DNA of 64,000 nt, taken from positions 1 through 64,000 of the forward strand of contig JAIRVP010000004.1 of assembly GCA_031253835.1 (NCBI GenBank). The letters run 5' to 3'. A program made the position numbers and the translations under genes. Numbering within the stretch: position 1 is the first letter of the stretch; each line of letters begins with the position of its first letter. Positions 1-64,000 of the stretch are shown one piece after another. This DNA is from Burkholderia sp. GTDB lineage: Bacteria > Pseudomonadota > Gammaproteobacteria > Burkholderiales > Burkholderiaceae. The notes beneath the pieces were generated by a model. That model had not been told where the DNA came from and made no database searches. It was given only the letters and a program-made list of their open reading frames with translations.

Positions 1-148
1 CGAGCAGGTCCTTCAGCGACAGGCTGTGGCTGTCCGCCAGCGCCTCGATCCGGAATTCGAACAGCCGGCCGAGTGCGTCGCTGCCGTCGAGCGTGTGGAA
101 TTTCAGGTCGTCGCCGTGCGGGCTGTCGAGGGTGAATACGCGATTCAC
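1..148 (-). CDS. vgrG: VgrG T6SS spike protein, N-terminus only (cut by window edge)
   Basis: The first 49 codons of a gene that runs off the left edge. The start is GTG at 148-146, overlapping the clpV stop by 4 bp (GTGA), so the two are translationally coupled. The visible residues include FTLDSPHGDDLKF, then LGRLFEFRIEAL, which match the beginning of the gp27-like domain of VgrG proteins. VgrG trimers form the puncturing tip on top of the Hcp tube and often carry or recruit effectors; any C-terminal effector domain lies outside the window. Being last in the T6SS operon supports the call. The identification rests on only about 49 residues. Confidence 0.8.
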   Translation of the reverse strand, partial: MNRVFTLDSPHGDDLKFHTLDGSDALGRLFEFRIEALADSHSLSLKDLL

Positions 149-2805
149 GTCGTGGCCTCCTCGTCGAACCGGTAAGCAAATTCGCCGTCGGCCGCGCTCA
201 CCTCGATCGAGGCCAGCGCGCGCCCTTCGAGCGTGGCCTGCAGGATCGCGCGGCTGATGCGCGGCATCACGGTATGCGTGAGGATCGCGTCGACCATGCG
301 GCCGCCGGATTCGATGGTCCGGCAGCGTTCGACGATCAGCGCGGTCGCCGCGTCGGTACAGTGCAGCCGGATGCCGTGATGCGCGTCGATCCGCTTCTCG
401 ATGCGCCGCAACTGCAGTGCGACGATCCGGGCCAGCGTCGCATCGGTGAGCGGGTAATACGGCACGACGGTGAGCCGCCCGAGCAGCGCGGCCGGAAACA
501 CGTCGAGCAGCGGCGCGCGCAGCGCATCGGCGAGCGTCTGCGTATCGGGCAGGCGCTCGGGATCGCGGCACAGCGCCATCACGCGATCGGCGCCGACGTT
601 CGACGTCAGCAAGATCACGGTATGGCGGAAATCGATGTCGCGCCCTTCGCCGTCCTCCATCCAGCCCTTGTCGAACACCTGGAAGAAAATCTCGTGCACG
701 TCGCGGTGCGCCTTCTCGATCTCGTCGAGCAGCACGACGCTGTACGGCCGGCGGCGCACGGCCTCGGTCAGCACCCCGCCCTGCCCGTAGCCGACATAGC
801 CGGGCGGCGCTCCCTTCAGCGTCGACACGGTGTGCGCTTCCTGGAATTCGCTCATGTTGATCGTGATCGCGTTGTGTTCGCCGCCGTACAGCGTGTCGGC
901 GAGCGCAAGCGCGGTTTCGGTCTTGCCGACGCCGGACGGGCCGCACAGCAGGAACACGCCATGCGGCTTGGTCGGATCGTCGAGCTTCGCGCGCGCGGTC
1001 TGGATGCGTTCGGCGATCAGTTCGACCGCATGCCGCTGGCCGACGACGCGCTCACCGAGCGTATCGGCCAGTTTCAGCACGGCCTGCGTCTCGTCGCGCA
1101 CCATCCGGCCGAGCGGAATGCCGGTCCAGTCGGCGACGACGGCCGCCACTGCGTGCGTGTCGACGGCGGGCAGCACGAGCGGCGCATCGCCCTGCAGGTC
1201 GGCCAGCGCCTGCTGGGCGGCGGCGAGGCGCGCCTGCGCGGCGGCACGGGTGTCTGCATCGAGCGCGTGCGACGGATCGTCGTCGAGCAACACGGCACGC
1301 GATTCGACGATCGCCGCCAGCGCGTCGCGTTCGGTTTGCCAGCGGGTGTCGAGCCGGTCGAGCTCCGTCTGTGCTGCCGAAATCCCGGTGTCGATCGCGT
1401 CGCGCCGCGCGGCGTCGCCGGTGCCGAGCGCACACTCGCGCCCGATCCGCTCCTGCTCGACGCGCAGGCCGTCGATGCGGCGGCGCGCGTCCTCGATCGG
1501 CGCAGGCACCGCGTGCTGGCTGACGGCGACGCGCGCGCAGGCCGTATCGAGCAGGCTGATCGCCTTGTCGGGCAACTGGCGGGCGGGAATGTACCGGTGC
1601 GACAGCGTCACGGCGGCCTGCAGTGCGTCGTCGAGCACGAGCACGCGGTGATGCGCCTCGAGCTTCGCGGCCAGGCCGCGCAGCATCGTCAGCGCGGCTG
1701 CTTCCTCCGGTTCGTGCACGTGGACGAGCTGGAAGCGCCGCGTCAGCGCGGGATCCTTCTCGATGTACTGCTTGTACTCGGACCACGTGGTCGCGCCGAT
1801 CGTGCGCAGCAGGCCGCGCGCGAGCGCCGGTTTCAGCAGGTTCGCGGCGTCGCCGGTGCCGGCTGCGCCGCCCGCGCCGACGAGCGTATGCACTTCGTCG
1901 ATGAACAGGATCGCCGGCCGCTCGGACGACATCGCTTCGTCGATCACGCCGCGCAACCGGCTCTCGAACTCGCCCTTTACGCTCGCGCCGGCCTGCAGCA
2001 GCCCGATGTCGAGCAGGTACAGCGCGACGTCGCGCAGCGACGGCGGCACGTCGCCGGCGGCGATCCGCAGCGCGAAACCTTCCGCGACGGCCGTCTTGCC
2101 GACGCCGGCCTCGCCGACCAGCAGCGGATTGTTCTGCCGGCGCCGCAGCAGGATGTCGACGATCTGGCGGATCTCCGGATCCCGTCCGATCACTGGATCG
2201 ATCTCGCCGGCCCGTGCACGGGCGGTCAGGTCGACGGCGAAGCGTGCGAGCGCCGAGCCGTCGGCGGCGGCGCTCGCGCCGCGCATCGCCGTGTCGCCCC
2301 CCGGCGTAGCCTGCGACGCCGGTTGCGCTTCCGGCGAACCGTCGACGATCGATTCGAGCGCGTCGGCGAGCACGTCGGGCACGATGCGCTCGAATTCGCG
2401 CGTGATCGCCACCAGCACGTTGCGCAGCTGCGGCGTCTTCAGGATCGCGAGCAGCAGCACCGCGCCGCGAATGCGTGTGGCGTCGTATTTCAGCGTCGCA
2501 TAGACCCACGCGCGCTCGACCGCGTCGTCGATGTGCACCGACAGGTCCGACACCGATCCCGCGCCGCGCGGCAGCTTGTCGAGCGCGGCGACGAGCCCGC
2601 GCTCGATCGCGGCTTCGTCGATCTCGAAGCGGCGCAGCACGCGCTGCAGGTCGCCGTCGGGCCGCTGCAGCATCTGCTTGAACCAGTGCGCGAGTTCGAC
2701 GTACGGATTGCCGCGCAGCCGGCAGAACCCGGTCGCCTGCTCGAGCGTTTCGTAGAGGAACGGATTCAGTTTTCCGAACAGGTTGACGCGGCCGATATCG
2801 GACAT
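145..2805 (-). CDS. clpV: ClpV/TssH AAA+ sheath-recycling ATPase
   Basis: An 886-residue Hsp100/ClpB-family ATPase that disassembles the contracted TssB/TssC sheath for reuse in the cytoplasm. Visible landmarks are an N-domain (about 1-160), a first AAA+ module with Walker A GEAGVGKT at 231-238 and Walker B ILFIDE near 299-304, a charged middle region (about 430-540), and a second module with Walker A GPSGVGKT at 622-629 and a VVLLDEIEK Walker B. Both nucleotide sites look intact. The length is normal for ClpV. The N-terminus NPFLYETLEQATGF is the T6SS ClpV type, not housekeeping ClpB. It lies between tssG and vgrG and overlaps vgrG by 4 bp. Confidence 0.97.
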   Translation of the reverse strand: MSDIGRVNLFGKLNPFLYETLEQATGFCRLRGNPYVELAHWFKQMLQRPDGDLQRVLRRFEIDEAAIERGLVAALDKLPRGAGSVSDLSVHIDDAVERAWVYATLKYDATRIRGAVLLLAILKTPQLRNVLVAITREFERIVPDVLADALESIVDGSPEAQPASQATPGGDTAMRGASAAADGSALARFAVDLTARARAGEIDPVIGRDPEIRQIVDILLRRRQNNPLLVGEAGVGKTAVAEGFALRIAAGDVPPSLRDVALYLLDIGLLQAGASVKGEFESRLRGVIDEAMSSERPAILFIDEVHTLVGAGGAAGTGDAANLLKPALARGLLRTIGATTWSEYKQYIEKDPALTRRFQLVHVHEPEEAAALTMLRGLAAKLEAHHRVLVLDDALQAAVTLSHRYIPARQLPDKAISLLDTACARVAVSQHAVPAPIEDARRRIDGLRVEQERIGRECALGTGDAARRDAIDTGISAAQTELDRLDTRWQTERDALAAIVESRAVLLDDDPSHALDADTRAAAQARLAAAQQALADLQGDAPLVLPAVDTHAVAAVVADWTGIPLGRMVRDETQAVLKLADTLGERVVGQRHAVELIAERIQTARAKLDDPTKPHGVFLLCGPSGVGKTETALALADTLYGGEHNAITINMSEFQEAHTVSTLKGAPPGYVGYGQGGVLTEAVRRRPYSVVLLDEIEKAHRDVHEIFFQVFDKGWMEDGEGRDIDFRHTVILLTSNVGADRVMALCRDPERLPDTQTLADALRAPLLDVFPAALLGRLTVVPYYPLTDATLARIVALQLRRIEKRIDAHHGIRLHCTDAATALIVERCRTIESGGRMVDAILTHTVMPRISRAILQATLEGRALASIEVSAADGEFAYRFDEEATT

Positions 2806-2817
2806 GACGGTTCCCGG

Positions 2818-3930
2818 TTAGGCGGTTGCGCGATGAAGGGGCGTGCCGTCGCGCCGCACGTCGTAGCGGACGACGAGATCGCGCGCGGGGCCCGGTGCGA
2901 GCCGCTGCCCGAGCCACGCGGTACGGCCGATGCCTTGCGGCGCACCCAGCGCGATCGCCGGCACCGCGTCGGCGGCCAGTTCGAGCTGAACGTCCCAGTC
3001 GAATTCAATGCCGACGTATTCGCGCACCCACTGCGCGAGCTGGCGTGCGTGCGGCCCGCCCGGCAGGAAGCGGCGATACGCATCGAGCGACAGCGGGCCG
3101 AGCACGATCCGGAACCGCGACTGCGCGTCGCGCACCGCGATGCCGAGCGCGACGGCACCGACGCGCAACGTCGGCCGTGTCGCGCGGATCGTGCAGCGCT
3201 GCGAGCGCTCGATCGCGACCCACTGCGGCACGTGCTCGACGAGGCGCGCGTCGACGCCGAAATGCCGGCGCAGGATCTGCACGAGCCCTTCCGGGTTGCG
3301 CGTGTGCCGCACGAGATGGCCCGCATGGAAATAGCGCGCGTGCGGGGCGAGCGTGTCGGCATCGGCATCGGCGTCGGCGTCGGCTGGAGCGGTCGGCTTG
3401 TCGCCATGCGCGGCGGCCCGCCCGATCAGGCTCGCGACATAGCCGTCGAACCGTGCACGATCCGGCCGATCGAGGCTCACCGTCGGCTGGGCGTCGGCCC
3501 ACGCGCGGTAGAACAGCAGGATCAGCCGGTGATGGAACAGGTCGGCGAACGCGGCGAACGTCGGGTCGTCGTGCTGCGCTGCGCGTTCGTGTGCGTATTC
3601 GGTCAGGTGCGTCGGCAGCGGCCCGTTCGGGCCGAACAGCCCGAAACCGTGGATCGCGATGCGCGGCGGCACGGCGCCGCCTTCGTCGTGGATGCCGGCC
3701 AGCATCGACGCCGCGAACGCGAGCGACGGCTGCTGCCCGAGCCGCACCGGTTCGTCGCGCGGCCGGGTGGCGCGCCCGAGCGGCGGGCGTCCGGGCGACA
3801 GCGCGTCGAGCCAGCGCAGCGCCTGGAACAGGTCGTAGCCGTGCGGCGCGGCGCGCAGCCGCGCCCACCACGCGTCGCGGCGCGCGGCGTCGGCGGCCGG
3901 CCGGATACCGGATGACGATTCGCGTTTCAT
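2818..3930 (-). CDS. tssG: TssG, T6SS baseplate subunit
   Basis: A 370-residue baseplate protein of the VasB/ImpH family, which forms the wedge complex with TssF and TssE beneath the sheath. The start MKRESSSG is chosen because its ATG (3930-3928) overlaps the tssF stop by 4 bp; a longer open frame upstream is only an artefact of reading through tssF. Family-like segments are GYDLFQALRWLDAL near the N-terminus, IAIHGFGLFGPNGPLP in the middle, and the conserved region FLPGGPHARQL near the C-terminus. A short Ala/Asp run (ADADADADAD) is an oddity and would be prone to slippage. Confidence 0.95.
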   Translation of the reverse strand: MKRESSSGIRPAADAARRDAWWARLRAAPHGYDLFQALRWLDALSPGRPPLGRATRPRDEPVRLGQQPSLAFAASMLAGIHDEGGAVPPRIAIHGFGLFGPNGPLPTHLTEYAHERAAQHDDPTFAAFADLFHHRLILLFYRAWADAQPTVSLDRPDRARFDGYVASLIGRAAAHGDKPTAPADADADADADTLAPHARYFHAGHLVRHTRNPEGLVQILRRHFGVDARLVEHVPQWVAIERSQRCTIRATRPTLRVGAVALGIAVRDAQSRFRIVLGPLSLDAYRRFLPGGPHARQLAQWVREYVGIEFDWDVQLELAADAVPAIALGAPQGIGRTAWLGQRLAPGPARDLVVRYDVRRDGTPLHRATA

Positions 3931-5798
3931 ATCGCCGGCCGCCTGCCGATACGCGCCGGCCAGCGCGCGAGCGTGCCGCGCTGCGTGCTGGTCAGCACGC
4001 ATTCGGCGAACGCGTTGATCGAGACATGCCGCGCGAAGAACTGTTCGAGCACCGCGCCGAGCAGGAACGGACTGTCGCCGGAAAACGCATGGTCGTCGAC
4101 GGTCACGTCGACCTGCACGCCGCGCCCGAACATCAGCGGCCCGGATGCCGGCAGCCGGCGGAACACCGGCGAGAACGCGACACGCTGCACGCCGTCGATC
4201 TGCCGGCGCATCGCGGCGTCGGCCGGGTCGGCATGCAGGCCGAGCAGTTCGCGCAGCGCATGCGCGCCCTCGTCGTCGTCGAGATCGGTCAGCGTGTGGC
4301 GCGCGAGCCCGAGATGGCGGATCAGGCGCCACGCGGTTTGCGCATCGGCGATCGGCGGGCGCGGCCGCGACGGGCCGCGGATCGCGACGACCCGCTCGAC
4401 CGGCGCCGACACGCGCAGCGTGAACGTGTTCGCGTCGCCGGGCGGCTGCAGCAGCACGAGGTCGCGGTTCGTGCACAGCGTGTCGGCGGCCAGGTAGCGC
4501 ATCGTCTCGTCGTACGGCGCGCACTGGCTGTCGACGAGCGACACGTAGGTTTCGCTGCCGACGTAACCGGTGCGCGTGCCGTTCGAGCGGGCCTGCGCGG
4601 ACACCAGCCGCGGCTCGCGCCGCACGGTGTAGTACGCGCCGTAGTTGCCGTCGTCGCCGGAGAACGACGCGTGAAACGGCCGGAATTCGCGCGACTGGCC
4701 GTCGTCGCGCTGTTCGCTCGCGAGCCGCTGCACCGCATAGACCTCGTAGTCGAGCGGCCGGCTGCGGTCGACGACGACATGGTGTTCGCGTGCGCCCGGC
4801 TGCAGCGGAATGCGGTCGGCGCGGCGCGCGAACAGGTTCACGGCCGGCGTGCAGTTCAGCGCGAGATGGCGCGCATCGACGGCTGCTTCGAGCGCCGCGT
4901 CGTGCCGGTCGAACAGCACGGTCAGCTCGCACTCGTCGCCGGTCGCGCGCGCGAGCGCGGCGCGCAGCCCGCCGATGCTGAAGAACAGGAAGCGCGCCGG
5001 AAACGCGAAATACTCGCGCAGCAGCCGGTAGCCGTGGAAGCTGCGGCCGTCGTCGGGCAGGATCGCCTGCGCCGGGTCGAAACCTTCATGGACGATCGCG
5101 TCGGCGTCGAGCGTGTGCAGCCAGCGCGGCGGCTGCCCCGGGTCGTGGCACACGACGCCGAGCGCGTGCGCAGCGATCAGTTCGAGCAGATGCAGCGCGT
5201 CGCGCTCGGGGCCGGCGAGATGGAACGTCAGCCGGTCGAGCGGCAGTTGCGACAGTTTGGCGCCACCGCGTGCCTTCAGCCGGATGCGCAGCGCGCCGCG
5301 CACGTCCTGCCTTGCGGCGAAGGCGCCGCGCGGCAGCCACGACGGCGCGCCGGTGACGGTCGCATCGGTCAGTTCGAGCGGCCACAGCGTCAGGTCGTGC
5401 GCGGTGCGGAATTCGCACGCGGTCTGCTCGGATGCGACCGGCCGCGCGCGCAGCGCGGTGCCGGCCGGCAGGCGCCAGCCCTGCGCGAGGCTGCCTTCGT
5501 TCAGCATCGGCGCGAACCGCACGATCGCCATCGACGGCAACGGCGCGACATAGCCGGGATACACGGCATCGAGCAGCGCCTGCGTGAAGCGCGGAAACTC
5601 GGCGTCCATCTTCAGTTGGACGCGCGCGGTGAGGAAGCTGAAGCCTTCGAGCAGCCGCTCGACGTACGGGTCGGGCGGCCCCGATTCGTTGAGCCGCAGC
5701 CGCGCGGCGACCTTCGGGAACTGCTGCGCGAATTCGCCGCCGAGCTCGCGCAAGTAAGCGAGTTCGCGGTTGTAGTAGTCGAGCAGGCGCGTATCCAT
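3927..5798 (-). CDS. tssF: TssF, T6SS baseplate subunit
   Basis: A 623-residue VasA/ImpG-family protein, the large wedge component of the T6SS baseplate. The N-terminus MDTRLLDYYNRELAYLREL followed by EFAQQFPKVAARL is the standard TssF signature (phage-gp6-like). It also has RLLEGFSFLTARVQLK and the conserved EFPRFTQALLDAVYPGYV. The length fits the family. It is coupled to tssG by an ATGA overlap and lies 4 bp after tssE, so TssE, TssF and TssG are probably translated together for stoichiometric assembly. Confidence 0.96.
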   Translation of the reverse strand: MDTRLLDYYNRELAYLRELGGEFAQQFPKVAARLRLNESGPPDPYVERLLEGFSFLTARVQLKMDAEFPRFTQALLDAVYPGYVAPLPSMAIVRFAPMLNEGSLAQGWRLPAGTALRARPVASEQTACEFRTAHDLTLWPLELTDATVTGAPSWLPRGAFAARQDVRGALRIRLKARGGAKLSQLPLDRLTFHLAGPERDALHLLELIAAHALGVVCHDPGQPPRWLHTLDADAIVHEGFDPAQAILPDDGRSFHGYRLLREYFAFPARFLFFSIGGLRAALARATGDECELTVLFDRHDAALEAAVDARHLALNCTPAVNLFARRADRIPLQPGAREHHVVVDRSRPLDYEVYAVQRLASEQRDDGQSREFRPFHASFSGDDGNYGAYYTVRREPRLVSAQARSNGTRTGYVGSETYVSLVDSQCAPYDETMRYLAADTLCTNRDLVLLQPPGDANTFTLRVSAPVERVVAIRGPSRPRPPIADAQTAWRLIRHLGLARHTLTDLDDDEGAHALRELLGLHADPADAAMRRQIDGVQRVAFSPVFRRLPASGPLMFGRGVQVDVTVDDHAFSGDSPFLLGAVLEQFFARHVSINAFAECVLTSTQRGTLARWPARIGRRPAI

Positions 5799-5802
5799 CC
5801 TG

Positions 5803-6351
5803 TCAGGCCCCCGCCACGGATTGCAGCGACATCGCGCCCGTCTCGAGATCGAGGTCGGAGCGCAGCACGAACTCGAGCGGATGCGGGATCGACCACAGCG
5901 TGCCGCGGATCTCGAACAGCAGCACGTTGTGGCGCCGTTCGCCGGCGCGGCCGCCGGGCGCGTCGATCACGCTGCGCACATCGATGCTGTCGGGCGCGAT
6001 GCGCGGCTCGAAGCGGACGATCGCATCGCGGATCGACGCCTCGACCGACATCCGCTCGACGCCCGACATCGGCTTGCCGACGAGCGGCCGCATCCCGTAG
6101 TTGAGCACCGACGCTTGCGCGTACGCGAACGCCGACCAGTCGACGAAGCCGTCCTCGGCGTTGCGCGTGTTGAGCAGCCACGCGAGATCGCGCAGCACGG
6201 CCGCACGCAGGCGTTCGGTGCCGATCCATTGCGCGCCGGGCGCTTCGGCGGCGCGCTGCGGTGCGTCGTCGGTGAGCCGGTCGAGCAATGCCGGCTGCAG
6301 CCGGTCGCGCAGGTTGCCCTCCCGGCCGTCGCGGGTTCGCGGGTCGTCCAT
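5803..6351 (-). CDS. tssE: TssE, gp25-like T6SS baseplate protein
   Basis: A 182-residue gp25/lysozyme-like wedge protein that initiates sheath polymerisation. The gp25-type core runs from LLNTRNAEDGFVDW through SVLNYGMRPLVGKPMS to the C-terminal strand region FEIRGTLWSIPHPLEFVLRSDLDLETG. A GGAG ribosome-binding site lies about 7 nt before the ATG at 6351. It sits between hcp and tssF, as in most proteobacterial T6SS clusters. It lacks enzymatic lysozyme motifs, as is usual for TssE. Confidence 0.94.
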   Translation of the reverse strand: MDDPRTRDGREGNLRDRLQPALLDRLTDDAPQRAAEAPGAQWIGTERLRAAVLRDLAWLLNTRNAEDGFVDWSAFAYAQASVLNYGMRPLVGKPMSGVERMSVEASIRDAIVRFEPRIAPDSIDVRSVIDAPGGRAGERRHNVLLFEIRGTLWSIPHPLEFVLRSDLDLETGAMSLQSVAGA

Positions 6352-6367
6352 CGTCGTCTCCGCGCCG

Positions 6368-6859
6368 TTACATCTCGGTGTTTTCCTTGATGTTCCAGCC
6401 GACCGTCACTTCGGCGCCCTTGCCGCCGTTGTCGTTCTGCTGCCAGTACTGCTTCTTCACCTTCGCGGCCTGGAAGCCGTAATGCATCATCAGCCGGTCG
6501 GCGACGTCGCCCGGATCGATGCCCGCGACCTGCGCGGACGTGACGAGCACCTCCTGCAGCGTCACGCGCATGAACTCGACCTGCGTGCCGCCCGTCTTGC
6601 ACGCGGAAATCTCGACCGACGACAGATGCTTGCCGTTCGCGCAGTTCTTGATGATCGCGGGCGCACCTTTATCCATGTACGCGGCGACGACGAGATCGTT
6701 GAAGCTCGCCTTGCCCGCGTTGCCGCCGCTGCCGCTCGCCATCGCGCCCGGCTGGCTCGCGCCCCACGTGAACGACTGGATGTCGGTCCAGCCCTTGTGC
6801 TGCGCGTCCGCCGATTCGCCGGTCACGCCGTCCACCTTCATAAACATTGCCACGCCCAT
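6368..6859 (-). CDS. hcp: Hcp/TssD, T6SS inner-tube protein
   Basis: A 163-residue Hcp-family protein; hexameric rings stack to form the secreted inner tube. The family features are the N-terminal MFMKVDGVTGES, the segment IQSFTWGASQPG, and the C-terminal stretch VTVGWNIKENTEM. The gene has a GGAG site 7 nt from ATG and a 71-bp upstream spacer before tssC, longer than other gaps in this operon, which may allow separate or stronger expression of this abundant protein. No extra effector domain is attached, so this is a structural Hcp. Confidence 0.97.
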   Translation of the reverse strand: MGVAMFMKVDGVTGESADAQHKGWTDIQSFTWGASQPGAMASGSGGNAGKASFNDLVVAAYMDKGAPAIIKNCANGKHLSSVEISACKTGGTQVEFMRVTLQEVLVTSAQVAGIDPGDVADRLMMHYGFQAAKVKKQYWQQNDNGGKGAEVTVGWNIKENTEM

Positions 6860-6930
6860 TGCCGTCTCCGTTTCAGTGCGATGTCAGGATGAATGCCGCG
6901 TTGAATGCCGATCGTTGCCCGCTGTGCCGC

Positions 6931-8439
6931 TCACTCGTTGGCCGCCTTCGCGGTCGGCAGCCGCGAGATGAGCCGCAACGACACGGTGAGCCCTTCGAGC
7001 TGGTAGTGCGGCCGCAGGAAGAATTTCGACGTGTAGTAGCCGGGGTTGTCCTCGACCTCGTCGACGACCACCTGCGCGGCCGCGAGCGGCTTGCGCGCCT
7101 TGGTTTCCTGCGACGAGTTCACGGGATCGCCGTCGACGTAGTTCATGATCCAGTCGTTCAGCCAGCGCTCCATGTCGTCGCGTTCGCGGAACGAGCCGAT
7201 CTTGTCGCGCACGATGCACTTCAGGTAATGCGCGAAGCGGCAGCACGCGAACAGGTACGGCAGGCGGCCGGACAGCCGCGCGTTCGCGGTCGCGTCGGGA
7301 TCGTGGTACTCCGCCGGCTGGTACAGTGACTGCGCGCCGATGAACGCCGCGAAATCGGAGTTCTTCCGGTGCACGAACGGCATGAAGCCGTTCTTCGCGA
7401 GCTCGGCCTCGCGGCGGTCGCTGATCGCGATCTCGGTCGGGCATTTCTGGTCGACGCCGCCGTCGTCGGTCGGGAACGTATGGCTCGGCAGCCCTTCGAC
7501 GGCCCCGCCCGATTCGACGCCGCGGATCGACGAGCACCAGCCGTACTGCTTGAACGAGCGGTTGATGTTCGCGGCCATCGCGTACGCCGAATTCGCCCAT
7601 GTGTAGCGGTCGTGGTTCGCGGCGTCGGTATCTTCCTCGAAGTCGAATTCGTCGACCGGATTGGTGCGCGCACCGTACGGCAGCCGCGCGAGAAAGCGCG
7701 GCATCGCGAGGCCGACGTAGCGCGAATCCTCCGACTGCCGCAGGCTGCGCCACGCCGCGTATTCGGTGTTCTGGAAGATCTTCGTCAGGTCGCGCGGGTT
7801 CGACAGCTCCTGCCACGAATCCATCTGCATCAGCTCCGGCGACGCGCCGGCGATGAACGGCGCATGGGCGGCCGCCGCGATCTTCGACAGCTCGCCGAGC
7901 ATCTCGACGTCCGGCGGGCTGTGGTTGAAATGGAAATCGCCGACCAGGCAGCCGAACGGCTCGCCGCCGAACTGCCCGTATTCCTCCTCGTAGATCTTGC
8001 GGAACAGCGGGCTCTGGTCCCACGCGACGCCCTTGTAGCGTTTCAGCATCCGTGCGACCTCGTTGCGCGACGCCGGCAGCGCCTTGATCTTCAGCAGCTC
8101 GTCGGTCTCGGTGTGCGTGACGAGGTAATGCAGCCCGCGCCACGCGCCTTCGAGTGTCTGGAATTCGTTGTGATGCAGGATCTGGTTGATCTGCTCGGAC
8201 AGCTTGCGGTCGATCTCCGCGATGATCTGCTTCACGCTGCCGTACGCGTCGTTCGTCATGCCGACCGTATGTTCGAGCGCCTGCTGCGCGAGCGTGCGCA
8301 CCGCGCGCTCGACCGACTCGCGCGCCTCGGCCGTCTTCGGCTTGAATTCCTTCTGCAGCAGCGCCGCGAACTCGTCGTGCGCGACGGCCGGCTGTGCGGG
8401 CTGGCGCGGGTCGGCGCGGGACTGGACGGGATCATTCAT
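6931..8439 (-). CDS. tssC: TssC, T6SS sheath large subunit
   Basis: A 502-residue VipB/ImpD-family protein that co-polymerises with TssB into the contractile sheath. Recognisable parts include LEGAWRGLHYLVTHTETDEL near residues 95-115, the segment PFGCLVGDFHFNHSPPDVEML, and a C-terminal region ending in YYTSKFFLRPHYQLEGL typical of the family. A GGAGG site lies 6 nt from the ATG, inside the end of tssB, which it overlaps by 8 bp, suggesting coupled 1:1 synthesis. Confidence 0.97.
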   Translation of the reverse strand: MNDPVQSRADPRQPAQPAVAHDEFAALLQKEFKPKTAEARESVERAVRTLAQQALEHTVGMTNDAYGSVKQIIAEIDRKLSEQINQILHHNEFQTLEGAWRGLHYLVTHTETDELLKIKALPASRNEVARMLKRYKGVAWDQSPLFRKIYEEEYGQFGGEPFGCLVGDFHFNHSPPDVEMLGELSKIAAAAHAPFIAGASPELMQMDSWQELSNPRDLTKIFQNTEYAAWRSLRQSEDSRYVGLAMPRFLARLPYGARTNPVDEFDFEEDTDAANHDRYTWANSAYAMAANINRSFKQYGWCSSIRGVESGGAVEGLPSHTFPTDDGGVDQKCPTEIAISDRREAELAKNGFMPFVHRKNSDFAAFIGAQSLYQPAEYHDPDATANARLSGRLPYLFACCRFAHYLKCIVRDKIGSFRERDDMERWLNDWIMNYVDGDPVNSSQETKARKPLAAAQVVVDEVEDNPGYYTSKFFLRPHYQLEGLTVSLRLISRLPTAKAANE

Positions 8440-8986
8440 CGCGGGCCTCCGGTTGGGTCGCGTCGCTGCCCTGCGCGGGCTCGCGCGGTTCGCGCACGAG
8501 CGTCTTCAGCAGGTCGGGATCGTTGATCGCGCGCTCGATCAGCTGTTCGGCGCCGTGCTTGCCGTCCATGTACGACAGCAGGTTCGACAGCTCGGTGCGC
8601 GCCTCCAGCAGCCGGCGCAGCGCGTCGACGTTGCGCGCGATCGCGGCCGGCGAGAAATCGTCGATCTGCTCGAACGTCATGTCGACGTTGAGCATCCCTT
8701 CGCCCGTCAGCGTGTTCGGCACCTGGAACGCGACGCGCGGTGCAACCGACTTCATCCGCTCGTCGAAGTTGTCGACGTCGATCTCGAGAAACTTGCGCTC
8801 CGGCAAGTCGGGCAGCGGCTCGGCGCGCTTGCCGGCCAGGTCCGAAATCACGCCCATCACGAACGGCAGCTGGACCTTGCGTTCGGCGCCGTAGGTCTCG
8901 ACGTCGTACTCGATCTGCACGCGCGGCGCCCGATTGCGCGCGATGAACTTCTGTCCGCTGCCCGCTGCCTTGGTTCTGTCCGTCAT
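8432..8986 (-). CDS. tssB: TssB, T6SS sheath small subunit
   Basis: A 184-residue VipA/ImpB-family sheath protein. The start MTDRTKAAG is preferred over an in-frame ATG five codons upstream because AGGAG lies 7 nt before it. Family features include FIARNRAPRVQIEYDVE at the N-terminus, the motif LPFVMGVISDLAG, and the region FLEIDVDNFDERMKSVAPRV. The C-terminal helix carries the ClpV-interaction region in this family. It directly precedes and overlaps tssC. Confidence 0.96.
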   Translation of the reverse strand: MTDRTKAAGSGQKFIARNRAPRVQIEYDVETYGAERKVQLPFVMGVISDLAGKRAEPLPDLPERKFLEIDVDNFDERMKSVAPRVAFQVPNTLTGEGMLNVDMTFEQIDDFSPAAIARNVDALRRLLEARTELSNLLSYMDGKHGAEQLIERAINDPDLLKTLVREPREPAQGSDATQPEARDE

Positions 8987-9059
8987 CGTCCACTCCTTCA
9001 CTTCGATCAGGTTGCGCGAGTCGTTGCAGCCGCCCGCGTGGCGGCTTCCTTCGTTCGGT

Positions 9060-10172
9060 TCATTCGCTCCGTTCGCCGCTCAGCAGGTCCAGCTTCGGCA
9101 GGCTCTCCGGCGCGAGATCGCGGATGATTGCGTAGAAGTCGAGCGCGAGCAGCCGCTGCGCGCGCCGCAGCAGCAGCGGCGCCGGATGGCTCGGCTCGTG
9201 CAGCTCGAAATAGCGGCACATCTTGTCGAGGCCGATGCGCACGTCGTCGCGGCTCGTGACTTCGGCATCGCGCCACGCGTGAGCGTTCGGCGTGGCCGCC
9301 TGCGCGGCCGATGCCGTGCCGCCGGGTGCAGCCTGCCGTGCAGGCGTCGCGCCGTCCGGTACGGGTGGCGACGGCTCGGGCAGCGGGACGTCCTGCACGA
9401 TCCGTCGCAATGCCTTTTCCGCATCGCCTTCATCGGGCGCCCATTCGCGGCCGAGCTTGCCGGCTATGCACGCGCGGATCGCGTCGAGCGACTGCAACGC
9501 GGTGCGTGTTGCGTCGAGCGGCGTCGTGCCGTCGTCGCGTGCGGCCGACAGCGCGGCGATCAGGCTGTCGCGGCTGCCGGTCGCGGCGGCGCCCGTTTCG
9601 TCGCGGCCGTCGAGCAGCCGTTCCGCGTCGCGCACGATCGGTCCGCCTTCGAACAGCGGCTGGCGGCGGGCCGCGCGTGCGCAGTCGTGCGCACCGGCCA
9701 CATCGGCGAGCGCGTTCATGCGCGGCGTCGGGTCCGGCTCGCCGTCCGCGTCGAGTCGCGGATGCAGGTCGTCCCAGCGGTGTTCGAGCAGCATTGCGAC
9801 GACCGCAAGCGCGTCCGCATAGCCGGGAATGCCGTGCTGCTCGGTCCAGCTGCGCGCGAGATACGCGACGACGCGCAGGTCCTTCGTGCGTGCGGACAGC
9901 GCAAGCGCAAGCCGCTCGACCGTCCGCCAGTCGGGCGCCTCGGCCGGGATCACGGTGTCGCCGTACTGCTGCTCGGCGCGCGGCGTCGCGCGCTCCTGCA
10001 GTTGCAGGAACTCGGCGTCGTATTCGAGGTTCGCGCCGCACGGCGCGTCGGGCGCGACGTCCGCGAGCAGCCGGCCGATCAGGTCGGCGCGCGGCGATGC
10101 CGGCACGCCGGGCGATGCCGCGGAAGATTCGGCGGCGGCCAGCGCCGCCTGGCTGACGTCATTCGAATGCAT
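9060..10172 (-). CDS. tssA: TssA, T6SS assembly/cap protein (ImpA family)
   Basis: A 370-residue protein with an ImpA N-terminal domain, recognised by PCGANLEYDAEFLQL followed by DWRTVERLALALSARTKDLRVVAYL. TssA proteins prime baseplate and sheath assembly and cap the growing tail. The C-terminal part has the short ALRRIVQDVPLPEP segment and a helical end typical of the shorter TssA class. The start codon overlaps the end of ppkA by 14 bp and has no obvious Shine-Dalgarno of its own, so translation is probably coupled. A Pro/Ala-rich linker separates the two halves. Confidence 0.9.
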   Translation of the reverse strand: MHSNDVSQAALAAAESSAASPGVPASPRADLIGRLLADVAPDAPCGANLEYDAEFLQLQERATPRAEQQYGDTVIPAEAPDWRTVERLALALSARTKDLRVVAYLARSWTEQHGIPGYADALAVVAMLLEHRWDDLHPRLDADGEPDPTPRMNALADVAGAHDCARAARRQPLFEGGPIVRDAERLLDGRDETGAAATGSRDSLIAALSAARDDGTTPLDATRTALQSLDAIRACIAGKLGREWAPDEGDAEKALRRIVQDVPLPEPSPPVPDGATPARQAAPGGTASAAQAATPNAHAWRDAEVTSRDDVRIGLDKMCRYFELHEPSHPAPLLLRRAQRLLALDFYAIIRDLAPESLPKLDLLSGERSE

Positions 10173-12486
10173 AGTCGATGTTGACCGGTTTGCTGCCGAA
10201 ATCGATCGCGACGGTGCGATGCAACGGCGGCAGCGAGCCGTTGCGGATCTCGATCACGTAGACGCCCGGCGTCAGCGACACCGAGCGCAGCGGCGGGCTC
10301 GCGCCGCGCCGTGCGCCGTTCACGTAGATGTCGCCCCACGGCCGCACGTTGAAACGCACCTGGACGGTTTCCTGCGCTTTCGGCGGACGCGGTTGAGATT
10401 CCGCCGCTGGCGGGTTCACGGCGGCGACGGCCGTCTCGGTTTCCGGCGGCGGCTTCGGCGCTTGCGTCGGCGTTGTCGCCGGTGCCGCGGCCGCTTCCGA
10501 CGGCGGCACGTTGACGACGCGTTCCGATGCGTCGAGGCTGCCGGCCGGTGCGATGGTCGAACTCGCGCCGGCGTGCGCCGGGGGCGGGTTCGTCACGGTC
10601 GTCGCGACCTGCGGCGCGGGCACGGCGGCTTCGACGGCAGGCGCGCTGGCCGGCGCGGCGGCGACGGGCGGCGGCGGAACATCCGCGGACGTTCCGGCCG
10701 GCAGGCTCGATGGCGGCACGACGGTCGGTGTCGGCCCCCGCTGGGCCAGCGTGGCGTCCGGGATACTTGCGGGCGGTGACGTACCGGCCAGCGGCTGGCT
10801 CGCGGCGGGCGCGGTGTCGTCGGCAACGCGGGACGGCCGCGACAGATAGGTCGCGGCGAGGCCGACGGCGATCAGCGCAACGACTGCGGCGCCGACATAG
10901 GCCGGCACGCGGCGGTTGCGCGATCCGGCCGGTGCCGCCGCACGCGGGGCGGCGGTCGGCGGCGATGCGCCGCCAGACGACGCGGCCGACGCGGCGGGCC
11001 GCGACGCGGTCGCGCCAGCGACCCCGGCAATCGGGGCAGCATTCGCGTTGCCATTTCCGGCGTCCGGTACCGTGTCGCGCTTGCCGGTACCGGCGTCGGC
11101 ACCTGGCGGCCGCATGCCGATATTGTCGTGCGCTGCGGGCGGCTCTTTCGCGTGTTCCGCGATGCCATCCGGCGCATTGGATCCAGCGGGCTTCACCGCA
11201 TGCGCTGCCGCCGACGCCGCGAGCGTTCCCGCGGCGCCCATCACCGCGCCTTGTGCCGCCGCCTTCGACGCAGGCGATCCGTCCGATTCCGGCTTCGCGC
11301 CGGACACGGCGGGCGAAGCGGAGGCGGTGTCCGCCGGCGTCGACACGTTATCCGGGCGCACGGGTTGCGAAGACGGCGTATCCGGCCCGGCCTTGCCCGA
11401 AGCCGTCCCGCCTTCACCGATCGCCGCCGCAGCCGCCGCCGACGCGGTACCGGACGCAGCGGAAGCCTTCCCTTCCCCGCCCTGGCCCGCTTCGCCCACC
11501 GGCGGCGCGACCGCCGCGCCATACCCGCTGCCGGTCCGGTCGAAGTCGCGCAACCCGAGTTCCGCCGCGAACGCCGCGACCGATTCCGGCCGGTCCGGAA
11601 TCCGCAGCTGCAGCGCATGATCGACCGCCGCGAGAAACGCCGGGCTGTACACCTCGCCGGCCGGCAGTTCGCGCGACGCGAGCGGCCGGTACGTGTCCTT
11701 GATGCTGCGCACGACGGCCGCGGGCGGCAATTCGCCGGTGATCATCGCGTGCATCACCGCGCCGAGCGCATAGAGGTCGGTCCATGGTCCCTGGCTGAAC
11801 GCGGGATCGTCGGTGTACTGCTCGATCGGCGCGTAGCCCGGCTTGATCATCATCGCGCCGTCGTCGACCATGTCGCCGATCCGTTTGCGCGCCGCGCCGA
11901 AGTCGAGCAGGATCGCGCTGCCGTTCGGGCGGATCAGCACGTTGTCGAGCGCGACGTCGCGATGGAAGCACTGCGCGCGATGCAGCGTGTCGAGCGCGCC
12001 GAGCAGCGCGCCGACGATGTTGCGCAACTGCGTCTCGCTGATCCGCATCCCGCCGTCGAGCAGCTGCTTGAGCGTGCGCCCTTCGTAGAACGGCATCACC
12101 ATGTACGCGGTGCCGTGGCTTTCCCAGAAGTGCAGGACCTTGACGAGCCCCGGATGATCGAACTGCGCGAGCAGGCGCGCCTCGTTGAGGAACGCGCCGC
12201 GCCCCGCGTCGAACGCCTGCGCGAACCGCTCCGAACGCAGCGACACCGTGTAGTCGCCGCCGCGCGTCGCGAGCATCGACGGCATGTATTCCTTGATCGC
12301 GACCGCGCGCCGCAACGTGCGGTCGAATGCGCGATAGACGATGCCGAAACCGCCGATGCCCAGCACCTCGTCGAGCTGCAGCTCGCCGAGGCGATGGCCG
12401 AGCGGCAGCGGCCGCACCGTGAATTCGGATGCGTCGCCGCGTGTCGCCGTGTCGTGCTCGTTGTCTCTCGATCCAGCGTCCTTCAT
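10159..12486 (-). CDS. ppkA: PpkA-like T6SS serine/threonine kinase with C-terminal PEGA-like domain
   Basis: A 775-residue Hanks-type kinase. The kinase domain fills about residues 30-310, with a glycine loop GIGGFG at 43-48, Lys65 in VAIKEY, the catalytic loop HRDVALDN at 175-182 (HRDxxxxN with Asp177 and Asn182) and DFG at 195-197, so all catalytic residues are present. A low-complexity Ala/Gly/Pro region and one membrane segment (YVGAAVVALIAVGLAATYL) follow, then a periplasmic Pro-rich region and a small domain like PEGA folds (DIYVNGARRGASPP). ATG 12486 is preferred over GTG codons just upstream because AGGTGG precedes it. It likely phosphorylates the FHA protein TagH to license firing, opposed by TagF. 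Confidence 0.88.
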   Translation of the reverse strand: MKDAGSRDNEHDTATRGDASEFTVRPLPLGHRLGELQLDEVLGIGGFGIVYRAFDRTLRRAVAIKEYMPSMLATRGGDYTVSLRSERFAQAFDAGRGAFLNEARLLAQFDHPGLVKVLHFWESHGTAYMVMPFYEGRTLKQLLDGGMRISETQLRNIVGALLGALDTLHRAQCFHRDVALDNVLIRPNGSAILLDFGAARKRIGDMVDDGAMMIKPGYAPIEQYTDDPAFSQGPWTDLYALGAVMHAMITGELPPAAVVRSIKDTYRPLASRELPAGEVYSPAFLAAVDHALQLRIPDRPESVAAFAAELGLRDFDRTGSGYGAAVAPPVGEAGQGGEGKASAASGTASAAAAAAIGEGGTASGKAGPDTPSSQPVRPDNVSTPADTASASPAVSGAKPESDGSPASKAAAQGAVMGAAGTLAASAAAHAVKPAGSNAPDGIAEHAKEPPAAHDNIGMRPPGADAGTGKRDTVPDAGNGNANAAPIAGVAGATASRPAASAASSGGASPPTAAPRAAAPAGSRNRRVPAYVGAAVVALIAVGLAATYLSRPSRVADDTAPAASQPLAGTSPPASIPDATLAQRGPTPTVVPPSSLPAGTSADVPPPPVAAAPASAPAVEAAVPAPQVATTVTNPPPAHAGASSTIAPAGSLDASERVVNVPPSEAAAAPATTPTQAPKPPPETETAVAAVNPPAAESQPRPPKAQETVQVRFNVRPWGDIYVNGARRGASPPLRSVSLTPGVYVIEIRNGSLPPLHRTVAIDFGSKPVNIDYAFE

Positions 12487-12558
12487 GTCCACCACCTCTC
12501 GAAACCGCGTCCTTTCCGCCTGCCGCGCGTGGCGGCCCGCCGACCGTCACCCGCGCCG

Positions 12559-13242
12559 CTAGCCGCCGCCGAACAGCGTCAGGAACAGCGCGTTGTCGGG
12601 CGTGCCCGTATGCGCGTGCGTGCGCAGCGGCGATCCGTCCGCGCGGTTGGTCCACCAGAAGCTGGTGCCGCCGTGCGGATCGAAATAGCCGGACAGCCCG
12701 GGCCAGGCGGCCGGCGCCGGCCGTTCCGGCAGCGCTGCCGGCGCGCCGTCGGCGAGAGCCGCCGCGTCGCGGCCGACGTCCGGCGCGAGCCGCACGCGCT
12801 CGAGCGTCCGCTCGAGATCGCCCGGCGCGCGCGCATGGCGGATCGCGTCGAGCAACGCATGGCCGACCTGCCAGTAGAACGTGTCGGCGGCGTCCGGCAG
12901 CCCGTTCCAGTAATCGGCCGCGCGCATCGGCAGCGTGACGATCACCGGGTAATAGCGCCCCACGCGGTCGCAGCTCGGCGCGAGGCAGCCCGACTGCACG
13001 CACGACGCGCCGGCGCCCGCCGGGATCAGGAAATTCCAGACCGGCGCGACCGTGTAGTGGCGCTCGATCTCGTCGGTGCCGCGCTGGCGCATCGCGGCCA
13101 TCCCCTGCTGGAGCCAGCGTTCCCACCACAGCGCGAGCGCATGCGGCAGCCGGCTGTTCACGAAGTCGCCGGCACCGGGAATCTTCCCGTACCAGGCCGG
13201 CGCGCCGCCGTCGGCGCGCGCGAGCGGCGGTGTCGGGCTCAT
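12559..13242 (-). CDS. tagF: TagF, T6SS-associated repressor protein
   Basis: A 227-residue protein with the TagF signature at its N-terminus (WYGKIPGAGDFVNSRLP) and the conserved GVWNFLxP-like segment APVWNFLIPAGAG, plus a GRYYPVIVTLP motif. In Pseudomonas aeruginosa, TagF blocks T6SS activation post-translationally, in part independently of PpkA, through the FHA protein. ATG 13242 is chosen because it overlaps the tssM stop by 4 bp; a second in-frame ATG lies five codons upstream. No PppA phosphatase domain is fused here. Confidence 0.9.
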   Translation of the reverse strand: MSPTPPLARADGGAPAWYGKIPGAGDFVNSRLPHALALWWERWLQQGMAAMRQRGTDEIERHYTVAPVWNFLIPAGAGASCVQSGCLAPSCDRVGRYYPVIVTLPMRAADYWNGLPDAADTFYWQVGHALLDAIRHARAPGDLERTLERVRLAPDVGRDAAALADGAPAALPERPAPAAWPGLSGYFDPHGGTSFWWTNRADGSPLRTHAHTGTPDNALFLTLFGGG

Positions 13243-16200
13243 GGCTTCGGAGGGCATGTAAAGGACTCCATCTGGGGCAGTCGGAACGGGTTGCGGACAC
13301 TGCCCGCATTCACCTGCAGCACGATCGGTTTGCCGTCGACCGTGAAGCGCGCAATCATCTGGTCCGAGCCGCGCCCGGCCGACACGGCCGCGCGGTCGAA
13401 CAGCCGGTGCAGCGCCCACGGCCCGTCGGTCGAGAAGCCGTCGGTCGCGCCGGCCTGCCCCGACACCTGCAGCCGCACCTGGTTGCTGCCGCGCGGGCCC
13501 GGCCAGTCGACCGCGCTCTGCACGAGCGGGCCGTGCGCGTAGCGGACGATCTGTCCGTCGACGTCGAGCACCATCTCGGTGATCGACGGGTCCATTTCGA
13601 GCGGCTGGACCTGCACCTTCAACTGCGCGGTGCGGGCGCCGCCGCCGAAATAGACGTCGCGGATCACCGCGGCCTTCTCGAACGACGCCAGCATCGCCGC
13701 GGCCGACGGATCGGCGTCCGCATTGCGGTTCGCGAAGCGCCACGGGTGCGACGTCGTATCGACGATCGACTGCAGGTTCTTCTGGAAGAAGTCGTCCATC
13801 AGCCCGCCCGGCGCGAACATCTGCGCGAAATCGGCCGGCGCGACGTCGCGCGACGCCCCGCGCGCGAACGGATAGCGGCCGGCGATCGCCTGCCGGCAGA
13901 AGTCGCCGACGTTCGCGCCGGCGCGCTGCGCGACGCTGCGCTGTTCGACGGTCGCGACGCTGCCGTTCGCGACGTTCGACAGGTCGTCGAGCACTTCGCG
14001 GAACGGCGTCGGCAGCCGGCCGGCCTGTGCGCGCAGCCGTGCGGGGGCGTCCGACGGCGGCGGTTGCGCGCCGCTCCGCAGCGCATCGTCGGTGGCCGTC
14101 AGGTACGTGTACAGCGCGTCGATCGATTTCAGCACCGCGTCGAACGCCTGCGCCTGGTCGCCGCTGCCCGGTGCGAATGCGCGCAACCCGGCGAAGTGGC
14201 TGTCGACCACCTGCTCGGGACTCGCGGGCGCCGCCGCGGACGGGTTCGCGTCGCTCGCCTGCCCCGCGAAGATCTGCGACAGCGAGCTGCGCGCCTCGTC
14301 GACCTTGTCCTGCGCCCGCGACGCCAGATTGCGTGCGCCGCCCGGCGCGTCGCCCAGTGCGGTGTCGCGCGCGAGCGCCACCATCAGCCGCGTGAGCGGC
14401 GAATCGGCCGACGACAGCGCACGCGCGACCTGGATGCTCTGCGCGAGCGTCGCCGTGCGCTGCAGCTTGATGTCGGCGAGATAGTCGTCCCAGATCTTCA
14501 GGTAGTCGTTCAGGTAGAGCTGGCGGATGTCGCGTGCCCACGCGGCCGCGTCGTTCGGCCCGGGGATCTCGGACAGGCCGAGGTTCAGCACCCACACTTC
14601 CTCGCGCCCGTACGCTTCGACCTCGCCGGCCAGGCGCGGCGCGAACACGTTGCGATAGCCGTTGCGCGTATAGAAGCCCGGTACGCCTTCCGACAGCGGC
14701 TTGCCGCCCTGGCGGCGGAACACCAGCGACGCGTCGGGGCCGACCGCGCGCGCGACGCTGAAGTCGAACGCCGATGTCGCCGGGCGCAGCGTGCGCGTGA
14801 GCTGCCGGTACAGCCGCTGCGAGAAAGGCACCTGCCGCAGCCGGTCGCGCACGTCGGCCACGAGCCGCTCGTTCATCGGATAGGGCGACACCGCGACGCG
14901 GCTGCCGAACAGCGCGGCGAGATGCGCGCGCAGCGCCGCACGTTCGGCCGGCGAAAAATCGGGCGGCAGCGAGCGCTCCATTTCGAGATCGACGACGGCC
15001 TGCACGAACGCCGGATCGTAGTGCGCGCTGTCGTACAGCATCAGGTACGCCTTCAGCGCCGCATACGCGTATTCGGTCTCGTCGGGCCGCGCGTCGCGCA
15101 GCGCGGCTTCCATCCGGCTCGCGGCGATCGGCAGCAGCACGTCCTCGAGCGCGCGCCGGTACACGGCGTCGACGGCCTCGTCGATCTTCTCGCCCTGGAA
15201 CAGCCCCCACCGGTACGCGAGCGGCGGATGCTGCAGGTCGACGCCGCCGGCATTCGCGAGCCCGCCGAGCGCGTCGAGCACCGGCAGCAGCCGCGCGATG
15301 TCGGACGCATCGGAGAATTTCGCGCCGGCGATCTGCGAATCGACGGCCGGCACGCGCGCGGCGATCTGGTCGAGATACGCGCGGTTGTTCGCATAGCTGC
15401 GCAGCCACGCGGCCAGCACGGCCACGCACACCAGCGCGAGCAGCACGTAGCCGGCGATCTGCAGCACGCGCCGCTTCTGGTGCCAGCGCAGGTCGCTGCC
15501 GGCGAGCGCGGCTTCGCGGAAGATGTGTTCCTGCAACAGCGACTTCAGGAAGAAGCTGCGCCCGGTCGAGCCGACCTGCGCGACCGGCGGCACGCCTTCG
15601 ATCTTCAGGAAGCGCTTGATGCCGCTCATCACGCGATCGAACGCGGTGCCCTCCTGCGTGCCGCTCGTCAGGTAGACGCCGCGCAGCATCGGCATCGGCT
15701 CGTAGCTCGACACCGAAAACACTTCGGCGACGAACTGGCCGAGCATGTCCTGCAGGTCGGCGATCTGCTGCGGCAGCAGGTACGTCATCTCGCGCTGGCG
15801 CGCGTCGGTCTGCGCGGCGAGCAGTTCGGGCAGCCCGTCGTTCAGCCGCTGGTGCAGCAGCCGGTATTCGCGGTCGAACGCCGCGCGCAGGTCGAAGCCC
15901 GGCGCCTCGCTCTGCGCGAGCGGGAACGTGAAGCCCCACACCTGCGCGCATTCCGTGCGGCCGTACGCACCGAAATACTCGGCGAAGCCGGCCAGCAGGT
16001 CGGCCTTCGTCACGAGCAGGTACACGGGAAAGCGGATGCCGAGCTGCGCGCGCAATTCGAGCAGCCGCTTGCGCAGCACCATCGCGTGCTGCGTGCGTTC
16101 GGCTTCCGACGCGCCGAGCAGGTCGGCGACGCTGATCGTCAGCATCGCGCCGTTCAGCGGCTGGCGCGTGCGGTATTTCTTCAGCAGCTCGACGAAGCCT

Positions 16201-16865
16201 TTCCACTCGGCCTCGTCGAGCGCGCGATTGCCTTCGTGCGTCGTGTAGCGGCCGGCCGTGTCGATCAGCACGGCATCGTTCGTGAACCACCAGTCGCAAT
16301 GCCGCGTGCCGCCCACGCCGCGTATCGCCGCGCGGCCGAACTGTTCGGCGAGCGGGAAGCTGAGCCCGGAATTGACGAGCGCGGTGGTCTTGCCCGAACC
16401 GGGCGCGCCGATGAACACGTACCACGGCAACTGGTACAGGTACTGGCGCGACATCCGGTCGAACCAGCGCGGCAGGCCCTTGCGCACGGTATCGGCCTGC
16501 CCGAAGCGGACCTTCTTCAGCAGCGTCGCGGCTTCGTCGAAGCGGCTGCGCAGCTCGTCGAGCTGCGCCTTGGCCGGATCGTCGGCGGTGGCCGGCCCCG
16601 GCGCGGCTTCGCGCAACTGGTTCAGCAACTGCGCGTTGAGGCGGCCGGCGCGCCAGCCGCGCCATGCGACGCGCGCGCCCCACGCGATGAACAGCACCGC
16701 GATCGTCAGCCCGCGCGCCCAGCCGCTTTCGAGCGGCCGGATCTCGGCGAACGCGAACAGCGGGCCCGCGAGCCACACGAAGCACGCAAGCACGACGAGA
16801 CCGGCGAAGGTCCAGATTTCCCGCGACGGCAACGGCCGGACGAAACGCGCGACAGCCTGGTTCAT
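13239..16865 (-). CDS. tssM: TssM, T6SS inner-membrane complex protein (IcmF family)
   Basis: A 1208-residue IcmF-family protein that bridges the inner membrane and periplasm in the TssJLM complex. Two N-terminal membrane helices (about 18-38 and 52-66) precede a cytoplasmic domain with an intact Walker A GAPGSGKT at 153-160. A third helix (AGYVLLALVCVAVLAAWL) anchors the large periplasmic region, and the C-terminus includes the conserved SWRFxxR-like stretch HPWRFANRNADADPSAAA. The start MNQAVARF is used because GGAG lies before it and it follows the tssL stop by 1 bp. The intact Walker A suggests nucleotide-dependent TssM. Confidence 0.96.
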   Translation of the reverse strand: MNQAVARFVRPLPSREIWTFAGLVVLACFVWLAGPLFAFAEIRPLESGWARGLTIAVLFIAWGARVAWRGWRAGRLNAQLLNQLREAAPGPATADDPAKAQLDELRSRFDEAATLLKKVRFGQADTVRKGLPRWFDRMSRQYLYQLPWYVFIGAPGSGKTTALVNSGLSFPLAEQFGRAAIRGVGGTRHCDWWFTNDAVLIDTAGRYTTHEGNRALDEAEWKGFVELLKKYRTRQPLNGAMLTISVADLLGASEAERTQHAMVLRKRLLELRAQLGIRFPVYLLVTKADLLAGFAEYFGAYGRTECAQVWGFTFPLAQSEAPGFDLRAAFDREYRLLHQRLNDGLPELLAAQTDARQREMTYLLPQQIADLQDMLGQFVAEVFSVSSYEPMPMLRGVYLTSGTQEGTAFDRVMSGIKRFLKIEGVPPVAQVGSTGRSFFLKSLLQEHIFREAALAGSDLRWHQKRRVLQIAGYVLLALVCVAVLAAWLRSYANNRAYLDQIAARVPAVDSQIAGAKFSDASDIARLLPVLDALGGLANAGGVDLQHPPLAYRWGLFQGEKIDEAVDAVYRRALEDVLLPIAASRMEAALRDARPDETEYAYAALKAYLMLYDSAHYDPAFVQAVVDLEMERSLPPDFSPAERAALRAHLAALFGSRVAVSPYPMNERLVADVRDRLRQVPFSQRLYRQLTRTLRPATSAFDFSVARAVGPDASLVFRRQGGKPLSEGVPGFYTRNGYRNVFAPRLAGEVEAYGREEVWVLNLGLSEIPGPNDAAAWARDIRQLYLNDYLKIWDDYLADIKLQRTATLAQSIQVARALSSADSPLTRLMVALARDTALGDAPGGARNLASRAQDKVDEARSSLSQIFAGQASDANPSAAAPASPEQVVDSHFAGLRAFAPGSGDQAQAFDAVLKSIDALYTYLTATDDALRSGAQPPPSDAPARLRAQAGRLPTPFREVLDDLSNVANGSVATVEQRSVAQRAGANVGDFCRQAIAGRYPFARGASRDVAPADFAQMFAPGGLMDDFFQKNLQSIVDTTSHPWRFANRNADADPSAAAMLASFEKAAVIRDVYFGGGARTAQLKVQVQPLEMDPSITEMVLDVDGQIVRYAHGPLVQSAVDWPGPRGSNQVRLQVSGQAGATDGFSTDGPWALHRLFDRAAVSAGRGSDQMIARFTVDGKPIVLQVNAGSVRNPFRLPQMESFTCPPKP

Positions 16866-16866
16866 G

Positions 16867-18186
16867 TCAGTTCGCTCCTTGCGTCGCGCCGACGGCGGCA
16901 CTGCCGGGCGCCGGGAGCAGCGTGATCTCGACGCGCCGGTTCAGCGCGCGGTTCGCGGGCGAATCGTTCGGCGCGACCGGATCGAGCGTGCCGCGCCCTT
17001 CCGCCGCCAGCCGCTCCGGATGGTCGAGCCGCGCGGCGATCATGGTGCGCACGGCTTCCGCGCGTTCGCGCGACAGGTCCCAGTTCGATGCAAAGCGCGC
17101 CGTGTGCACGGGCGTGTCGTCGGTGTAGCCGGTCACGCGCACGTTGCCGGGCACCTTGTTCAGCGCATCGGCGACGCGCGCGAGCACCGGCGCGTAACGG
17201 TCGATCACCGACGTCGAGCCGGACTTGAACAGCCCGTCGCCGCGCAGCACGATCACGCTGCGATCGGCATCGTCGCGCACCGACACGAGGCCGGCCGCGA
17301 TCTCGGGTGCGAGGAACTTCGCGATCCGCGGCGCCGGCGCCGGGCGCGGCGGCGCCTGCGCGGGCTGCAGCTTCGGCACGTGCAGCGCGTCGATCGACGC
17401 GAACAGCCGGTCCGAATGCCCGGCGAGCGCGATGCGCAGCCCGACGAACAGGCCGAAGCCGATCAGCAGCGCGAGCGCTACGCACACCCACAGCGGCACG
17501 ACGAAGCGGCGGGCCACATCGCGCGTGACGACGTCGCGCCAGTGCGGCGACAGCGCCGGCTCGAATTCGCCGCGCACCGAGCGGATCGTCAGCGCGAGCT
17601 GGTGGCGCAGCGCGTCGAGCTGCGCATGGCCGTTGTCGAGCACGCGATAGCGGCCCTCGAAGCCGAGCGCGAGACAGAAATACAGCAGCTCGAGCAGGTC
17701 GAGATGCTGGCGCGGCTGCTGCGACAGCCGTTCGAGCAGGTGGAAGAACTTCTCGCCGCCCCAGGTCTCGTTGTGGAACGACACGAGCAGGCTGTGCGAC
17801 GACCACACGCTGCCGCCCCACGGCGTCAGCGCGGCCGCCTCGTCGAGCGCCGTGCACAGGCAGTAGCGGGCGCCGATGATCGCCTCGGACGGCACGCCGG
17901 CTTCCTGCGCGCGCACCTCGAACTGCCGGATCTCGACGACGAGGTGCTCGCGCAGCCACGCCGGATTCGGATGGTGGACGGTCGAGCGGATCTGCGGCAC
18001 AAGATTGAGCAGCGGGTTCGCGGCCGCGACGAGCGGATTCGTGCCGCTCGCGGCCCAGCGGCCCGGCCGCGGCTGCGTGGCCGTCGGCCCGGCCGTGCCC
18101 GACGCGGCAGCCGGATGCATGCCGCCCGGATTCGGCGGCACGAATCCGCCGGCGCCGGCGGAGATCGGATCGGAAGAAGAATTCAT
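16867..18186 (-). CDS. tssL: TssL with C-terminal OmpA peptidoglycan-binding domain
   Basis: A 439-residue DotU/IcmH-family inner-membrane protein. After a Pro/Gly-rich N-terminus (1-70) comes the cytoplasmic DotU domain (about 75-225), with RYCLCTALDEAA at 107-118 and the TWGGEKFF motif. A membrane helix at about 228-250 follows, then an OmpA-like periplasmic domain (about 305-430) with VTGYTDDTPVHTARF and NRALNRRVEI. In specialised TssL proteins the OmpA domain anchors the complex to peptidoglycan; where TssL lacks it, TagL or another protein provides this. It sits 15 bp after tssK and 1 bp before tssM. Confidence 0.96.
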   Translation of the reverse strand: MNSSSDPISAGAGGFVPPNPGGMHPAAASGTAGPTATQPRPGRWAASGTNPLVAAANPLLNLVPQIRSTVHHPNPAWLREHLVVEIRQFEVRAQEAGVPSEAIIGARYCLCTALDEAAALTPWGGSVWSSHSLLVSFHNETWGGEKFFHLLERLSQQPRQHLDLLELLYFCLALGFEGRYRVLDNGHAQLDALRHQLALTIRSVRGEFEPALSPHWRDVVTRDVARRFVVPLWVCVALALLIGFGLFVGLRIALAGHSDRLFASIDALHVPKLQPAQAPPRPAPAPRIAKFLAPEIAAGLVSVRDDADRSVIVLRGDGLFKSGSTSVIDRYAPVLARVADALNKVPGNVRVTGYTDDTPVHTARFASNWDLSRERAEAVRTMIAARLDHPERLAAEGRGTLDPVAPNDSPANRALNRRVEITLLPAPGSAAVGATQGAN

Positions 18187-18201
18187 CGCGTCGCCCCGGC
18201 G

Positions 18202-19590
18202 TCACCCGCGTATCGCCCAGAACTCCATCGAGAGTCCGGGGAATTCGCCGGCGAAATGAAATGCGAGACCGCCGGAGCGCGCCAGCTGCTTCCACAGGTC
18301 GCTGCCCTTGTCGATCTCGAAGTACGTATGGCCCGCGTGATACGGGATCTGGCGCGGCGCGACCGGCAACTGGCGCATCGTGATGCCCGGCAGCTGCAAC
18401 TGCACGAGATCGCGGATCCGCTCGACCGGCCCGAGCTTCGCCTGCGCGGGAAAGCGCGTGCGCAGGCTGTCGGCCGGCACGTCCGCCCGCACCGCGAGCA
18501 CGAAGCCGGCCGTGTCGCGCAGCGCGGGATCGGCCAGCGTCGCGACGCGGATGCCGTTGCCCGCATCGCGCAGCTCGATCTGGATCGCGTTTTGTTCGAG
18601 CACCGTCGACAGCGACCGCCGCAACTCCGCGATCAGTTCAGCGAAGCTCGTGCGCAGGTCGTCGTGCACGTAGACCGCGAGCGACTGGGGGCGCCGGCCG
18701 GCCGCCGTGAACGTGCTCAGGTCGCACGCGAGCTTCAGCCAGTCGCAGAACAGCGTTTCCGGATGCGTCGCCACGTGCTGCTGCGCATGCCAGGTCAGCG
18801 CGAGATAGCGGTTCACGAGCTGCAGCAGCAGGAAATCCGCGACTTCCGACACGCCGCCGCGCCCCGGTTCCGACAGCCGCTCCCCCAGCGCCTCGCTGCG
18901 CTGCGAGAGCAGCCCGTGCAGCTCGCGGGCATACGCGAGCAACACGGGATCGCGCTGCGCGACGAGCCGCGGCGGAATGTAGCCGTCGTCGACCAGCAGC
19001 CGCGCGTCGGTGCGCCGTTCGACGATCCGCGCGACGCCGAGCGCGTGCCAGTCGCCGGTCAGTTCCGCTTCTAGCATCAGCCGCACGTTCAGGCGGCCCG
19101 TCTGCAGCAGCGCGGGGCCGAGCGCGACCGCGTTCGCGTCGGCCACTTCGTATTCGCGCACGACGTAGCGCGCGACGTCCGCGTTGCCGTCGCCGCCGTT
19201 GGCCGCGCCCGAGCCGAACGACACCTCCTCGCCGCCGCCGCGCCACAGCGGCAGCGCGAGCACGACGAGCTGGTCCTTCGCGTCGGCCGGTACGTCGAGC
19301 GGCTCGGGGAGATCGTCCGGATGCGACAGGTCGAACGGCGTGCCGTCGCGCATCACGCCCGACGCGGCGCGCAGCGCGACCTTGCCGAGCGCCAGTTGCT
19401 CGCGATCGATCTCGAGCGTGTCGAAACCCCAGTAGAAGCCTTGCAGCGGCAGGCAGCGCAACGCGACGTAGCGTTCCCAGTGCCGCTCGAGCTGCTGGAA
19501 ATGCTGCGGGCGCAGGAACATGCCTTCGGTCCACACCACGCGCTGGCGCAGCGCCGCGACCGGCGTCGCGGACATCGTCGGTTCGGTCAT
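18202..19590 (-). CDS. tssK: TssK, T6SS baseplate-to-membrane connector
   Basis: A 462-residue VasE/ImpJ-family protein that connects the baseplate to TssL/TssM and, in structures, resembles phage receptor-binding proteins. The N-terminal shoulder motif VVWTEGMFLRPQHFQQLERHW, the segment GFYWGFDTLEIDREQL and the C-terminal FAGEFPGLSMEFWAIRG are diagnostic. The ATG overlaps the tssJ stop by 4 bp. Length is as expected. Confidence 0.96.
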   Translation of the reverse strand: MTEPTMSATPVAALRQRVVWTEGMFLRPQHFQQLERHWERYVALRCLPLQGFYWGFDTLEIDREQLALGKVALRAASGVMRDGTPFDLSHPDDLPEPLDVPADAKDQLVVLALPLWRGGGEEVSFGSGAANGGDGNADVARYVVREYEVADANAVALGPALLQTGRLNVRLMLEAELTGDWHALGVARIVERRTDARLLVDDGYIPPRLVAQRDPVLLAYARELHGLLSQRSEALGERLSEPGRGGVSEVADFLLLQLVNRYLALTWHAQQHVATHPETLFCDWLKLACDLSTFTAAGRRPQSLAVYVHDDLRTSFAELIAELRRSLSTVLEQNAIQIELRDAGNGIRVATLADPALRDTAGFVLAVRADVPADSLRTRFPAQAKLGPVERIRDLVQLQLPGITMRQLPVAPRQIPYHAGHTYFEIDKGSDLWKQLARSGGLAFHFAGEFPGLSMEFWAIRG

Positions 19591-20102
19591 GGGCGCCCCT
19601 GCGGATTGTTCAGCGCGACGCCGCCGTTCCGGACCGCGATCGACAGCTTCAATTCACCCGGCGACGTCTGCCAGAACTTGTACAGGTTGAGCTGCTTCGC
19701 GCGCGGCAACGGCACCGTCAGCCGCCAGCGGTTCTTTTCGAGCATCCGGTATTCGGCGACGACGCCGATCGCGCCGGCCTCGACGTTGCCGCGATAGTGC
19801 AGCGTGCGCGACTCGCCCGGCCGCAGGATCACGCGGTCGGTGCCGAGCAGGTCCGCGCCGAGCACGTTCTCGGGCTTGTCCTGCAGCGAGAAGAAGTCGG
19901 CGCTGTCGAAGGCCGACGCCGCGCGCAGCTGGAACACCTTCAGCACGATCGGCGACGGCTTGCGGTTCATGTCAGGGTTGACGTCAGGCGCAACGTCGAC
20001 CGTGATCGCATACGGCACCGCGGCCGCGTGTTCCGTCGCGCCGCACCCCGGCAGCAGCAACGCGCATCCCCATACGATGAAACTGCTCGACCGCCATTGC
20101 AT
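19587..20102 (-). CDS. tssJ: TssJ, T6SS outer-membrane lipoprotein
   Basis: A 171-residue lipoprotein that recruits TssM at the outer membrane. The start MQWRSSSF (20102) gives a short signal peptide with lipobox LLLPGC (Cys20) and has a GAGGGTGGA-type ribosome-binding site; in-frame ATGs 9 and 26 codons upstream would give over-long leaders without a site. The family's transthyretin-like fold is suggested by LKVFQLRAASAFDSADFFSLQ and the late RWRLTVPLPRAKQLNLYKF. First gene of the minus-strand T6SS operon. Confidence 0.92.
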   Translation of the reverse strand: MQWRSSSFIVWGCALLLPGCGATEHAAAVPYAITVDVAPDVNPDMNRKPSPIVLKVFQLRAASAFDSADFFSLQDKPENVLGADLLGTDRVILRPGESRTLHYRGNVEAGAIGVVAEYRMLEKNRWRLTVPLPRAKQLNLYKFWQTSPGELKLSIAVRNGGVALNNPQGRP

Positions 20103-20731
20103 ATTCCACCCTCGCCACCCAATAGCCATGCGCCGATTTTCAACTACGAAACCGGGTGATCGGATCAAAAAAAGGGACAATTAATTGATCGGTAATTGTG
20201 TAGCCCGCATATCCTTCCATTGCAATTTATTCCGGCAGATTGTTCTAGTAAAAAGCCGGGTCAAATCATCCGGGGTTCGTAAAAGTCGATTTGGCTGGAT
20301 GACAGGTAATTGAGTCGAGATTGGCATTTGACGGAAAAAGTTAATCCGACCGGTTCGCCTGGGCGGCCCGGTTCTATTGCATGGACACCTGTCGGATGGG
20401 CGCGGGGCATAAGCCGGCCGGCCGCCGAGCAAGGGGCGCTCGCGACGTTGATGGTGTGCCAGGCTATTCGTTCCGCCCGAACGGACGGTCCATTTTTTCG
20501 TGCATTGACGAGCGCTGACAAAACAACTGACGAATCCGAAAAACACAGCGAACTATAGATCGTTTTCCCGGTTTAACAAGCACTGAAATTCGTAGTCTAT
20601 TTTCAATCCGAAATGGAATCGGATCGGCCAGATGAAACAAAACGTAACAGCGATATCGGCGCCGATGATTGGCACTAGAATCCAACAGCGTTTGTGTGCC
20701 ACCTTCCAATACCACAATTTTTATTTCAATA
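20103..20731. other. Divergent intergenic region between tssJ and the TssQ-type lipoprotein gene
   Basis: About 630 bp with no convincing gene. Much of it, especially 20160-20340 and 20500-20735, is markedly richer in A+T than the flanking T6SS genes. Short open frames cross it, but none has GC-biased third positions or a good ribosome-binding site. It should hold the promoters of both T6SS transcription units. I looked for a sigma-54 GG/GC pattern and did not find a convincing one. Confidence 0.7.
20197..20225 (-). promoter_or_regulatory. Possible sigma-70 promoter of the tssJ operon
   Basis: On the minus strand TTGCAA (20225-20220) and TACACA (20202-20197) are spaced by 17 bp. This would give a leader of roughly 90 nt before the tssJ ATG at 20102. 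The match is imperfect, so this is only a candidate in an A+T-rich spacer. Confidence 0.25.
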
Positions 20732-21118
20732 ATGAAAGGTCGTTCATCGATCGTTCTTTTCCTCGGCGCGTTGTTGCTGGGGGCCGGCGGGTGCAGCACG
20801 TCCCCGACGCAGTCGGCCGCGCGCGCGACGGTCGACAGCGCGCGCACCGCGTACGCCGCCGGCGACTACGGGCGCACGATCGCGCTGCTGAACCATGCGA
20901 AGGAGATCGACGGCGCCGACGTCGACACGCAGGTCGCCGCGCACAAGCTCCTCGCGTTCAGCTACTGCGTGACGAACCGCGTCGCGCCATGCCGCGCCGA
21001 GTTCTCGAAGATTCTCGACCTCAACCCGCGCTTCGACTTGTCCCCCGCCGAGAAGGGGCATCCGATCTGGGGGCCCGCGTTCGAATTCGCGCGCCGCAGG
21101 CATGCGCCGGCATCCTGA
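20732..21118 (+). CDS. TssQ-family T6SS-associated lipoprotein
   Basis: A 128-residue predicted lipoprotein starting at MKGRSSIVLF, with hydrophobic leader FLGALLLGAGG and lipidation Cys21. The mature part resembles a short tetratricopeptide-like helical unit (ARTAYAAGDYGRTIALLNHA, then AEFSKILDLNPRFDLSPAEKG). Proteins of this kind, annotated as TssQ-family, accompany T6SS clusters in Burkholderia; their exact role is unsettled, but a periplasmic scaffold role beside TssJ/TssM is plausible. Divergent from tssJ and 48 bp upstream of tagH. The longer in-frame start 21 codons upstream would destroy the signal peptide. Confidence 0.75.
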   Translation: MKGRSSIVLFLGALLLGAGGCSTSPTQSAARATVDSARTAYAAGDYGRTIALLNHAKEIDGADVDTQVAAHKLLAFSYCVTNRVAPCRAEFSKILDLNPRFDLSPAEKGHPIWGPAFEFARRRHAPAS

Positions 21119-21166
21119 ACGAACCGGTTTCCACGCGAGCGCTTCATCCACCGAGCGACGTATGAC

Positions 21167-22621
21167 ATGCAACTGATCGTGATCGAACATGCCGGCGAGC
21201 CGGTCGAAAACGACTCCTACGACGCCGTCGTGTTTCATCCGCCGGGCGGCACCATCGGCCGCGCAACCGACAACCATCTGGTGCTGCGCGACGACACCCG
21301 GCAGATTTCGCGGCTGCAGGCGCTGCTGCAGGTCGGCGACGACGCGTGCCTGCTGAAGAACCTGAGCAGCGTGTCGACGATCGAGGTGAACCGCGAACCG
21401 GTCGGCTATGCGCAGGAACGGCCGCTCAATACCGGCGACATCATCCGCATCGGGCCGTACGTGCTGCGGGCCGAGCGCGACGATGGCGGCGACGGCGACG
21501 ACGCGCCGGTCATCGACATGGCCCCCGATACCGGGGCGCCCGCCGACACGCGCGGTGCGCCCGGGGCGGCCGCGGCGGCGCCCTCGCCTTTGCCGAAAGG
21601 CGCCGGCAACCGGCTGTGGGGGCTGCTCCAGGATCGTCTCGCGCCACGCGGCAAGGCGGCGGATGCCGCCGCACGGCCCGGCGGTCCCGCCCGCCCGGAT
21701 GCGCCGCAGCCGGCGAACCGCGCGGCCCAGGCCGCGCCGCCCGCGCCGTCGCAGCGCGACCTGAACCAGTTGTCGATCGATCCGCTGGATCTGTTCGCGC
21801 ACGCGTCGGGCGACCCGAGCGGGCCGAGCGGGCCGAGCGCGGCGCCGCCGGCCGGGCGCGCCGACGCGGATCGCGACACGTCGCACGCTGCGCAGGCCGA
21901 CCATGCCCCCGAGTGGACGCAGCACGTGCGCGTTCAGCCGGCCGCCGCGCGTGCCGACGACACGCGGCCGGCCGACGAACCGGCGCCACACGCCGCGCGC
22001 GCCACGCCCGCACCGCCGACGCCCGACGAGCTGCTGAACGCGTTTTTCGAAGGCGCGGGGCTCGATGTCGCCGCCGAATCGCACCAGTGGTCGGCCGAAC
22101 AGCTGTACATCGCGGGCCAGCTGCTGGCGCTGTTCGCGAACGGCACCGTCGAGCTGCTGTCGTCGCGCAGCATCCTGAAGCGGGAGGTCAAGGCGCACAT
22201 GACGATGCTGCTCGATCGCGAGAACAACCCGCTGAAGCTGCTGCCGGACGGCGGCGCCGTGCTGCGGCAGATGTTCGGGCTGCCGCTGCCGGGCTTCATG
22301 TCGCCGCAGAGCGCGGTCAGCGACGCGTTCCAGGATCTGCACGCGCACCAGATCGGCATGGTCGCCGGCATGCGCGCCGCGCTGATGGACCTGCTCACGC
22401 GCTTTTCGCCGCAACGGCTGCGCGAACGCGACGACGCGATGCGCTGGTACGAGAAGCGCGTGCCGGCGCTGTACAAGGCGCGGATGTGGGATCGCTACGC
22501 GGCAACCCATCGCGATACGGTGTTCGCGATCGAGGACGATTTCGCGTCGGTGTTCGGCAAGGCGTTCCTGGCCGCGTACGACGCCGAAGTGGAAAGCTAC
22601 CGCGGCAGCAGCCGGCATTGA
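21167..22621 (+). CDS. tagH: TagH, FHA-domain T6SS regulator
   Basis: A 484-residue protein with an N-terminal forkhead-associated domain (about 1-105): GGTIGRATDNHLVL contains the Gly-Arg phosphopeptide site, and QISRLQALLQVGDDACLLKNLS the SxxH-like segment, here SRLQ with Gln in place of the usual His. A disordered Ala/Pro/Asp linker (about 110-285) leads to the TagH C-terminal domain (PTPDELLNAFFEGAGLD; DDFASVFGKAFLAAYDAE). FHA proteins of this family are substrates of the kinase PpkA and promote T6SS assembly. It forms a short plus-strand unit with the preceding lipoprotein gene. Confidence 0.92.
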   Translation: MQLIVIEHAGEPVENDSYDAVVFHPPGGTIGRATDNHLVLRDDTRQISRLQALLQVGDDACLLKNLSSVSTIEVNREPVGYAQERPLNTGDIIRIGPYVLRAERDDGGDGDDAPVIDMAPDTGAPADTRGAPGAAAAAPSPLPKGAGNRLWGLLQDRLAPRGKAADAAARPGGPARPDAPQPANRAAQAAPPAPSQRDLNQLSIDPLDLFAHASGDPSGPSGPSAAPPAGRADADRDTSHAAQADHAPEWTQHVRVQPAAARADDTRPADEPAPHAARATPAPPTPDELLNAFFEGAGLDVAAESHQWSAEQLYIAGQLLALFANGTVELLSSRSILKREVKAHMTMLLDRENNPLKLLPDGGAVLRQMFGLPLPGFMSPQSAVSDAFQDLHAHQIGMVAGMRAALMDLLTRFSPQRLRERDDAMRWYEKRVPALYKARMWDRYAATHRDTVFAIEDDFASVFGKAFLAAYDAEVESYRGSSRH

Positions 22622-22708
22622 GCCGCGCGACCGGCAACGGCACGGCCGGGCACGCGCGAATCGGGATAAGCTCGTCCTGCACAGTCCATGAATGCTGTCG
22701 GGAGCGAC

Positions 22709-23938
22709 ATGAGCACGATAACGGGGACCCTCGATCCAGCCGCACCGGCTCCGCGCGTCGCGCGGCTCGTGCTGGTGACGCCCGACGGCACGGTGGTCGG
22801 CTGCCTGCCGCCGATCCCGGTCGCGATCCCGTGGTGGCAGGAAGTCGAATCGGTCGTGCGTGCCGCGCGCGAACGCCATCGCGTCGACGTGACGATCCTG
22901 CGTCTGCTGGAAACCGCTCGCGACCGCGCGCCCGGCGGCGAAGTCACCTATCTGGCCGAGATTGCATCGCCGGTTCCGGCCGAATGCTGGACCGGAAACA
23001 TCGAACCCCATTCATTGCGCCAACCCTACGCCCGGCCGGGCGGCCCCGCGGCCGATCTCGGCTGGGCGGCGCGCGTGCTGGCCGATCGCGGCTTGTCGGC
23101 GAGCGCCCGGCCCGTGCAGGTGCGAACCTGGAACCTGTCCAGCGTCTGGCGCATCCCGCTCGGCGGCCAGTCGGCCTGGCTGAAAGTGGTGCCGCCATTC
23201 CTGGGGCACGAGGGCCGCGTCATCACGGCATTGGCCGGCCGGCGCGTGCCGACGCTGCTCGGTCATGACGAATGCGGGCGCATCCTGCTCGCGGACATTC
23301 CGGGCGACGACCAGTACGATGCCGCGCTGCCGCAACTGCTCGACATGGTGACGCTGCTGGTCGACCTGCAGGCGGCATGGATCGACCGCGTCGACGCATT
23401 GCGGGCGATGCGCCTGCCCGACTGGAGCCGCGCGGATCTGTCTGCGGAAATCGCCGATATCGTCGAACGAAACGGCGACGCATTGTCGGGCGGCGAACGT
23501 GCGTCGCTGCTTCGCTTCGCGAACGGTCTGGCGGCGCGATTGGCCGCGATCGACGCGTGCGGACTGCCGAATACGCTGGTGCACGGCGACTGCCATCCCG
23601 GCAATTTTCGCGGCACGCGATCGGCGCTCACGCTGCTCGACTGGGGCGACAGCGGAATCGGCCACCCGTTGCTCGATCAGTCCGCGTTTCTCGACGCGGT
23701 GCCGCGCGAATACGCGGCCGCGATCAAGACGCACTGGAACCGCGAATGGCTGGCGAAAGTGCCCGGCTGCGACCCGGTGCGTGCGGCCGCCCTCCTCGCG
23801 CCGATCGCCACGGCCCGGCGCGCGGTGATCTACCAGCGCTTCATCGACAACATCGAGCCGTCGGAGCAGATCTACCATCGCGGCGATCCGGCCGACTGGC
23901 TGGGCCAGACCGCGGCGCTGGTGACCACACCGGACTGA
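22709..23938 (+). CDS. Aminoglycoside-phosphotransferase-fold enzyme, substrate unknown
   Basis: A 409-residue protein of the APH/choline-kinase fold. The catalytic loop HGDCHPGNF lies at about 292-300 and the metal-binding DWGDSGIGH at 311-319, so an active kinase is likely. The first ~95 residues form an extra N-terminal domain containing RLVLVTPDGTVVG and IPWWQEVESVV. ATG 22709 is chosen because GGGAG lies 5 nt upstream; an ATG seven codons earlier lacks a site. It is 87 bp from tagH on the same strand, but nothing ties it to T6SS function. It may phosphorylate a small metabolite; drug resistance cannot be inferred from this fold alone. Confidence 0.8.
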   Translation: MSTITGTLDPAAPAPRVARLVLVTPDGTVVGCLPPIPVAIPWWQEVESVVRAARERHRVDVTILRLLETARDRAPGGEVTYLAEIASPVPAECWTGNIEPHSLRQPYARPGGPAADLGWAARVLADRGLSASARPVQVRTWNLSSVWRIPLGGQSAWLKVVPPFLGHEGRVITALAGRRVPTLLGHDECGRILLADIPGDDQYDAALPQLLDMVTLLVDLQAAWIDRVDALRAMRLPDWSRADLSAEIADIVERNGDALSGGERASLLRFANGLAARLAAIDACGLPNTLVHGDCHPGNFRGTRSALTLLDWGDSGIGHPLLDQSAFLDAVPREYAAAIKTHWNREWLAKVPGCDPVRAAALLAPIATARRAVIYQRFIDNIEPSEQIYHRGDPADWLGQTAALVTTPD

Positions 23939-23979
23939 ACGCGGGCGTGTCGTTGCCGATGTCGTGAAAACCAACGAAA

Positions 23980-24018
23980 AACGGCGCAGGCCGGGCATGA
24001 CACCCGATCTGCGCCGTT
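23980..24018 (-). terminator. Rho-independent terminator after the aldehyde dehydrogenase gene
   Basis: A perfect 10-bp stem, AACGGCGCAG at 23980-23989 with CTGCGCCGTT at 24009-24018, with a 19-nt loop. On the minus strand the stem is followed by a run of T (TTTTTCG), so it terminates the minus-strand gene ending at 24068. It may also stop read-through from the convergent plus-strand kinase-fold gene. Confidence 0.75.
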
Positions 24019-24067
24019 CGTTCGTGCGCGCCGCACCGACGGCGGCACGCACCCGGTCAAGCGACCG

Positions 24068-26964
<2,897 letters not shown>

Positions 26965-26978
26965 GGTCGTCGTCTCCC

Positions 26979-29198
26979 TCAGGCCGTCTTCAGCTGGTTG
27001 CCGACCGGCAGCTTGCGCAGCCGCGTGCCGGTCGCCGCGAAGATCGCGTTCGCCAGTGCCGCCGCGGTCGCGGCCGTGCCCGGCTCGCCGATCCCGCCCG
27101 GCGCTTCGCCGCTCTTCACCAGATGGACCTCGATCGGCGGCGTCTCGTTGATCCGCATCATCCGGTAGTCGGTGAAGTTGCCCTGCACGACGCGGCCGTC
27201 CTCGATCGTGATCTCGCCGTACAGCGCGCCCGTGATCCCGAAGATGATGCCGCCCTGCACCTGTGCCTCGATCGTGTTCGGATTGACGACCATCCCGCAA
27301 TCGACCGCGCACACGACGCGCCTGACCTGCACTTCGCCGCCATCCACCGCGACGTCGATGACGATCGAGAAGAAGCTGCCGAACGCGTGCATCACCGACA
27401 CGCCGCGCCCTTGCCCCTTAGGCAGCGACGGGCCCCAGCCCGCGGCCTTCGTCGCGACGTCGAGCACGTTGCGGGCGCGCGGCGTCTTGTCGAGCAGCGC
27501 GCGGCGGTACTGCACGGGGTCGGTCTTGGTCTGCGCGGCGAGCTCGTCGATGAAGCTCTCGACGACGAACGTGCCGCGCGTCGGGCCGACGCCGCGCCAG
27601 AACGCGGTCGGCACGTGGCGCGGCTCCTGCCGCACGTAGTCGACGAGCTGGTTCGGCAGGTCGTACGGCAGCTCGGCCGCGACCTCGACCGCGTCGGGAT
27701 CGACGCCGTTCTGGAATGCGGGCGGCGCGAAGCGCGCCATGATCGACGAGCCGACGATCCGGTGCTGCCACGCGACCGGCCTGCCGTTCGCGTCGAGGCC
27801 GGCCGAGATCCTGTCGTAGTAGCACGGCCGGTACATGTCGTGCTGAACGTCTTCCTCGCGCGTCCAGATCACCTTCACCGGCGCGTTGACCTGCTTGCCG
27901 ACCTTCACGGCCTGGCCGATCATGTCCGTTTCGAGCCGCCGGCCGAAGCCGCCGCCGAGCAGGTGGTTGTGCACGACGATCTTGTCGGGCGGCAAGCCCG
28001 TGAGCTGCTGCACGGTATCGCGCGCCCGCGTCGGCACCTGCGTGCCGACCCAGATCTCGCAGCCGTCGCCGCGCACGTGCACCGTGCAGTTCACCGGTTC
28101 CATCGTCGCGTGCGCGAGCAGCGGCTGTTCGTAGACGGCGTCGACGCGCGTCTTCGCGTTCGCGAAGGCCTTGCCGACGTCGCCTTCCTTGCGTGCGACC
28201 GCGCCCTTGCCGTTCGCCGCCGCCTGCGCGAGATCCGCGAACAGATCCTTCGTCGACACCTTCGCGTTCGCGCCTTCGTTCCACTTCACGACAAGCGCCG
28301 ATGCGCCGCGCTTCGCGGCCCACGTGTGATCGCCGACCACCGCGACCGCGTTGTCGACGCGCACGACCTGGCGCACGCCGGGAAGCTTCTTCGCGGCCGT
28401 GTCGTCGACGCTCGCGACCGTGCCGCCGAACACCGGGCTGTTCACGATCACCGCATACAGCATGCCGGGCACGCGCACGTCGAGCCCGAACTGCGCGGTG
28501 CCGTCGACCTTCTCCGGCGAATCGAGGCGCTTCGCGGGCGTGCCGATCAGCTTGAAATCTTCCGGCTTCTTCAGCACGACGTCCTTCGGTACCGGCAGCT
28601 TCGCCGCGGCATCGGCCAGCTGGCCGTACGACGCACGCCGGCCGCTCGGCGGATGCTGCACTTCGCCGTTCGCCGCGCGGCAGCTCGCCGGATCGACGTG
28701 CCATTGTTTCGCAGCCGCCGAGACCAGCAGCGTGCGCGCCGTGGCGCCCGCTCGGCGCATCGGTTCCCATGCATAGCGCACCGACGTCGAGCCGCCGGTG
28801 AGCTGGCCGCCGAGCAGCGGATCGAGGAACAGCTTCTCGTTCGGCGGCGCATGATCGAGCGTCACGCTCGACAGCGGCACTTCGAGTTCCTCGGCGATCA
28901 GCATCGGCAGCGACGTATAGACACCCTGCCCCATCTCGACCTTCGGCATCACCAGCGTGACCCGGCCGGCGCGGTCGATCTGCACGAACGCGTTCGGCGC
29001 GAACACGCCCGGCTGCGCGGGTTCGGCCGCATCGCCGCCGATCACCGAGCGCCGCGCGTCGTCGCCCGCCGCCGGCAGGCTGAAGCCGAGCAGCAAACCG
29101 CCGCCGGCCGCCGCGCCGAGCGACATCCCGAGTTTCAGAAACGACCGGCGCGACACGCCCGCGCCGGCCCGACCTGCTTCGATCAGTCCGCGTGACAT
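26979..29198 (-). CDS. Molybdopterin-binding subunit of a periplasmic aldehyde/isoquinoline-type oxidoreductase
   Basis: A 739-residue large subunit of the xanthine dehydrogenase family. The N-terminus has a twin-arginine signal (SRRSFLKLGM) followed by a hydrophobic stretch, so the holoenzyme is exported folded. Typical segments are VEMGQGVYTSLPMLIAEEL, GGGFGRRLETD and the C-terminal GGIGEPGTAATAAALANAI. The domain order matches IorB-like fused subunits. It is 1 bp from the stop of the 2Fe-2S subunit gene. The class oxidises aldehydes or N-heterocycles; the real substrate is unknown. Confidence 0.92.
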   Translation of the reverse strand: MSRGLIEAGRAGAGVSRRSFLKLGMSLGAAAGGGLLLGFSLPAAGDDARRSVIGGDAAEPAQPGVFAPNAFVQIDRAGRVTLVMPKVEMGQGVYTSLPMLIAEELEVPLSSVTLDHAPPNEKLFLDPLLGGQLTGGSTSVRYAWEPMRRAGATARTLLVSAAAKQWHVDPASCRAANGEVQHPPSGRRASYGQLADAAAKLPVPKDVVLKKPEDFKLIGTPAKRLDSPEKVDGTAQFGLDVRVPGMLYAVIVNSPVFGGTVASVDDTAAKKLPGVRQVVRVDNAVAVVGDHTWAAKRGASALVVKWNEGANAKVSTKDLFADLAQAAANGKGAVARKEGDVGKAFANAKTRVDAVYEQPLLAHATMEPVNCTVHVRGDGCEIWVGTQVPTRARDTVQQLTGLPPDKIVVHNHLLGGGFGRRLETDMIGQAVKVGKQVNAPVKVIWTREEDVQHDMYRPCYYDRISAGLDANGRPVAWQHRIVGSSIMARFAPPAFQNGVDPDAVEVAAELPYDLPNQLVDYVRQEPRHVPTAFWRGVGPTRGTFVVESFIDELAAQTKTDPVQYRRALLDKTPRARNVLDVATKAAGWGPSLPKGQGRGVSVMHAFGSFFSIVIDVAVDGGEVQVRRVVCAVDCGMVVNPNTIEAQVQGGIIFGITGALYGEITIEDGRVVQGNFTDYRMMRINETPPIEVHLVKSGEAPGGIGEPGTAATAAALANAIFAATGTRLRKLPVGNQLKTA

Positions 29199-29199
29199 G

Positions 29200-29655
29200 T
29201 CAGCCTCCCTTCGCGGCTTGCTTCACGGCCGCGCGAATCCGGTTGTAGGTGCCGCAGCGGCAGATGTTGCTGGCCATGGCCGCGTCGATGTCGGCGTCGC
29301 TCGGGTTCGGGTTCGACGCGATCAGCGCGGTGGCGGCCATCACCTGGCCCGACTGGCAGTAGCCGCACTGGACGACGTCGAGCTCGCGCCACGCCTCCTG
29401 GACCTTGTGGCCGGCCGGCGTCGCGCCGACGGCTTCGATCGTCGTGATCTTGCGGCCCGCGACGGCCGCGACCGGCAGCACGCACGAGCGCGCGGCGACG
29501 CCGTCGAGATGCACGGTGCACGCGCCGCATTGCGCGATCCCGCAGCCGAACTTGGTGCCGGTGAGGCCGACGACGTCGCGCAGCACCCAGAGCAAGGGCA
29601 TGTCGTCGGGAGCGTCGACCGTGCGGGTTTCGCCGTTGATGTTGAGGGTGACCAT
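29200..29655 (-). CDS. 2Fe-2S subunit of the molybdenum hydroxylase
   Basis: A 151-residue two-[2Fe-2S] protein (IorA/CoxS type). The plant-type cluster is bound by [15 protein letters not shown] plus a later Cys in ARSCVLPV, and the C-terminal cluster by CGYCQSGQ and [11 protein letters not shown]. It has no signal peptide and is presumably carried out through the Tat system by the partner subunit. First gene of the three-gene operon with the molybdopterin subunit and the cytochrome. Confidence 0.94.
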
Positions 29656-29788
29656 TCAGCCTCCGGGGCCGGTGTATTGGGGAAGCGGCGCGAGAGATGC
29701 GCCGTGCAGTGTCGTCATCGCCGTCGCGCGAGGTGCGACGGGTGCCGCGCGGCCCGGGTGGGGACGAGCCGCGGCGGTGCAGCGGGTG

Positions 29789-30088
29789 TTACTCGGCTAC
29801 GTCGATGCCCGACAGCACCTTGATGACGGGCGGCGCCGTGAACCAGTCGGCCGACTTCGACCGGAATTCGCCGAAATACGGGCTCGCGAGGTGCGCGTCG
29901 AACGCGGCCTGGTCGTCGTAGATCTCGTACAGGTGCAGGTTCGGCGAGCCGTCCTGCTCGCGGAACAGGTCGTAGCGCCGGTTGCCCGGCTCGGTGCGCG
30001 TCTTGGCGACCATGCTGCGCAGTTCGGCCTCGGCGGCCTGCGCGTGTTCGGGTTTCAGGAACAGCGAAGCAATCACGTGAAGCGCCAT
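29789..30088 (-). CDS. Antibiotic-biosynthesis-monooxygenase (ABM) family protein, YgiN-like
   Basis: A 99-residue ferredoxin-like ABM-domain protein. The N-terminal strand LHVIASLFLKPEHA, the TRTEPGNRRYDLFREQDGSP segment and the LYEIYDDQAAFDAHLASPYF motif are typical of putative quinol monooxygenases. An AGGAG site precedes ATG 30088. It lies 98 bp behind the oxidoreductase gene on the same strand and probably belongs to the TetR-controlled unit, acting on quinone-like or other electrophilic compounds. Confidence 0.85.
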   Translation of the reverse strand: MALHVIASLFLKPEHAQAAEAELRSMVAKTRTEPGNRRYDLFREQDGSPNLHLYEIYDDQAAFDAHLASPYFGEFRSKSADWFTAPPVIKVLSGIDVAE

Positions 30089-30186
30089 CTTGTCACTCCT
30101 TTCGAAACGGAATCGGGAAAGCCGCCCGCGTGCTTCATGCGACGCCGGCGGGCGGCGGTGGGTTGCAGCAAGCCGGTGCCGTCGTG

Positions 30187-31230
30187 TCAGGCCAGTTCGT
30201 CCGGGCCCACGCGCACGACGACCTTGCCGAAATTCTTGCCGGCGAGCAAGCCGATCAGTGCTTCCGGTGCATCGGCGAGATCGGGGACGACGTCCTCGAG
30301 CGTCTTCACCTTGCCCTGCGCGACCCATTCGCTCATTTCCTTGAGGAACGGCGCATAGCCGGTTGCATAGTGATCGAGGATGATGAAACCCTGCACGCGG
30401 ATGCGCTTGCGGAGGATCGTCGACATCAGCAGCGGCACGCGGTCGGGGCCGGCCGGCAGTTCGGTGTCGTTGTAATGCGCGATGACGCCGCACACGGGCA
30501 CGCGCGCCTGCTCGTTCAACAACGGCCACACCGCGTCGAACACGGCGCCGCCGACGTTCTCGAAATAGACGTCGATGCCGTTCGGGCACGCGTCCTTCAG
30601 CTTCGCGGCGAACGCCGGATCGCGGTGGTCGACGCACGCGTCGAAGCCGAGCGAATCGGTCACGTACGCGCACTTGTCGGCGCCGCCCGCGACGCCGACC
30701 ACGCGACAGCCCTTCAGCTTCGCGATCTGGCCGACCACCGCGCCGACCGCGCCGCTCGCGGCCGCGACGACCACGGTTTCGCCGGCCTTCGGTTCGCCGA
30801 TCTTCAGCAGCCCCGTGTACGCGGTGAAGCCCGGCATGCCGAGCACGCCGAGTGCGTAGGACGGATGCGCGAAGTCGCGGCCGAGCGGAATCAGGTCGCG
30901 TCCGTCGGACAGCGCATAGTCCTGCCAGCCGGCCCCGGCGACGACGAGATCGCCTTCGCGGAACGCCGGCAGGTTCGACGCTACGACGCGGCTGACCGTG
31001 CCGCCGACCATCGGCTGGCCGAGTTCGGCCGGCGGCGCATAGGACGGCGCGTCGCTCATCCGGCCGCGCATGTACGGATCGAGCGACAACCAGACCGTGC
31101 GCAGCAGCACCTGGCCGGCGCCGGGCGTCGGCACGTCACCGGTTTCGGAGCGGAAGTTGCCCGGCGTCGGTGCGCCGACCGGGCGCGAAGTCAGGATGAT
31201 CTGGCGGTTTGCGGTCTTGCTTTGCGGCAT
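30187..31230 (-). CDS. NADP-dependent medium-chain oxidoreductase (CurA/leukotriene B4 dehydrogenase-like)
   Basis: A 347-residue zinc-independent MDR-family reductase. The N-terminal SLDPYMRGRMSD motif, the nucleotide-binding AAASGAVGAVVGQIAKLKGC and GVAGGADKCAYVTDSLGFD, and FENVGGAVFDAV are standard for the PTGR/CurA group, which reduces alpha,beta-unsaturated carbonyls. ATG 31230 is chosen because GGAGG lies 5 nt upstream; another ATG five codons earlier has none. A palindrome shared with the upstream tetR promoter lies at 31410-31424, so this gene is probably a direct TetR target. Confidence 0.92.
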   Translation of the reverse strand: MPQSKTANRQIILTSRPVGAPTPGNFRSETGDVPTPGAGQVLLRTVWLSLDPYMRGRMSDAPSYAPPAELGQPMVGGTVSRVVASNLPAFREGDLVVAGAGWQDYALSDGRDLIPLGRDFAHPSYALGVLGMPGFTAYTGLLKIGEPKAGETVVVAAASGAVGAVVGQIAKLKGCRVVGVAGGADKCAYVTDSLGFDACVDHRDPAFAAKLKDACPNGIDVYFENVGGAVFDAVWPLLNEQARVPVCGVIAHYNDTELPAGPDRVPLLMSTILRKRIRVQGFIILDHYATGYAPFLKEMSEWVAQGKVKTLEDVVPDLADAPEALIGLLAGKNFGKVVVRVGPDELA

Positions 31231-31409
31231 GTGAGCCTCCGTCAACAGGATTGGACGTGCTTCGTGGGCACGATCGGATCAGGAATGGACCAGCAGAAGA
31301 TACGCGCCGGCGGCCGCGTCGGCACTCGGGCCATCGCGGTCGCATGCGTGCGGTTGGAGCAATCGGGACAGCGTAACGCGGCGTGAAGCGTTCGTCATGC
31401 GTGTTTGAG

Positions 31410-31424
31410 TAGACCAGTCGTCTA
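31410..31424 (-). promoter_or_regulatory. Putative TetR operator in front of the oxidoreductase gene
   Basis: TAGACCAGTCGTCTA, an inverted repeat TAGAC-N5-GTCTA lying 179 bp upstream of the oxidoreductase start, between it and the tetR stop. It differs at one central base from the copy upstream of tetR. Two copies framing the same regulator and target strongly suggest the binding site of that regulator. Confidence 0.75.
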
Positions 31425-31464
31425 GAATCAGGGCAAAAACAAGGCGCGCCGAAGCGCGCCCGGC

Positions 31465-32085
31465 TTACGACCGCGCACCGCCCTGCGCGACCGGCGGCAG
31501 GTTCAGCATGCGGCGCGTTTCGGCCATCGCCCTTTCGAGCGGCTGGCGAGTGCGGTGAATTTTTTCCAGCAGCGTCGCGCCCAGCCACAGCTCGTACAGG
31601 ATCGCGGCTGTGTGCGGCGGATCGTCGACTGCGCGCAGCGAGCCGTCGGCCAGCCCGGCCTCGATGCCGCCCGCGAGCCGCTCGATGATCTGGCTCGTGC
31701 CGCGCCGCAGCACCGCGCGCATCGCTTCCGACAGGTCCGACACTTCCGCGCCGAGCTTCACCGCGAGGCACTTGCCCTCCGGATCGTCCGCGCACTGCGT
31801 GTGCAGCCAGTTGCCCCAGTACGTCATCAGGCGCTCGGCACCGGTGCCGGCCTGGTGCTTGAGCAGGTTGTCGAGATGCGCGAGATAGCCTTCGAAATAC
31901 GATTCGAGCAGCGCTTCGCCGAATGCCTCTTTCGAGCCGAAGTAATGGTAGAACGAGCCCTTCGGGATGCCCGCCGCGGCGAGTATCTCGTTCAGACCGA
32001 CCGCCGAAAACCCCTTGTGGAGCATGATCGGCTTCGCGATATTCAGGATGTGCTGGCGGACTTCCGCGCCTGAAGATGCATTCAT
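31465..32085 (-). CDS. TetR-family transcriptional repressor of the oxidoreductase operon
   Basis: A 206-residue regulator with an N-terminal helix-turn-helix (VGLNEILAAAGIPKGSFYHY then FGSKEAF). The C-terminal ligand domain resembles the AcuR/NemR branch, which senses electrophiles such as acrylate or N-ethylmaleimide. The start MNASSGAEV (32085) is preferred to an upstream in-frame codon because the palindromic operator at 32108-32122 lies just before it, consistent with autoregulation. The ligand is not predictable here. Confidence 0.9.
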   Translation of the reverse strand: MNASSGAEVRQHILNIAKPIMLHKGFSAVGLNEILAAAGIPKGSFYHYFGSKEAFGEALLESYFEGYLAHLDNLLKHQAGTGAERLMTYWGNWLHTQCADDPEGKCLAVKLGAEVSDLSEAMRAVLRRGTSQIIERLAGGIEAGLADGSLRAVDDPPHTAAILYELWLGATLLEKIHRTRQPLERAMAETRRMLNLPPVAQGGARS

Positions 32086-32107
32086 GATGGCGTATGGTAG
32101 CAACGAT

Positions 32108-32122
32108 TAGACCGGTCGTCTA
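32108..32122 (-). promoter_or_regulatory. Putative TetR autoregulatory operator
   Basis: TAGACCGGTCGTCTA, the same TAGAC-N5-GTCTA dyad as at 31410-31424 (one base different), located 23 bp upstream of the tetR start codon. The position suits a repressor that blocks its own promoter. Confidence 0.78.
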
Positions 32123-32383
32123 GTAACGTCGAACCGGCAGGTTGAGCGGCACTTTACCCGATCCCCGCCGGGCGCCCAATGCCTGGCCGGCGTCCCCCCT
32201 GCACCGTTGCGTGCACGGCGTCACACGAGCGACTCGATTTCGTCGCGGGCGTTTCATCGATCGCCCGCTTAAATACGCGCGGCGCAGGTGCCGGCGGTCG
32301 CGAATACGCAGCCGGCATTGCACACGTGTGCAATGCGCCGGACTGTCGTTGCCGCCTCTCGAACCCGTGACCAGGAACGCTCC

Positions 32384-33955
32384 ATGACCGCTTCGAAACC
32401 CGCTCGCCCGCCCGCGCCGAACCGCCGGCGTTTCATCCAGCGCGGCGCCGCGCTGACCCTGTCGCCGCTCGTCGGCACGCTGGCCGCCTGTGGCGGCGAC
32501 GGCAATACGACGTCCGCGTCGTCGTTCGCCGCGACCGGCGCCGCGAATACGGCCGCGCGCAGCTACGGCATCGCCGATCGTTCGATCACGATCAACGTCA
32601 CCCATGCGATCCCGTCGACGACGCTCGCGTTCGGCAATGCGGCGAGCCAGAGCGGTTCGACGCCGCAGGCATCGCAAGCGCTGGTCGCACCCGGGCAATC
32701 GACGGCCGTCAGCGCATCGAACAGCTGGGGCGATTGCACGGGGTCGTTCAGCCTCGCCGGCGGCGACGCGTCATTTGCGATCGCGTACACGCATCCGTTC
32801 GGCTCGCAGCCGACCACCGTCAGCGTCACGCCGTCGGCCGGCTACGTGTCGGGCGCCGACGCCGCGACGTTTCCCGGTCACGACTCGGTCGCGAATCTCA
32901 ACCTGTATCGCGGCGTCGCGACCGCGAACGGCGCATGGGTCGTCCCGCTCGCGCAACTCGCGACGCCGCCGGCCAACAACTGCCAGGATTTCGCGAACAG
33001 CATGTTCGGCGCCAACGTGCGCACGGCCGCGGCCATCCAGTCCGCGTACCAGGGCACCGGGTCGCTCGGCTACGTGCCGCCGGCCGATTTCACCGGCGGC
33101 CAGCTCGCGGGTTTCGTCGCGCAATGGGTGCAGCGCTGGCAGAACGGCGCGTCGTATACCGTGCTGCCCGCCGCCGATGCGCAACTGATCGATGCGCTGA
33201 AGCAATACGTGTCGAGCGCATCGAACGCGGGCCCGCTGACGATGTGGGTGCCGCAGATCGCATGGCAGGCCGGTACGGACCCGGCGGTCTTCGCGCTGAC
33301 GGGCTATCGCGCATTTCCGTTCGTCGATGCGCAGGGCAACTGGGTGGCGGCGACATTGTCCGCGTTCCTGACGCTGCTGACGGCCGGTTCGCATCTCGTC
33401 GCGATCAGCGCAACGAGCGACCTGCCGGCGGGCGTCACGATGCAGGCGTTCGACAGCTTCATGGGTGCGAGCGGGTTGACGACGTCGACGGATATCGGCA
33501 ACTCGCACTACGCGTCGGTGCTGAACACGACGGGCCGCTACTACCTGAGCGTCGGCAGCGATTTCGCGCCGGTGAACTGCGGGTTGATCCTGTCGTTCCT
33601 GTACGGGCGTACGGTGAACAACCTGCTCGCGGGCGCCGGCACGTACAACACGTTCATCCAGCTCGAAGGATGGCAGGCCGGCGGCTCGCGTCACAACGCC
33701 GACTACACGACATACCAGCAGACGCTGTGGAACATCTCGACGTATGGGGCATCCGCGTACAGCGAGAAGCGCGCGACGTCGATCTTCCTCGCGCCGGCCG
33801 GCTGGACGCCGCAGGTCTACCAGACGACGCGGATGATGCCGTACGTCGGCGCGTATGCGCAGTCGAACGGCACGCCGCAGGGCTGGCTGAATACGTCGCT
33901 CGTGACGATTCCGGCGGATGCGCCGCCGCTGCCGTCGAAGTATGTGACGAGTTGA
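32384..33955 (+). CDS. Tat-exported putative lipoprotein of unknown function
   Basis: A 523-residue protein I do not recognise. The N-terminus has a twin-arginine-like motif (NRRRFIQRG), a moderately hydrophobic stretch (ALTLSPLVGTLA) and a possible lipobox LAAC, so it is probably exported by Tat and may be lipidated. Mature residues are rich in Ser, Thr, Ala, Gly and aromatic residues. The first ~130 look like a beta-sandwich domain (SWGDCTGSFSLAGGD; YTHPFGSQPTTVSVTP), and the rest is a larger domain with YNTFIQLEGWQAGGS and an SKYVTS end. ATG 32384 follows an AGGA sequence. It stands alone between convergent and divergent neighbours. Confidence 0.8.
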   Translation: MTASKPARPPAPNRRRFIQRGAALTLSPLVGTLAACGGDGNTTSASSFAATGAANTAARSYGIADRSITINVTHAIPSTTLAFGNAASQSGSTPQASQALVAPGQSTAVSASNSWGDCTGSFSLAGGDASFAIAYTHPFGSQPTTVSVTPSAGYVSGADAATFPGHDSVANLNLYRGVATANGAWVVPLAQLATPPANNCQDFANSMFGANVRTAAAIQSAYQGTGSLGYVPPADFTGGQLAGFVAQWVQRWQNGASYTVLPAADAQLIDALKQYVSSASNAGPLTMWVPQIAWQAGTDPAVFALTGYRAFPFVDAQGNWVAATLSAFLTLLTAGSHLVAISATSDLPAGVTMQAFDSFMGASGLTTSTDIGNSHYASVLNTTGRYYLSVGSDFAPVNCGLILSFLYGRTVNNLLAGAGTYNTFIQLEGWQAGGSRHNADYTTYQQTLWNISTYGASAYSEKRATSIFLAPAGWTPQVYQTTRMMPYVGAYAQSNGTPQGWLNTSLVTIPADAPPLPSKYVTS

Positions 33956-33981
33956 GTTGAATCGGGCGGGTACGCGTCGGG

Positions 33982-34009
33982 GCGTGTGCCGACATCGGTC
34001 GGCGCACGC
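33982..34009. terminator. Hairpin between convergent genes (possible terminator)
   Basis: GCGTGTGCCGAC at 33982-33993 pairs with GTCGGCGCACGC at 33998-34009 through a 4-nt ATCG loop, with one G-U pair. It lies in the 68-bp gap between the stops of the exported-protein gene and the KfrA-like gene. There is no clear T tract, so termination efficiency is uncertain. Confidence 0.5.
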
Positions 34010-34023
34010 TTCCCGGTTCGTCG

Positions 34024-35043
34024 TCAGCGCGGCGCTTCGTCGGCGCGCTTTCTCGTGCGGGCCTTGCGTTCTTCCCGCTGCGCGGCCGGCGCCGTCCTGA
34101 CACCGCGCAGCGGCGCCCGGCGCGCGAGGACCGTCATCTCGCGTCTCAGCGCGTCGAGCTCCTTGCCGCGTGCCGCATCGGTCGCCTGTGCGCCGTCGAG
34201 CTGCCCCTGAAGCACGCCGCATCGATGCAGTGCGTCGCCGAGTTGCGCCTGCAGATCGGCGGTGTCTTTCCGGTGTTGCGCATCGCGTTGTTCCGTGCGC
34301 GATGTCGCCGCGTCGAGTTCCTTTTGCAACCGCGCGGCCGTGAGCCGCTCGCGATCGATCTCGTGAAGCGCCCGCTTTTCCGACGCGCGCAAGCGTTCCT
34401 CGGCGCGGCCCGCGTCGTCGCGCAGGCGATCGAGCTGGGTCGTGAAATCGGCGCGTGCCTGCGCGAGTGCACGATCGCCTTCCGCGTTGTCGGCCTTCAG
34501 GCGCTCGATATCCGCTTGCAGCGCGTGTCGCGACGCTTCGTCGGCCGCCCTCGCCTGCTCCAGTTCCTGAATGCGCACCTGGGCGGCCAGCAATGCGGCC
34601 GTGCGTTGCTCCAGCGCGGTTTCGGTGCGGGCGAGTTCGGCCTGCAGCGACGCGACTTCCGTTTTTGCCGCCCCCCGTTCTGCTTCGACTTCCGCGCGCA
34701 GCGCGTCGAGCGCGGCAGCCGCGTCGGTGCTCGAGCGATTCCACAGCGCGGCGACCAGTTCGCCGGCTGCCGCCTGCAGATCGGCCGGCAAATCCGGGTG
34801 CTCGATGCGGACGCGGCTCTTTTCCCGCAGCTCGGCCCAGAACTCGCCGAGGACGGCCGTCGGCGTGCTCATGCTGCCCTTGCGGACGAGCTGGTACAGG
34901 CGGTTTGCCGTGGGCGTGATGCCGAAGCGGAAGAACAGCAGCGCGCAGGCCTCGCGGTACAACTCGCGGGTTTTCGGGAAGTCGGCCTTGAGGCGCTCGA
35001 TTTCGGCGGTCAGGCGGGGTTCGTCGGCAGCGAGATCGGACAT
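34024..35043 (-). CDS. KfrA-like DNA-binding protein with long coiled coil
   Basis: A 339-residue protein. Residues about 10-105 match the KfrA N-terminal DNA-binding domain (CALLFFRFGITPTANRLYQL; MSTPTAVLGEFWAELREKSR). The rest, about 110-315, is a heptad-rich alpha-helical coiled coil (AELARTETALEQRTAALL; ERLKADNAEGDRALAQAR), ending in a basic tail (REERKARTRKRADE). KfrA proteins are plasmid-encoded regulators or partition accessories, but chromosomal relatives are common in Burkholderia. ATG 35043 is preferred to an upstream one at 35091 because a promoter-like element overlaps the extra codons. Confidence 0.78.
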   Translation of the reverse strand: MSDLAADEPRLTAEIERLKADFPKTRELYREACALLFFRFGITPTANRLYQLVRKGSMSTPTAVLGEFWAELREKSRVRIEHPDLPADLQAAAGELVAALWNRSSTDAAAALDALRAEVEAERGAAKTEVASLQAELARTETALEQRTAALLAAQVRIQELEQARAADEASRHALQADIERLKADNAEGDRALAQARADFTTQLDRLRDDAGRAEERLRASEKRALHEIDRERLTAARLQKELDAATSRTEQRDAQHRKDTADLQAQLGDALHRCGVLQGQLDGAQATDAARGKELDALRREMTVLARRAPLRGVRTAPAAQREERKARTRKRADEAPR

Positions 35044-35071
35044 GGCGGGTTTCGTCGGGAATTTCGTCAAT

Positions 35072-35099
35072 AATATAACGTAAACCGTCAAATATCCAA
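35072..35099 (-). promoter_or_regulatory. Candidate sigma-70 promoter of the KfrA-like gene
   Basis: On the minus strand TTGGAT (35099-35094) and TATATT (35077-35072) are 16 bp apart in an A+T-rich stretch, giving a leader of about 25 nt to ATG 35043. KfrA proteins autoregulate by binding A+T-rich repeats near their own promoter, so this region may also be an operator. Confidence 0.35.
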
Positions 35100-35342
35100 T
35101 CTATCAAGTCTTATAATTTGACATTATTTCTATAATGTTGAACTTTGGACTCTCTCGGCCTCGGCTGCTGTTTTTCATGAGCGATATCGATCCGGCAGAA
35201 GCAGGTCCGTGTGAGGGAGCGCTTTTGCCGTAGCGAAAGGCGTGTCGGGAATGGGGAGTGTCGGGCGGTGGGCCGGTCGGGGCCTTGCCGCATTGCCGGG
35301 TGGTGACGCTGCGACGTGTATTCGTCTCGTCGTTGTTGAACG

Positions 35343-35359
35343 GGTGCGTGTCACGCACC
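35343..35359. repeat. 17-bp perfect palindrome GGTGCGTG-T-CACGCACC
   Basis: Eight-base arms around one T. It is isolated between two minus-strand genes, 192 bp downstream of the lysozyme-like gene stop. It could be a hairpin in a transcript or an operator; there is no T tract. Confidence 0.55.
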
Positions 35360-35550
35360 GCTCGCGGTCCGGCTGGGCGCCGCCGCTTGATCGGAACATG
35401 TTCGGTGCGACGTCGTCGAGCGCCACGACCCAGGCTGACCGAGTACGTTGCCGGTCACGGGCATACCGCCGCTGTAGTCGCGATCCGGAGCGCGTCAGGT
35501 GGACAAACGGACCGCCGCCCCGCCCCGTCGCACCGAACGCCGATTCCGGC

Positions 35551-36390
35551 TCAGAGGCCTTCTTTCAGGAAGTTCTGCGCGTACTGGAGCCGGTTGTCCA
35601 TCTGCGGATCGGTCGCCTGCTCGTAGTCGGTGTCCCAGACCTGCGCGGCCTGCGACACGTTCGTCGTGTTCTTCAGGTCGGAGATCGTCTTGCTGTACGG
35701 GCCGTCCAGTTCCTGGTTCATGTAGCCGATGTTCGCGTCGAGGCTGCCCGGATCGAGGTTGTGCTGGTGCGCGTACGCGATCTCGCCCTGCTTGCGTGCG
35801 CCGCCCCATTGCGCGAGGCCCCAGCCGTTCGCGTTGTCGTCCGCGAAGTTGCCCGACGGCGCGCCTTCGGCGCCGCCCTGGTTGACGTTCGGCTTCAGCC
35901 CGCTTTCCTGCTGCAGGTTGCCGAGCACGCCCGCGATCTGCGTGTCGTTCAGCCCGTAGCGGCTGCGCAGGTCGTCCGCGATCGCGTTCGCCGCGCTGCC
36001 GCCGGTGTTCGTGGGCAGCGTCGATGCGCTTTGGCCGTCGCCCTGGCCGCCTTGCGGCTGCGGTACGCCGGCATTCGCCGGCGGTGCGTTGTTGGCCGGC
36101 GGCGCGTTGTTCGACTGCGGTTCGTTCAGCGAAAACGAAAGCGGCGTGCCGTTGCTGCCGCTGCCGTCGTCGCTCGCCAGCCGTATCGGCGGCATCCCGC
36201 CCCCGCTTCCATCGCCGCCAGGCTGCGTTCCGTCGGCGGCCGACGCTTGCTTGAGTGCGGCGAACACCGCCTGCAGGATCTGCTCGAGCTGAGCCAGCAC
36301 CTGCGTGATCTGCGCCTGGTTCGAACCGGAATTCTGCGAAGGGTCGAAATTCGTCGACCCGGTGGAATTCACACTCACTGACAAGGACAT
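35551..36390 (-). CDS. Harpin-like protein with C-terminal phage-tail-lysozyme domain, T3SS accessory
   Basis: A 279-residue protein. The N-terminal part begins MSLSVSVNSTG, has one amphipathic helix at about 25-50 (QITQVLAQLEQILQAVFAAL) and a Gly/Asn/Pro/Gln-rich stretch to about 135, all reminiscent of harpins. Residues about 135-279 resemble the phage tail lysozyme fold, with GNLQQESGL (likely catalytic Glu162) and NGWGLAQWGGARK. It could open peptidoglycan for the T3SS or be a secreted hydrolase. AGGAGG precedes the ATG. A perfect PIP box at 36471-36495 points to HrpB control. Confidence 0.82.
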   Translation of the reverse strand: MSLSVSVNSTGSTNFDPSQNSGSNQAQITQVLAQLEQILQAVFAALKQASAADGTQPGGDGSGGGMPPIRLASDDGSGSNGTPLSFSLNEPQSNNAPPANNAPPANAGVPQPQGGQGDGQSASTLPTNTGGSAANAIADDLRSRYGLNDTQIAGVLGNLQQESGLKPNVNQGGAEGAPSGNFADDNANGWGLAQWGGARKQGEIAYAHQHNLDPGSLDANIGYMNQELDGPYSKTISDLKNTTNVSQAAQVWDTDYEQATDPQMDNRLQYAQNFLKEGL

Positions 36391-36470
36391 GACTGCCTCC
36401 TTCCGGGCATCGCTTGACGGGCCATTTCGACGGACTATAGGCCGCATGTCTGGCGACACGCGCGGCCGAC

Positions 36471-36495
36471 GCGAAGCAGGCGACGGGATTGCGAA
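36471..36495 (-). promoter_or_regulatory. Perfect PIP/hrpII box, lysozyme-like gene
   Basis: On the minus strand TTCGC-N15-TTCGC (36495-36491 and 36475-36471), the plant-inducible-promoter consensus bound by HrpX/HrpB. A TATAGT hexamer at 36439-36434 begins 33 bp after the second TTCG (32-bp gap), within the normal 30-32 bp window. The start codon is at 36390. Confidence 0.85.
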
Positions 36496-36575
36496 TCGGA
36501 ACGCGGCACGGCGTGCGGTTGGCGCCGTCACGGCGGAGTCGCGCGGACCCGCGTCGCCGTGTGTTGTTCCAGTAC

Positions 36576-36600
36576 TTCGCGCGGCGTGCCGGCGTTTCGT
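36576..36600 (+). promoter_or_regulatory. hrpII box, harpin-like gene at 36734
   Basis: TTCGC-N15-TTCGT, which fulfils the Ralstonia hrpII consensus TTCG-N16-TTCG (36576-36579 and 36596-36599). TACAGT at 36631-36636 follows after 31 bp and would be the -10 element. The start codon lies about 98 bp further downstream. Confidence 0.82.
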
Positions 36601-36733
36601 GTCGGACCGCCCGGGCGCCGCGCCGAGGCATACAGTCGAATGGCCCGCGGCGCATGCCGACGGCCAACGGTGCCGGCCGGCGCAAACGGCGACGCGCGCC
36701 GACCCTGTCCACTCCCCGCGGAGCACGGCGACC

Positions 36734-37636
36734 ATGATTACCATCACCCTCCAGGGCAACGCCCCGATGTCCCGGACCGATTCCGCGCCCGATGCCGGAT
36801 CGGCGGACAACCCCGGTTCGCAACAGGTCGCGCAGATCATCCAGGAGCTGATGGCGGCGCTCAAGAGCCTGTTGTCGGGGCAGAACGGCGACGATGCGTC
36901 ATCGTCGCCGCCGGTGGGCGGCACGGGCCGGTCCGCCCCGCCGCTGGCCAACTACGATGCGCTGCCGCAGACATCGCCGCCGACCGGCCAGAATGCGCCG
37001 ATCGATCCGAACACGCAGAGCACACCGAACACGCAGCCCACCCCGAACGACCCGACCCGGCCGACCGGCGGGCCGCTTTCCGGAAGCCCGGCAAAACTGT
37101 CGACCAACGCCGGCGGCGTCGCGCAGGCCGGTGCGATAAACGGCATCGACCCGGCGTCGACGCAAACCGTCAACACCGGGACGGGCAACGACAAGACCTT
37201 CAACGTGACCAACAACACGAACCGGCCCGAGTCGTTCACGTACTCCGTGCAAGGCCAGAACAAGGCGACCCTCACGCTCGCGCCGGGCCAGACCGGCACC
37301 TTCGTCGGCGGCTCGCACGACATCGGCGTGCGCATCTCGCCATCCGACGCGAGCGGCAATACGCACCCGAACGAGGTGCTGTACGAAGACGGCGGGGCCG
37401 ACAACGGTCAGGCATCCAGTGCCGGCAATCCGGACGTGAGCAAGGTCGACGGCAACAAGGATTTCGCCGGCAACGACGAGAACATGACCGTGACGCTGTC
37501 CGACGGGCGCACGGCCGGCGACGGCGACGCGATCCGTCCGTACATGTACTCGACCGACGATGCGGCCGCGATGGGCCTCGCGGGCGATCCGAGCAAGACG
37601 GTCAATATCGTGATGTCGGACGCCACGAAGCAATGA
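36734..37636 (+). CDS. Harpin-like secreted protein of unknown function, ITIT N-terminus
   Basis: A 300-residue protein not recognised with certainty. It starts MITITLQGN, has a single amphipathic helix at about 29-46 (VAQIIQELMAALKSLL), then a Pro/Thr/Asn-rich region, and a C-terminal domain from about 150 (FNVTNNTNRPESFTYSVQ; APGQTGTFVGGSHD) that looks like an all-beta fold. It has no Cys and few aromatic residues, with no Sec signal. With an hrpII box in front, it is probably a T3SS-secreted harpin or accessory. A later in-frame ATG at 36767 is possible, but the helix and ITIT start argue for 36734. Confidence 0.75.
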   Translation: MITITLQGNAPMSRTDSAPDAGSADNPGSQQVAQIIQELMAALKSLLSGQNGDDASSSPPVGGTGRSAPPLANYDALPQTSPPTGQNAPIDPNTQSTPNTQPTPNDPTRPTGGPLSGSPAKLSTNAGGVAQAGAINGIDPASTQTVNTGTGNDKTFNVTNNTNRPESFTYSVQGQNKATLTLAPGQTGTFVGGSHDIGVRISPSDASGNTHPNEVLYEDGGADNGQASSAGNPDVSKVDGNKDFAGNDENMTVTLSDGRTAGDGDAIRPYMYSTDDAAAMGLAGDPSKTVNIVMSDATKQ

Positions 37637-37642
37637 CGGCGC

Positions 37643-37673
37643 GCGGTGAGCGCCAGCCGGCGGCGCTCACCGC
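37643..37673. terminator. Strong hairpin between convergent genes
   Basis: GCGGTGAGCGCC at 37643-37654 pairs perfectly with GGCGCTCACCGC at 37662-37673, with a 7-nt loop. It lies between the stop of the harpin-like gene (37636) and that of sctC (37686), so it probably ends transcription from both sides, though no T run is present. Confidence 0.65.
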
Positions 37674-37685
37674 TCCGGGCCGAGG

Positions 37686-39470
37686 TCAGAAGTGAATGAT
37701 CCGCGGCGTCAGCAGGAACACGCGTTCCATGTGCTTGTGCGACCGGTCGGTATTCCGGAACAGCGCGCCGACCAGCGGAATCTTCGACAGCCACGGCACC
37801 CGCGCGACGCCGTTCGAATCCTTGTCGGTGCTGTAGCCGGCGATCAGCAGGCTCTCCCCTTCGCCGACGAACGCCTGCGTGTTGATCTCGCTGCTCGTGA
37901 TTACCGGCAGCGTATCGACGAGGTCGCCCGTGAGCTGGCCGTCCTCGATGTGCACGTCGAGCTTGATCCGCGTCGCGCCGTTGTCCTGCACGACCATCGG
38001 CAGCACGCGCAGCGACGTGCCGGTCGACACCGAATACAGGTCGCCGGACGTATAGCCCTGCACGCGCACGAAGAAGCGCGTCTTGTTGTCCATCACGGCT
38101 TCGACGTTGTCGAGCGTCGCGACCTTCGGGCTCGAGTCGATCCTGGCTTCCGTCGTCGATTCCAGCGCGGTGATCCGCGCGAGCAGATAGCGCCCGGCAT
38201 TGCCGAGCACCGCGGTGATCGCGCCGCCGACGGGCGTGGCCGCGACGGACGTGGTGCCGTCGGCCAGCGTCGTCACGCCGAAGTTCGGGTTGAGGTTGCC
38301 GTTGTAGCCGTTCTGCTGCAGCGTGCCCGAGCCGGTCTGCACGTCGACGTGGCTGTTGTGCGCGCGCCAGTCCACGCCGATCTGCCGCAGCAGGTCGTCG
38401 TCGATCTCGATGATGTGCGCCTCGATCTCGATCAGGTTCGGGCGCGCGTCGAGCTTCTCGATCAGCGGCGCATACAGCCCGATGCGTTGCGGCGTGTCGC
38501 GGATCAGCACCGAGTTGGTGGTCGGATCGGCTTCCACGACCGGCAGGCTCCGGTCGCCCGGCCCCGGGTCGGCCGCCATCGCCCCGCCCGCCCCGCCCTG
38601 CGACGCATCCATGACCGCACCATTCCGGGCGCTACCGGACTGGCCGCCGCCGAGCAGGCCGCTCACGAGGCTGCGCGACGAGTCGCCGCCCGCCATGCCC
38701 GGCGGCAGCGGCGGCACCGGCGAGCCGCCCGTGGTGCCGCCGCTCGCGTCGGTCATCGGCGACAGCCGCTCCAGGCCGCCGATTGCCGGCGCCGCATTGT
38801 TGCCGCCCGCGCCCGACTGCTTCGAATGATAGAGATTCGACACGACCGTCGCGACGCCCGGCACGACCACGTTCTTGCCGTCGAGCTGCACCTTGTGGTC
38901 GGCCGCCCACGCGCTGCTCAGCTTGAACGCGCGCACCACCGTGCCGTTCGAGCGCTGCATGTTCTCGTCGAGATGCTTCGCGACGCCGGCCACCATCTGC
39001 ACGTACTGCGGCGGCCCGCTGATGATCACGGTGCGCGCGCTGTTGTCGTAGGTCAGCGGATAGCGCTTGTCGTCGAGCCGCATGCCGTGCAGCGTGGTGT
39101 TGAGATCGCTGATCGACGCATTGTCGAGCCGCACGATCTGTCGCGTGACGTCGTTCGCATTACTGATCGACATGACGCTGCCGTCGTAGAACCACACGAA
39201 GCCGAACGTCGCGGCGAGCGTGTCGAGGATCCGTTGCGGCGGCAGGTCGAAGCGGCCGGTCACCGTGCCCTGGACGTTGTCGGCGATCGATGCCGTCACG
39301 CCCTGGCTCGCGAGCAGGTCGCGCAGCACGTCCTTCAGGTCCTTGCCTTCGGCCGTCACGTGGGCGACGCTGCTGCGCCAGCGCACCGCGTCCGCGTGCG
39401 CGGCCGCCGTCGCGCCCATGCCGATCACCCACACGGCCCACGCCGCGCAAAATATCGCCTTCGATCTCAT
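37686..39470 (-). CDS. sctC: SctC, T3SS outer-membrane secretin (HrcC)
   Basis: A 594-residue secretin. A signal peptide (MRSKAIFCAAWAVWVIGM, cleavage near AHA) precedes N-domains (DLKDVLRDLLASQGVTASI; SARTVIISGPPQYV), a long Gly/Pro/Ser-rich insert at about 220-310 and the secretin core (VGWRAHNS-like region, FVRVQGYTSGDLYSV; GESLLIAGYSTDK; WLSKIPLVGALFR). It ends FLLTPRIIHF. It forms the outer-membrane ring. Located 39 bp after hrpB on the same strand; I see no hrpII box of its own, so it may be read from the hrpB transcript. Confidence 0.96.
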   Translation of the reverse strand: MRSKAIFCAAWAVWVIGMGATAAAHADAVRWRSSVAHVTAEGKDLKDVLRDLLASQGVTASIADNVQGTVTGRFDLPPQRILDTLAATFGFVWFYDGSVMSISNANDVTRQIVRLDNASISDLNTTLHGMRLDDKRYPLTYDNSARTVIISGPPQYVQMVAGVAKHLDENMQRSNGTVVRAFKLSSAWAADHKVQLDGKNVVVPGVATVVSNLYHSKQSGAGGNNAAPAIGGLERLSPMTDASGGTTGGSPVPPLPPGMAGGDSSRSLVSGLLGGGQSGSARNGAVMDASQGGAGGAMAADPGPGDRSLPVVEADPTTNSVLIRDTPQRIGLYAPLIEKLDARPNLIEIEAHIIEIDDDLLRQIGVDWRAHNSHVDVQTGSGTLQQNGYNGNLNPNFGVTTLADGTTSVAATPVGGAITAVLGNAGRYLLARITALESTTEARIDSSPKVATLDNVEAVMDNKTRFFVRVQGYTSGDLYSVSTGTSLRVLPMVVQDNGATRIKLDVHIEDGQLTGDLVDTLPVITSSEINTQAFVGEGESLLIAGYSTDKDSNGVARVPWLSKIPLVGALFRNTDRSHKHMERVFLLTPRIIHF

Positions 39471-39509
39471 CGCTGTCGCACACCCGTTACGGAAGGAAAA
39501 ATCGGTTCG

Positions 39510-40973
39510 TTATCGTTCGAGCGTGTGCGACGGCGCTTCGTCGAACTGCTTTCGATAGCCGTTGATCAGCGTCGAGCGGTTCTGCACGCCCCAGCGGCTC
39601 GCGGTGGCCAGCACGCCGCCGTCGGATGCCGAGCCGTCCACCAGCTCGGAGCGGATGCGCTCCATCCGCTGGCGGCGGATCAGCTCGGTCGGCGACATGT
39701 TCAGGAATTTCTTGAACGCGCTTTGCAGCGCCCGCTCGGTCACGCCGACTTCCGCGGCGATGTCGCGCACGGACAGGTCGGCATGCTCGAGGTTCTCGAG
39801 CAGGAAGCTGTACGCGCGCCGATAGCGGGCCGGCAAGCGCGCGCCGATGTCGTCGAGCTGCGACGTCTCGCGGATCTTGCGTTCGAGGAACGGCACGCGG
39901 GCCGACAGCGCTTCGCGCAGGCATTCCATCGAGGTCAGCGCATAGCGGCTGTAGAACTGCTGGGCATCCTTCAGCCGCCCCTGCGCCTGGCGGGTCTTGG
40001 CCACGCAGTACAGGTATTCGATCTGCCGGTGTCCGGCCACGCCGGACTGCGCGGCGCCGTACAGCGGCTCGAGGATCATGTCGGCGACCTGCGCGGCATC
40101 GCACGCGAGCATCGCGAGCGCGATCTCGAGCCGCAGCGTCCGCTGGTAGTCGCGCAGGTTGTGGTCGCGCGCCCAGTTCACGTGCTTGAGCAACCCGTCG
40201 ACCGCATTCCGGTCGGCGCCGGTCGCGTCGCGCAGCTGGCACAGGTAGTCGACGCGTGCGCGCAGCACGGGAAGATGCACGCTCGCGAGATCGATCCGGC
40301 TTTGCGCGCTATCGAGGTACTCGTGCAGCGAGGCCCGCGCGGAGCGGCCCTGCATCGAGCCGGACTGCCAGTACACGTGATCCTGCAGCGACGCCGACGA
40401 GCGCAGCGTGCATTGCATCGCGATGTCGAGCTTCAGCGCCGCGAGCAGCTCGTGCCACGCCGGCATCGTCGATTCCGGCGCTTCGCGGGCCAGTTCGCGC
40501 AGTTCGTCGAGTTCGCCGAGCGCTTCGCTCACGCGGCCCAGTTCGTAGAGCACGCAGACGATGCCGACGCGGACTTCGAGCACGCGATCGATCGGGATGT
40601 CGTCCTCGTCCGCCGCGCGGCCGAAGCACGCCAGCGCGGTGTTGAGCCGGTAGCGGAAGAACGCCTGCCACGCGGTGTTGCGGCAGGACTCCGCGCGCAT
40701 CGCCTGGCGCGAGGCATTGCTCAGGCGCTGCGCGGCCCGATAGGCCTCCTCCGCTTCGACGTCGCCGCCGGTCAGCAACTGCATGTCGGCGTGCAGTTGC
40801 AGTGCGTGCGGCGGATTGCGCGGCGCGTCGGCCTCGTCCGCCCAGCGGCTGGCCAACTGGCGCGCGACGCCGATGTCGCCGTTGAACAGCATGGCGCCAA
40901 AACGTTCCCGCCCTGCGGCGAAATCCGGGGTGCCCAGATACGCGGCGAGCGGGAAATAAAGTGTCGAGAACAT
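39510..40973 (-). CDS. hrpB: HrpB/HrpX-type AraC-family T3SS activator
   Basis: A 487-residue regulator. The long N-terminal part (about 1-380) is alpha-helical and TPR-like (AEEAYRAAQRLSNASRQAM; RQAQGRLKDAQQFYSRYAL), and the C-terminal ~100 residues hold the two AraC helix-turn-helix motifs (VRDIAAEVGVTERALQSAFK; GVQNRSTLINGYRKQF). Length and arrangement match HrpB of Ralstonia and HrpX of Xanthomonas, which bind TTCG-N16-TTCG boxes. GGAG precedes ATG 40973. The upstream spacer to sctT is A+T-rich with dyads and no hrpII box, as expected for a gene driven by HrpG. Confidence 0.93.
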   Translation of the reverse strand: MFSTLYFPLAAYLGTPDFAAGRERFGAMLFNGDIGVARQLASRWADEADAPRNPPHALQLHADMQLLTGGDVEAEEAYRAAQRLSNASRQAMRAESCRNTAWQAFFRYRLNTALACFGRAADEDDIPIDRVLEVRVGIVCVLYELGRVSEALGELDELRELAREAPESTMPAWHELLAALKLDIAMQCTLRSSASLQDHVYWQSGSMQGRSARASLHEYLDSAQSRIDLASVHLPVLRARVDYLCQLRDATGADRNAVDGLLKHVNWARDHNLRDYQRTLRLEIALAMLACDAAQVADMILEPLYGAAQSGVAGHRQIEYLYCVAKTRQAQGRLKDAQQFYSRYALTSMECLREALSARVPFLERKIRETSQLDDIGARLPARYRRAYSFLLENLEHADLSVRDIAAEVGVTERALQSAFKKFLNMSPTELIRRQRMERIRSELVDGSASDGGVLATASRWGVQNRSTLINGYRKQFDEAPSHTLER

Positions 40974-41042
40974 AGCTGACTCCAGTGCGTGCCGGCTTGT
41001 CAGGCCGCCTTGGAGAACAGCGTAACGGAATGAAATATGAAG

Positions 41043-41091
41043 AAACTCAATTAATCTAATCTTTGACGGGATTTTGAGAAAGATTGAGTTT
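41043..41091. repeat. A+T-rich inverted repeat between sctT and hrpB
   Basis: AAACTCAAT at 41043-41051 and ATTGAGTTT at 41083-41091 form a perfect 9-bp dyad, with AATCTTT (41058-41064) and AAAGATT (41079-41085) nested inside. It lies 70-118 bp upstream of the hrpB start in a stretch that is unusually A+T-rich. It may be an activator (HrpG) site for hrpB, or an attenuator after sctT. A second dyad, ATTAGT-AA-ACTAAT, sits at 41099-41112 across the sctT stop. Confidence 0.55.
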
Positions 41092-41107
41092 GAAATGAAT
41101 TAGTAAA

Positions 41108-41935
41108 CTAATGTTTATCTGCCTTGCCATGATTTGAGAAAATTCCATTCCACTGCGCTTCGAGCGAATTCAGGGCCAGTTGCCCGTGCACCTGGTCGAC
41201 GAACAAGCCGATGAAGATCGCCAGCATCGCGATCGCGACCGCCGCCTTCACCGGCTGGCTCAGGCTGGAAATATCCAGCTTCGACGCCGATTTCGACACG
41301 AAGCCGAACGCGATGTCGACCAGCACGAGGATGAACAGCAGCGGCGCGGCGAGCTTCGCGATCGACTGCATCAGCGTATCCGTCTGCCGGAGCACGAACG
41401 ATTCCACGATGTCGCCGGCGATCGGCGCGCCTTTCGCGATCGGCCACCAGCTGTACGATTCGTACAGCGTGCCGAGCAGGAACGTCATCCCGCCGAGCGC
41501 CCAGAACGCCATGATCGCGACCTGCTGCAGCAACGTGCCGACCGGCGTGCTCTGCTCCTGGCTGGCCGGATTGGTGATCTGGATGTTGTTGTGCCCGGTC
41601 AGGTCGTCGATGTAGACGCCCACGCTTTCCGCGACCCAGAACACGGTCGACGCCGCGTAGCCGAGCACCAGCCCGATCGCCGCCTCGCGCAGCATCACTT
41701 CGGCGAGGAACAGGCCGTGCAGCGATTCGACGAACGCGATCGGCTGGCCCATCGCGACGTACGCGCTGAACACGATCGCGATCGCGTTGCGCACCGTGCC
41801 CTGGATCACGCCGTCCGCGGTCGGCGGAAACACGAACATCAGCACGAACAGCCGCAGCGAGCAGACGCCGGTGACCGTCAGGTAGCCGATGAAGAGGCCA
41901 TGCAGGCCGACAAGCGGTTCGAGCGTCTGGATCAT
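41108..41935 (-). CDS. sctT: SctT, T3SS export apparatus inner-membrane protein (HrcT)
   Basis: A 275-residue FliR/YscT-family polytopic protein of the export gate. Several hydrophobic segments are visible (VCSLRLFVLMFVF; AAIGLVLGYAASTVFWVAESVG; LLFILVLVDIAFGFV; VAIAMLAIFIGLFV) with the conserved GVYIDDLTGHNNIQ segment. It is the last gene of the hrpB1-sctT operon, 6 bp after sctO, the Xanthomonas hrpB8/hrcT position. Confidence 0.95.
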   Translation of the reverse strand: MIQTLEPLVGLHGLFIGYLTVTGVCSLRLFVLMFVFPPTADGVIQGTVRNAIAIVFSAYVAMGQPIAFVESLHGLFLAEVMLREAAIGLVLGYAASTVFWVAESVGVYIDDLTGHNNIQITNPASQEQSTPVGTLLQQVAIMAFWALGGMTFLLGTLYESYSWWPIAKGAPIAGDIVESFVLRQTDTLMQSIAKLAAPLLFILVLVDIAFGFVSKSASKLDISSLSQPVKAAVAIAMLAIFIGLFVDQVHGQLALNSLEAQWNGIFSNHGKADKH

Positions 41936-41941
41936 CCGGTG

Positions 41942-42457
41942 TCATCCCTGGGCAGCACGCGCCCGGATGAACCGGGACGTGGCGATTTCCTCGTTTTCCT
42001 CGTCCTGCGCGTCCTCGCCCGCGAGATCGATCGCCCGCCGGATGGCCGCGATCCGTTCGCTGCACTGGTCGACCCGCTGCGTATTCCGCGCGATGTCGCG
42101 CTGGATCCGTGCGATCTCGCGGTCGACGCCGTCGATCAGGCCGTCGAGCTGCGACAGTTCCGCGACCATCGCGCGCCTGCGATCGGTCACGACGCCGATG
42201 TAGCGCACGCACTGGTTGAACGCATCGATCGAAAAGCCTTCGCTGCCGCCCGTCATCTGTGCGACACGCGCCTGGTAGCCGTCGATCACCCGGGTCTCGC
42301 CGTCGATCTGCTCGACCTTCGCCGCGCGGCGCGCGAGCAATCCCGCGCGTTCGTCGTGCCGCGCGGCGAGTTCGCTACGCCAGGTGTCGATCTCGCGCGT
42401 GCGGCGTGCGTTCGCGTGCGCAAGTGCGGCGATGCGATGACGGTTCGCGTCCGCCAT
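41942..42457 (-). CDS. sctO: SctO, T3SS ATPase stalk protein (HrpB7)
   Basis: A 171-residue, almost wholly helical, Arg/Glu-rich protein, the expected FliJ/YscO-like stalk. Long coiled-coil stretches are visible (REIDTWRSELAARHDERAG; IDGVDREIARIQRDIARN). The ATG at 42457 overlaps the last base of the sctN stop (TGATG). Its position between sctN and sctT is the Xanthomonas hrpB7 position. Such proteins diverge rapidly, so position and helical character carry much of the call. Confidence 0.82.
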   Translation of the reverse strand: MADANRHRIAALAHANARRTREIDTWRSELAARHDERAGLLARRAAKVEQIDGETRVIDGYQARVAQMTGGSEGFSIDAFNQCVRYIGVVTDRRRAMVAELSQLDGLIDGVDREIARIQRDIARNTQRVDQCSERIAAIRRAIDLAGEDAQDEENEEIATSRFIRARAAQG

Positions 42458-43803
42458 CAGCCAGCGGTCAGCGCATGCAGCTGCGCCTCGGTGTCGGCCA
42501 GCGCGACGATGTCGTCGGTGCGCTGCGACAGGAACGCCTTGATCGCGTCGTGCCGTGCAATCGCCTCGTCGGCGAGCGCATTCGCGCCCGGCTTGTATTC
42601 GCCGATCTGCAGCAGCATCTCGATCTCGCGGTACTTCGCCATCAACGCGCGCACCCGCGCGGCCGCGTCGACGTACGGCGCGGGCATTACCTGCGACATC
42701 ACGCGCGACAGGCTGCCCAGCACGTCGATGGCCGGATACTGGTTGCGCGCGGCGATGTCGCGCGACAGGATCATGTGGCCGTCGAGAATCCCGCGCACTT
42801 CCTCCGCGATCGGATCGCTGCCGCTCTCGTCTTCGGCGAGCACCGTGTAGAGCGCCGTGATCGAGCCGGTCGCGCCCATCCCGGCACGCTCCAGCAAGCG
42901 CGGCAGTTCCGCGAAGATCGACGGCGGGAAGCCGCGCCGGGCCGGCGGCTCGCCGGCGGCCAGCCCGATCTCGCGCCCGGCGCGCGCGAAGCGTGTGAGC
43001 GAATCCATCATCAGCAGCACGCGCAGCCCGCGATCGCGGAAGTACTCGGCGATCGCCGTCGCCACGTACGCCGCCTTCGCGCGCTCCATCGACGAACGGT
43101 CGGAGGTCGCGCAGACGACGACCGAGCGCGCCATGCCGGCCGGCCCGAGAATCAGTTCGACGAATTCGCGCACTTCGCGGCCGCGTTCGCCGATCAGCGC
43201 GATCACGTTGATGTCGCAGTCGGTGCCGCGCGCGAACATGCCGAGCAGCGTGCTCTTGCCGACGCCCGCGGGCGCGAAGATGCCCATCCGCTGCCCTTCC
43301 GCGAGCGTCATCATCCCGTCCACGACGCGCACGCCGGTTGCCATCGGGGTCTCGATCATGCGCCGGCTCATCGGCTCGGGCGGCGACGCGAACACCGGCT
43401 GCAGCGTGTCGGATTCGATCTCCGGGCCGCCGTCGACGGGATTGCCGAGACTGTCGATCACGCGCCCGAGCAGCATGTCGCCGACCTTGACGGCGAGCGA
43501 CCGGCCGAGCCCGACCACCTGGGTCGAGCGCGAAATGTCCGTGAGCCGCGAGAACGGCGACAGCAGCGCGCAGTCGCGCGTGAAGCCGATCACTTCCGCG
43601 TGCTGCAGCAGCGCGCCGGCCGGCGTGCGCAGCTCGCACAGTTCGCCCAGCGACACGTCGAGCCCGCCGACCTTGACGAGCGTGCCGATCACCTCGATCA
43701 CCTTGCCGGTGCGCAGCACGCCGGGCCGCGCGAGGATCTCGCGCTCGATCTCGTCGGTCAGGCGCTCGAAGCCGAGCGTGCGGTCGAACCAGCCGTCCTT
43801 CAT
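42457..43803 (-). CDS. sctN: SctN, T3SS ATPase (HrcN)
   Basis: A 448-residue FliI/YscN-type hexameric ATPase that unfolds and dechaperones substrates at the export gate. It has the Walker A APAGVGKST at 177-185, a Walker B LLMMDSLTRFARA region, the arginine-containing PPARRGFPPSIFAELPRLLERAG, and the C-terminal helical domain. It overlaps sctL by 4 bp at its start and sctO by 1 bp at its end, so stoichiometric coupled translation is likely. Confidence 0.97.
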   Translation of the reverse strand: MKDGWFDRTLGFERLTDEIEREILARPGVLRTGKVIEVIGTLVKVGGLDVSLGELCELRTPAGALLQHAEVIGFTRDCALLSPFSRLTDISRSTQVVGLGRSLAVKVGDMLLGRVIDSLGNPVDGGPEIESDTLQPVFASPPEPMSRRMIETPMATGVRVVDGMMTLAEGQRMGIFAPAGVGKSTLLGMFARGTDCDINVIALIGERGREVREFVELILGPAGMARSVVVCATSDRSSMERAKAAYVATAIAEYFRDRGLRVLLMMDSLTRFARAGREIGLAAGEPPARRGFPPSIFAELPRLLERAGMGATGSITALYTVLAEDESGSDPIAEEVRGILDGHMILSRDIAARNQYPAIDVLGSLSRVMSQVMPAPYVDAAARVRALMAKYREIEMLLQIGEYKPGANALADEAIARHDAIKAFLSQRTDDIVALADTEAQLHALTAG

Positions 43804-44606
43804 CCCGATACCTCGGCCGTCGCGGCATCGCCGCTTTCCGCTTCGTCGTCGTCCGTGCCGGCCTGGTCGAGGTAGATCGAGCGCTTCAGCGCGCGCGCGA
43901 CGGCGCTGCGCATGGCCCGCAACTGCGTGTTCAGGCTCGCGTCGACCGAGCCGAAATCGGTCTCGCACACGCACGCGCCCGGCTCGAGCTGCCGGTCGGC
44001 CACGATCGATACCGGAATCGGCCGGCCGAGGTCGCGCCATTTCGCCGCGAGCTGGTCGAACGCGGCGCGCGCCGCTTCGTAATCCTGCGGATTCACCGCG
44101 ACGCGCAGGTAGGTGGAGTTGTCGATGATCCGGTCGACGGTCGACAGCGCGCGCTCGAACAGCGCTTCGCGATCCATGCTCTGCACGATGCTCTCGACCG
44201 CCGACGCGATGATGTCCGCCAGCCGTTCGCGCATGCGGACCTGCAGGCGGCTCTGCGCATCGGTCGCATCGGCGAGCCGTTCCATCCATTCCGACAGCGC
44301 GCGGTTCGAGCCTTCGCGGTAGCCGCGCTGGTCGGCCGTCTCGTAGGTGTCGCGCGCGGCGTCGAGCAGCAGCTCGGCCTGTTCCTCGCCCGCCGCGACG
44401 ATCGCGGCGGCTTCGGCCTGCGCGTCCTCGAGCACCCGCGCGCGATCCGCGTCGAGCTGCGCGTAGGCGTCCGCGATCGACAGCAGGTGGCCGAACGTCT
44501 CGCGCCGGACCACGTCGCCGTGCACGCCGAACCGGACCGCCGGGGCGTCCTCGCCCCCGTCGTCGGCGCCGGCCGTCAGCCGGCTGCTGTTCAGCCAAAT
44601 AACCAT
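43800..44606 (-). CDS. sctL: SctL, T3SS ATPase regulator/stator (HrpB5)
   Basis: A 268-residue FliH/YscL-type protein that links SctN to the sorting platform. The start MVIWLNSSRL has GGGAG 5 nt upstream; a GTG two codons earlier would overlap that site. A charged helical region (ADRARVLEDAQAEAAAIVA; LLLDAARDTYETADQRGYR) precedes the C-terminal domain (VAVNPQDYEAARAAFDQL; DLGRPIPVSIVADRQLEPG; CETDFGSVDASLNTQLRAM). It overlaps sctK by 16 bp and sctN by 4 bp. Confidence 0.93.
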   Translation of the reverse strand: MVIWLNSSRLTAGADDGGEDAPAVRFGVHGDVVRRETFGHLLSIADAYAQLDADRARVLEDAQAEAAAIVAAGEEQAELLLDAARDTYETADQRGYREGSNRALSEWMERLADATDAQSRLQVRMRERLADIIASAVESIVQSMDREALFERALSTVDRIIDNSTYLRVAVNPQDYEAARAAFDQLAAKWRDLGRPIPVSIVADRQLEPGACVCETDFGSVDASLNTQLRAMRSAVARALKRSIYLDQAGTDDDEAESGDAATAEVSG

Positions 44607-45361
44607 GCCCACTCCCGAAGCAATTCAGGCAGACGACGAAACAGCCGGGCCGTGCCCGCTTCGTCGTGCTGCGTCGGCAATGCGTTGAGCCATGCAGGCA
44701 CGTCGATCAGGCGCGGCAACGCGAGCCGCGACAGCGGAAACGGCAGTCCGGCCGCACCTTTCAGGTCGCGCAGCACCAGCAGCATTCCTTCGATCGCGAG
44801 CGCCTCCGCATCCAGCGACGCGAGCGGCGGCATCGCGACGGCGGCCAGACGGGCCGCGTCGTTCGCGCTGTCGGTGTGCGGGCCGCTCATCAGCACGTCC
44901 ACGTCGAGCCCCGTCCAGTCGGCGAGCCGCCGTTGCGCGTGCCGGTCGATCAGCCGCCGCACCTCGCCGCGGCGCAGCAGCAGCGCGCGCATCCGCCAGA
45001 TCCGCAGCGTCAGCGGTGCGGGCGCGACGTCCAGCAGGCACGCGTTCGGCTGCGGCGCGACGGCCGCGCCGACGCGGGCGAACCCGCCCTGCGACAAGTC
45101 GGCGAACCCCGGCGGCGGCACGCCGAGCGCACGCACCAGCGCGCGCGAGCACCGGACGGCGGCGCCGGCCGGCGCGCCCGCGAGCAGTGCGCGCCAGTCC
45201 TGCAGCCGCGCTTCGGGCATGCCGAGCGAGGCCGCGATCCAGGACGGGTGGACCCAGTCGGCGACGCAATCGACGTTGTCGCGATAGCGGTCGAGCGCCG
45301 TCGCGACGCGCACGGCCGGCACGCCGGCGTCGAGCCCGGCGGGCGCCGCGAATCCCGCCAT
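44591..45361 (-). CDS. sctK: SctK, T3SS sorting-platform component (HrpB4)
   Basis: A 256-residue protein in the hrpB4 position between sctJ and sctL. It contains RYRDNVDCVADWVHPSW near the start and a hydrophobic WAWLFG end. SctK proteins link the cytoplasmic sorting platform to the inner-membrane ring. The sequence is weakly conserved across families, so synteny carries part of the call. It starts 3 bp after sctJ and overlaps sctL by 16 bp. Confidence 0.85.
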   Translation of the reverse strand: MAGFAAPAGLDAGVPAVRVATALDRYRDNVDCVADWVHPSWIAASLGMPEARLQDWRALLAGAPAGAAVRCSRALVRALGVPPPGFADLSQGGFARVGAAVAPQPNACLLDVAPAPLTLRIWRMRALLLRRGEVRRLIDRHAQRRLADWTGLDVDVLMSGPHTDSANDAARLAAVAMPPLASLDAEALAIEGMLLVLRDLKGAAGLPFPLSRLALPRLIDVPAWLNALPTQHDEAGTARLFRRLPELLREWAWLFG

Positions 45362-45364
45362 CGC

Positions 45365-46147
45365 CTACGGCTCCTTGCGGGCCGGCCGGAACCGTCCGGC
45401 GAACGCGTCGAGCCAGCCCTGCAGCGACGGTGCACCGCGTTTCGCGCCGAACCGGTACGCGGCGAAGCCGGCGCCCGCGAGAAGGGCCGCGACGGCGGCA
45501 CCGAGCACGACCATCCACCACGGGTTCGACGCGGGCAGCGCGGTTTTAGACAGCTCGACCGGATCGGCGGCGACGGTCGTGACGCTCACGTGGTCGTAGG
45601 TCAGCCCTTCGACGCTGTGCATCACGAGCGTCTTGATCTGCGGGATCAGCGTGTTGATGTCGGCGTCCGGCCGGTACTTGATGAACACGGCGGCGGACGA
45701 CGGCTTGATCTCCTGCGCGAGCGGGTCGTTGTTCGGCAGCACGATCTGCACGCGCGCGACCAGCACGCCGTCGATCTTCGACAGCGTCGACGACAGTTCC
45801 TGCGAGATGCCGTACACGAAGCGCACGCGCTCCTCGGTCGGCGTCGACACGAGGCCGTCCTTCTTGAACAGCTCGCCGAGGTCGTTGAACTTGCTGTGCG
45901 GCAGCCCGCGCGAACGCAGCACCTCCATCGCACGCACGACCTGCGCGTCGTCGACGTTGAGCATCCAGTTCTTGCCGCCGTCCGCGCTGTCCTTGCTCGC
46001 GGACACGCCCTGCTCCAGCAGCGCGACCAGCATCTCGTTCGCGTCCTGCTCGGTGAGGTTGCCGTACAGTTCCTTCTTGCATCCGCCGAGCAGCGCGATG
46101 CACAGCGCGACGACGGCAATGCGCGCCACGCGACGATTCGACTTCAT
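45365..46147 (-). CDS. sctJ: SctJ, T3SS inner-membrane ring lipoprotein (HrcJ)
   Basis: A 260-residue YscJ/FliF-family lipoprotein. The signal peptide ends in lipobox LLGGC (Cys23), followed by the conserved ELYGNLTEQDANEMLVALL, then the ring-building domain (MEVLRSRGLPHSKFNDLGEL; VQIVLPNNDPL). A C-terminal membrane helix at about 209-231 (MVVLGAAVAALLAGAGFAAY) precedes a basic tail. GAGG lies 7 nt before the ATG. Third gene of the hrpB1 operon. Confidence 0.97.
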   Translation of the reverse strand: MKSNRRVARIAVVALCIALLGGCKKELYGNLTEQDANEMLVALLEQGVSASKDSADGGKNWMLNVDDAQVVRAMEVLRSRGLPHSKFNDLGELFKKDGLVSTPTEERVRFVYGISQELSSTLSKIDGVLVARVQIVLPNNDPLAQEIKPSSAAVFIKYRPDADINTLIPQIKTLVMHSVEGLTYDHVSVTTVAADPVELSKTALPASNPWWMVVLGAAVAALLAGAGFAAYRFGAKRGAPSLQGWLDAFAGRFRPARKEP

Positions 46148-46209
46148 GGGATTGCCTCGGGCACTGCCGTTCGCGACGTTCCGCTCCGCACGCCGGCGGA
46201 CCACGGGAC

Positions 46210-46611
46210 TCATTGATTCTTCATCAGCGTCTGCACCGACGATTTCGACGATTCCGCCAGGCTCATCTTGACCTGCATGTTCATCTGCATGCTGGTCATC
46301 TCGTACATCATCTGGATGGTGCGCTGGGTCATCTCCGTCATCGACATGCCCGGCAGGTCGGCCGTCAGCTTGCCGACATCCTCGATCGTGTGCCGGAACT
46401 GCACGTCCTGTGCCTCGATGGCTTTCGACACCGACGACGACAGATGGCTGCCCGCGTGCTCGGGCGGGGCCATCGGCGCGCGCGCCATCAGCGTCTTGAA
46501 CTTGTCGCCCAGTTCGGTCGTCGCGGGGGCGGCCGTCGCGGCCGTCGCGGGCGTCGCCGCCGTTGCGTCGAGGGCGGCCGGCGCGAGCTGGCTGACGGGA
46601 TCGATGGACAT
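46210..46611 (-). CDS. sctI: SctI/HrpB2, T3SS inner-rod protein
   Basis: A 133-residue HrpB2-family protein. The N-terminus is Ala/Thr-rich and low in complexity, while the C-terminal half carries the conserved helix SMTEMTQRTIQMMYEMTSMQ and MQVKMSLAESSKSSVQTLMK, typical of inner-rod and early-substrate proteins. In Xanthomonas HrpB2 is essential for pilus formation and is itself an early secreted substrate. It sits between hrpB1 and sctJ, 62 bp from sctJ. Confidence 0.93.
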   Translation of the reverse strand: MSIDPVSQLAPAALDATAATPATAATAAPATTELGDKFKTLMARAPMAPPEHAGSHLSSSVSKAIEAQDVQFRHTIEDVGKLTADLPGMSMTEMTQRTIQMMYEMTSMQMNMQVKMSLAESSKSSVQTLMKNQ

Positions 46612-46626
46612 GTCGGTGCCTCCGGA

Positions 46627-47199
46627 TTACGCGCGCAGGAATGCGCCGCCGTGGAACATTTCGGCCGCCGGTGCGGGGTCGTGCTGCGCGGTGTGCGCCG
46701 GTTCGTCGGCGCTTGCGCCGGCTTCCTCGAGCGAGGCCGGCGCGACGAACGGCTGGCCCGGACGATGCTCGCGGATCGCGCGATCGACCTCGTCCTTCAC
46801 TTCGAGCGCCCGCACCAGTGCACGGGTGTCCTTGTTGTCCGGATCGTCCGCGAGCGCTTCGGTCGCGATCTGCCGCCACGACGGATCGCCCATCGACGAC
46901 AGCGAGAACGCGAGCAGCGCCTTCGCATAGCCGAACTGCGGGCGCATCTCGATCACCCGCAGCAGCACCTGGTTCGCTTCCTGCCACTGCCCCTTCGCCA
47001 TGCGCAGGAGGCCGTCGAGCGCATCGATCTCGACCACGCGCGGGCGCAGCAGCCGCAGCGCGTCGATCACCTGTTCGATGTCGAACAGGTCGACGTGCGT
47101 GTTCGGAAAATTGTCCAGCAGCGCCACGGAGACGGTCTCGATCAGCCCGCCAATGAATTCCGGGCTGCAGTTCAGGTACTCGGGCGTGTCTACGGTCAT
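46627..47199 (-). CDS. hrpB1: HrpB1/HrpK-family T3SS protein
   Basis: A 190-residue protein with the HrpB1_HrpK signature (EFIGGLIETVSVALLDNFP; VDLFDIEQVIDALRLLRP) and a TPR-like middle (QWQEANQVLLRVIEMRP). In Xanthomonas HrpB1 is a periplasmic peptidoglycan-binding assembly factor. First gene of the minus-strand operon. AGGAG precedes ATG 47199, and a perfect PIP box lies upstream at 47322-47346. The tail is Ala/Glu/Pro-rich and variable. Confidence 0.92.
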   Translation of the reverse strand: MTVDTPEYLNCSPEFIGGLIETVSVALLDNFPNTHVDLFDIEQVIDALRLLRPRVVEIDALDGLLRMAKGQWQEANQVLLRVIEMRPQFGYAKALLAFSLSSMGDPSWRQIATEALADDPDNKDTRALVRALEVKDEVDRAIREHRPGQPFVAPASLEEAGASADEPAHTAQHDPAPAAEMFHGGAFLRA

Positions 47200-47321
47200 G
47201 GCAACGCACTCCTGCGATGAGAGGGAAACGGGCCGGCCGGTCGTGCGGCGGGCGGCGCGCCGTCGGATGCATGCCGACGCCTGCCAACATAGCAATTCCG
47301 CCCGGGCCCGCCGCCGCGCAT

Positions 47322-47346
47322 GCGAAGCCAGCGCGCACGGGGCGAA
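47322..47346 (-). promoter_or_regulatory. Perfect PIP/hrpII box of the hrpB1-sctT operon
   Basis: On the minus strand TTCGC-N15-TTCGC (47346-47342 and 47326-47322). A TATGTT hexamer at 47291-47286 follows after exactly 31 bp, an ideal spacing for a HrpB/HrpX-dependent promoter. The hrpB1 start codon is at 47199. Confidence 0.92.
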
Positions 47347-47381
47347 GCGCGCGCGGCGCGCCGCATCGGCCGGCCGCTCGC

Positions 47382-47406
47382 TTCGGCACGCGCCGCGCCG
47401 CTTCGC
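47382..47406 (+). promoter_or_regulatory. hrpII box of the sctU-hpaA operon
   Basis: TTCGG-N15-TTCGC, satisfying TTCG-N16-TTCG (47382-47385 and 47402-47405). A weak -10-like TAAGGT begins at 47438, after 32 bp. The sctU start is at 47512. The first half-site departs from the strict PIP consensus at its fifth base. Confidence 0.82.
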
Positions 47407-47511
47407 ATCGCGCCCGCCGGCCGCGCGCGGCGGGCGCTAAGGTCGTCGCAGCGGCGCGAATGCGCGCCCCTTTTTGATCCGATCCGGCCGAGATGTGCCG
47501 CGGGCCTATCC

Positions 47512-48573
47512 ATGAGCGACGAAAAGACCGAACAGCCCACCGACAAGAAACTCGAGGACGCGCGCAAGGACGGCGAGGTATCGCGCAGCACCGACTTTTC
47601 CGACGCGCTGTCGATGGCCGGTGCGCTGATCGCGCTGGTCGCGACGGTGCCGCTGTTTCGCGACGGGCTGCACGAGCTCGTGTCGATCCCGCTGTCGTTC
47701 GTCGCGCAGGACCGCACGCTGGAGCGCATGCACGCCGACCTGTTCCGGCTCGGCGGCACCGCGCTGAAGCTGATCGTGCCGTGCGTGTTCGCCGCCGCGC
47801 TGGCGTCGACGGCCGGCTCCATCGCGCAGGCCGGCTTCCGCATCGCGACCAAGCCGGTCACGCCGAACATGCAGACGGTGAATCCGGCAAGCGGCATCAA
47901 GCGGATCTTTTCCGCGAAGAGCCTGATCGACTGCGCGAAGATGGTCGTCAAGGCGATCATCCTTGGCTGGGTGATGTGGCAGTCGATCAAGTGGCTGTTC
48001 CCGCTCGTGGTCGGGTCGATCTACCAGCCGCTCGGCGGGCTGTCGCTGATGTTCTGGGACATGCTGGCGAAGCTCGGCGCGATCTCCGTCGGCATTTTCC
48101 TGCTGGTCGGCGCCGTCGACATCAAGCTGCAGGGCTTCCTGTTCATCAAGAAGATGAAGATGAGCAAGGACGAGGTGAAGCGCGAGCACAAGGAGCAGGA
48201 AGGCAGCCCGGAACTCAAGGGCGAGCGCCGCCGCCTCGCGCGCGAACTGGCGAGTACGCCGCCGAAGCCGCGCGTGGGCCTGGCCAACGTGCTGGTCGTC
48301 AATCCGACCCACTTCGCGGTCGCGGTGCGCTATGCGCCCGACGAACACCCGCTGCCCGTCGTGATCGCGAAAGGCATGGATGCGGACGCGGCGTCGCTGC
48401 GGCGCGCGGCGCGCGACGCCGGCGTGCCGATCATCGGCAACCCGCCCGTCGCGCGTGCGCTGTACAAGGTCACGCTGAACCAGCCGATCCCGGAAGAGCT
48501 GTTCGAGACGGTCGCGGCGATCCTGCGCTGGGTCGACGCGATCGGCTCGCCCTCCACCCCACCCCTTCACTGA
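47512..48573 (+). CDS. sctU: SctU, T3SS autoproteolytic substrate-switch protein (HrcU)
   Basis: A 353-residue FlhB/YscU-family protein. The N-terminus MSDEKTEQPTDKKLEDARKD is characteristic, four membrane segments follow, and the cytoplasmic domain has the self-cleavage site NPTH at 264-267 (cleavage between Asn264 and Pro265). Cleavage lets SctP switch export from early to late substrates. First gene of the plus-strand core operon, with an hrpII box about 105 bp upstream. Confidence 0.97.
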   Translation: MSDEKTEQPTDKKLEDARKDGEVSRSTDFSDALSMAGALIALVATVPLFRDGLHELVSIPLSFVAQDRTLERMHADLFRLGGTALKLIVPCVFAAALASTAGSIAQAGFRIATKPVTPNMQTVNPASGIKRIFSAKSLIDCAKMVVKAIILGWVMWQSIKWLFPLVVGSIYQPLGGLSLMFWDMLAKLGAISVGIFLLVGAVDIKLQGFLFIKKMKMSKDEVKREHKEQEGSPELKGERRRLARELASTPPKPRVGLANVLVVNPTHFAVAVRYAPDEHPLPVVIAKGMDADAASLRRAARDAGVPIIGNPPVARALYKVTLNQPIPEELFETVAAILRWVDAIGSPSTPPLH

Positions 48574-48581
48574 GCGTTCCG

Positions 48582-50675
48582 ATGTTCAAGGCCCTCAAGT
48601 TCCCGGCAGGCGGCGAAATCGGCATCGCGCTGCTGGTGACCGCGATCATCTCGCTGATGATCCTGCCGCTGCCGCCCGAGCTGATCGACATCCTGCTCGC
48701 GATCAACATCACGATCAGCGTCACGCTGCTGATGGTCACGATGTACGTGCCGGACATCGTGTCGCTGTCCGCGTTTCCGTCGCTGCTGCTGTTCACGACG
48801 CTCTACCGGCTCTCGCTGAACATCGCGTCGACCAAGTCGATCCTGCTGCATGCCGAGGCCGGCAACATCATCGACAGCTTCGGCAAGCTGGTGGTGGGCG
48901 GCAACCTCGTCGTCGGCCTGGTCGTGTTCATCATCATCACGACCGTGCAGTTCATCGTGATCGCGAAAGGCTCGGAACGCGTGGCCGAGGTCGGCGCGCG
49001 CTTCACGCTCGATGCGATGCCGGGCAAGCAGATGAGCATCGACGCCGACCTGCGCGCGAACCTGCTGAGCCCGGAAGAAGCGCGCCACCGCCGCGCGACG
49101 CTGGCCATCGAGAGCCAGCTGCACGGCGGGATGGATGGCGCGATGAAGTTCGTGAAAGGCGATGCGATCGCCGGCCTCCTGATTACGACCATCAACATCG
49201 TCGCGGGCATCGCGGTCGGTGTCGCCTATCACGGGATGAGCGCGGGCGAGGCGGCGAACCGCTTCTCGGTGCTGTCGGTCGGCGATGCGATGGTGTCGCA
49301 GATTCCGTCGCTGCTGCTGTCGGTCGCGGCCGGCGTGATGATCACGCGCGTCGCGGACGAGCGCAGCCACAAGCCGCGCTCGCTCGGCGAGGAAATCGGC
49401 CGCCAGCTCGGCTCGAGTTCGCGCGCGCTGTATTTCGCCGCGCTGCTGCTGCTCGGCTTCGCGCTGGTGCCGGGCTTCCCCGTCGTGCTGTTCCTGCTGC
49501 TGTCCGCGATCCTCGCGTTCATCGCGTACAAGCTGAACGACCGGCAGTCGGAGCACGCGCCGGCCCAGGACGGCTTGCAGGCGATGCAGCGTTCCGGTGC
49601 GAAGGCCGACACGCCCGCGATCATGACGCGCGCGCCGCAGTTCGCCTGCCCGATCGGCGTGCGTGTCGCCCCCGACCTGATGCAGCGGCTGGTGCTGCCC
49701 GTGCTCGACAAGTCGTTCGGCGCGGAGCGCGCGCGGCTGCAGGAGGAACTGGGGCTGCCGTTTCCCGGCATCACGATGTGGACCCATGCGGGCCTGCCCG
49801 CGATGCATGCGGAAATCCTGATCCACGACGTGCCGCATCTGCTGGTCGAGCTGCCGGCCGGCATGGTCATGCTGCCGGAGCCCGAGCGCGTCGCGACGGG
49901 CGTGCCGCTGTCGGCCGAGGACGTGCAGCAGCGCGACGCGCTCGTCGCGAAGGGCGAACCGCGCCCGCCGATCGATCCCGGCGGCCGGCCGACCCACTGG
50001 GTCGACGCGCGCGAGGCGCCGGCGCGCATTCCGGCATGGGGCCCCGAGCAGGTCATCGCGCACGCGTCGGTCGCGCTGATGCGCCATCATGCGACGCAGT
50101 TCCTCGGCATCCAGGAAGTGCAGTGGATCCTGGAGCAGCTCGGCGAGGATCACCCGGGGCTCGTCGCGGAAGTCCAGAAGGTGCTGCCGCCGCAGCGGAT
50201 CGCCGACGTGCTGCGGCGCCTGCTCGAGGAGCAGATCTCGATCCGCAACGTGCGGACCATCATGGAAAGCCTGATCGCGTGGGGGCCGAAGGAAAAGGAC
50301 ATGCTGATGCTGACCGAGTACGTGCGCGGCGACCTGTCGCGCTTCCTCGCGCATCGCGCGACGCGGGGCCAGCGCACGCTGCCCGCCGTGCTGCTCGACC
50401 TGCCGATCGAACAGCATATCCGGCAGGCGATCAAGCAGACGCCGACGGGCAATTTCCTGGCGCTCGCGCCGGACGAGATCGGCTTGCTGATCGACAAGAT
50501 CCAGGCGGTCGTCGGGCCGCAGCCGACCGACGGCGTCGCGCTCGTCACGTCGATGGACATCCGCCGTTACGTGCGCCGGATGATCGAGGCGAAGCTGGGC
50601 TGGCTGCCCGTGTACTCGTACCAGGAGCTGGGCGAGCACGTCGACCTGCGCCCGATCGGCCGCATCACCGTCTGA
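48582..50675 (+). CDS. sctV: SctV, T3SS export gate major protein (HrcV)
   Basis: A 697-residue FlhA/LcrD-family protein. The N-terminal half has the many membrane helices (ILPLPPELIDILLAINITIS; SLLLFTTLYRLSLNIASTK), including the FHIPEP-region equivalent (KGSERVAEVGARFTLDAMPG; KQMSIDADLRANLL). The C-terminal half is the cytoplasmic nonameric ring that receives chaperone-effector complexes (QWILEQLGEDHPGLVAEVQK). The ATG lies 8 bp after sctU. This is the homologue of the published B. cenocepacia bcscV. Confidence 0.97.
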   Translation: MFKALKFPAGGEIGIALLVTAIISLMILPLPPELIDILLAINITISVTLLMVTMYVPDIVSLSAFPSLLLFTTLYRLSLNIASTKSILLHAEAGNIIDSFGKLVVGGNLVVGLVVFIIITTVQFIVIAKGSERVAEVGARFTLDAMPGKQMSIDADLRANLLSPEEARHRRATLAIESQLHGGMDGAMKFVKGDAIAGLLITTINIVAGIAVGVAYHGMSAGEAANRFSVLSVGDAMVSQIPSLLLSVAAGVMITRVADERSHKPRSLGEEIGRQLGSSSRALYFAALLLLGFALVPGFPVVLFLLLSAILAFIAYKLNDRQSEHAPAQDGLQAMQRSGAKADTPAIMTRAPQFACPIGVRVAPDLMQRLVLPVLDKSFGAERARLQEELGLPFPGITMWTHAGLPAMHAEILIHDVPHLLVELPAGMVMLPEPERVATGVPLSAEDVQQRDALVAKGEPRPPIDPGGRPTHWVDAREAPARIPAWGPEQVIAHASVALMRHHATQFLGIQEVQWILEQLGEDHPGLVAEVQKVLPPQRIADVLRRLLEEQISIRNVRTIMESLIAWGPKEKDMLMLTEYVRGDLSRFLAHRATRGQRTLPAVLLDLPIEQHIRQAIKQTPTGNFLALAPDEIGLLIDKIQAVVGPQPTDGVALVTSMDIRRYVRRMIEAKLGWLPVYSYQELGEHVDLRPIGRITV

Positions 50676-50684
50676 CGCCGCGCC

Positions 50685-51335
50685 GTGTCCCGCATCGACA
50701 GCCGCGACGCGCGAGCGCTGCCGCCCCCGGACGACGCGAGCCCGCGGTCCGCGCGCGGCGCGCGCCGGTTCGACTATGCGGCGCTGCTTGCCGCGCGCCG
50801 GTCCGTGGTGCGCCCGGTGTCCGATGGACCGCCCGCGTCGCGCCAGCAGGACGATCCGTCGGAGGAACCCGATCCGTCGTCGGCGCGTGCGGAGCATTTC
50901 CCGCTGATCTCGAACGAACGCGATACGCCCGCGTCCGACCCGGCGCCGACCGCTGCCGAGCTGGCCGAATGCCGGAGCATCGCCGCGCGCATCGCGAGCG
51001 CCGCCGCGCCGATCGCGACGGTCACGCTGCAGGAACAGCGCGACCACCTCGGCCTGCTCGGCGTGCTGTCGCGCGAGATCGCGGCGTTCTGCGGCGATCC
51101 CGCCGTCGCGGCCGGCGGGCAATGGGAAGCCCATGTCGTGCTGAACGACCGGATCCTGGCGTCCACCGAGCTGCACGTGTCGCTTTCGCATTTCGACCTG
51201 CAGCTTCGGTTCGATACGCAGGATCGCGAAGCACGGCAGTTACTCTTGGCCCACAGCGTCGCGCTCGAGCACGAACTCGACACGATGCTGCGGGCATGGG
51301 GGCAGCCGCGGACCGTCCGTCTCACGGTGTGGTAG
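50685..51335 (+). CDS. sctP: SctP/HpaP-type T3SS substrate-specificity switch protein
   Basis: A 216-residue protein with a GTG start 9 bp after sctV. The N-terminal ~100 residues are disordered and rich in Pro/Ser/Arg, while the C-terminal part forms a compact domain (GQWEAHVVLNDRILASTELH; LSHFDLQLRFDTQDREAR), as in HpaP/HpaC and YscP-like proteins. It sits between sctV and sctQ, matching hpaP in Ralstonia and Xanthomonas. It should interact with the cleaved C-terminal domain of SctU. Confidence 0.85.
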   Translation: MSRIDSRDARALPPPDDASPRSARGARRFDYAALLAARRSVVRPVSDGPPASRQQDDPSEEPDPSSARAEHFPLISNERDTPASDPAPTAAELAECRSIAARIASAAAPIATVTLQEQRDHLGLLGVLSREIAAFCGDPAVAAGGQWEAHVVLNDRILASTELHVSLSHFDLQLRFDTQDREARQLLLAHSVALEHELDTMLRAWGQPRTVRLTVW

Positions 51336-51415
51336 CCGGCCCCGCGTGAATTGCCTCGAGCGCGGCGCCCGTCGGGCGCCCTGCGCGGGCCAACGGCGGC
51401 ATTTTCCGGCAACGG

Positions 51416-52582
51416 ATGAAACTGATTCGGCATTCGATCATTCCCGGCGGCGCGGCGTTCGCGCCGCTCGTCCCGCCACCGCTCGACGTGGCGAGCGCGC
51501 ACGCGTCGCGCCGGCTGTTCGATGCGCGCCTGCCGGTATTCCTGCGCGACACGCTCGGCGTGCGCGATGTTCATTGCCGTTTCGCGACCGGCACGCCGGA
51601 CTACGCCGACCCGGCCATCGCGGAGCTGCGGATCGACACGCCGGCCGGCCCGGTGAGCGCGCACCTGCTGCTCGATCTGGAACGCTACCCCGCGCTGTCG
51701 GTCTGCGCGTGGTCCGAGGCCCAGGCCGCCGAACGGCGCACGAGCCCCGAAATGACGCTGCGCAACGCCGTCGCGAACGTGTTGTGCGGGCCGCTGCTGG
51801 GCTGTCTCGATACGCTCGGCCTGAGCGGCGCGCAGGTCGTCGCGGTCAGGCGCGGCGCGTGGCCGGCGCCGCGTCCGCACAGCGTGACCGTCGCGCTGTC
51901 GCTCACGCTGCACGACCGGCGGCACGACGCGCTCGTGCAGCTGCCGGGCCGTTGCATCGAGTGGCTGGATACGTGCCTGGCGCGCACCGCGCGCGCCGGA
52001 TGGTTCGACGCGTCGCTGCGCGTGCCGGGCAGTCTCGTGCTCGGCGTGAAGGCGCTGTCGGTCGACACGCTGCAGAGCCTGCGCGGCGGCGACATCCTGC
52101 TGCGCGTGGTCGATCCGTCGCTCGACGCCGCGTGGCTGCATGGCGCCGGCGCACGTGCGGACAGCGCGCCGCACCCCGTTGCCTTCGCGACCTGGGGCAG
52201 CGCGGGCCTCGCGCACGGCCGGGCCGCGGTGGCCGTGCAACCCCGAACGATCACTTTGTTGAAGGAACCCGTGATGACGGAAACCACCGTCCTGGACACG
52301 CCGGAAGCCGGGCTCGATGCGCCCGACGGCGAACGCGCCGTCGAAGTGGGCGAACTCGAGCTGCCGGTGCAGTTCGTCGCCGATACCGTTGCGCTGACGA
52401 TCGACGAGGTGTCGTCGCTCGCGCCCGGCTACGTGATCGAGCTGCCGACCGCGATCACCGACCTGACGCTCAAGCTCGTCGCGCACGGCCAGGTGATCGG
52501 CTACGGCGAGCTGGTCGGGATCGGCGAACACGTCGGCATCCGCATTCTCCGCATGGCGCACGAGCATGGTTCAGTACAGTGA
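51416..52582 (+). CDS. sctQ: SctQ, T3SS cytoplasmic sorting-platform ring (HrcQ)
   Basis: A 388-residue FliM/FliN-like protein. The N-terminal two thirds are variable; the C-terminal SpoA domain (about 305-385) has VEVGELELPVQFVADTVALT and GYVIELPTAITDLTLKLV, then GYGELVGIGEHVGIRI. The gene is full length in contrast to the split HrcQa/HrcQb of Pseudomonas syringae. It carries an internal ribosome-binding site and start described separately. It overlaps sctR by 17 bp. Confidence 0.94.
   Translation: MKLIRHSIIPGGAAFAPLVPPPLDVASAHASRRLFDARLPVFLRDTLGVRDVHCRFATGTPDYADPAIAELRIDTPAGPVSAHLLLDLERYPALSVCAWSEAQAAERRTSPEMTLRNAVANVLCGPLLGCLDTLGLSGAQVVAVRRGAWPAPRPHSVTVALSLTLHDRRHDALVQLPGRCIEWLDTCLARTARAGWFDASLRVPGSLVLGVKALSVDTLQSLRGGDILLRVVDPSLDAAWLHGAGARADSAPHPVAFATWGSAGLAHGRAAVAVQPRTITLLKEPVMTETTVLDTPEAGLDAPDGERAVEVGELELPVQFVADTVALTIDEVSSLAPGYVIELPTAITDLTLKLVAHGQVIGYGELVGIGEHVGIRILRMAHEHGSVQ
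52274..52582 (+). CDS. Probable internal translation product of sctQ (SctQ-C)
   Basis: Within sctQ, AAGGA lies 8 nt before an in-frame ATG at codon 287, with a GTG codon immediately before it. Initiation there would produce a 102-residue protein consisting of little more than the SpoA domain. Internal initiation of this kind is documented for Yersinia YscQ, Salmonella SpaO and Xanthomonas HrcQ, where the short form is needed for the sorting platform. Here it is inferred from the placement of the site only. Confidence 0.6.
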   Translation: MTETTVLDTPEAGLDAPDGERAVEVGELELPVQFVADTVALTIDEVSSLAPGYVIELPTAITDLTLKLVAHGQVIGYGELVGIGEHVGIRILRMAHEHGSVQ

Positions 52583-53216
52583 TCTTTCCGGCCTGCTGCT
52601 GATCGTCGTCGCGATCGGCCTGTTGCCGTTCGTCGCGATGGTCGTGACGTCGTATGCGAAGGTGGTCGTCGTGCTCGGCCTGCTGCGCAATGCGCTCGGT
52701 GTGCAGCAGGTGCCGCCCAACATGGTACTCAACGGCATCGCGATCCTCGTGTCGGTGTACGTGATGGCGCCCATCGGCATGATGGCGGCGAAGACGCTGA
52801 GCAACCAGACGATCTCGCCGCAATCGTCGCAGGCCGTGATCCAGGCGGCCGACGCCGCGCGCGAGCCGTTCCGGCAGTTTCTGATCAAGCACACGCAGGA
52901 ACGCGAGAAGCGCTTCTTCATCCGCTCGGCGTCGATCGTGTGGCCGCAGGAGGAAGCGCAGGCGCTGAAGGAAACCGACCTGATCGTGCTCGCGCCGGCC
53001 TTCACGCTGACCGAGCTCACCGATGCGTTCAAGATCGGCTTCCTGCTGTATGTGACCTTCATCGTGATCGACCTGATCATCGCGAACGTGCTGCTGTCGA
53101 TGGGACTCAACCAGGTGTCGCCGACCAACGTCGCGATCCCGTTCAAGCTGCTGCTGTTCGTCGTGATGGATGGATGGTCGGCGCTGATCCACGGGCTCGT
53201 GCTGACCTACAAGTGA
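52566..53216 (+). CDS. sctR: SctR, T3SS export gate protein (HrcR)
   Basis: A 216-residue FliP/YscR-family protein. Four hydrophobic segments and the conserved VVTSYAKVVVVLGLLRNALG, QVPPNMVLNGIAI and APAFTLTELTDAFKIGFLLY make the assignment secure. Five copies form the core of the export gate with SctS and SctT. The ATG lies inside the end of sctQ, 17 bp overlap. Confidence 0.97.
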   Translation: MVQYSDLSGLLLIVVAIGLLPFVAMVVTSYAKVVVVLGLLRNALGVQQVPPNMVLNGIAILVSVYVMAPIGMMAAKTLSNQTISPQSSQAVIQAADAAREPFRQFLIKHTQEREKRFFIRSASIVWPQEEAQALKETDLIVLAPAFTLTELTDAFKIGFLLYVTFIVIDLIIANVLLSMGLNQVSPTNVAIPFKLLLFVVMDGWSALIHGLVLTYK

Positions 53217-53227
53217 CCGGAGCCGCC

Positions 53228-53491
53228 ATGGACGTCGATTCGCTGGTTCACGCCGCCACCCAGGGCATGCTGCTGTGCCTGACGGTTTCGTTGCCGTTCG
53301 TGATCGCGGCCGCCGCGGTCGGGCTCGCCGTGTCGTTCGTCCAGGCGATCACGTCGCTGCAGGACCAGGCGCTGCCGTTCGCGGTCAAGCTGATCGCCGT
53401 GACGATCGTGCTGGTGATCGCCGCGCCGCTGTCGTGCGCGGCGATCCTGCATTTCGCGAACGAGATGATGCGAACGGCGTTTCCCAACTGA
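53228..53491 (+). CDS. sctS: SctS, T3SS export gate protein (HrcS)
   Basis: An 87-residue FliQ/YscS-family protein with two membrane helices (GMLLCLTVSLPFVIAAAAVG; LIAVTIVLVIAAPLSCAAIL) joined by SFVQAITSLQDQALPFAVK, the conserved cytoplasmic hairpin of the family. ATG 53228 follows GGAG and is 11 bp after sctR. The longer open frame upstream is only read-through of sctR in another frame. Confidence 0.96.
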   Translation: MDVDSLVHAATQGMLLCLTVSLPFVIAAAAVGLAVSFVQAITSLQDQALPFAVKLIAVTIVLVIAAPLSCAAILHFANEMMRTAFPN

Positions 53492-53503
53492 CGCGAGGCC
53501 GGG

Positions 53504-54337
53504 ATGACACGTATCGGACCCCACTCCGCCGCGCTCGCCCAGCAAGCGGCGGCCGCGCACAAGAAATCGGCGAAACCGTCGCGCGCGAAACCGTCCGGGC
53601 AATTCGCGACGCTGTACCGCGGCACCCGCTTCGCGCACGGCGGCATGCAGGCCCAGCAGAATGCGGCGCAGGCGCAGCGCGCGAGGAAAATGGCCGCGCG
53701 GCTCGCGCGACGGCGCCGCACCGCACGCGGCAAGCGCGGCGCCGGGGCGAGCGACGGTGCGGACGGTGCGGACGCCGCCGGCGAACCGCCTGAACTCGAG
53801 GTTGCCGGCGACGAGCCCGAGCGCCAGGGCGGACACGGCGGCGGGCGCGGCCACCAGGGCGACGACCAGGACGACGCGAACGACACGGAGCGCATCGCCA
53901 CGGCCACGTTCAAGACCGGCCGCCGGCCCGTGGCCGGGCCGGTCGCATCGCCGCATCCGTCGGAATCGCCGCCCGCCCCTGCGCCCGGCCTCGATCCGCA
54001 CGCCCTGCGCGACGCATGCGCCCGCGACCTGCTCGCGCTGCAACGCGCGTTTGCCACGCAGCCGGGCGCCGGCGTCGCCGCGCAGGTGCATGCGTGGTCC
54101 GTGCGCTGGCTGCGCGTGCAGCAGTCCGGCGTCGCGCTGCCCGCGGCCGATCTCGAGATGTTGCGCGCGCAGCCGCCGCAGCGGCACGCGGCGGCCGGCG
54201 CCGCGCCGCTGCCGGAAGCGGCGCGCGACTTCAACGTGCTGGCCGGCCTGCTGCTGCGCCAGTTCGACCGCCCGCGCACGCCGCGCCAGTGCGCGGAAGC
54301 GCTCGACACGTTGCGTGCGCTGCGACGCATGCCGTAG
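53504..54337 (+). CDS. hpaA: HpaA-like T3SS control protein
   Basis: A 277-residue protein in the hpaA position directly behind sctS. The N-terminus is Ala/Lys-rich with FATLYRGTRFAHGG, followed by an Arg/Lys cluster at about 60-78 (KMAARLARRRRTARGKR) and a Gly/Asp-rich low-complexity stretch to about 130. The C-terminal domain (ACARDLLALQRAFATQPG; AQVHAWSVRWLRVQQSG) is folded. In Xanthomonas HpaA is itself secreted and, with HpaB, controls effector release. The basic cluster could serve as a nuclear signal, but this is not shown here. Confidence 0.78.
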   Translation: MTRIGPHSAALAQQAAAAHKKSAKPSRAKPSGQFATLYRGTRFAHGGMQAQQNAAQAQRARKMAARLARRRRTARGKRGAGASDGADGADAAGEPPELEVAGDEPERQGGHGGGRGHQGDDQDDANDTERIATATFKTGRRPVAGPVASPHPSESPPAPAPGLDPHALRDACARDLLALQRAFATQPGAGVAAQVHAWSVRWLRVQQSGVALPAADLEMLRAQPPQRHAAAGAAPLPEAARDFNVLAGLLLRQFDRPRTPRQCAEALDTLRALRRMP

Positions 54338-54358
54338 TACGGCGGCATCCCCCGACGC

Positions 54359-54383
54359 TTCGTTCGACACGCGAAGTCTTCGC
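54359..54383 (+). promoter_or_regulatory. hrpII box of the sctD-hrpD6-pilin-hpaB operon
   Basis: TTCGT-N15-TTCGC, which satisfies TTCG-N16-TTCG (54359-54362 and 54379-54382). A TACATT hexamer at 54414-54419 follows after 31 bp. It lies in the 167-bp gap between hpaA and sctD, and shows that sctD starts a separate HrpB-dependent transcript, as in the hrpD operon of Xanthomonas. Confidence 0.9.
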
Positions 54384-54504
54384 ATCCGCGGCCGGCCGCG
54401 CGCTTTTAGCCTCTACATTCACAGCGAGACGGACGATTCGCGCCCGTCGCGCACGGCGCCGCCGATTCGGCATACGGACCTGATATCGATTGAACGCTTC
54501 GCTC

Positions 54505-55614
54505 ATGAAACAGCTACGGATACTGACGGGATTCCATGCGGGCGCGATGCTGCAGCTCGCGCCGGGTCAGCATCGGGTTCATGGCGGCGCCGATGCGGAT
54601 ATCCGGCTGACGGACTGGACCGGCGCGGACGTGACGCTCGACGTCGATCCGTCCGGCGTCGTGCGCGCGATCACGCTTGTCGACGTGCCGGACGGCGAGC
54701 CGGCGGATGCCGCGGCCGAACCGGAAACGGTGATCCTGGTCGACTTCGTGCCGATGCGGTTCGGCGAGACAATCCTGTGCGTGGGCCCCGACGACGTGCC
54801 GTGGCCGTCGGATCTCGATTTGCTGTCGACGCTGCTGACGCGGCCGGCCGACGCGCGGGTCGACGCCGAACGGCGCAAGCGGCGCCGCTACTACGGCGCC
54901 CTCGTCGCGTGCATCGCGATCGGCATCGTCGCGGGCACCGCCGTGCTGCTGACCACCGCGCCCGACAGCGAGGCCGCGCTGCGGCACGGCGCCGACTACC
55001 GGACCACCCGCATCCAGGATGCGCTCGCGGCCGCGCACATGACCGAGCTGCAGGTGCGCACGGTCGGGAACACGAGTGTCGTGACGGGCATGGTCGCCAA
55101 CCTGGCCGACGACCAGCTGGTCCGCTCGACGCTCGCGAAGATCGCGTCGAAGGACATCGTGCGCAGCTATGACGTGGCGCAGAACGCGGTGCACAGCATC
55201 GAGGATTCGCTCGGCATCGCGGGCGTGCGCGTCAAGTACCTGGGCAACGGCGAATTCGCGATCACCGGCACGGTCGACAGCAAGGACGCGCTCGACAAGG
55301 CCGTCACGCGCGTGCGCGCCGACCTCGATTCGAACATCCGGCGACTCGTCGTGCAGGCGGTCGAGAATCCCGGCCATGCCGCGCCCGTGACCGGACAGTA
55401 TTCGGAGATCGTGTCGTCGGACACGGTGCAGTACACGCAGACGCCCGACGGCGTCAAGCATATCTACGTGACGGATGTGCCGGCCGATCCGGTGCCGGCA
55501 TCCGGCGTGCCGGCCGCCTCCGGCCCGGCGGCCCCGTCCGTCGACAGCAGCACGATCACGCGCAGCGCGGAGCAGGTGCGCGCCGCGCCCCACCCGGCTG
55601 CGCCGGACTCCTGA
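54505..55614 (+). CDS. sctD: SctD, T3SS inner-membrane ring protein (HrpD5)
   Basis: A 369-residue YscD/HrpD5-type protein. A short N-terminal cytoplasmic FHA-like domain (LRILTGFHAGAMLQLAPGQH; GADADIRLTDW) is followed by a membrane helix at about 130-150 (YYGALVACIAIGIVAGTAVLL region), then periplasmic ring domains (NTSVVTGMVANLADDQLV; NGEFAITGTVDSKDALDKA) and a Pro/Ser-rich tail. ATG 54505 is used; a TTG five codons upstream is possible and neither has a strong site. The hrpII box at 54359 drives it. Confidence 0.9.
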   Translation: MKQLRILTGFHAGAMLQLAPGQHRVHGGADADIRLTDWTGADVTLDVDPSGVVRAITLVDVPDGEPADAAAEPETVILVDFVPMRFGETILCVGPDDVPWPSDLDLLSTLLTRPADARVDAERRKRRRYYGALVACIAIGIVAGTAVLLTTAPDSEAALRHGADYRTTRIQDALAAAHMTELQVRTVGNTSVVTGMVANLADDQLVRSTLAKIASKDIVRSYDVAQNAVHSIEDSLGIAGVRVKYLGNGEFAITGTVDSKDALDKAVTRVRADLDSNIRRLVVQAVENPGHAAPVTGQYSEIVSSDTVQYTQTPDGVKHIYVTDVPADPVPASGVPAASGPAAPSVDSSTITRSAEQVRAAPHPAAPDS

Positions 55615-55644
55615 CTTTCCACCGACCTCGACAGGACACGCGAC

Positions 55645-55875
55645 ATGTACGAGCCGATTACGCCCTACGCCAAGCAGTTCGACAACCTTTCCGCGATCGC
55701 CCGGGACCCGAACGCCGCGCCGACGATCGACGGGATCCAGCGCGCGCTTGCCGAGATCGCGGAGAACGTGAACAACGCGACGCCCGGCGCCGACATCGAC
55801 AACAGGAATCGCGCGACGCTTTACCGCGGCCTGCTGGCGGCATCGCGCGTGATCCAGCAGATCCGGCACGCGTAG
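55645..55875 (+). CDS. HrpD6-like small T3SS protein
   Basis: A 76-residue soluble protein 30 bp after sctD, in the position of Xanthomonas hrpD6 (between hrpD5 and hrpE). It begins MYEPITPYAKQFDNLSAIA and is mostly helical (GIQRALAEIAENVNN; YRGLLAASRVIQQIRHA). It has an AGGA site before the ATG. HrpD6 affects T3SS gene control and secretion in Xanthomonas; the similarity here is mainly in size, position and helical pattern. Confidence 0.72.
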   Translation: MYEPITPYAKQFDNLSAIARDPNAAPTIDGIQRALAEIAENVNNATPGADIDNRNRATLYRGLLAASRVIQQIRHA

Positions 55876-55968
55876 CGCGCTCCACTTCCGTTCTGTTCCG
55901 CTGCGGCCGTGGCCGCTCGAGAACGGTTTATCCGCAGTAACCGTCGTCACTTCACAAGGAGAATCAAC

Positions 55969-56172
55969 ATGGCAGGTGCATTAGCAGGTGCAGGCGAAGC
56001 AGTCAGCAGCATCGCCGAATCAACGGCAGCACAGACCGCGATCACGAAAGCGAGCTCGGCGGCTGCCATTACCCAGGCCTCGAACAACGCCCAGCTGAAT
56101 GCCGCGACGGCAACCGCCAACGCCACCAATTCGGCAACGGGTTCGCTCAAGGACATCGCGAAGAACCAGTAA
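55969..56172 (+). CDS. Probable T3SS needle/Hrp-pilus subunit (HrpE/HrpY-like)
   Basis: A 67-residue protein of Ala, Ser, Thr, Asn and Gln, predicted wholly helical (AITKASSAAAITQASNNAQL; ATATANATNSATGSLKD), with no Cys or aromatic residues. It has the strongest ribosome-binding site in the region (AAGGAG 7 nt from ATG), fitting an abundantly made subunit. Its place between hrpD6 and hpaB is that of the pilin gene hrpE in Xanthomonas. Pilins are too variable to prove by sequence; position, size and composition support the call. The start MAGALAGAG is chosen by the site. Confidence 0.75.
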   Translation: MAGALAGAGEAVSSIAESTAAQTAITKASSAAAITQASNNAQLNAATATANATNSATGSLKDIAKNQ

Positions 56173-56218
56173 CGCGATTCGCACGCCGTCCCGCGGCGCC
56201 ACCGCCGGCGCGACAGGC

Positions 56219-56246
56219 CAGCCCGACCGGGTCATCCGGCGGGCTG
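56219..56246 (+). terminator. Hairpin between the pilin gene and hpaB
   Basis: CAGCCCG-A-CCGG at 56219-56230 pairs with CCGG-CGGGCTG at 56236-56246 across a 5-nt loop, with one bulged A. It lies 47 bp after the pilin stop and 50 bp before hpaB. It has no T run, so it may act to stabilise the upstream pilin message or attenuate hpaB rather than terminate fully. Confidence 0.45.
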
Positions 56247-56295
56247 CGCCGCGCCGGCCTCCTCCCTCTCCCGCTTTCGCCGCGTCCGCCTGCTC

Positions 56296-56751
56296 ATGAA
56301 CGATCCCCGCTATCTCGAACTCGTGGCCCAGTTCTGCGCGGTCGTCGGCCTTCACGACGTCGACTACGTGCAGGAAACCGGCTCGGTCGAGGTCGAAGGG
56401 TTCGAGGTGCGCCTCGAGCACGTCGAGCGCGACCAGGAGGCGATCTACGCGAACTTCCACTTCGGCACCGTCACGGCCGGCCGCACGCTGCATATTTTCC
56501 GGCTGATGCTGGAAGCCAACCTGCTGATCTACGCGCAGGACCAGGCGCAGCTCGGCATCGACGCCGACACGGGCTCGATCGTCCTGATCCTGCGGCTGCC
56601 GTTCGATCCCGATTTCAGCGGCGCGGATCTCGCAGACCTGCTCGTTCACTATGCCGACCACGGCCGCTACTGGCGGCAGAACATCATCGAGTCGAGCGAC
56701 GAGATGTTCGAAGGCATCGCGTCCGGCGAATTCTTCTGGCTGCGGGCGTGA
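56296..56751 (+). CDS. hpaB: HpaB, T3SS general effector chaperone/exit-control protein
   Basis: A 151-residue acidic protein of the CesT-like chaperone fold. It has RYLELVAQFCAVVGLHDVDY at the start, GRTLHIFRLMLEANLLIYAQ in the middle, and the conserved GSIVLILRLPFDPDFSGADL and DEMFEGIASGEFFWLRA. In Xanthomonas HpaB binds many effectors and prevents premature translocon export. It is last in the sctD operon and convergent with the formyltransferase gene. Confidence 0.92.
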   Translation: MNDPRYLELVAQFCAVVGLHDVDYVQETGSVEVEGFEVRLEHVERDQEAIYANFHFGTVTAGRTLHIFRLMLEANLLIYAQDQAQLGIDADTGSIVLILRLPFDPDFSGADLADLLVHYADHGRYWRQNIIESSDEMFEGIASGEFFWLRA

Positions 56752-56800
56752 CCCCGTGACCGGCCGACTCGCGCTGCTCGTACGCGCCGCGCGCAGCGGA

Positions 56801-57655
56801 TCACGGCCCGATGTCCGCGCGCCGGGCCAGGCTCAGCGCGCTCCATTCGAGCAGCGCGACGAAGCCGTCCGGTACCGCGATCACGGTCCAGCGGCGGCTG
56901 ACGTGCGCGATCGCACCCGGCTCGAAGGCATGCCGTTCGTGCCAGCCGACGGCGCGCCGCACGTAGAGCACGCTGCCGCCGACATGCGCGACGCATTCGT
57001 GCAGCCCGTTGGCGCGGACCTGCGTCATCACGCGATCCACCGGCTGCTTGAAATCGAGCGTGCGGTCGGCGTCCGACGGCATCGGCCAATGGCTGCCGCC
57101 CGCCTGCGGCGTGCGCGCGGCCCACAGCGCGTCGAAGCGATACGCCAGCTGCCGCGCGAGCCGGCAGCCGGCCATCTGCACCTTGAGCTGCAGGCTTTCG
57201 TGGCATTCGTCGGCGGCGAGTGCGAAGCGCTCCTGCACGAGGATCTCGCCGGTGTCGAATTCCGGCGCGATCCGGTGACAGGTCACGCCCCATTCGCGGT
57301 GACCGTCGAGGATCGCGCGCATCAGCGGATACGGGCCGCGCGCCTCCGGCAGCGGCGCAGGATGGAAGTTGATCGCGTGGCGGACGTACGGCGTCCAGTC
57401 CGGAATGCGCCAGCCGTATCCGGCGACGACCAGCACGTCGCAGTCGAGATCGCGCAGCGTGCGCAGCGCCGCCTCGTCGATGCGCGACAGGTGCAGCGGC
57501 ACGCCGTGCCGCGTCGCATGCGACACGATCTCCGCATTCGAATTCACGCGGTCGTCGGTCACGAAGCTGAACAGCGATACGGGTGTCCATCCGGCGCTCA
57601 CGAACGTCTCGAGCACACCGTGAAACAGATCGAATCCTGCGAGTGCAAAGCGCAT
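56801..57655 (-). CDS. Formyltransferase-family protein with PIP box
   Basis: A 284-residue member of the formyl_transferase N family (methionyl-tRNA formyltransferase/PurN type). The catalytic triad is intact: Asn96 and His98 in INFHPAPLPEARG and Asp134 in PEFDTGEILV. The family C-terminal domain is present in short form (QPVDRVMTQVRANGLHE). It is not the housekeeping Fmt, which is longer and elsewhere. GGAG lies 7 nt before the ATG. A perfect PIP box at 57768-57792 puts it in the HrpB regulon. It may formylate an amino sugar or other amine used in envelope or effector metabolism; the substrate is unknown. Confidence 0.85.
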   Translation of the reverse strand: MRFALAGFDLFHGVLETFVSAGWTPVSLFSFVTDDRVNSNAEIVSHATRHGVPLHLSRIDEAALRTLRDLDCDVLVVAGYGWRIPDWTPYVRHAINFHPAPLPEARGPYPLMRAILDGHREWGVTCHRIAPEFDTGEILVQERFALAADECHESLQLKVQMAGCRLARQLAYRFDALWAARTPQAGGSHWPMPSDADRTLDFKQPVDRVMTQVRANGLHECVAHVGGSVLYVRRAVGWHERHAFEPGAIAHVSRRWTVIAVPDGFVALLEWSALSLARRADIGP

Positions 57656-57767
57656 GCGATATCTCCATCGGAGGAACGGCGGCGATCGCCGCCACCCACA
57701 CTGCCGGCCGTGCGGCGCCGCGCATCCGCCAGCATGTCATGGCGCGCCGCGTCATCCGTGCCGCGCG

Positions 57768-57792
57768 GCGAACCCGACGCTGCCTGCGCGAA
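57768..57792 (-). promoter_or_regulatory. Perfect PIP/hrpII box of the formyltransferase gene
   Basis: On the minus strand TTCGC-N15-TTCGC (57792-57788 and 57772-57768). A -10-like TGACAT lies at 57739-57734, after 29 bp, a weaker hexamer and spacing than at other boxes. The start codon is 79 bp further on. An imperfect plus-strand box lies 5 bp away. Confidence 0.8.
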
Positions 57793-57796
57793 GACG

Positions 57797-57820
57797 TTCC
57801 GTGACGCACGTGCCGGTTCG
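57797..57820 (+). promoter_or_regulatory. Imperfect hrpII box before the GNAT gene
   Basis: TTCC-N16-TTCG (57797-57800 and 57817-57820), one mismatch from the hrpII consensus, with a weak AACACT at 57852-57857 after 31 bp. It precedes the acetyltransferase gene starting at 57888. Imperfect hrpII boxes can work in Ralstonia, but this one is only a candidate. Confidence 0.4.
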
Positions 57821-57887
57821 CGCGTCCGCGCCGCGGCGCACGCCATTGCGCAACACTGATACGACCGATCGATGACGAGCGATCATC

Positions 57888-58517
57888 ATGCGACTCCCCC
57901 TGTTGACCCACCTCGAAACCGAATGGCTGATACTCCGCCCGTTGATGCCGCGCGATGCGCCCGCGCTCTTCGAGCAGATGCTGAGCGACCCCGAGACGAT
58001 GCAGTACCTGCCGATCGGGCGTCACGGCGATCTCGCGCAAACCCACGCGTATATCGACGAAGCGCGCCGCGGCTGGCGTGACCGGACGCTGATCCGCTTT
58101 GCATGCGAGTGCCGCGCCACCGGGCAGCTCGCGGGCGTGATCGAGCTCACGCCCGACCTGCCGTGCGTGCGCCTGTCGGTGATGATCGCGAAACGCGGCG
58201 GCACGCGGCGCCGGCGCGCCTGCCTGATGGCGCTGCAGGAACTGCTCGGCTGGCTGCTCGGCCAGCGCGGCGTGCAGCGGATCTATGCGCACTGCGTGGC
58301 CGGCGGCCCGGCCGGACACTGCATCGAGCGCCTGGGCTTCCGGTGCGAAGCGGTGCTGAAGCGTCACGAGCCGCAGCCGAATCGCGACCTGGACGCGGCG
58401 GACTGCCTGCTTTACGTGTTGACCCGGCACGCCAGCCCGGCCGCGCCGGCGCCCGATGCCGGCACCTGGCTGCGCGACCTGCTGCGCGATTCGTCCGGCG
58501 GCCGCGCGCGGCTGTGA
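57888..58517 (+). CDS. GNAT acetyltransferase, RimJ/RimL type
   Basis: A 209-residue GNAT protein. It has TEWLILRPLMPRDAPALFEQM at the start and the acetyl-CoA region near GVIELTPDLPCVRLSVMIAK with RGGTRRRRACLMALQELLG; the end GHCIERLGFRCEAVLKRHE is typical of the RimJ/RimL group acting on protein N-termini or small amines. It lies inside the T3SS neighbourhood, divergent from the formyltransferase gene with a shared 232-bp spacer. It may modify a secreted or structural component, but no partner is shown. Housekeeping RimJ/RimL is not excluded. Confidence 0.82.
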   Translation: MRLPLLTHLETEWLILRPLMPRDAPALFEQMLSDPETMQYLPIGRHGDLAQTHAYIDEARRGWRDRTLIRFACECRATGQLAGVIELTPDLPCVRLSVMIAKRGGTRRRRACLMALQELLGWLLGQRGVQRIYAHCVAGGPAGHCIERLGFRCEAVLKRHEPQPNRDLDAADCLLYVLTRHASPAAPAPDAGTWLRDLLRDSSGGRARL

Positions 58518-58554
58518 GGCGCGCGGGGCGGCCCGCCGTGCCGCCTGCGCCGCG

Positions 58555-58986
58555 CTACGACGCGTCCGCCGGGGCCGACGCCGCGGTCGCGCCGGGCGCG
58601 ACGTATTGCGCGCACGCCGGGTCTTTCCAGTACGTGGCCTGGACCAGCCGGTGCGTGTCGAATTGCACCTGGTACTGGCACGTCGCGTATTCGCCGGGGC
58701 GGCCGGTCCGCAGCTTGAAGAGGTAGTTCCACGCGCGGACGCCGTAGGTGCCTTCGCTGAAATGCGGCTCGTGAATCAGCAGGTACACCTGGTTCTCGGT
58801 GATCCCGGGCACGACTTGCCGCAGCTCCCGCACGCCGACTTGTTTGCCGCCGGCCACCCACGCCGCGCCCGGATCGGGAAACACCGGCGCGCCGTTTGCC
58901 GCGGATGGCGCGGTCGCGCTGCAACCCGCCAGCAGCATGCCGCCCAGCAACGCGATCGCTGCGCCCTGCATCGTGTCGATTCTCAT
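58555..58986 (-). CDS. BamE/SmpA-like outer-membrane lipoprotein
   Basis: A 143-residue lipoprotein starting MRIDTMQGAA, with lipobox LLAGC (Cys22). The mature part carries a BamE-like segment (VRELRQVVPGITENQVYLLI; YGVRAWNYLFKLRTGRPG), suggesting outer-membrane assembly. The housekeeping BamE would sit near fur or recN, so this is a paralogue. Its place between a GNAT gene and a possible T3SS protein suggests a role in outer-membrane assembly of the secretion system, but this is inference. Confidence 0.78.
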   Translation of the reverse strand: MRIDTMQGAAIALLGGMLLAGCSATAPSAANGAPVFPDPGAAWVAGGKQVGVRELRQVVPGITENQVYLLIHEPHFSEGTYGVRAWNYLFKLRTGRPGEYATCQYQVQFDTHRLVQATYWKDPACAQYVAPGATAASAPADAS

Positions 58987-59035
58987 GTCGAAGCCGGAAA
59001 TCCTGAAAGTTGACAAGGAAGAGCGCGAGCCACGC

Positions 59036-60286
59036 TCACGCGCCGCGCCGCGTGCAGCCCGCACGGCAGTACCAGCGGCAACGCAGGCTGCGACGATGCG
59101 GACAGTTGCCCGCCGGCGTGCGCGGGCGCCGCTCGTCCAGCCAGTCGCGCGCCTGCACCACGTACCGCACGACGTTCACCACGCCCGCGGCTTCGTTGCC
59201 CGACGCGACGGACGACGGATCGCCCGCGTCCGCGCCGGCGCCGCTACCGATGCCGGCCTCGTCGGACGACCGCGCATGACGGGGCATCCATCCGCGTTCG
59301 ACGAGATTGGCCTCCAGCGCACGCACACCGGGCAGCGTCGCGCCGTGCGCAACCAGCGACCGCCCCGTGGCGGCCGCGAGCGTGCCCGCGCGGCGCACCG
59401 TCGCACTCGCGTAGCGGCCGGCCGTGCCGGCGGCGTCGGCCATCACGTCGCGTGCGGAACGGGCCGGCGGTATCGCTCCGCCGTGCCGCGCGCTCGGCAT
59501 CTGCGACGTGGCGATTGCGGGCGGCGTGGATGCACGGCGTTCGGCATCGGGCGCCGCGTGACCGGCGGTCGCGGTGAGCGGTGCGGCCTGCTCGGCGGGC
59601 GTCTCGGTTCCGGTAAGCGGCGCGGTTACGCGTGGTGCTGCCGCGCCGGCGAAGGCCATCGCTTCGGCCGGCGCACGCCTCGTTTCACCGGCTTCACCCG
59701 CTTCGCCGTCGGCGTGCGGCCCGATGTCGTACTGGCCTGCCGTGCGCGACATCGGCTGCGCATCGGCCGCCGGCTGCCATGCGTTTTCGGCACCGGGCGG
59801 ATGAAGCAAGCCGGCCTCCGGTATCGACGGAAGCGGCAGCGCGCCTTCGGGCGTGGCCAGATCCGGTGCCTGCTGCTGCGCTGCATCGCCACGTTCATCC
59901 GGCACGATGCCCGACACGGCATCGCCACCGGCCTGCGTGCTACCGGTGAGCGCAGGCAGGATGCCCGTCTGCGTGGCCAGGCCCGTGCCGGGCGCCGCCG
60001 GCCCAGCTGCGCCCCCGCGCATGCCGGGCGCACCGGATGCCGTGCGCGCCGGCCCGGGGGCCGTACCTGCAGGCTGGCCCTGTGCCTGCGGCCCGCCACC
60101 GGCCGCATCCTTCAGTTCCGCGCCCGCCGAGCCGCCACCGATCCGCGCGAGCAGGCTCAGCAAGACGTCGCCGTCGAGCTGTACCGCATCGCGCGCGCCA
60201 TCCGCCGGCGTGCCGTCGGGCCCGCGGGCGTCGTCGGTCCGGGTGGCCTCAGTTGCCGAGCGGTGCGATGGAATGTGCGAAGACAT
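59036..60286 (-). CDS. Ala/Gly/Pro-rich protein of unknown function in T3SS region
   Basis: A 416-residue protein I do not recognise. About two thirds is low-complexity Ala/Gly/Pro/Thr, with a possible helical portion (ALEANLVERGWMPRHARS; AAGVVNVVRYVVQARDWL) and a basic Cys/Arg-rich tail. GC bias at third codon positions favours a real gene, but the start ATG lacks a Shine-Dalgarno sequence (the upstream strand is a C run). It lies 106 bp after hrpG on the same strand, so it may be co-transcribed. Possibilities are a secreted effector, a regulator, or a wrongly chosen frame; I cannot say which. Confidence 0.5.
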   Translation of the reverse strand: MSSHIPSHRSATEATRTDDARGPDGTPADGARDAVQLDGDVLLSLLARIGGGSAGAELKDAAGGGPQAQGQPAGTAPGPARTASGAPGMRGGAAGPAAPGTGLATQTGILPALTGSTQAGGDAVSGIVPDERGDAAQQQAPDLATPEGALPLPSIPEAGLLHPPGAENAWQPAADAQPMSRTAGQYDIGPHADGEAGEAGETRRAPAEAMAFAGAAAPRVTAPLTGTETPAEQAAPLTATAGHAAPDAERRASTPPAIATSQMPSARHGGAIPPARSARDVMADAAGTAGRYASATVRRAGTLAAATGRSLVAHGATLPGVRALEANLVERGWMPRHARSSDEAGIGSGAGADAGDPSSVASGNEAAGVVNVVRYVVQARDWLDERRPRTPAGNCPHRRSLRCRWYCRAGCTRRGA

Positions 60287-60392
60287 GGGGGGAAACCGGG
60301 GGGATCAGGATGGCACGCGCGGCCGTCCGGCGAAGCCGCGGCAGGCAGCACGCCGCGGCGCGATCGACCGTCGCGCGTGCGCGTGTCATGCG

Positions 60393-61190
60393 TCAGCGCC
60401 CATTGGCCGCGTGCCGCGCGACCGGTACGTCGAAGTCGTCGGCATACGCCGGCACCGGCATCGACGTGCGTTGGCGTACCGGCGCGGCGCGGTGCTCGCG
60501 CGTCTGGATGAAGATGCGGTAGCCGACGGCATACATCGTGCGCAGGTAGACGCCATGCTCGCCGTTCAGGCTGAGCTTCTTGCGCAGCTTGTAGATGTGC
60601 TGTTCGAGCGACCGGCTGACGACGTCCTCCGGGCTGCCCCACACCGCCCGCGCGATCTCGCCGCGGGCGACGTACTTGTCGAACTGCGAGAACAGCATCC
60701 ACGCGATCGCGAACTCGCGGGACGTGAGCCGGATCACGTCGCCGGCCACGCTGACCGTCGACGCGTGGCGATCCAGCCGGTACGGGCCGCACGTCAGCCG
60801 CTCGCGGTCCACGCTGCTGCGCGTGCACTGGAGCCGGCGGCTGGTCAGGCGCAGTCGCAGCAACAGCTCCGGCAGGCTGATCGGCGCGAGCACGATCTCG
60901 TCCGTTTCGTAGTCCAGCAGGTCCACGGCGTCCATGCTGTCGTTCGACGAGCAGATCAGGATCAGCGGCGCGCGCTGGACGCCGTGGCACGCGCGATGGA
61001 CGAGCACGGGATGCTGCGGATCGATGCCCGCCTCCATGCTGATCAGGATCGCGTCGAACTCGCGACGCGTGAGCGCACGGGCGAAGGTCGTTTCGTCGTC
61101 GAACCGGTCGACGGCGATGCCGTTCGCGGCGAGATGGCTGCAGATTGCATCGCGCCGCGTCATGTCTTTGGAGAAAACCGCGAGATTCAT
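60393..61190 (-). CDS. hrpG: HrpG-type OmpR-family T3SS regulator
   Basis: A 265-residue response-regulator-like protein. The N-terminal receiver (about 1-115) begins MNLAVFSKDMTRRDAICSHL and the C-terminal winged helix has VIRLTSREFAIAWMLFSQFD and RSLEQHIYKLRKKLSLNGEH, ending YLRTMYAVGYRIF. Length and position fit HrpG of Ralstonia and Xanthomonas, which turns on hrpB/hrpX. At the expected phospho-acceptor position (FDAILIS) it has Ser51 in place of Asp, so it may be controlled other than by phosphorylation there. The upstream 510-bp spacer is A+T-rich. Confidence 0.88.
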   Translation of the reverse strand: MNLAVFSKDMTRRDAICSHLAANGIAVDRFDDETTFARALTRREFDAILISMEAGIDPQHPVLVHRACHGVQRAPLILICSSNDSMDAVDLLDYETDEIVLAPISLPELLLRLRLTSRRLQCTRSSVDRERLTCGPYRLDRHASTVSVAGDVIRLTSREFAIAWMLFSQFDKYVARGEIARAVWGSPEDVVSRSLEQHIYKLRKKLSLNGEHGVYLRTMYAVGYRIFIQTREHRAAPVRQRTSMPVPAYADDFDVPVARHAANGR

Positions 61191-61701
61191 TATCAGCTCG
61201 TTCCCTGGATGAGCAGGCAGGAAATGCGTCGTCCATGCCGGCCGGCGAGCGGCGTCATGCGAGGAGCGATGCCATGGTTCCGACTGCGGCAACTGGACGC
61301 CCCGGCTGTCGCGACAGGCTGCGTCGGCGACGGCGGATGCGATGGATGCAACGTACAGCTCCGGCTCGGTTATCCGGATCGTGAGTGGAGAGTGTCTGGC
61401 CAATCGGCGAAATATGCAGCGAATATGGATATATCGCGTCGCCTTGAATTTGTCATGCATGCAACGATCATCGGTATTGGATACCAATGAATGAATTCCT
61501 CCGGAAAGGATTCGATTTGTTTATCTTTAATACGTAAACAAATGAATATCGATTCGATAAAGCCGTTTAAGCCGACCCTGTAAGTCGCGATGAAAACGAT
61601 TATATGGATTTATGCTGACTCTTTCATGAACCGCATCCGCACGGCTCGCCGGATAGAACCATTCGACTCGCCGCGAAGTCGTTCGCCCCACACGCATCGC
61701 A
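61191..61701. other. hrpG upstream region, A+T-rich with dyads
   Basis: About 510 bp with no convincing gene. The stretch 61380-61640 is much more A+T-rich than its neighbours. It contains ATTTGTTTA / TAAACAAAT (61515-61523 and 61535-61543, 11-bp spacer) and the overlapping dyads GGTAT-TGG-ATACC and ATTGG-ATA-CCAAT at 61473-61488. These may be regulatory sites for hrpG. Short open frames crossing it have no ribosome-binding site and atypical codons. Confidence 0.6.
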
Positions 61702-62175
61702 TCACGCCTCCGCACACTCCGGCTGCGCCAGGTCGCGGTTCATCGCCGCGAGGTAGCGGCCGTCGAGGAAGCGGCACTCGTGTTTCAGCATGCCGTAGAG
61801 GATGAAGTCGGTCCGGTCGGACGCCCCCTCGCGGATCACGCCTTCGCGCCGGAAGCCGAGGTTTTCGTCGAGCTGCTGCGCGGCGAGGTTGTCGGCGCGG
61901 ACATAGCCGCTGATCCGGTTGCAGCGCAGCAGGATGAACGGGAAGCGGAACGCTGCGCAGACGAACCCGGGCGTGATCACGTGCGGCGAGCCGTCCACCG
62001 CGAAATGCATCGCCACGTTGGGGCCGTTGTAGGCCTGGTACACCACGCCCGCCACGAGCCGGCCGTCCTTCTCGAGGCCGATCGCGTCGTCGTAGTTGGG
62101 GTAGCGCGCTTCCCCCGTCAAGGACGCGACGAACTGCATCACGTCCTCGCTTCGATCCAGAATGAGCCGTCTCAT
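61702..62175 (-). CDS. GNAT-family acetyltransferase, phage-type
   Basis: A 157-residue GNAT protein from MRRLILD, with the acetyl-CoA region VRADNLAAQQLDENLGFRRE and the following GVIREGASDRTDFILYGML. It resembles GNAT proteins often annotated near phage genes. The start is uncertain: an ATG six codons upstream (62193) is in frame, and neither has a good ribosome-binding site. It sits between hrpG and a repeat-containing secreted-type protein gene. Its target is unknown. Confidence 0.75.
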   Translation of the reverse strand: MRRLILDRSEDVMQFVASLTGEARYPNYDDAIGLEKDGRLVAGVVYQAYNGPNVAMHFAVDGSPHVITPGFVCAAFRFPFILLRCNRISGYVRADNLAAQQLDENLGFRREGVIREGASDRTDFILYGMLKHECRFLDGRYLAAMNRDLAQPECAEA

Positions 62176-62277
62176 GCCAATTGCGAATGCCATGCGGCGA
62201 GGCGCATCGCGCCTGCCGCGTCGTCAGTCATGTCCGGGCCGCGGGGTGCCGCGGCCGGTCCGGTCGCGTCCGCCACG

Positions 62278-63336
62278 TCAGACGGTGACCGTCTGCCCCT
62301 GCGGATCCACCGGCCCGAGCCCCAGCTGGCTGAGCTTTTCGACTTCCTTGCCGGTCGCCGCATCCTGCGCTTCGCCCTGGCTGCCGCGCAGGTCGCCTGC
62401 CGACACGCTGACGTCGGACGCATCGATCGTTTCGCGGCCCTGCGGCTGGTGCTTGCCGTTCGTCGAGCCGGTATTCAGGATCTCGGCGGCCGTGCTCTTG
62501 CCGCTGTCGAACGTGACCGAGCCGTCCTGGTTCTGCTTGCCGATGCTCTTGCCGCTCTTGTCGTAGATGTTGCCCTGATCGTCCATCTGCACCTGCACGG
62601 TGCCCTTGTCCGTGCTCAGCTTCACGTTGTGCAGCCCCTGGCCGGCCTGGCCGGAGCCGCCCAGGCCGACCGGGAGCCCGCCGTTCGCGAACGGCGAGTT
62701 GCCCGATTGCGGCACGGTGCCGTTCGGCGACGAACCGTCGCCGAGCGTGATCGTGATGGTCTGGCCGCCGGGCGCGCCGTTGGTGCCGTTCGCGCCGTTG
62801 TTCTGCGGGTAGCTCACCGGAATCGTCGAACCGCCATCCGTGCCGCCGGTGCCGCCGCTGCTGTTGCCGTTGCCGTTGCCGTTCGGGCCGCGCAGGTCGC
62901 CCGCCGACACGCTGACGTCGGACGCATCCATCGTTTCGCGGCCTTGCGGCTGGTGCTTGCCGTTCGCCTCGCCGGTGTTCAGGATCTCGGCCTCGGGGCT
63001 CTTGCCGCTGTCGAACGTGAACGAACCGTCCTGGTTCTGCTTGCCGATGCTCTTGCCGCTCTTGTCGTAGATGTTGCCCTGGCTGTCCATCTGCACCTGC
63101 ACGGTGCCCTTGTCCGTGCTCAGCTTGACGTTGTGCAGCCCCTGGCCCGCGCCACCCAGGCCGTTCGCGCCGCCGTTGGCGCCGGCCGGCGGCTTCAGGA
63201 GCGCAGCCAGCGAACCGGCGTCCAGCGTCAAGTTCACCGGCTGATTGGCCGACGATGCACCATTGGCTCCGGAATTGCCGAAGTCGGTCGGCGTGGTCGT
63301 CGACGGACTGACGGTAATCGTGATATTCGCGGCCAT
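62278..63336 (-). CDS. Gly/Asn-rich harpin-like protein with an 87-residue tandem duplication
   Basis: A 352-residue protein beginning MAANITITVSPSTTT, with AGGAG 8 nt from the ATG. It has two nearly identical 87-residue units at about 64-150 and 232-318 (each starts GQGLHNVKLSTDKGTVQVQM and ends with DVSVSAGDLRG), separated by a Gly/Asn/Ser-rich stretch with a second ITIT motif (QTITITLGD) at about 192. It lacks Cys, has no Sec signal, and is hydrophilic. This composition and the shared ITIT N-terminus with the protein at 36734 suggest T3SS secretion. I find no hrpII box in front. Function unknown. Confidence 0.75.
   Translation of the reverse strand: MAANITITVSPSTTTPTDFGNSGANGASSANQPVNLTLDAGSLAALLKPPAGANGGANGLGGAGQGLHNVKLSTDKGTVQVQMDSQGNIYDKSGKSIGKQNQDGSFTFDSGKSPEAEILNTGEANGKHQPQGRETMDASDVSVSAGDLRGPNGNGNGNSSGGTGGTDGGSTIPVSYPQNNGANGTNGAPGGQTITITLGDGSSPNGTVPQSGNSPFANGGLPVGLGGSGQAGQGLHNVKLSTDKGTVQVQMDDQGNIYDKSGKSIGKQNQDGSVTFDSGKSTAAEILNTGSTNGKHQPQGRETIDASDVSVSAGDLRGSQGEAQDAATGKEVEKLSQLGLGPVDPQGQTVTV
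62383..62643 (-). repeat. Intragenic direct repeat, C-terminal copy
   Basis: A 261-bp segment repeated at 62887-63147 at a constant offset of 504 bp, with no indels and only scattered base differences. It encodes residues about 232-318 of the Gly/Asn-rich protein. The other copy encodes residues about 64-150. Confidence 0.9.
62887..63147 (-). repeat. Intragenic direct repeat, N-terminal copy
   Basis: Partner of the 62383-62643 copy, in the same frame and orientation. Because the units are so similar, recombination between them would delete exactly 504 bp (168 codons) and leave a single-unit protein in frame. Confidence 0.9.
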
Positions 63337-63573
63337 ATCGGACACTCCTGTCTTTGATTGGAAGTATTTACCCGGCTTGCATTTCGTGCGGTCAATATAG
63401 GTGAGTGACTGATTCGGCACGGGAGCCGGTGCGTATCGACGCGCATAAATACGAAGCGAAATATCGATTAAAGCGGGTCATAATTACCTGATTCAGATTC
63501 CTGATCGTGAAAAAATGACCGCCCTTCCCGCAATCGCTCGTTTCTTCGCCGATCGTCGGCCATTGCCGCGACC

Positions 63574-64000
63574 CTAGCGTCGCCCCATCGCCGAGCCGAG
63601 CGACGACTCCAGACGGTCGGTCGGCGACTGCGCCATATGCCTGACGATCGGATCGGGATCGTCCTTCATCTGCTTGGCCCGATCCTCGTCGAGCGGCTTC
63701 TGCGCGACACCGCCGGCCGCGGTTCGCAGATGCGCGATCGCTTCCATCTTCGACATCCCGAGATCGCGCATCAGCTGCAACGCCGACGCGATGTCGCTGC
63801 CGCCGTCGGGCCGCCTGTCCTCGTCGACCGCCTTGCGATAGAACGCCTTCAGATCCTTGTGGCGCACGGCGCCGCTCGCCTCCAGGTAAGCGGGCGCCAG
63901 CGAGTGCCGGCCATGGCTCTCTTCCAGCATGCCGACCACGCGCGCGGCCGCATGCTTCTTCACGAGGTCGACCTCCTGCTTCTTGTTGTCGGTCGACTTG
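63574..64000 (-). CDS. Partial or short protein of unknown function at the right edge
   Basis: The reading frame is open from the right window edge to a stop at 63574. It encodes a hydrophilic, mostly helical protein (KDLKAFYRKAVDEDRRPDGG; ASALQLMRDLGMSKMEAIAH) with an Arg-rich end. Two readings are possible: a C-terminus of a longer gene from outside the window, since the frame stays open upstream, or a 129-residue protein starting at GTG 63963 behind AGGAGG. Being next to harpin-like genes, it may be a T3SS-linked effector, but I do not recognise it. Confidence 0.5.
   Translation of the reverse strand, partial: KSTDNKKQEVDLVKKHAAARVVGMLEESHGRHSLAPAYLEASGAVRHKDLKAFYRKAVDEDRRPDGGSDIASALQLMRDLGMSKMEAIAHLRTAAGGVAQKPLDEDRAKQMKDDPDPIVRHMAQSPTDRLESSLGSAMGRR

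What the first reader, a model, noticed from the sequence alone, without database searches (positions are those of the whole stretch)
56801..57792. A formyltransferase gene under a perfect PIP box: candidate new member of the T3SS regulon
The sequence shows TTCGC-N15-TTCGC on the minus strand at 57768-57792, oriented toward an enzyme with intact Asn-His-Asp catalytic residues. This element is the HrpB/HrpX target in Ralstonia and Xanthomonas. Formyltransferases are not core or known accessory T3SS parts, so the enzyme may modify an envelope sugar, a secreted peptide or a small molecule needed with secretion. The -10 hexamer is weak (TGACAT after 29 bp), so promoter strength is uncertain.
Basis: partly seen in the sequence, partly recalled or inferred. 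Interest (0 to 1): 0.75.

Follow-up and report, generated by a model that had tools for sequence, protein, structure and literature searches.

The report
Formyltransferase gene switched with Hrp secretion
Beside a syringe-like protein secretion system in a Burkholderia lies a gene for an unstudied formyltransferase enzyme whose switch has the signature of the secretion system's master regulator, and that switch recurs in distant relatives where the gene sits next to such a system, so the enzyme is probably an optional helper of secretion with an unknown target.

Summary
Box plus -10 occurs 8 times in the 84 kb examined, against 0.125 expected.

Comparison adds more than the single site could. 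Among 15 orthologs in Hrp-type T3SS loci, 12 have an exact box plus -10 and 2 have a one-mismatch box plus -10; G058 has none. Of 14 non-linked orthologs none has either. Between deep lineages the DNA around the box is no more alike than chance.

The gene is accessory: 21 of 31 Burkholderia genomes with HrpB2 lack it. The locus has an HrpB-like regulator; bcsc-type was not shown. The enzyme keeps Asn96/His98/Asp134 and falls below the curated cut-offs of all seven NCBIfam models it matched.

Best reading: a solitary formyltransferase recruited into the HrpB regulon, making a cytosolic N-formyl product of unknown identity. HrpB dependence and substrate remain untested. A new member of a known regulon type.

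The parts
56801..57655 (-). Formyltransferase-family gene, 284 aa, ATG start
   Evidence: Pfam Formyl_trans_N 60.4 bits; Formyl_trans_C 19.9 bits, below its cut-off of 21.1; N96/H98/D134 invariant in 29 of 29; dN/dS 0.15-0.24 in 10 pairs of orthologs
57768..57792 (-). Perfect PIP box TTCGC-N15-TTCGC, starting 137 bp upstream of the ATG
   Evidence: recurs in relatives
57731..57736 (-). -10-like hexamer CATGCT (YANNNT), 31 bp after the PIP box
   Evidence: identical in the 4 lineage A members that keep the box, window included
57663..57666 (-). Shine-Dalgarno-like GGAG
   Evidence: read directly from sequence
39510..40973 (-). HrpB-like AraC-family regulator, expected activator of the box
   Evidence: HTH_18 58 bits; relatives in other Hrp loci; the name HrpB is inferred from family and locus
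37686..39470 (-). T3SS secretin (SctC)
   Evidence: Pfam Secretin, Secretin_N
41108..47295 (-). T3SS genes: SctT-like, HrpB7-containing ORF, SctL-like, HrpB4, HrpB2, HrpB1; PIP box plus -10 at 47286-47346, so the HrpB1 start is probably downstream of the ORF start called here
   Evidence: Pfam; box; operon structure inferred
47320..53216 (+). T3SS genes including SctU-, SctQ- and SctR-like; PIP box plus -10 at 47382-47443, inside the called ORF, whose Pfam match begins at residue 67
   Evidence: Pfam for SctU and SctQ and SctR (FliP family, 211 bits); box
54490..55614 (+). SctD-like gene with PIP box plus -10 at 54359-54419
   Evidence: NCBIfam HrpD5 286.4 bits, just under its cut-off of 300; box
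56296..56751 (+). CesT-type chaperone gene, convergent with the formyltransferase gene
   Evidence: Pfam CesT 30.9 bits, cut-off 22
57888..58517 (+). GNAT acetyltransferase gene, divergent from the formyltransferase gene; no match to it in the 40 kb read around the G058 locus
   Evidence: Pfam Acetyltransf_3 52.2 bits; synteny

Best explanation
The gene is a single-gene transcription unit of the HrpB regulon of an Hrp-type T3SS. When HrpB is active it binds the PIP box at 57768-57792 and starts transcription from the CATGCT -10, so the formyltransferase is made together with the secretion apparatus. The enzyme stays in the bacterial cytosol and moves a formyl group, presumably from N10-formyl-tetrahydrofolate, to a primary amine on a small molecule or sugar that helps the cell during host contact. 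Shown here: gene, box, -10, their recurrence in T3SS-linked orthologs, intact catalytic residues and purifying selection. Inferred: HrpB binding and activation, the formyl donor, cytosolic location, and any substrate. Evolutionarily, a solitary enzyme found also outside T3SS loci was recruited into Hrp clusters and mostly kept its PIP-box promoter there.
For: Exact box plus -10 in 12 of 15 T3SS-linked orthologs and a one-mismatch box plus -10 in 2 more, against 0 of 14 non-linked for either; no exact box in 0.5 kb upstream of 7 order-level orthologs (7 of the 8 found). When window and G020, G162 or G228 are lined up on their boxes, the 60 bp upstream match at 18, 12 and 17 of 60 and the 16 bp between half-sites at 3, 3 and 5 of 16: the box persists in otherwise unrelated DNA (the half-sites match by construction, since the boxes were found by pattern). 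In the 4 lineage A members with a box the -10 is 6/6 invariant, the gap before it 16/31 and the spacer 8/15. Neighbours are convergent and divergent, so the gene stands alone. An HrpB-like regulator is in the same locus. Linked orthologs plus G369 group together at 92/95. dN/dS 0.15-0.24 in 10 pairs. The genome has two other formyltransferase-family matches on other contigs.
Against: No expression data. Absent from 21 of 31 HrpB2-bearing Burkholderia genomes and 72 of 88 in the family sample. G058 keeps the gene in a T3SS locus without a box, G369 keeps it away from HrpB2 and without a box. Orthologs share ancestry, so the 12 boxes are not 12 independent events; on the tree the box label needs 3 changes. 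The 30 bp just upstream of the box are also well kept in lineage A, 24/30, so within that lineage the box does not stand out much. A perfect box alone predicts regulation only about half the time: 41 of 78 in Acidovorax citrulli (PMC6913199, passages). Substrate unknown.
Confidence: 0.72

Rival explanations
1. The enzyme is itself a type III effector injected into the host cell, where it formylates something or uses formyl-folate.
For: It lies among PIP-box genes; in G020, G076, G162, G176 and G228 it sits near HrpB1/HrpK-like or TPR genes, an HrpB-like regulator and putative secreted proteins.
Against: All 15 linked orthologs have their ATG at the aligned first residue, as do 12 of 14 non-linked ones, and residue 2 of the family profile aligns with residue 5 of Fmt, so no N-terminal signal region was added. 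Orthologs occur in 7 sampled genomes without HrpB2.
Confidence: 0.1
2. A second methionyl-tRNA formyltransferase that boosts initiation when the secretion genes are on.
For: Fmt proteins are the closest solved sequences (E 4.6e-24), aligning over both domains.
Against: 77.5 bits against an Fmt cut-off of 201.5; an early loop is about 4 residues shorter than in Fmt (its importance for tRNA binding is recalled). A separate match on contig C36 in a 346-aa frame is probably the housekeeping Fmt (name inferred).
Confidence: 0.07
3. The box is a chance match or a relic; the gene is a passenger of the island.
For: 84 box matches genome-wide; gene absent from many Hrp loci; one linked ortholog lacks the box.
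Against: Recurrence in lineages with unrelated flanks; 0 of 14 controls; purifying selection.
Confidence: 0.08

Closest known systems
PIP-box (hrpII-box) genes of HrpB/HrpX regulons in Ralstonia, Xanthomonas, Acidovorax and Burkholderia
   Same: TTCGB-N15-TTCGB box, YANNNT 30-32 bp downstream (definitions seen in PMC8565462 and PMC6913199), HrpB-like regulator in the same locus
   Different: The product is a formyltransferase; seven full-text searches found no paper on such a gene. HrpB dependence not measured
Methionyl-tRNA formyltransferase (Fmt, TIGR00460)
   Same: Catalytic Asn-His-Asp, two-domain layout, nearest in the PDB by profile
   Different: 77.5 bits against cut-off 201.5; shorter loop
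ArnA formyltransferase domain and sugar N-formyltransferases
   Same: Same superfamily
   Different: Scores far below curated cut-offs; no sugar-nucleotide pathway family among the 10 window ORFs scanned
Siderophore formyltransferases (e.g. mbaE, named in PMC12838130, one passage)
   Same: Burkholderia accessory formyltransferases
   Different: No siderophore synthase family among the 20 window ORFs scanned; no direct sequence comparison made

Membership tests
HrpB/PIP-box regulon | Perfect TTCGB-N15-TTCGB box upstream, facing the gene | tested here: met
   57768-57792 minus
HrpB/PIP-box regulon | YANNNT 30-32 bp downstream of the box | tested here: met
   CATGCT at 31 bp
HrpB/PIP-box regulon | Cognate AraC-type regulator in the genome | tested here: met
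   39510-40973, HTH_18 58 bits; name HrpB inferred
HrpB/PIP-box regulon | Site present where the gene is T3SS-linked and absent where not | tested here: met
   12 exact and 2 one-mismatch of 15, against 0 of 14; exception G058
HrpB/PIP-box regulon | Transcript depends on HrpB | not testable with these tools
   needs a hrpB deletion
Formyl_trans_N superfamily | Pfam score over cut-off and Asn-His-Asp | tested here: met
   60.4 against 26.1 bits; N96 H98 D134 in 29 of 29
Fmt (TIGR00460) | Curated cut-off | tested here: not met
   77.5 against 201.5 bits
ArnA, PurN, PRK06988, dTDP-sugar formyltransferase and two PurU-type models | Curated cut-offs | tested here: not met
   47/777, 42.4/150.1, 44/316, 29.7/238, 22/223, 21.7/285.95 bits
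Type III effector | N-terminal secretion region beyond the enzyme fold | tested here: not met
   ATG at the aligned first residue in 15 of 15 linked orthologs; family residue 2 aligns with Fmt residue 5
Type III effector | Translocation into host cells | not testable with these tools
   needs a translocation assay
Core T3SS component | Present in nearly all loci of the type | tested here: not met
   10 of 31 HrpB2-bearing genus genomes; 16 of 88 in the family sample

The most novel reading that the evidence does not exclude
A dedicated type III formyltransferase: an enzyme co-regulated with the injectisome that N-formylates an exported appendage or translocon subunit, or the glycan or peptidoglycan around it, as a previously unseen chemical step of type III export. 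As faint support, relatives of the enzyme lie directly after the FliP-FliQ-FliR end of a flagellar export operon in G337, after FliR in G317, and directly after a MurJ gene in G959; against it, other relatives lie beside RND efflux pumps or with no telling neighbour.
Probability: 0.1. Interest if true: 0.8.

Novelty: new member of a known kind. Interest (0 to 1): 0.45.

Why it matters
If HrpB dependence holds, Hrp-type secretion in several Burkholderiaceae genera comes with a metabolic enzyme outside the usual apparatus, chaperone and effector classes. Its single-gene unit, intact active site and recurrent promoter make it an easy knockout and metabolomics target, and its substrate would show what chemistry the bacterium makes only when secreting.

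Tried and rejected
Box alone as evidence: too weak (84 in the genome, reversed control 36). Effector reading: disfavoured for lack of an N-terminal extension. Second Fmt: disfavoured on the curated cut-off and the loop.

Neighbours of non-T3SS orthologs as a clue to substrate (18 contexts, genes within about 4.5-6.5 kb listed): no single answer. An AcrB-family pump with an outer-membrane efflux gene lies beside the gene in 4 of them, G080 and three genomes of another family, G890, G961 and G1018; a different AcrB-family gene lies about 2 kb off in G949. Others have MurJ (G959), APS kinase and sulfotransferase (G100), flagellar export genes (G317, G337), or a short-chain dehydrogenase in the Methylobacterium-type loci (checked with Pfam only for G551). 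The pump genes were not pursued further.

Structure: mean pLDDT 48.6 from a 4-row alignment, too poor, so no fold search was made. PADLOC: no match. sigma-70 and terminator scan of 56700-57900: nothing. Plasmid collection at E 1e-20: one hit, Methylobacterium bullatum, 44.6%. One search read minus-strand loci in the wrong orientation and was replaced. In scripts the first residue of translated proteins was written as M whatever the codon, so the invariant M1 is not a result for G337 and G317, whose codon there is not a start. The family, phylum and order searches are samples of 398, 398 and 270 genomes.

Full report
What is there. On the minus strand, 56801-57655 encodes a 284-aa protein with Formyl_trans_N at 60.4 bits, cut-off 26.1, and a weak Formyl_trans_C at 19.9 bits, cut-off 21.1. 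The ATG at 57653-57655 is preceded by GGAG. The box TTCGCGCAGGCAGCGTCGGGTTCGC is at 57768-57792, and CATGCT, which fits YANNNT, starts 31 bp after it. The published definition used for Burkholderia sensu lato is TTCG[CGT]-N15-TTCG[CGT]-N(30,32)-[CT]AN3T (PMC8565462, passages and sections 12 and 16 read), so the site fits in full.

Chance. The box alone occurs 4 times in the window against 0.66 expected and 84 times in the genome against 36 for the reversed pattern. In Acidovorax citrulli 41 of 78 perfect boxes went with significant HrpX regulation (PMC6913199, passages). The box alone is therefore modest evidence. Box plus -10 occurs 8 times in the 84 kb of window and following sequence against 0.125 in 40 Markov simulations. 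Besides the formyltransferase site the eight are: two between the HrpB1 and SctU genes, facing each way; one before SctD; one inside the ORF ahead of SctQ; a divergent pair at 36434-36636; and one at 66188-66248 beyond the window.

The locus. Neighbouring genes encode a secretin, an AraC-family regulator, SctT-like, HrpB7, SctL-like, HrpB4, HrpB2, HrpB1, SctU and SctQ proteins, SctR, an SctD-like protein just under the HrpD5 cut-off and a CesT chaperone. This is the Hrp kind with an HrpB-like regulator. In the genus 31 of 65 genomes have HrpB2. I fetched the HrpB2 region of 20 of the 21 that lack the formyltransferase (G031 was not fetched): 9 of the 20 show an HrpB relative at E 1e-30 or better, the other 11 none even at 1e-5 in the 9-15 kb taken. 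So HrpB-bearing loci with and without the enzyme both exist.

Distribution. In the genus 10 of 65 genomes, the window's own included, have an ortholog at E below 1e-100; the other matches are weak relatives at E 1e-19 or worse. All 10 are among the 31 with HrpB2. Five are 80-100% identical (lineage A: window, Burkholderia sp. BCC1644, B. catarinensis, B. anthina, G058; names from matching contig lengths) and five 55-57% (lineage B). In the family sample 23 of 398 genomes in 7 of 25 genera have it and 88 of 398 have HrpB2; 16 have both, 7 the enzyme alone, 72 HrpB2 alone. In the phylum sample 6 of 398, own included, the other five of one genus; in the order sample 9 of 270, own included.

Linkage. 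In 12 of the 15 cases I call linked, HrpB2 lies on the same contig, roughly 10-40 kb away. In the other three the contig itself shows T3SS genes: G004 has SctD- and CesT-like genes beside it; G076 has an HrpB1/HrpK protein at 87.5 bits and the end of an AraC-family regulator; G360 has neighbours homologous to those flanking the lineage B gene, one of them an HrpB1/HrpK match under its cut-off. G369 has HrpB2 on another contig and is counted as not linked.

Promoter comparison. Looking 600 bp upstream of 29 orthologs: exact box plus -10 in 12 of 15 linked; the same arrangement with one mismatch (TTCC) in G360 and G076; nothing in G058, where the divergent acetyltransferase gene of the other lineage A members is missing. 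Of the 14 non-linked (G369, seven without HrpB2, six alphaproteobacterial rows of which two are near-identical) none has either form; for G337 and G317 the true start is unclear. Seven order-level orthologs, of eight found, have no exact box in 500 bp (their HrpB2 status was not tested). Lined up on the box, the window shares 18 of 60 upstream bases with G020, 12 of 60 with G162 and 17 of 60 with G228; agreement of the half-sites there is by construction. In the four lineage A members with the box the -10 is 6/6 invariant, the spacer 8/15, the gap 16/31, and the 30 bp upstream 24/30.

Evolution. The tree groups the linked orthologs plus G369 (92/95, short of the tool's star) apart from those without HrpB2 (88/84) and the alphaproteobacterial ones (100/100). 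The linkage label needs 2 changes and the box label 3. The simplest story is one recruitment of a solitary enzyme, with later loss of linkage in G369 and of the box in G058; the base is poorly resolved, so this is not proven. HrpB of lineages A and B is only about 41% identical while the enzyme is 55-57%, so transfer between Hrp clusters is possible. dN/dS is 0.15-0.24 in 10 pairs.

The enzyme. Asn96, His98 and Asp134 are invariant in 29 of 29. It falls below the curated cut-offs of all seven NCBIfam models it matched. The nearest solved sequences are Fmt proteins, but the profile leaves out about four residues of an early Fmt loop. The genome has two further family matches on contigs C36 and C80, by frame length probably Fmt and ArnA (inference). 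All 15 linked orthologs have ATG at the aligned first residue, which argues against an added secretion signal. The structure model was too poor to use. Outside T3SS loci the neighbours differ: AcrB-family pump plus outer-membrane efflux gene in 4 of 18 contexts read, MurJ, sulfotransferase or flagellar export genes in single lineages. They do not point to one substrate.

Mechanism. Most likely HrpB activates this single-gene unit and the cytosolic enzyme formylates an unknown amine. Gene, promoter elements, their recurrence and the active site are shown; binding, activation, donor and substrate are inferred.

Literature. Searches pairing formyltransferase with HrpB, PIP box, HrpX, hrp gene cluster, HrpL, Paraburkholderia T3SS or harpin gave no paper on such a gene. 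The two hits were checked by passage and concern PurN and a siderophore gene; the two hits were seen only as a listing, as were those except the papers named here. Word searches of the main text found no 'formyl' in PMC12580581, PMC11153758, PMC9452761, PMC8565462, PMC1557829 and PMC6913199. Only open-licence papers were searched; figures and supplements were not read, so the gene could appear there as an unnamed arrow.

Noticed in passing
36434-36636: Divergent pair of PIP box plus -10 sites; the genes they face were not identified (their ORFs were not scanned). A similar pair lies in G056 and G006.
   Followed up: partly
L051 2188-2248 (66188-66248 counted from the window start): PIP box plus -10 facing a long minus-strand ORF that runs back into the window end (63574-66405).
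   Followed up: no
62278-63420: Minus-strand ORF of 380 aa, rich in Gly and Asn, with an internally repeated segment; looks like a secreted protein.
   Followed up: no
58555-59064: BamE-family protein with partial similarity (65.2 bits, cut-off 350) to TpgA, upstream of the formyltransferase in the T3SS locus.
   Followed up: no
L078 7589-10726 and L079 9911-11802: The formyltransferase relative lies directly after flagellar export genes ending in FliR in G337 and G317 (Pfam); its start codon is unclear.
   Followed up: partly
L074 9446-16438; L114, L116, L118: A formyltransferase relative lies beside an outer-membrane efflux gene and an AcrB-family pump in G080 and in three genomes of another family.
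   Followed up: partly
60393-61487: Minus-strand protein with an OmpR-type DNA-binding domain, possible HrpG; matched in G056 and G006 but not in the 40 kb read around G058.
   Followed up: no
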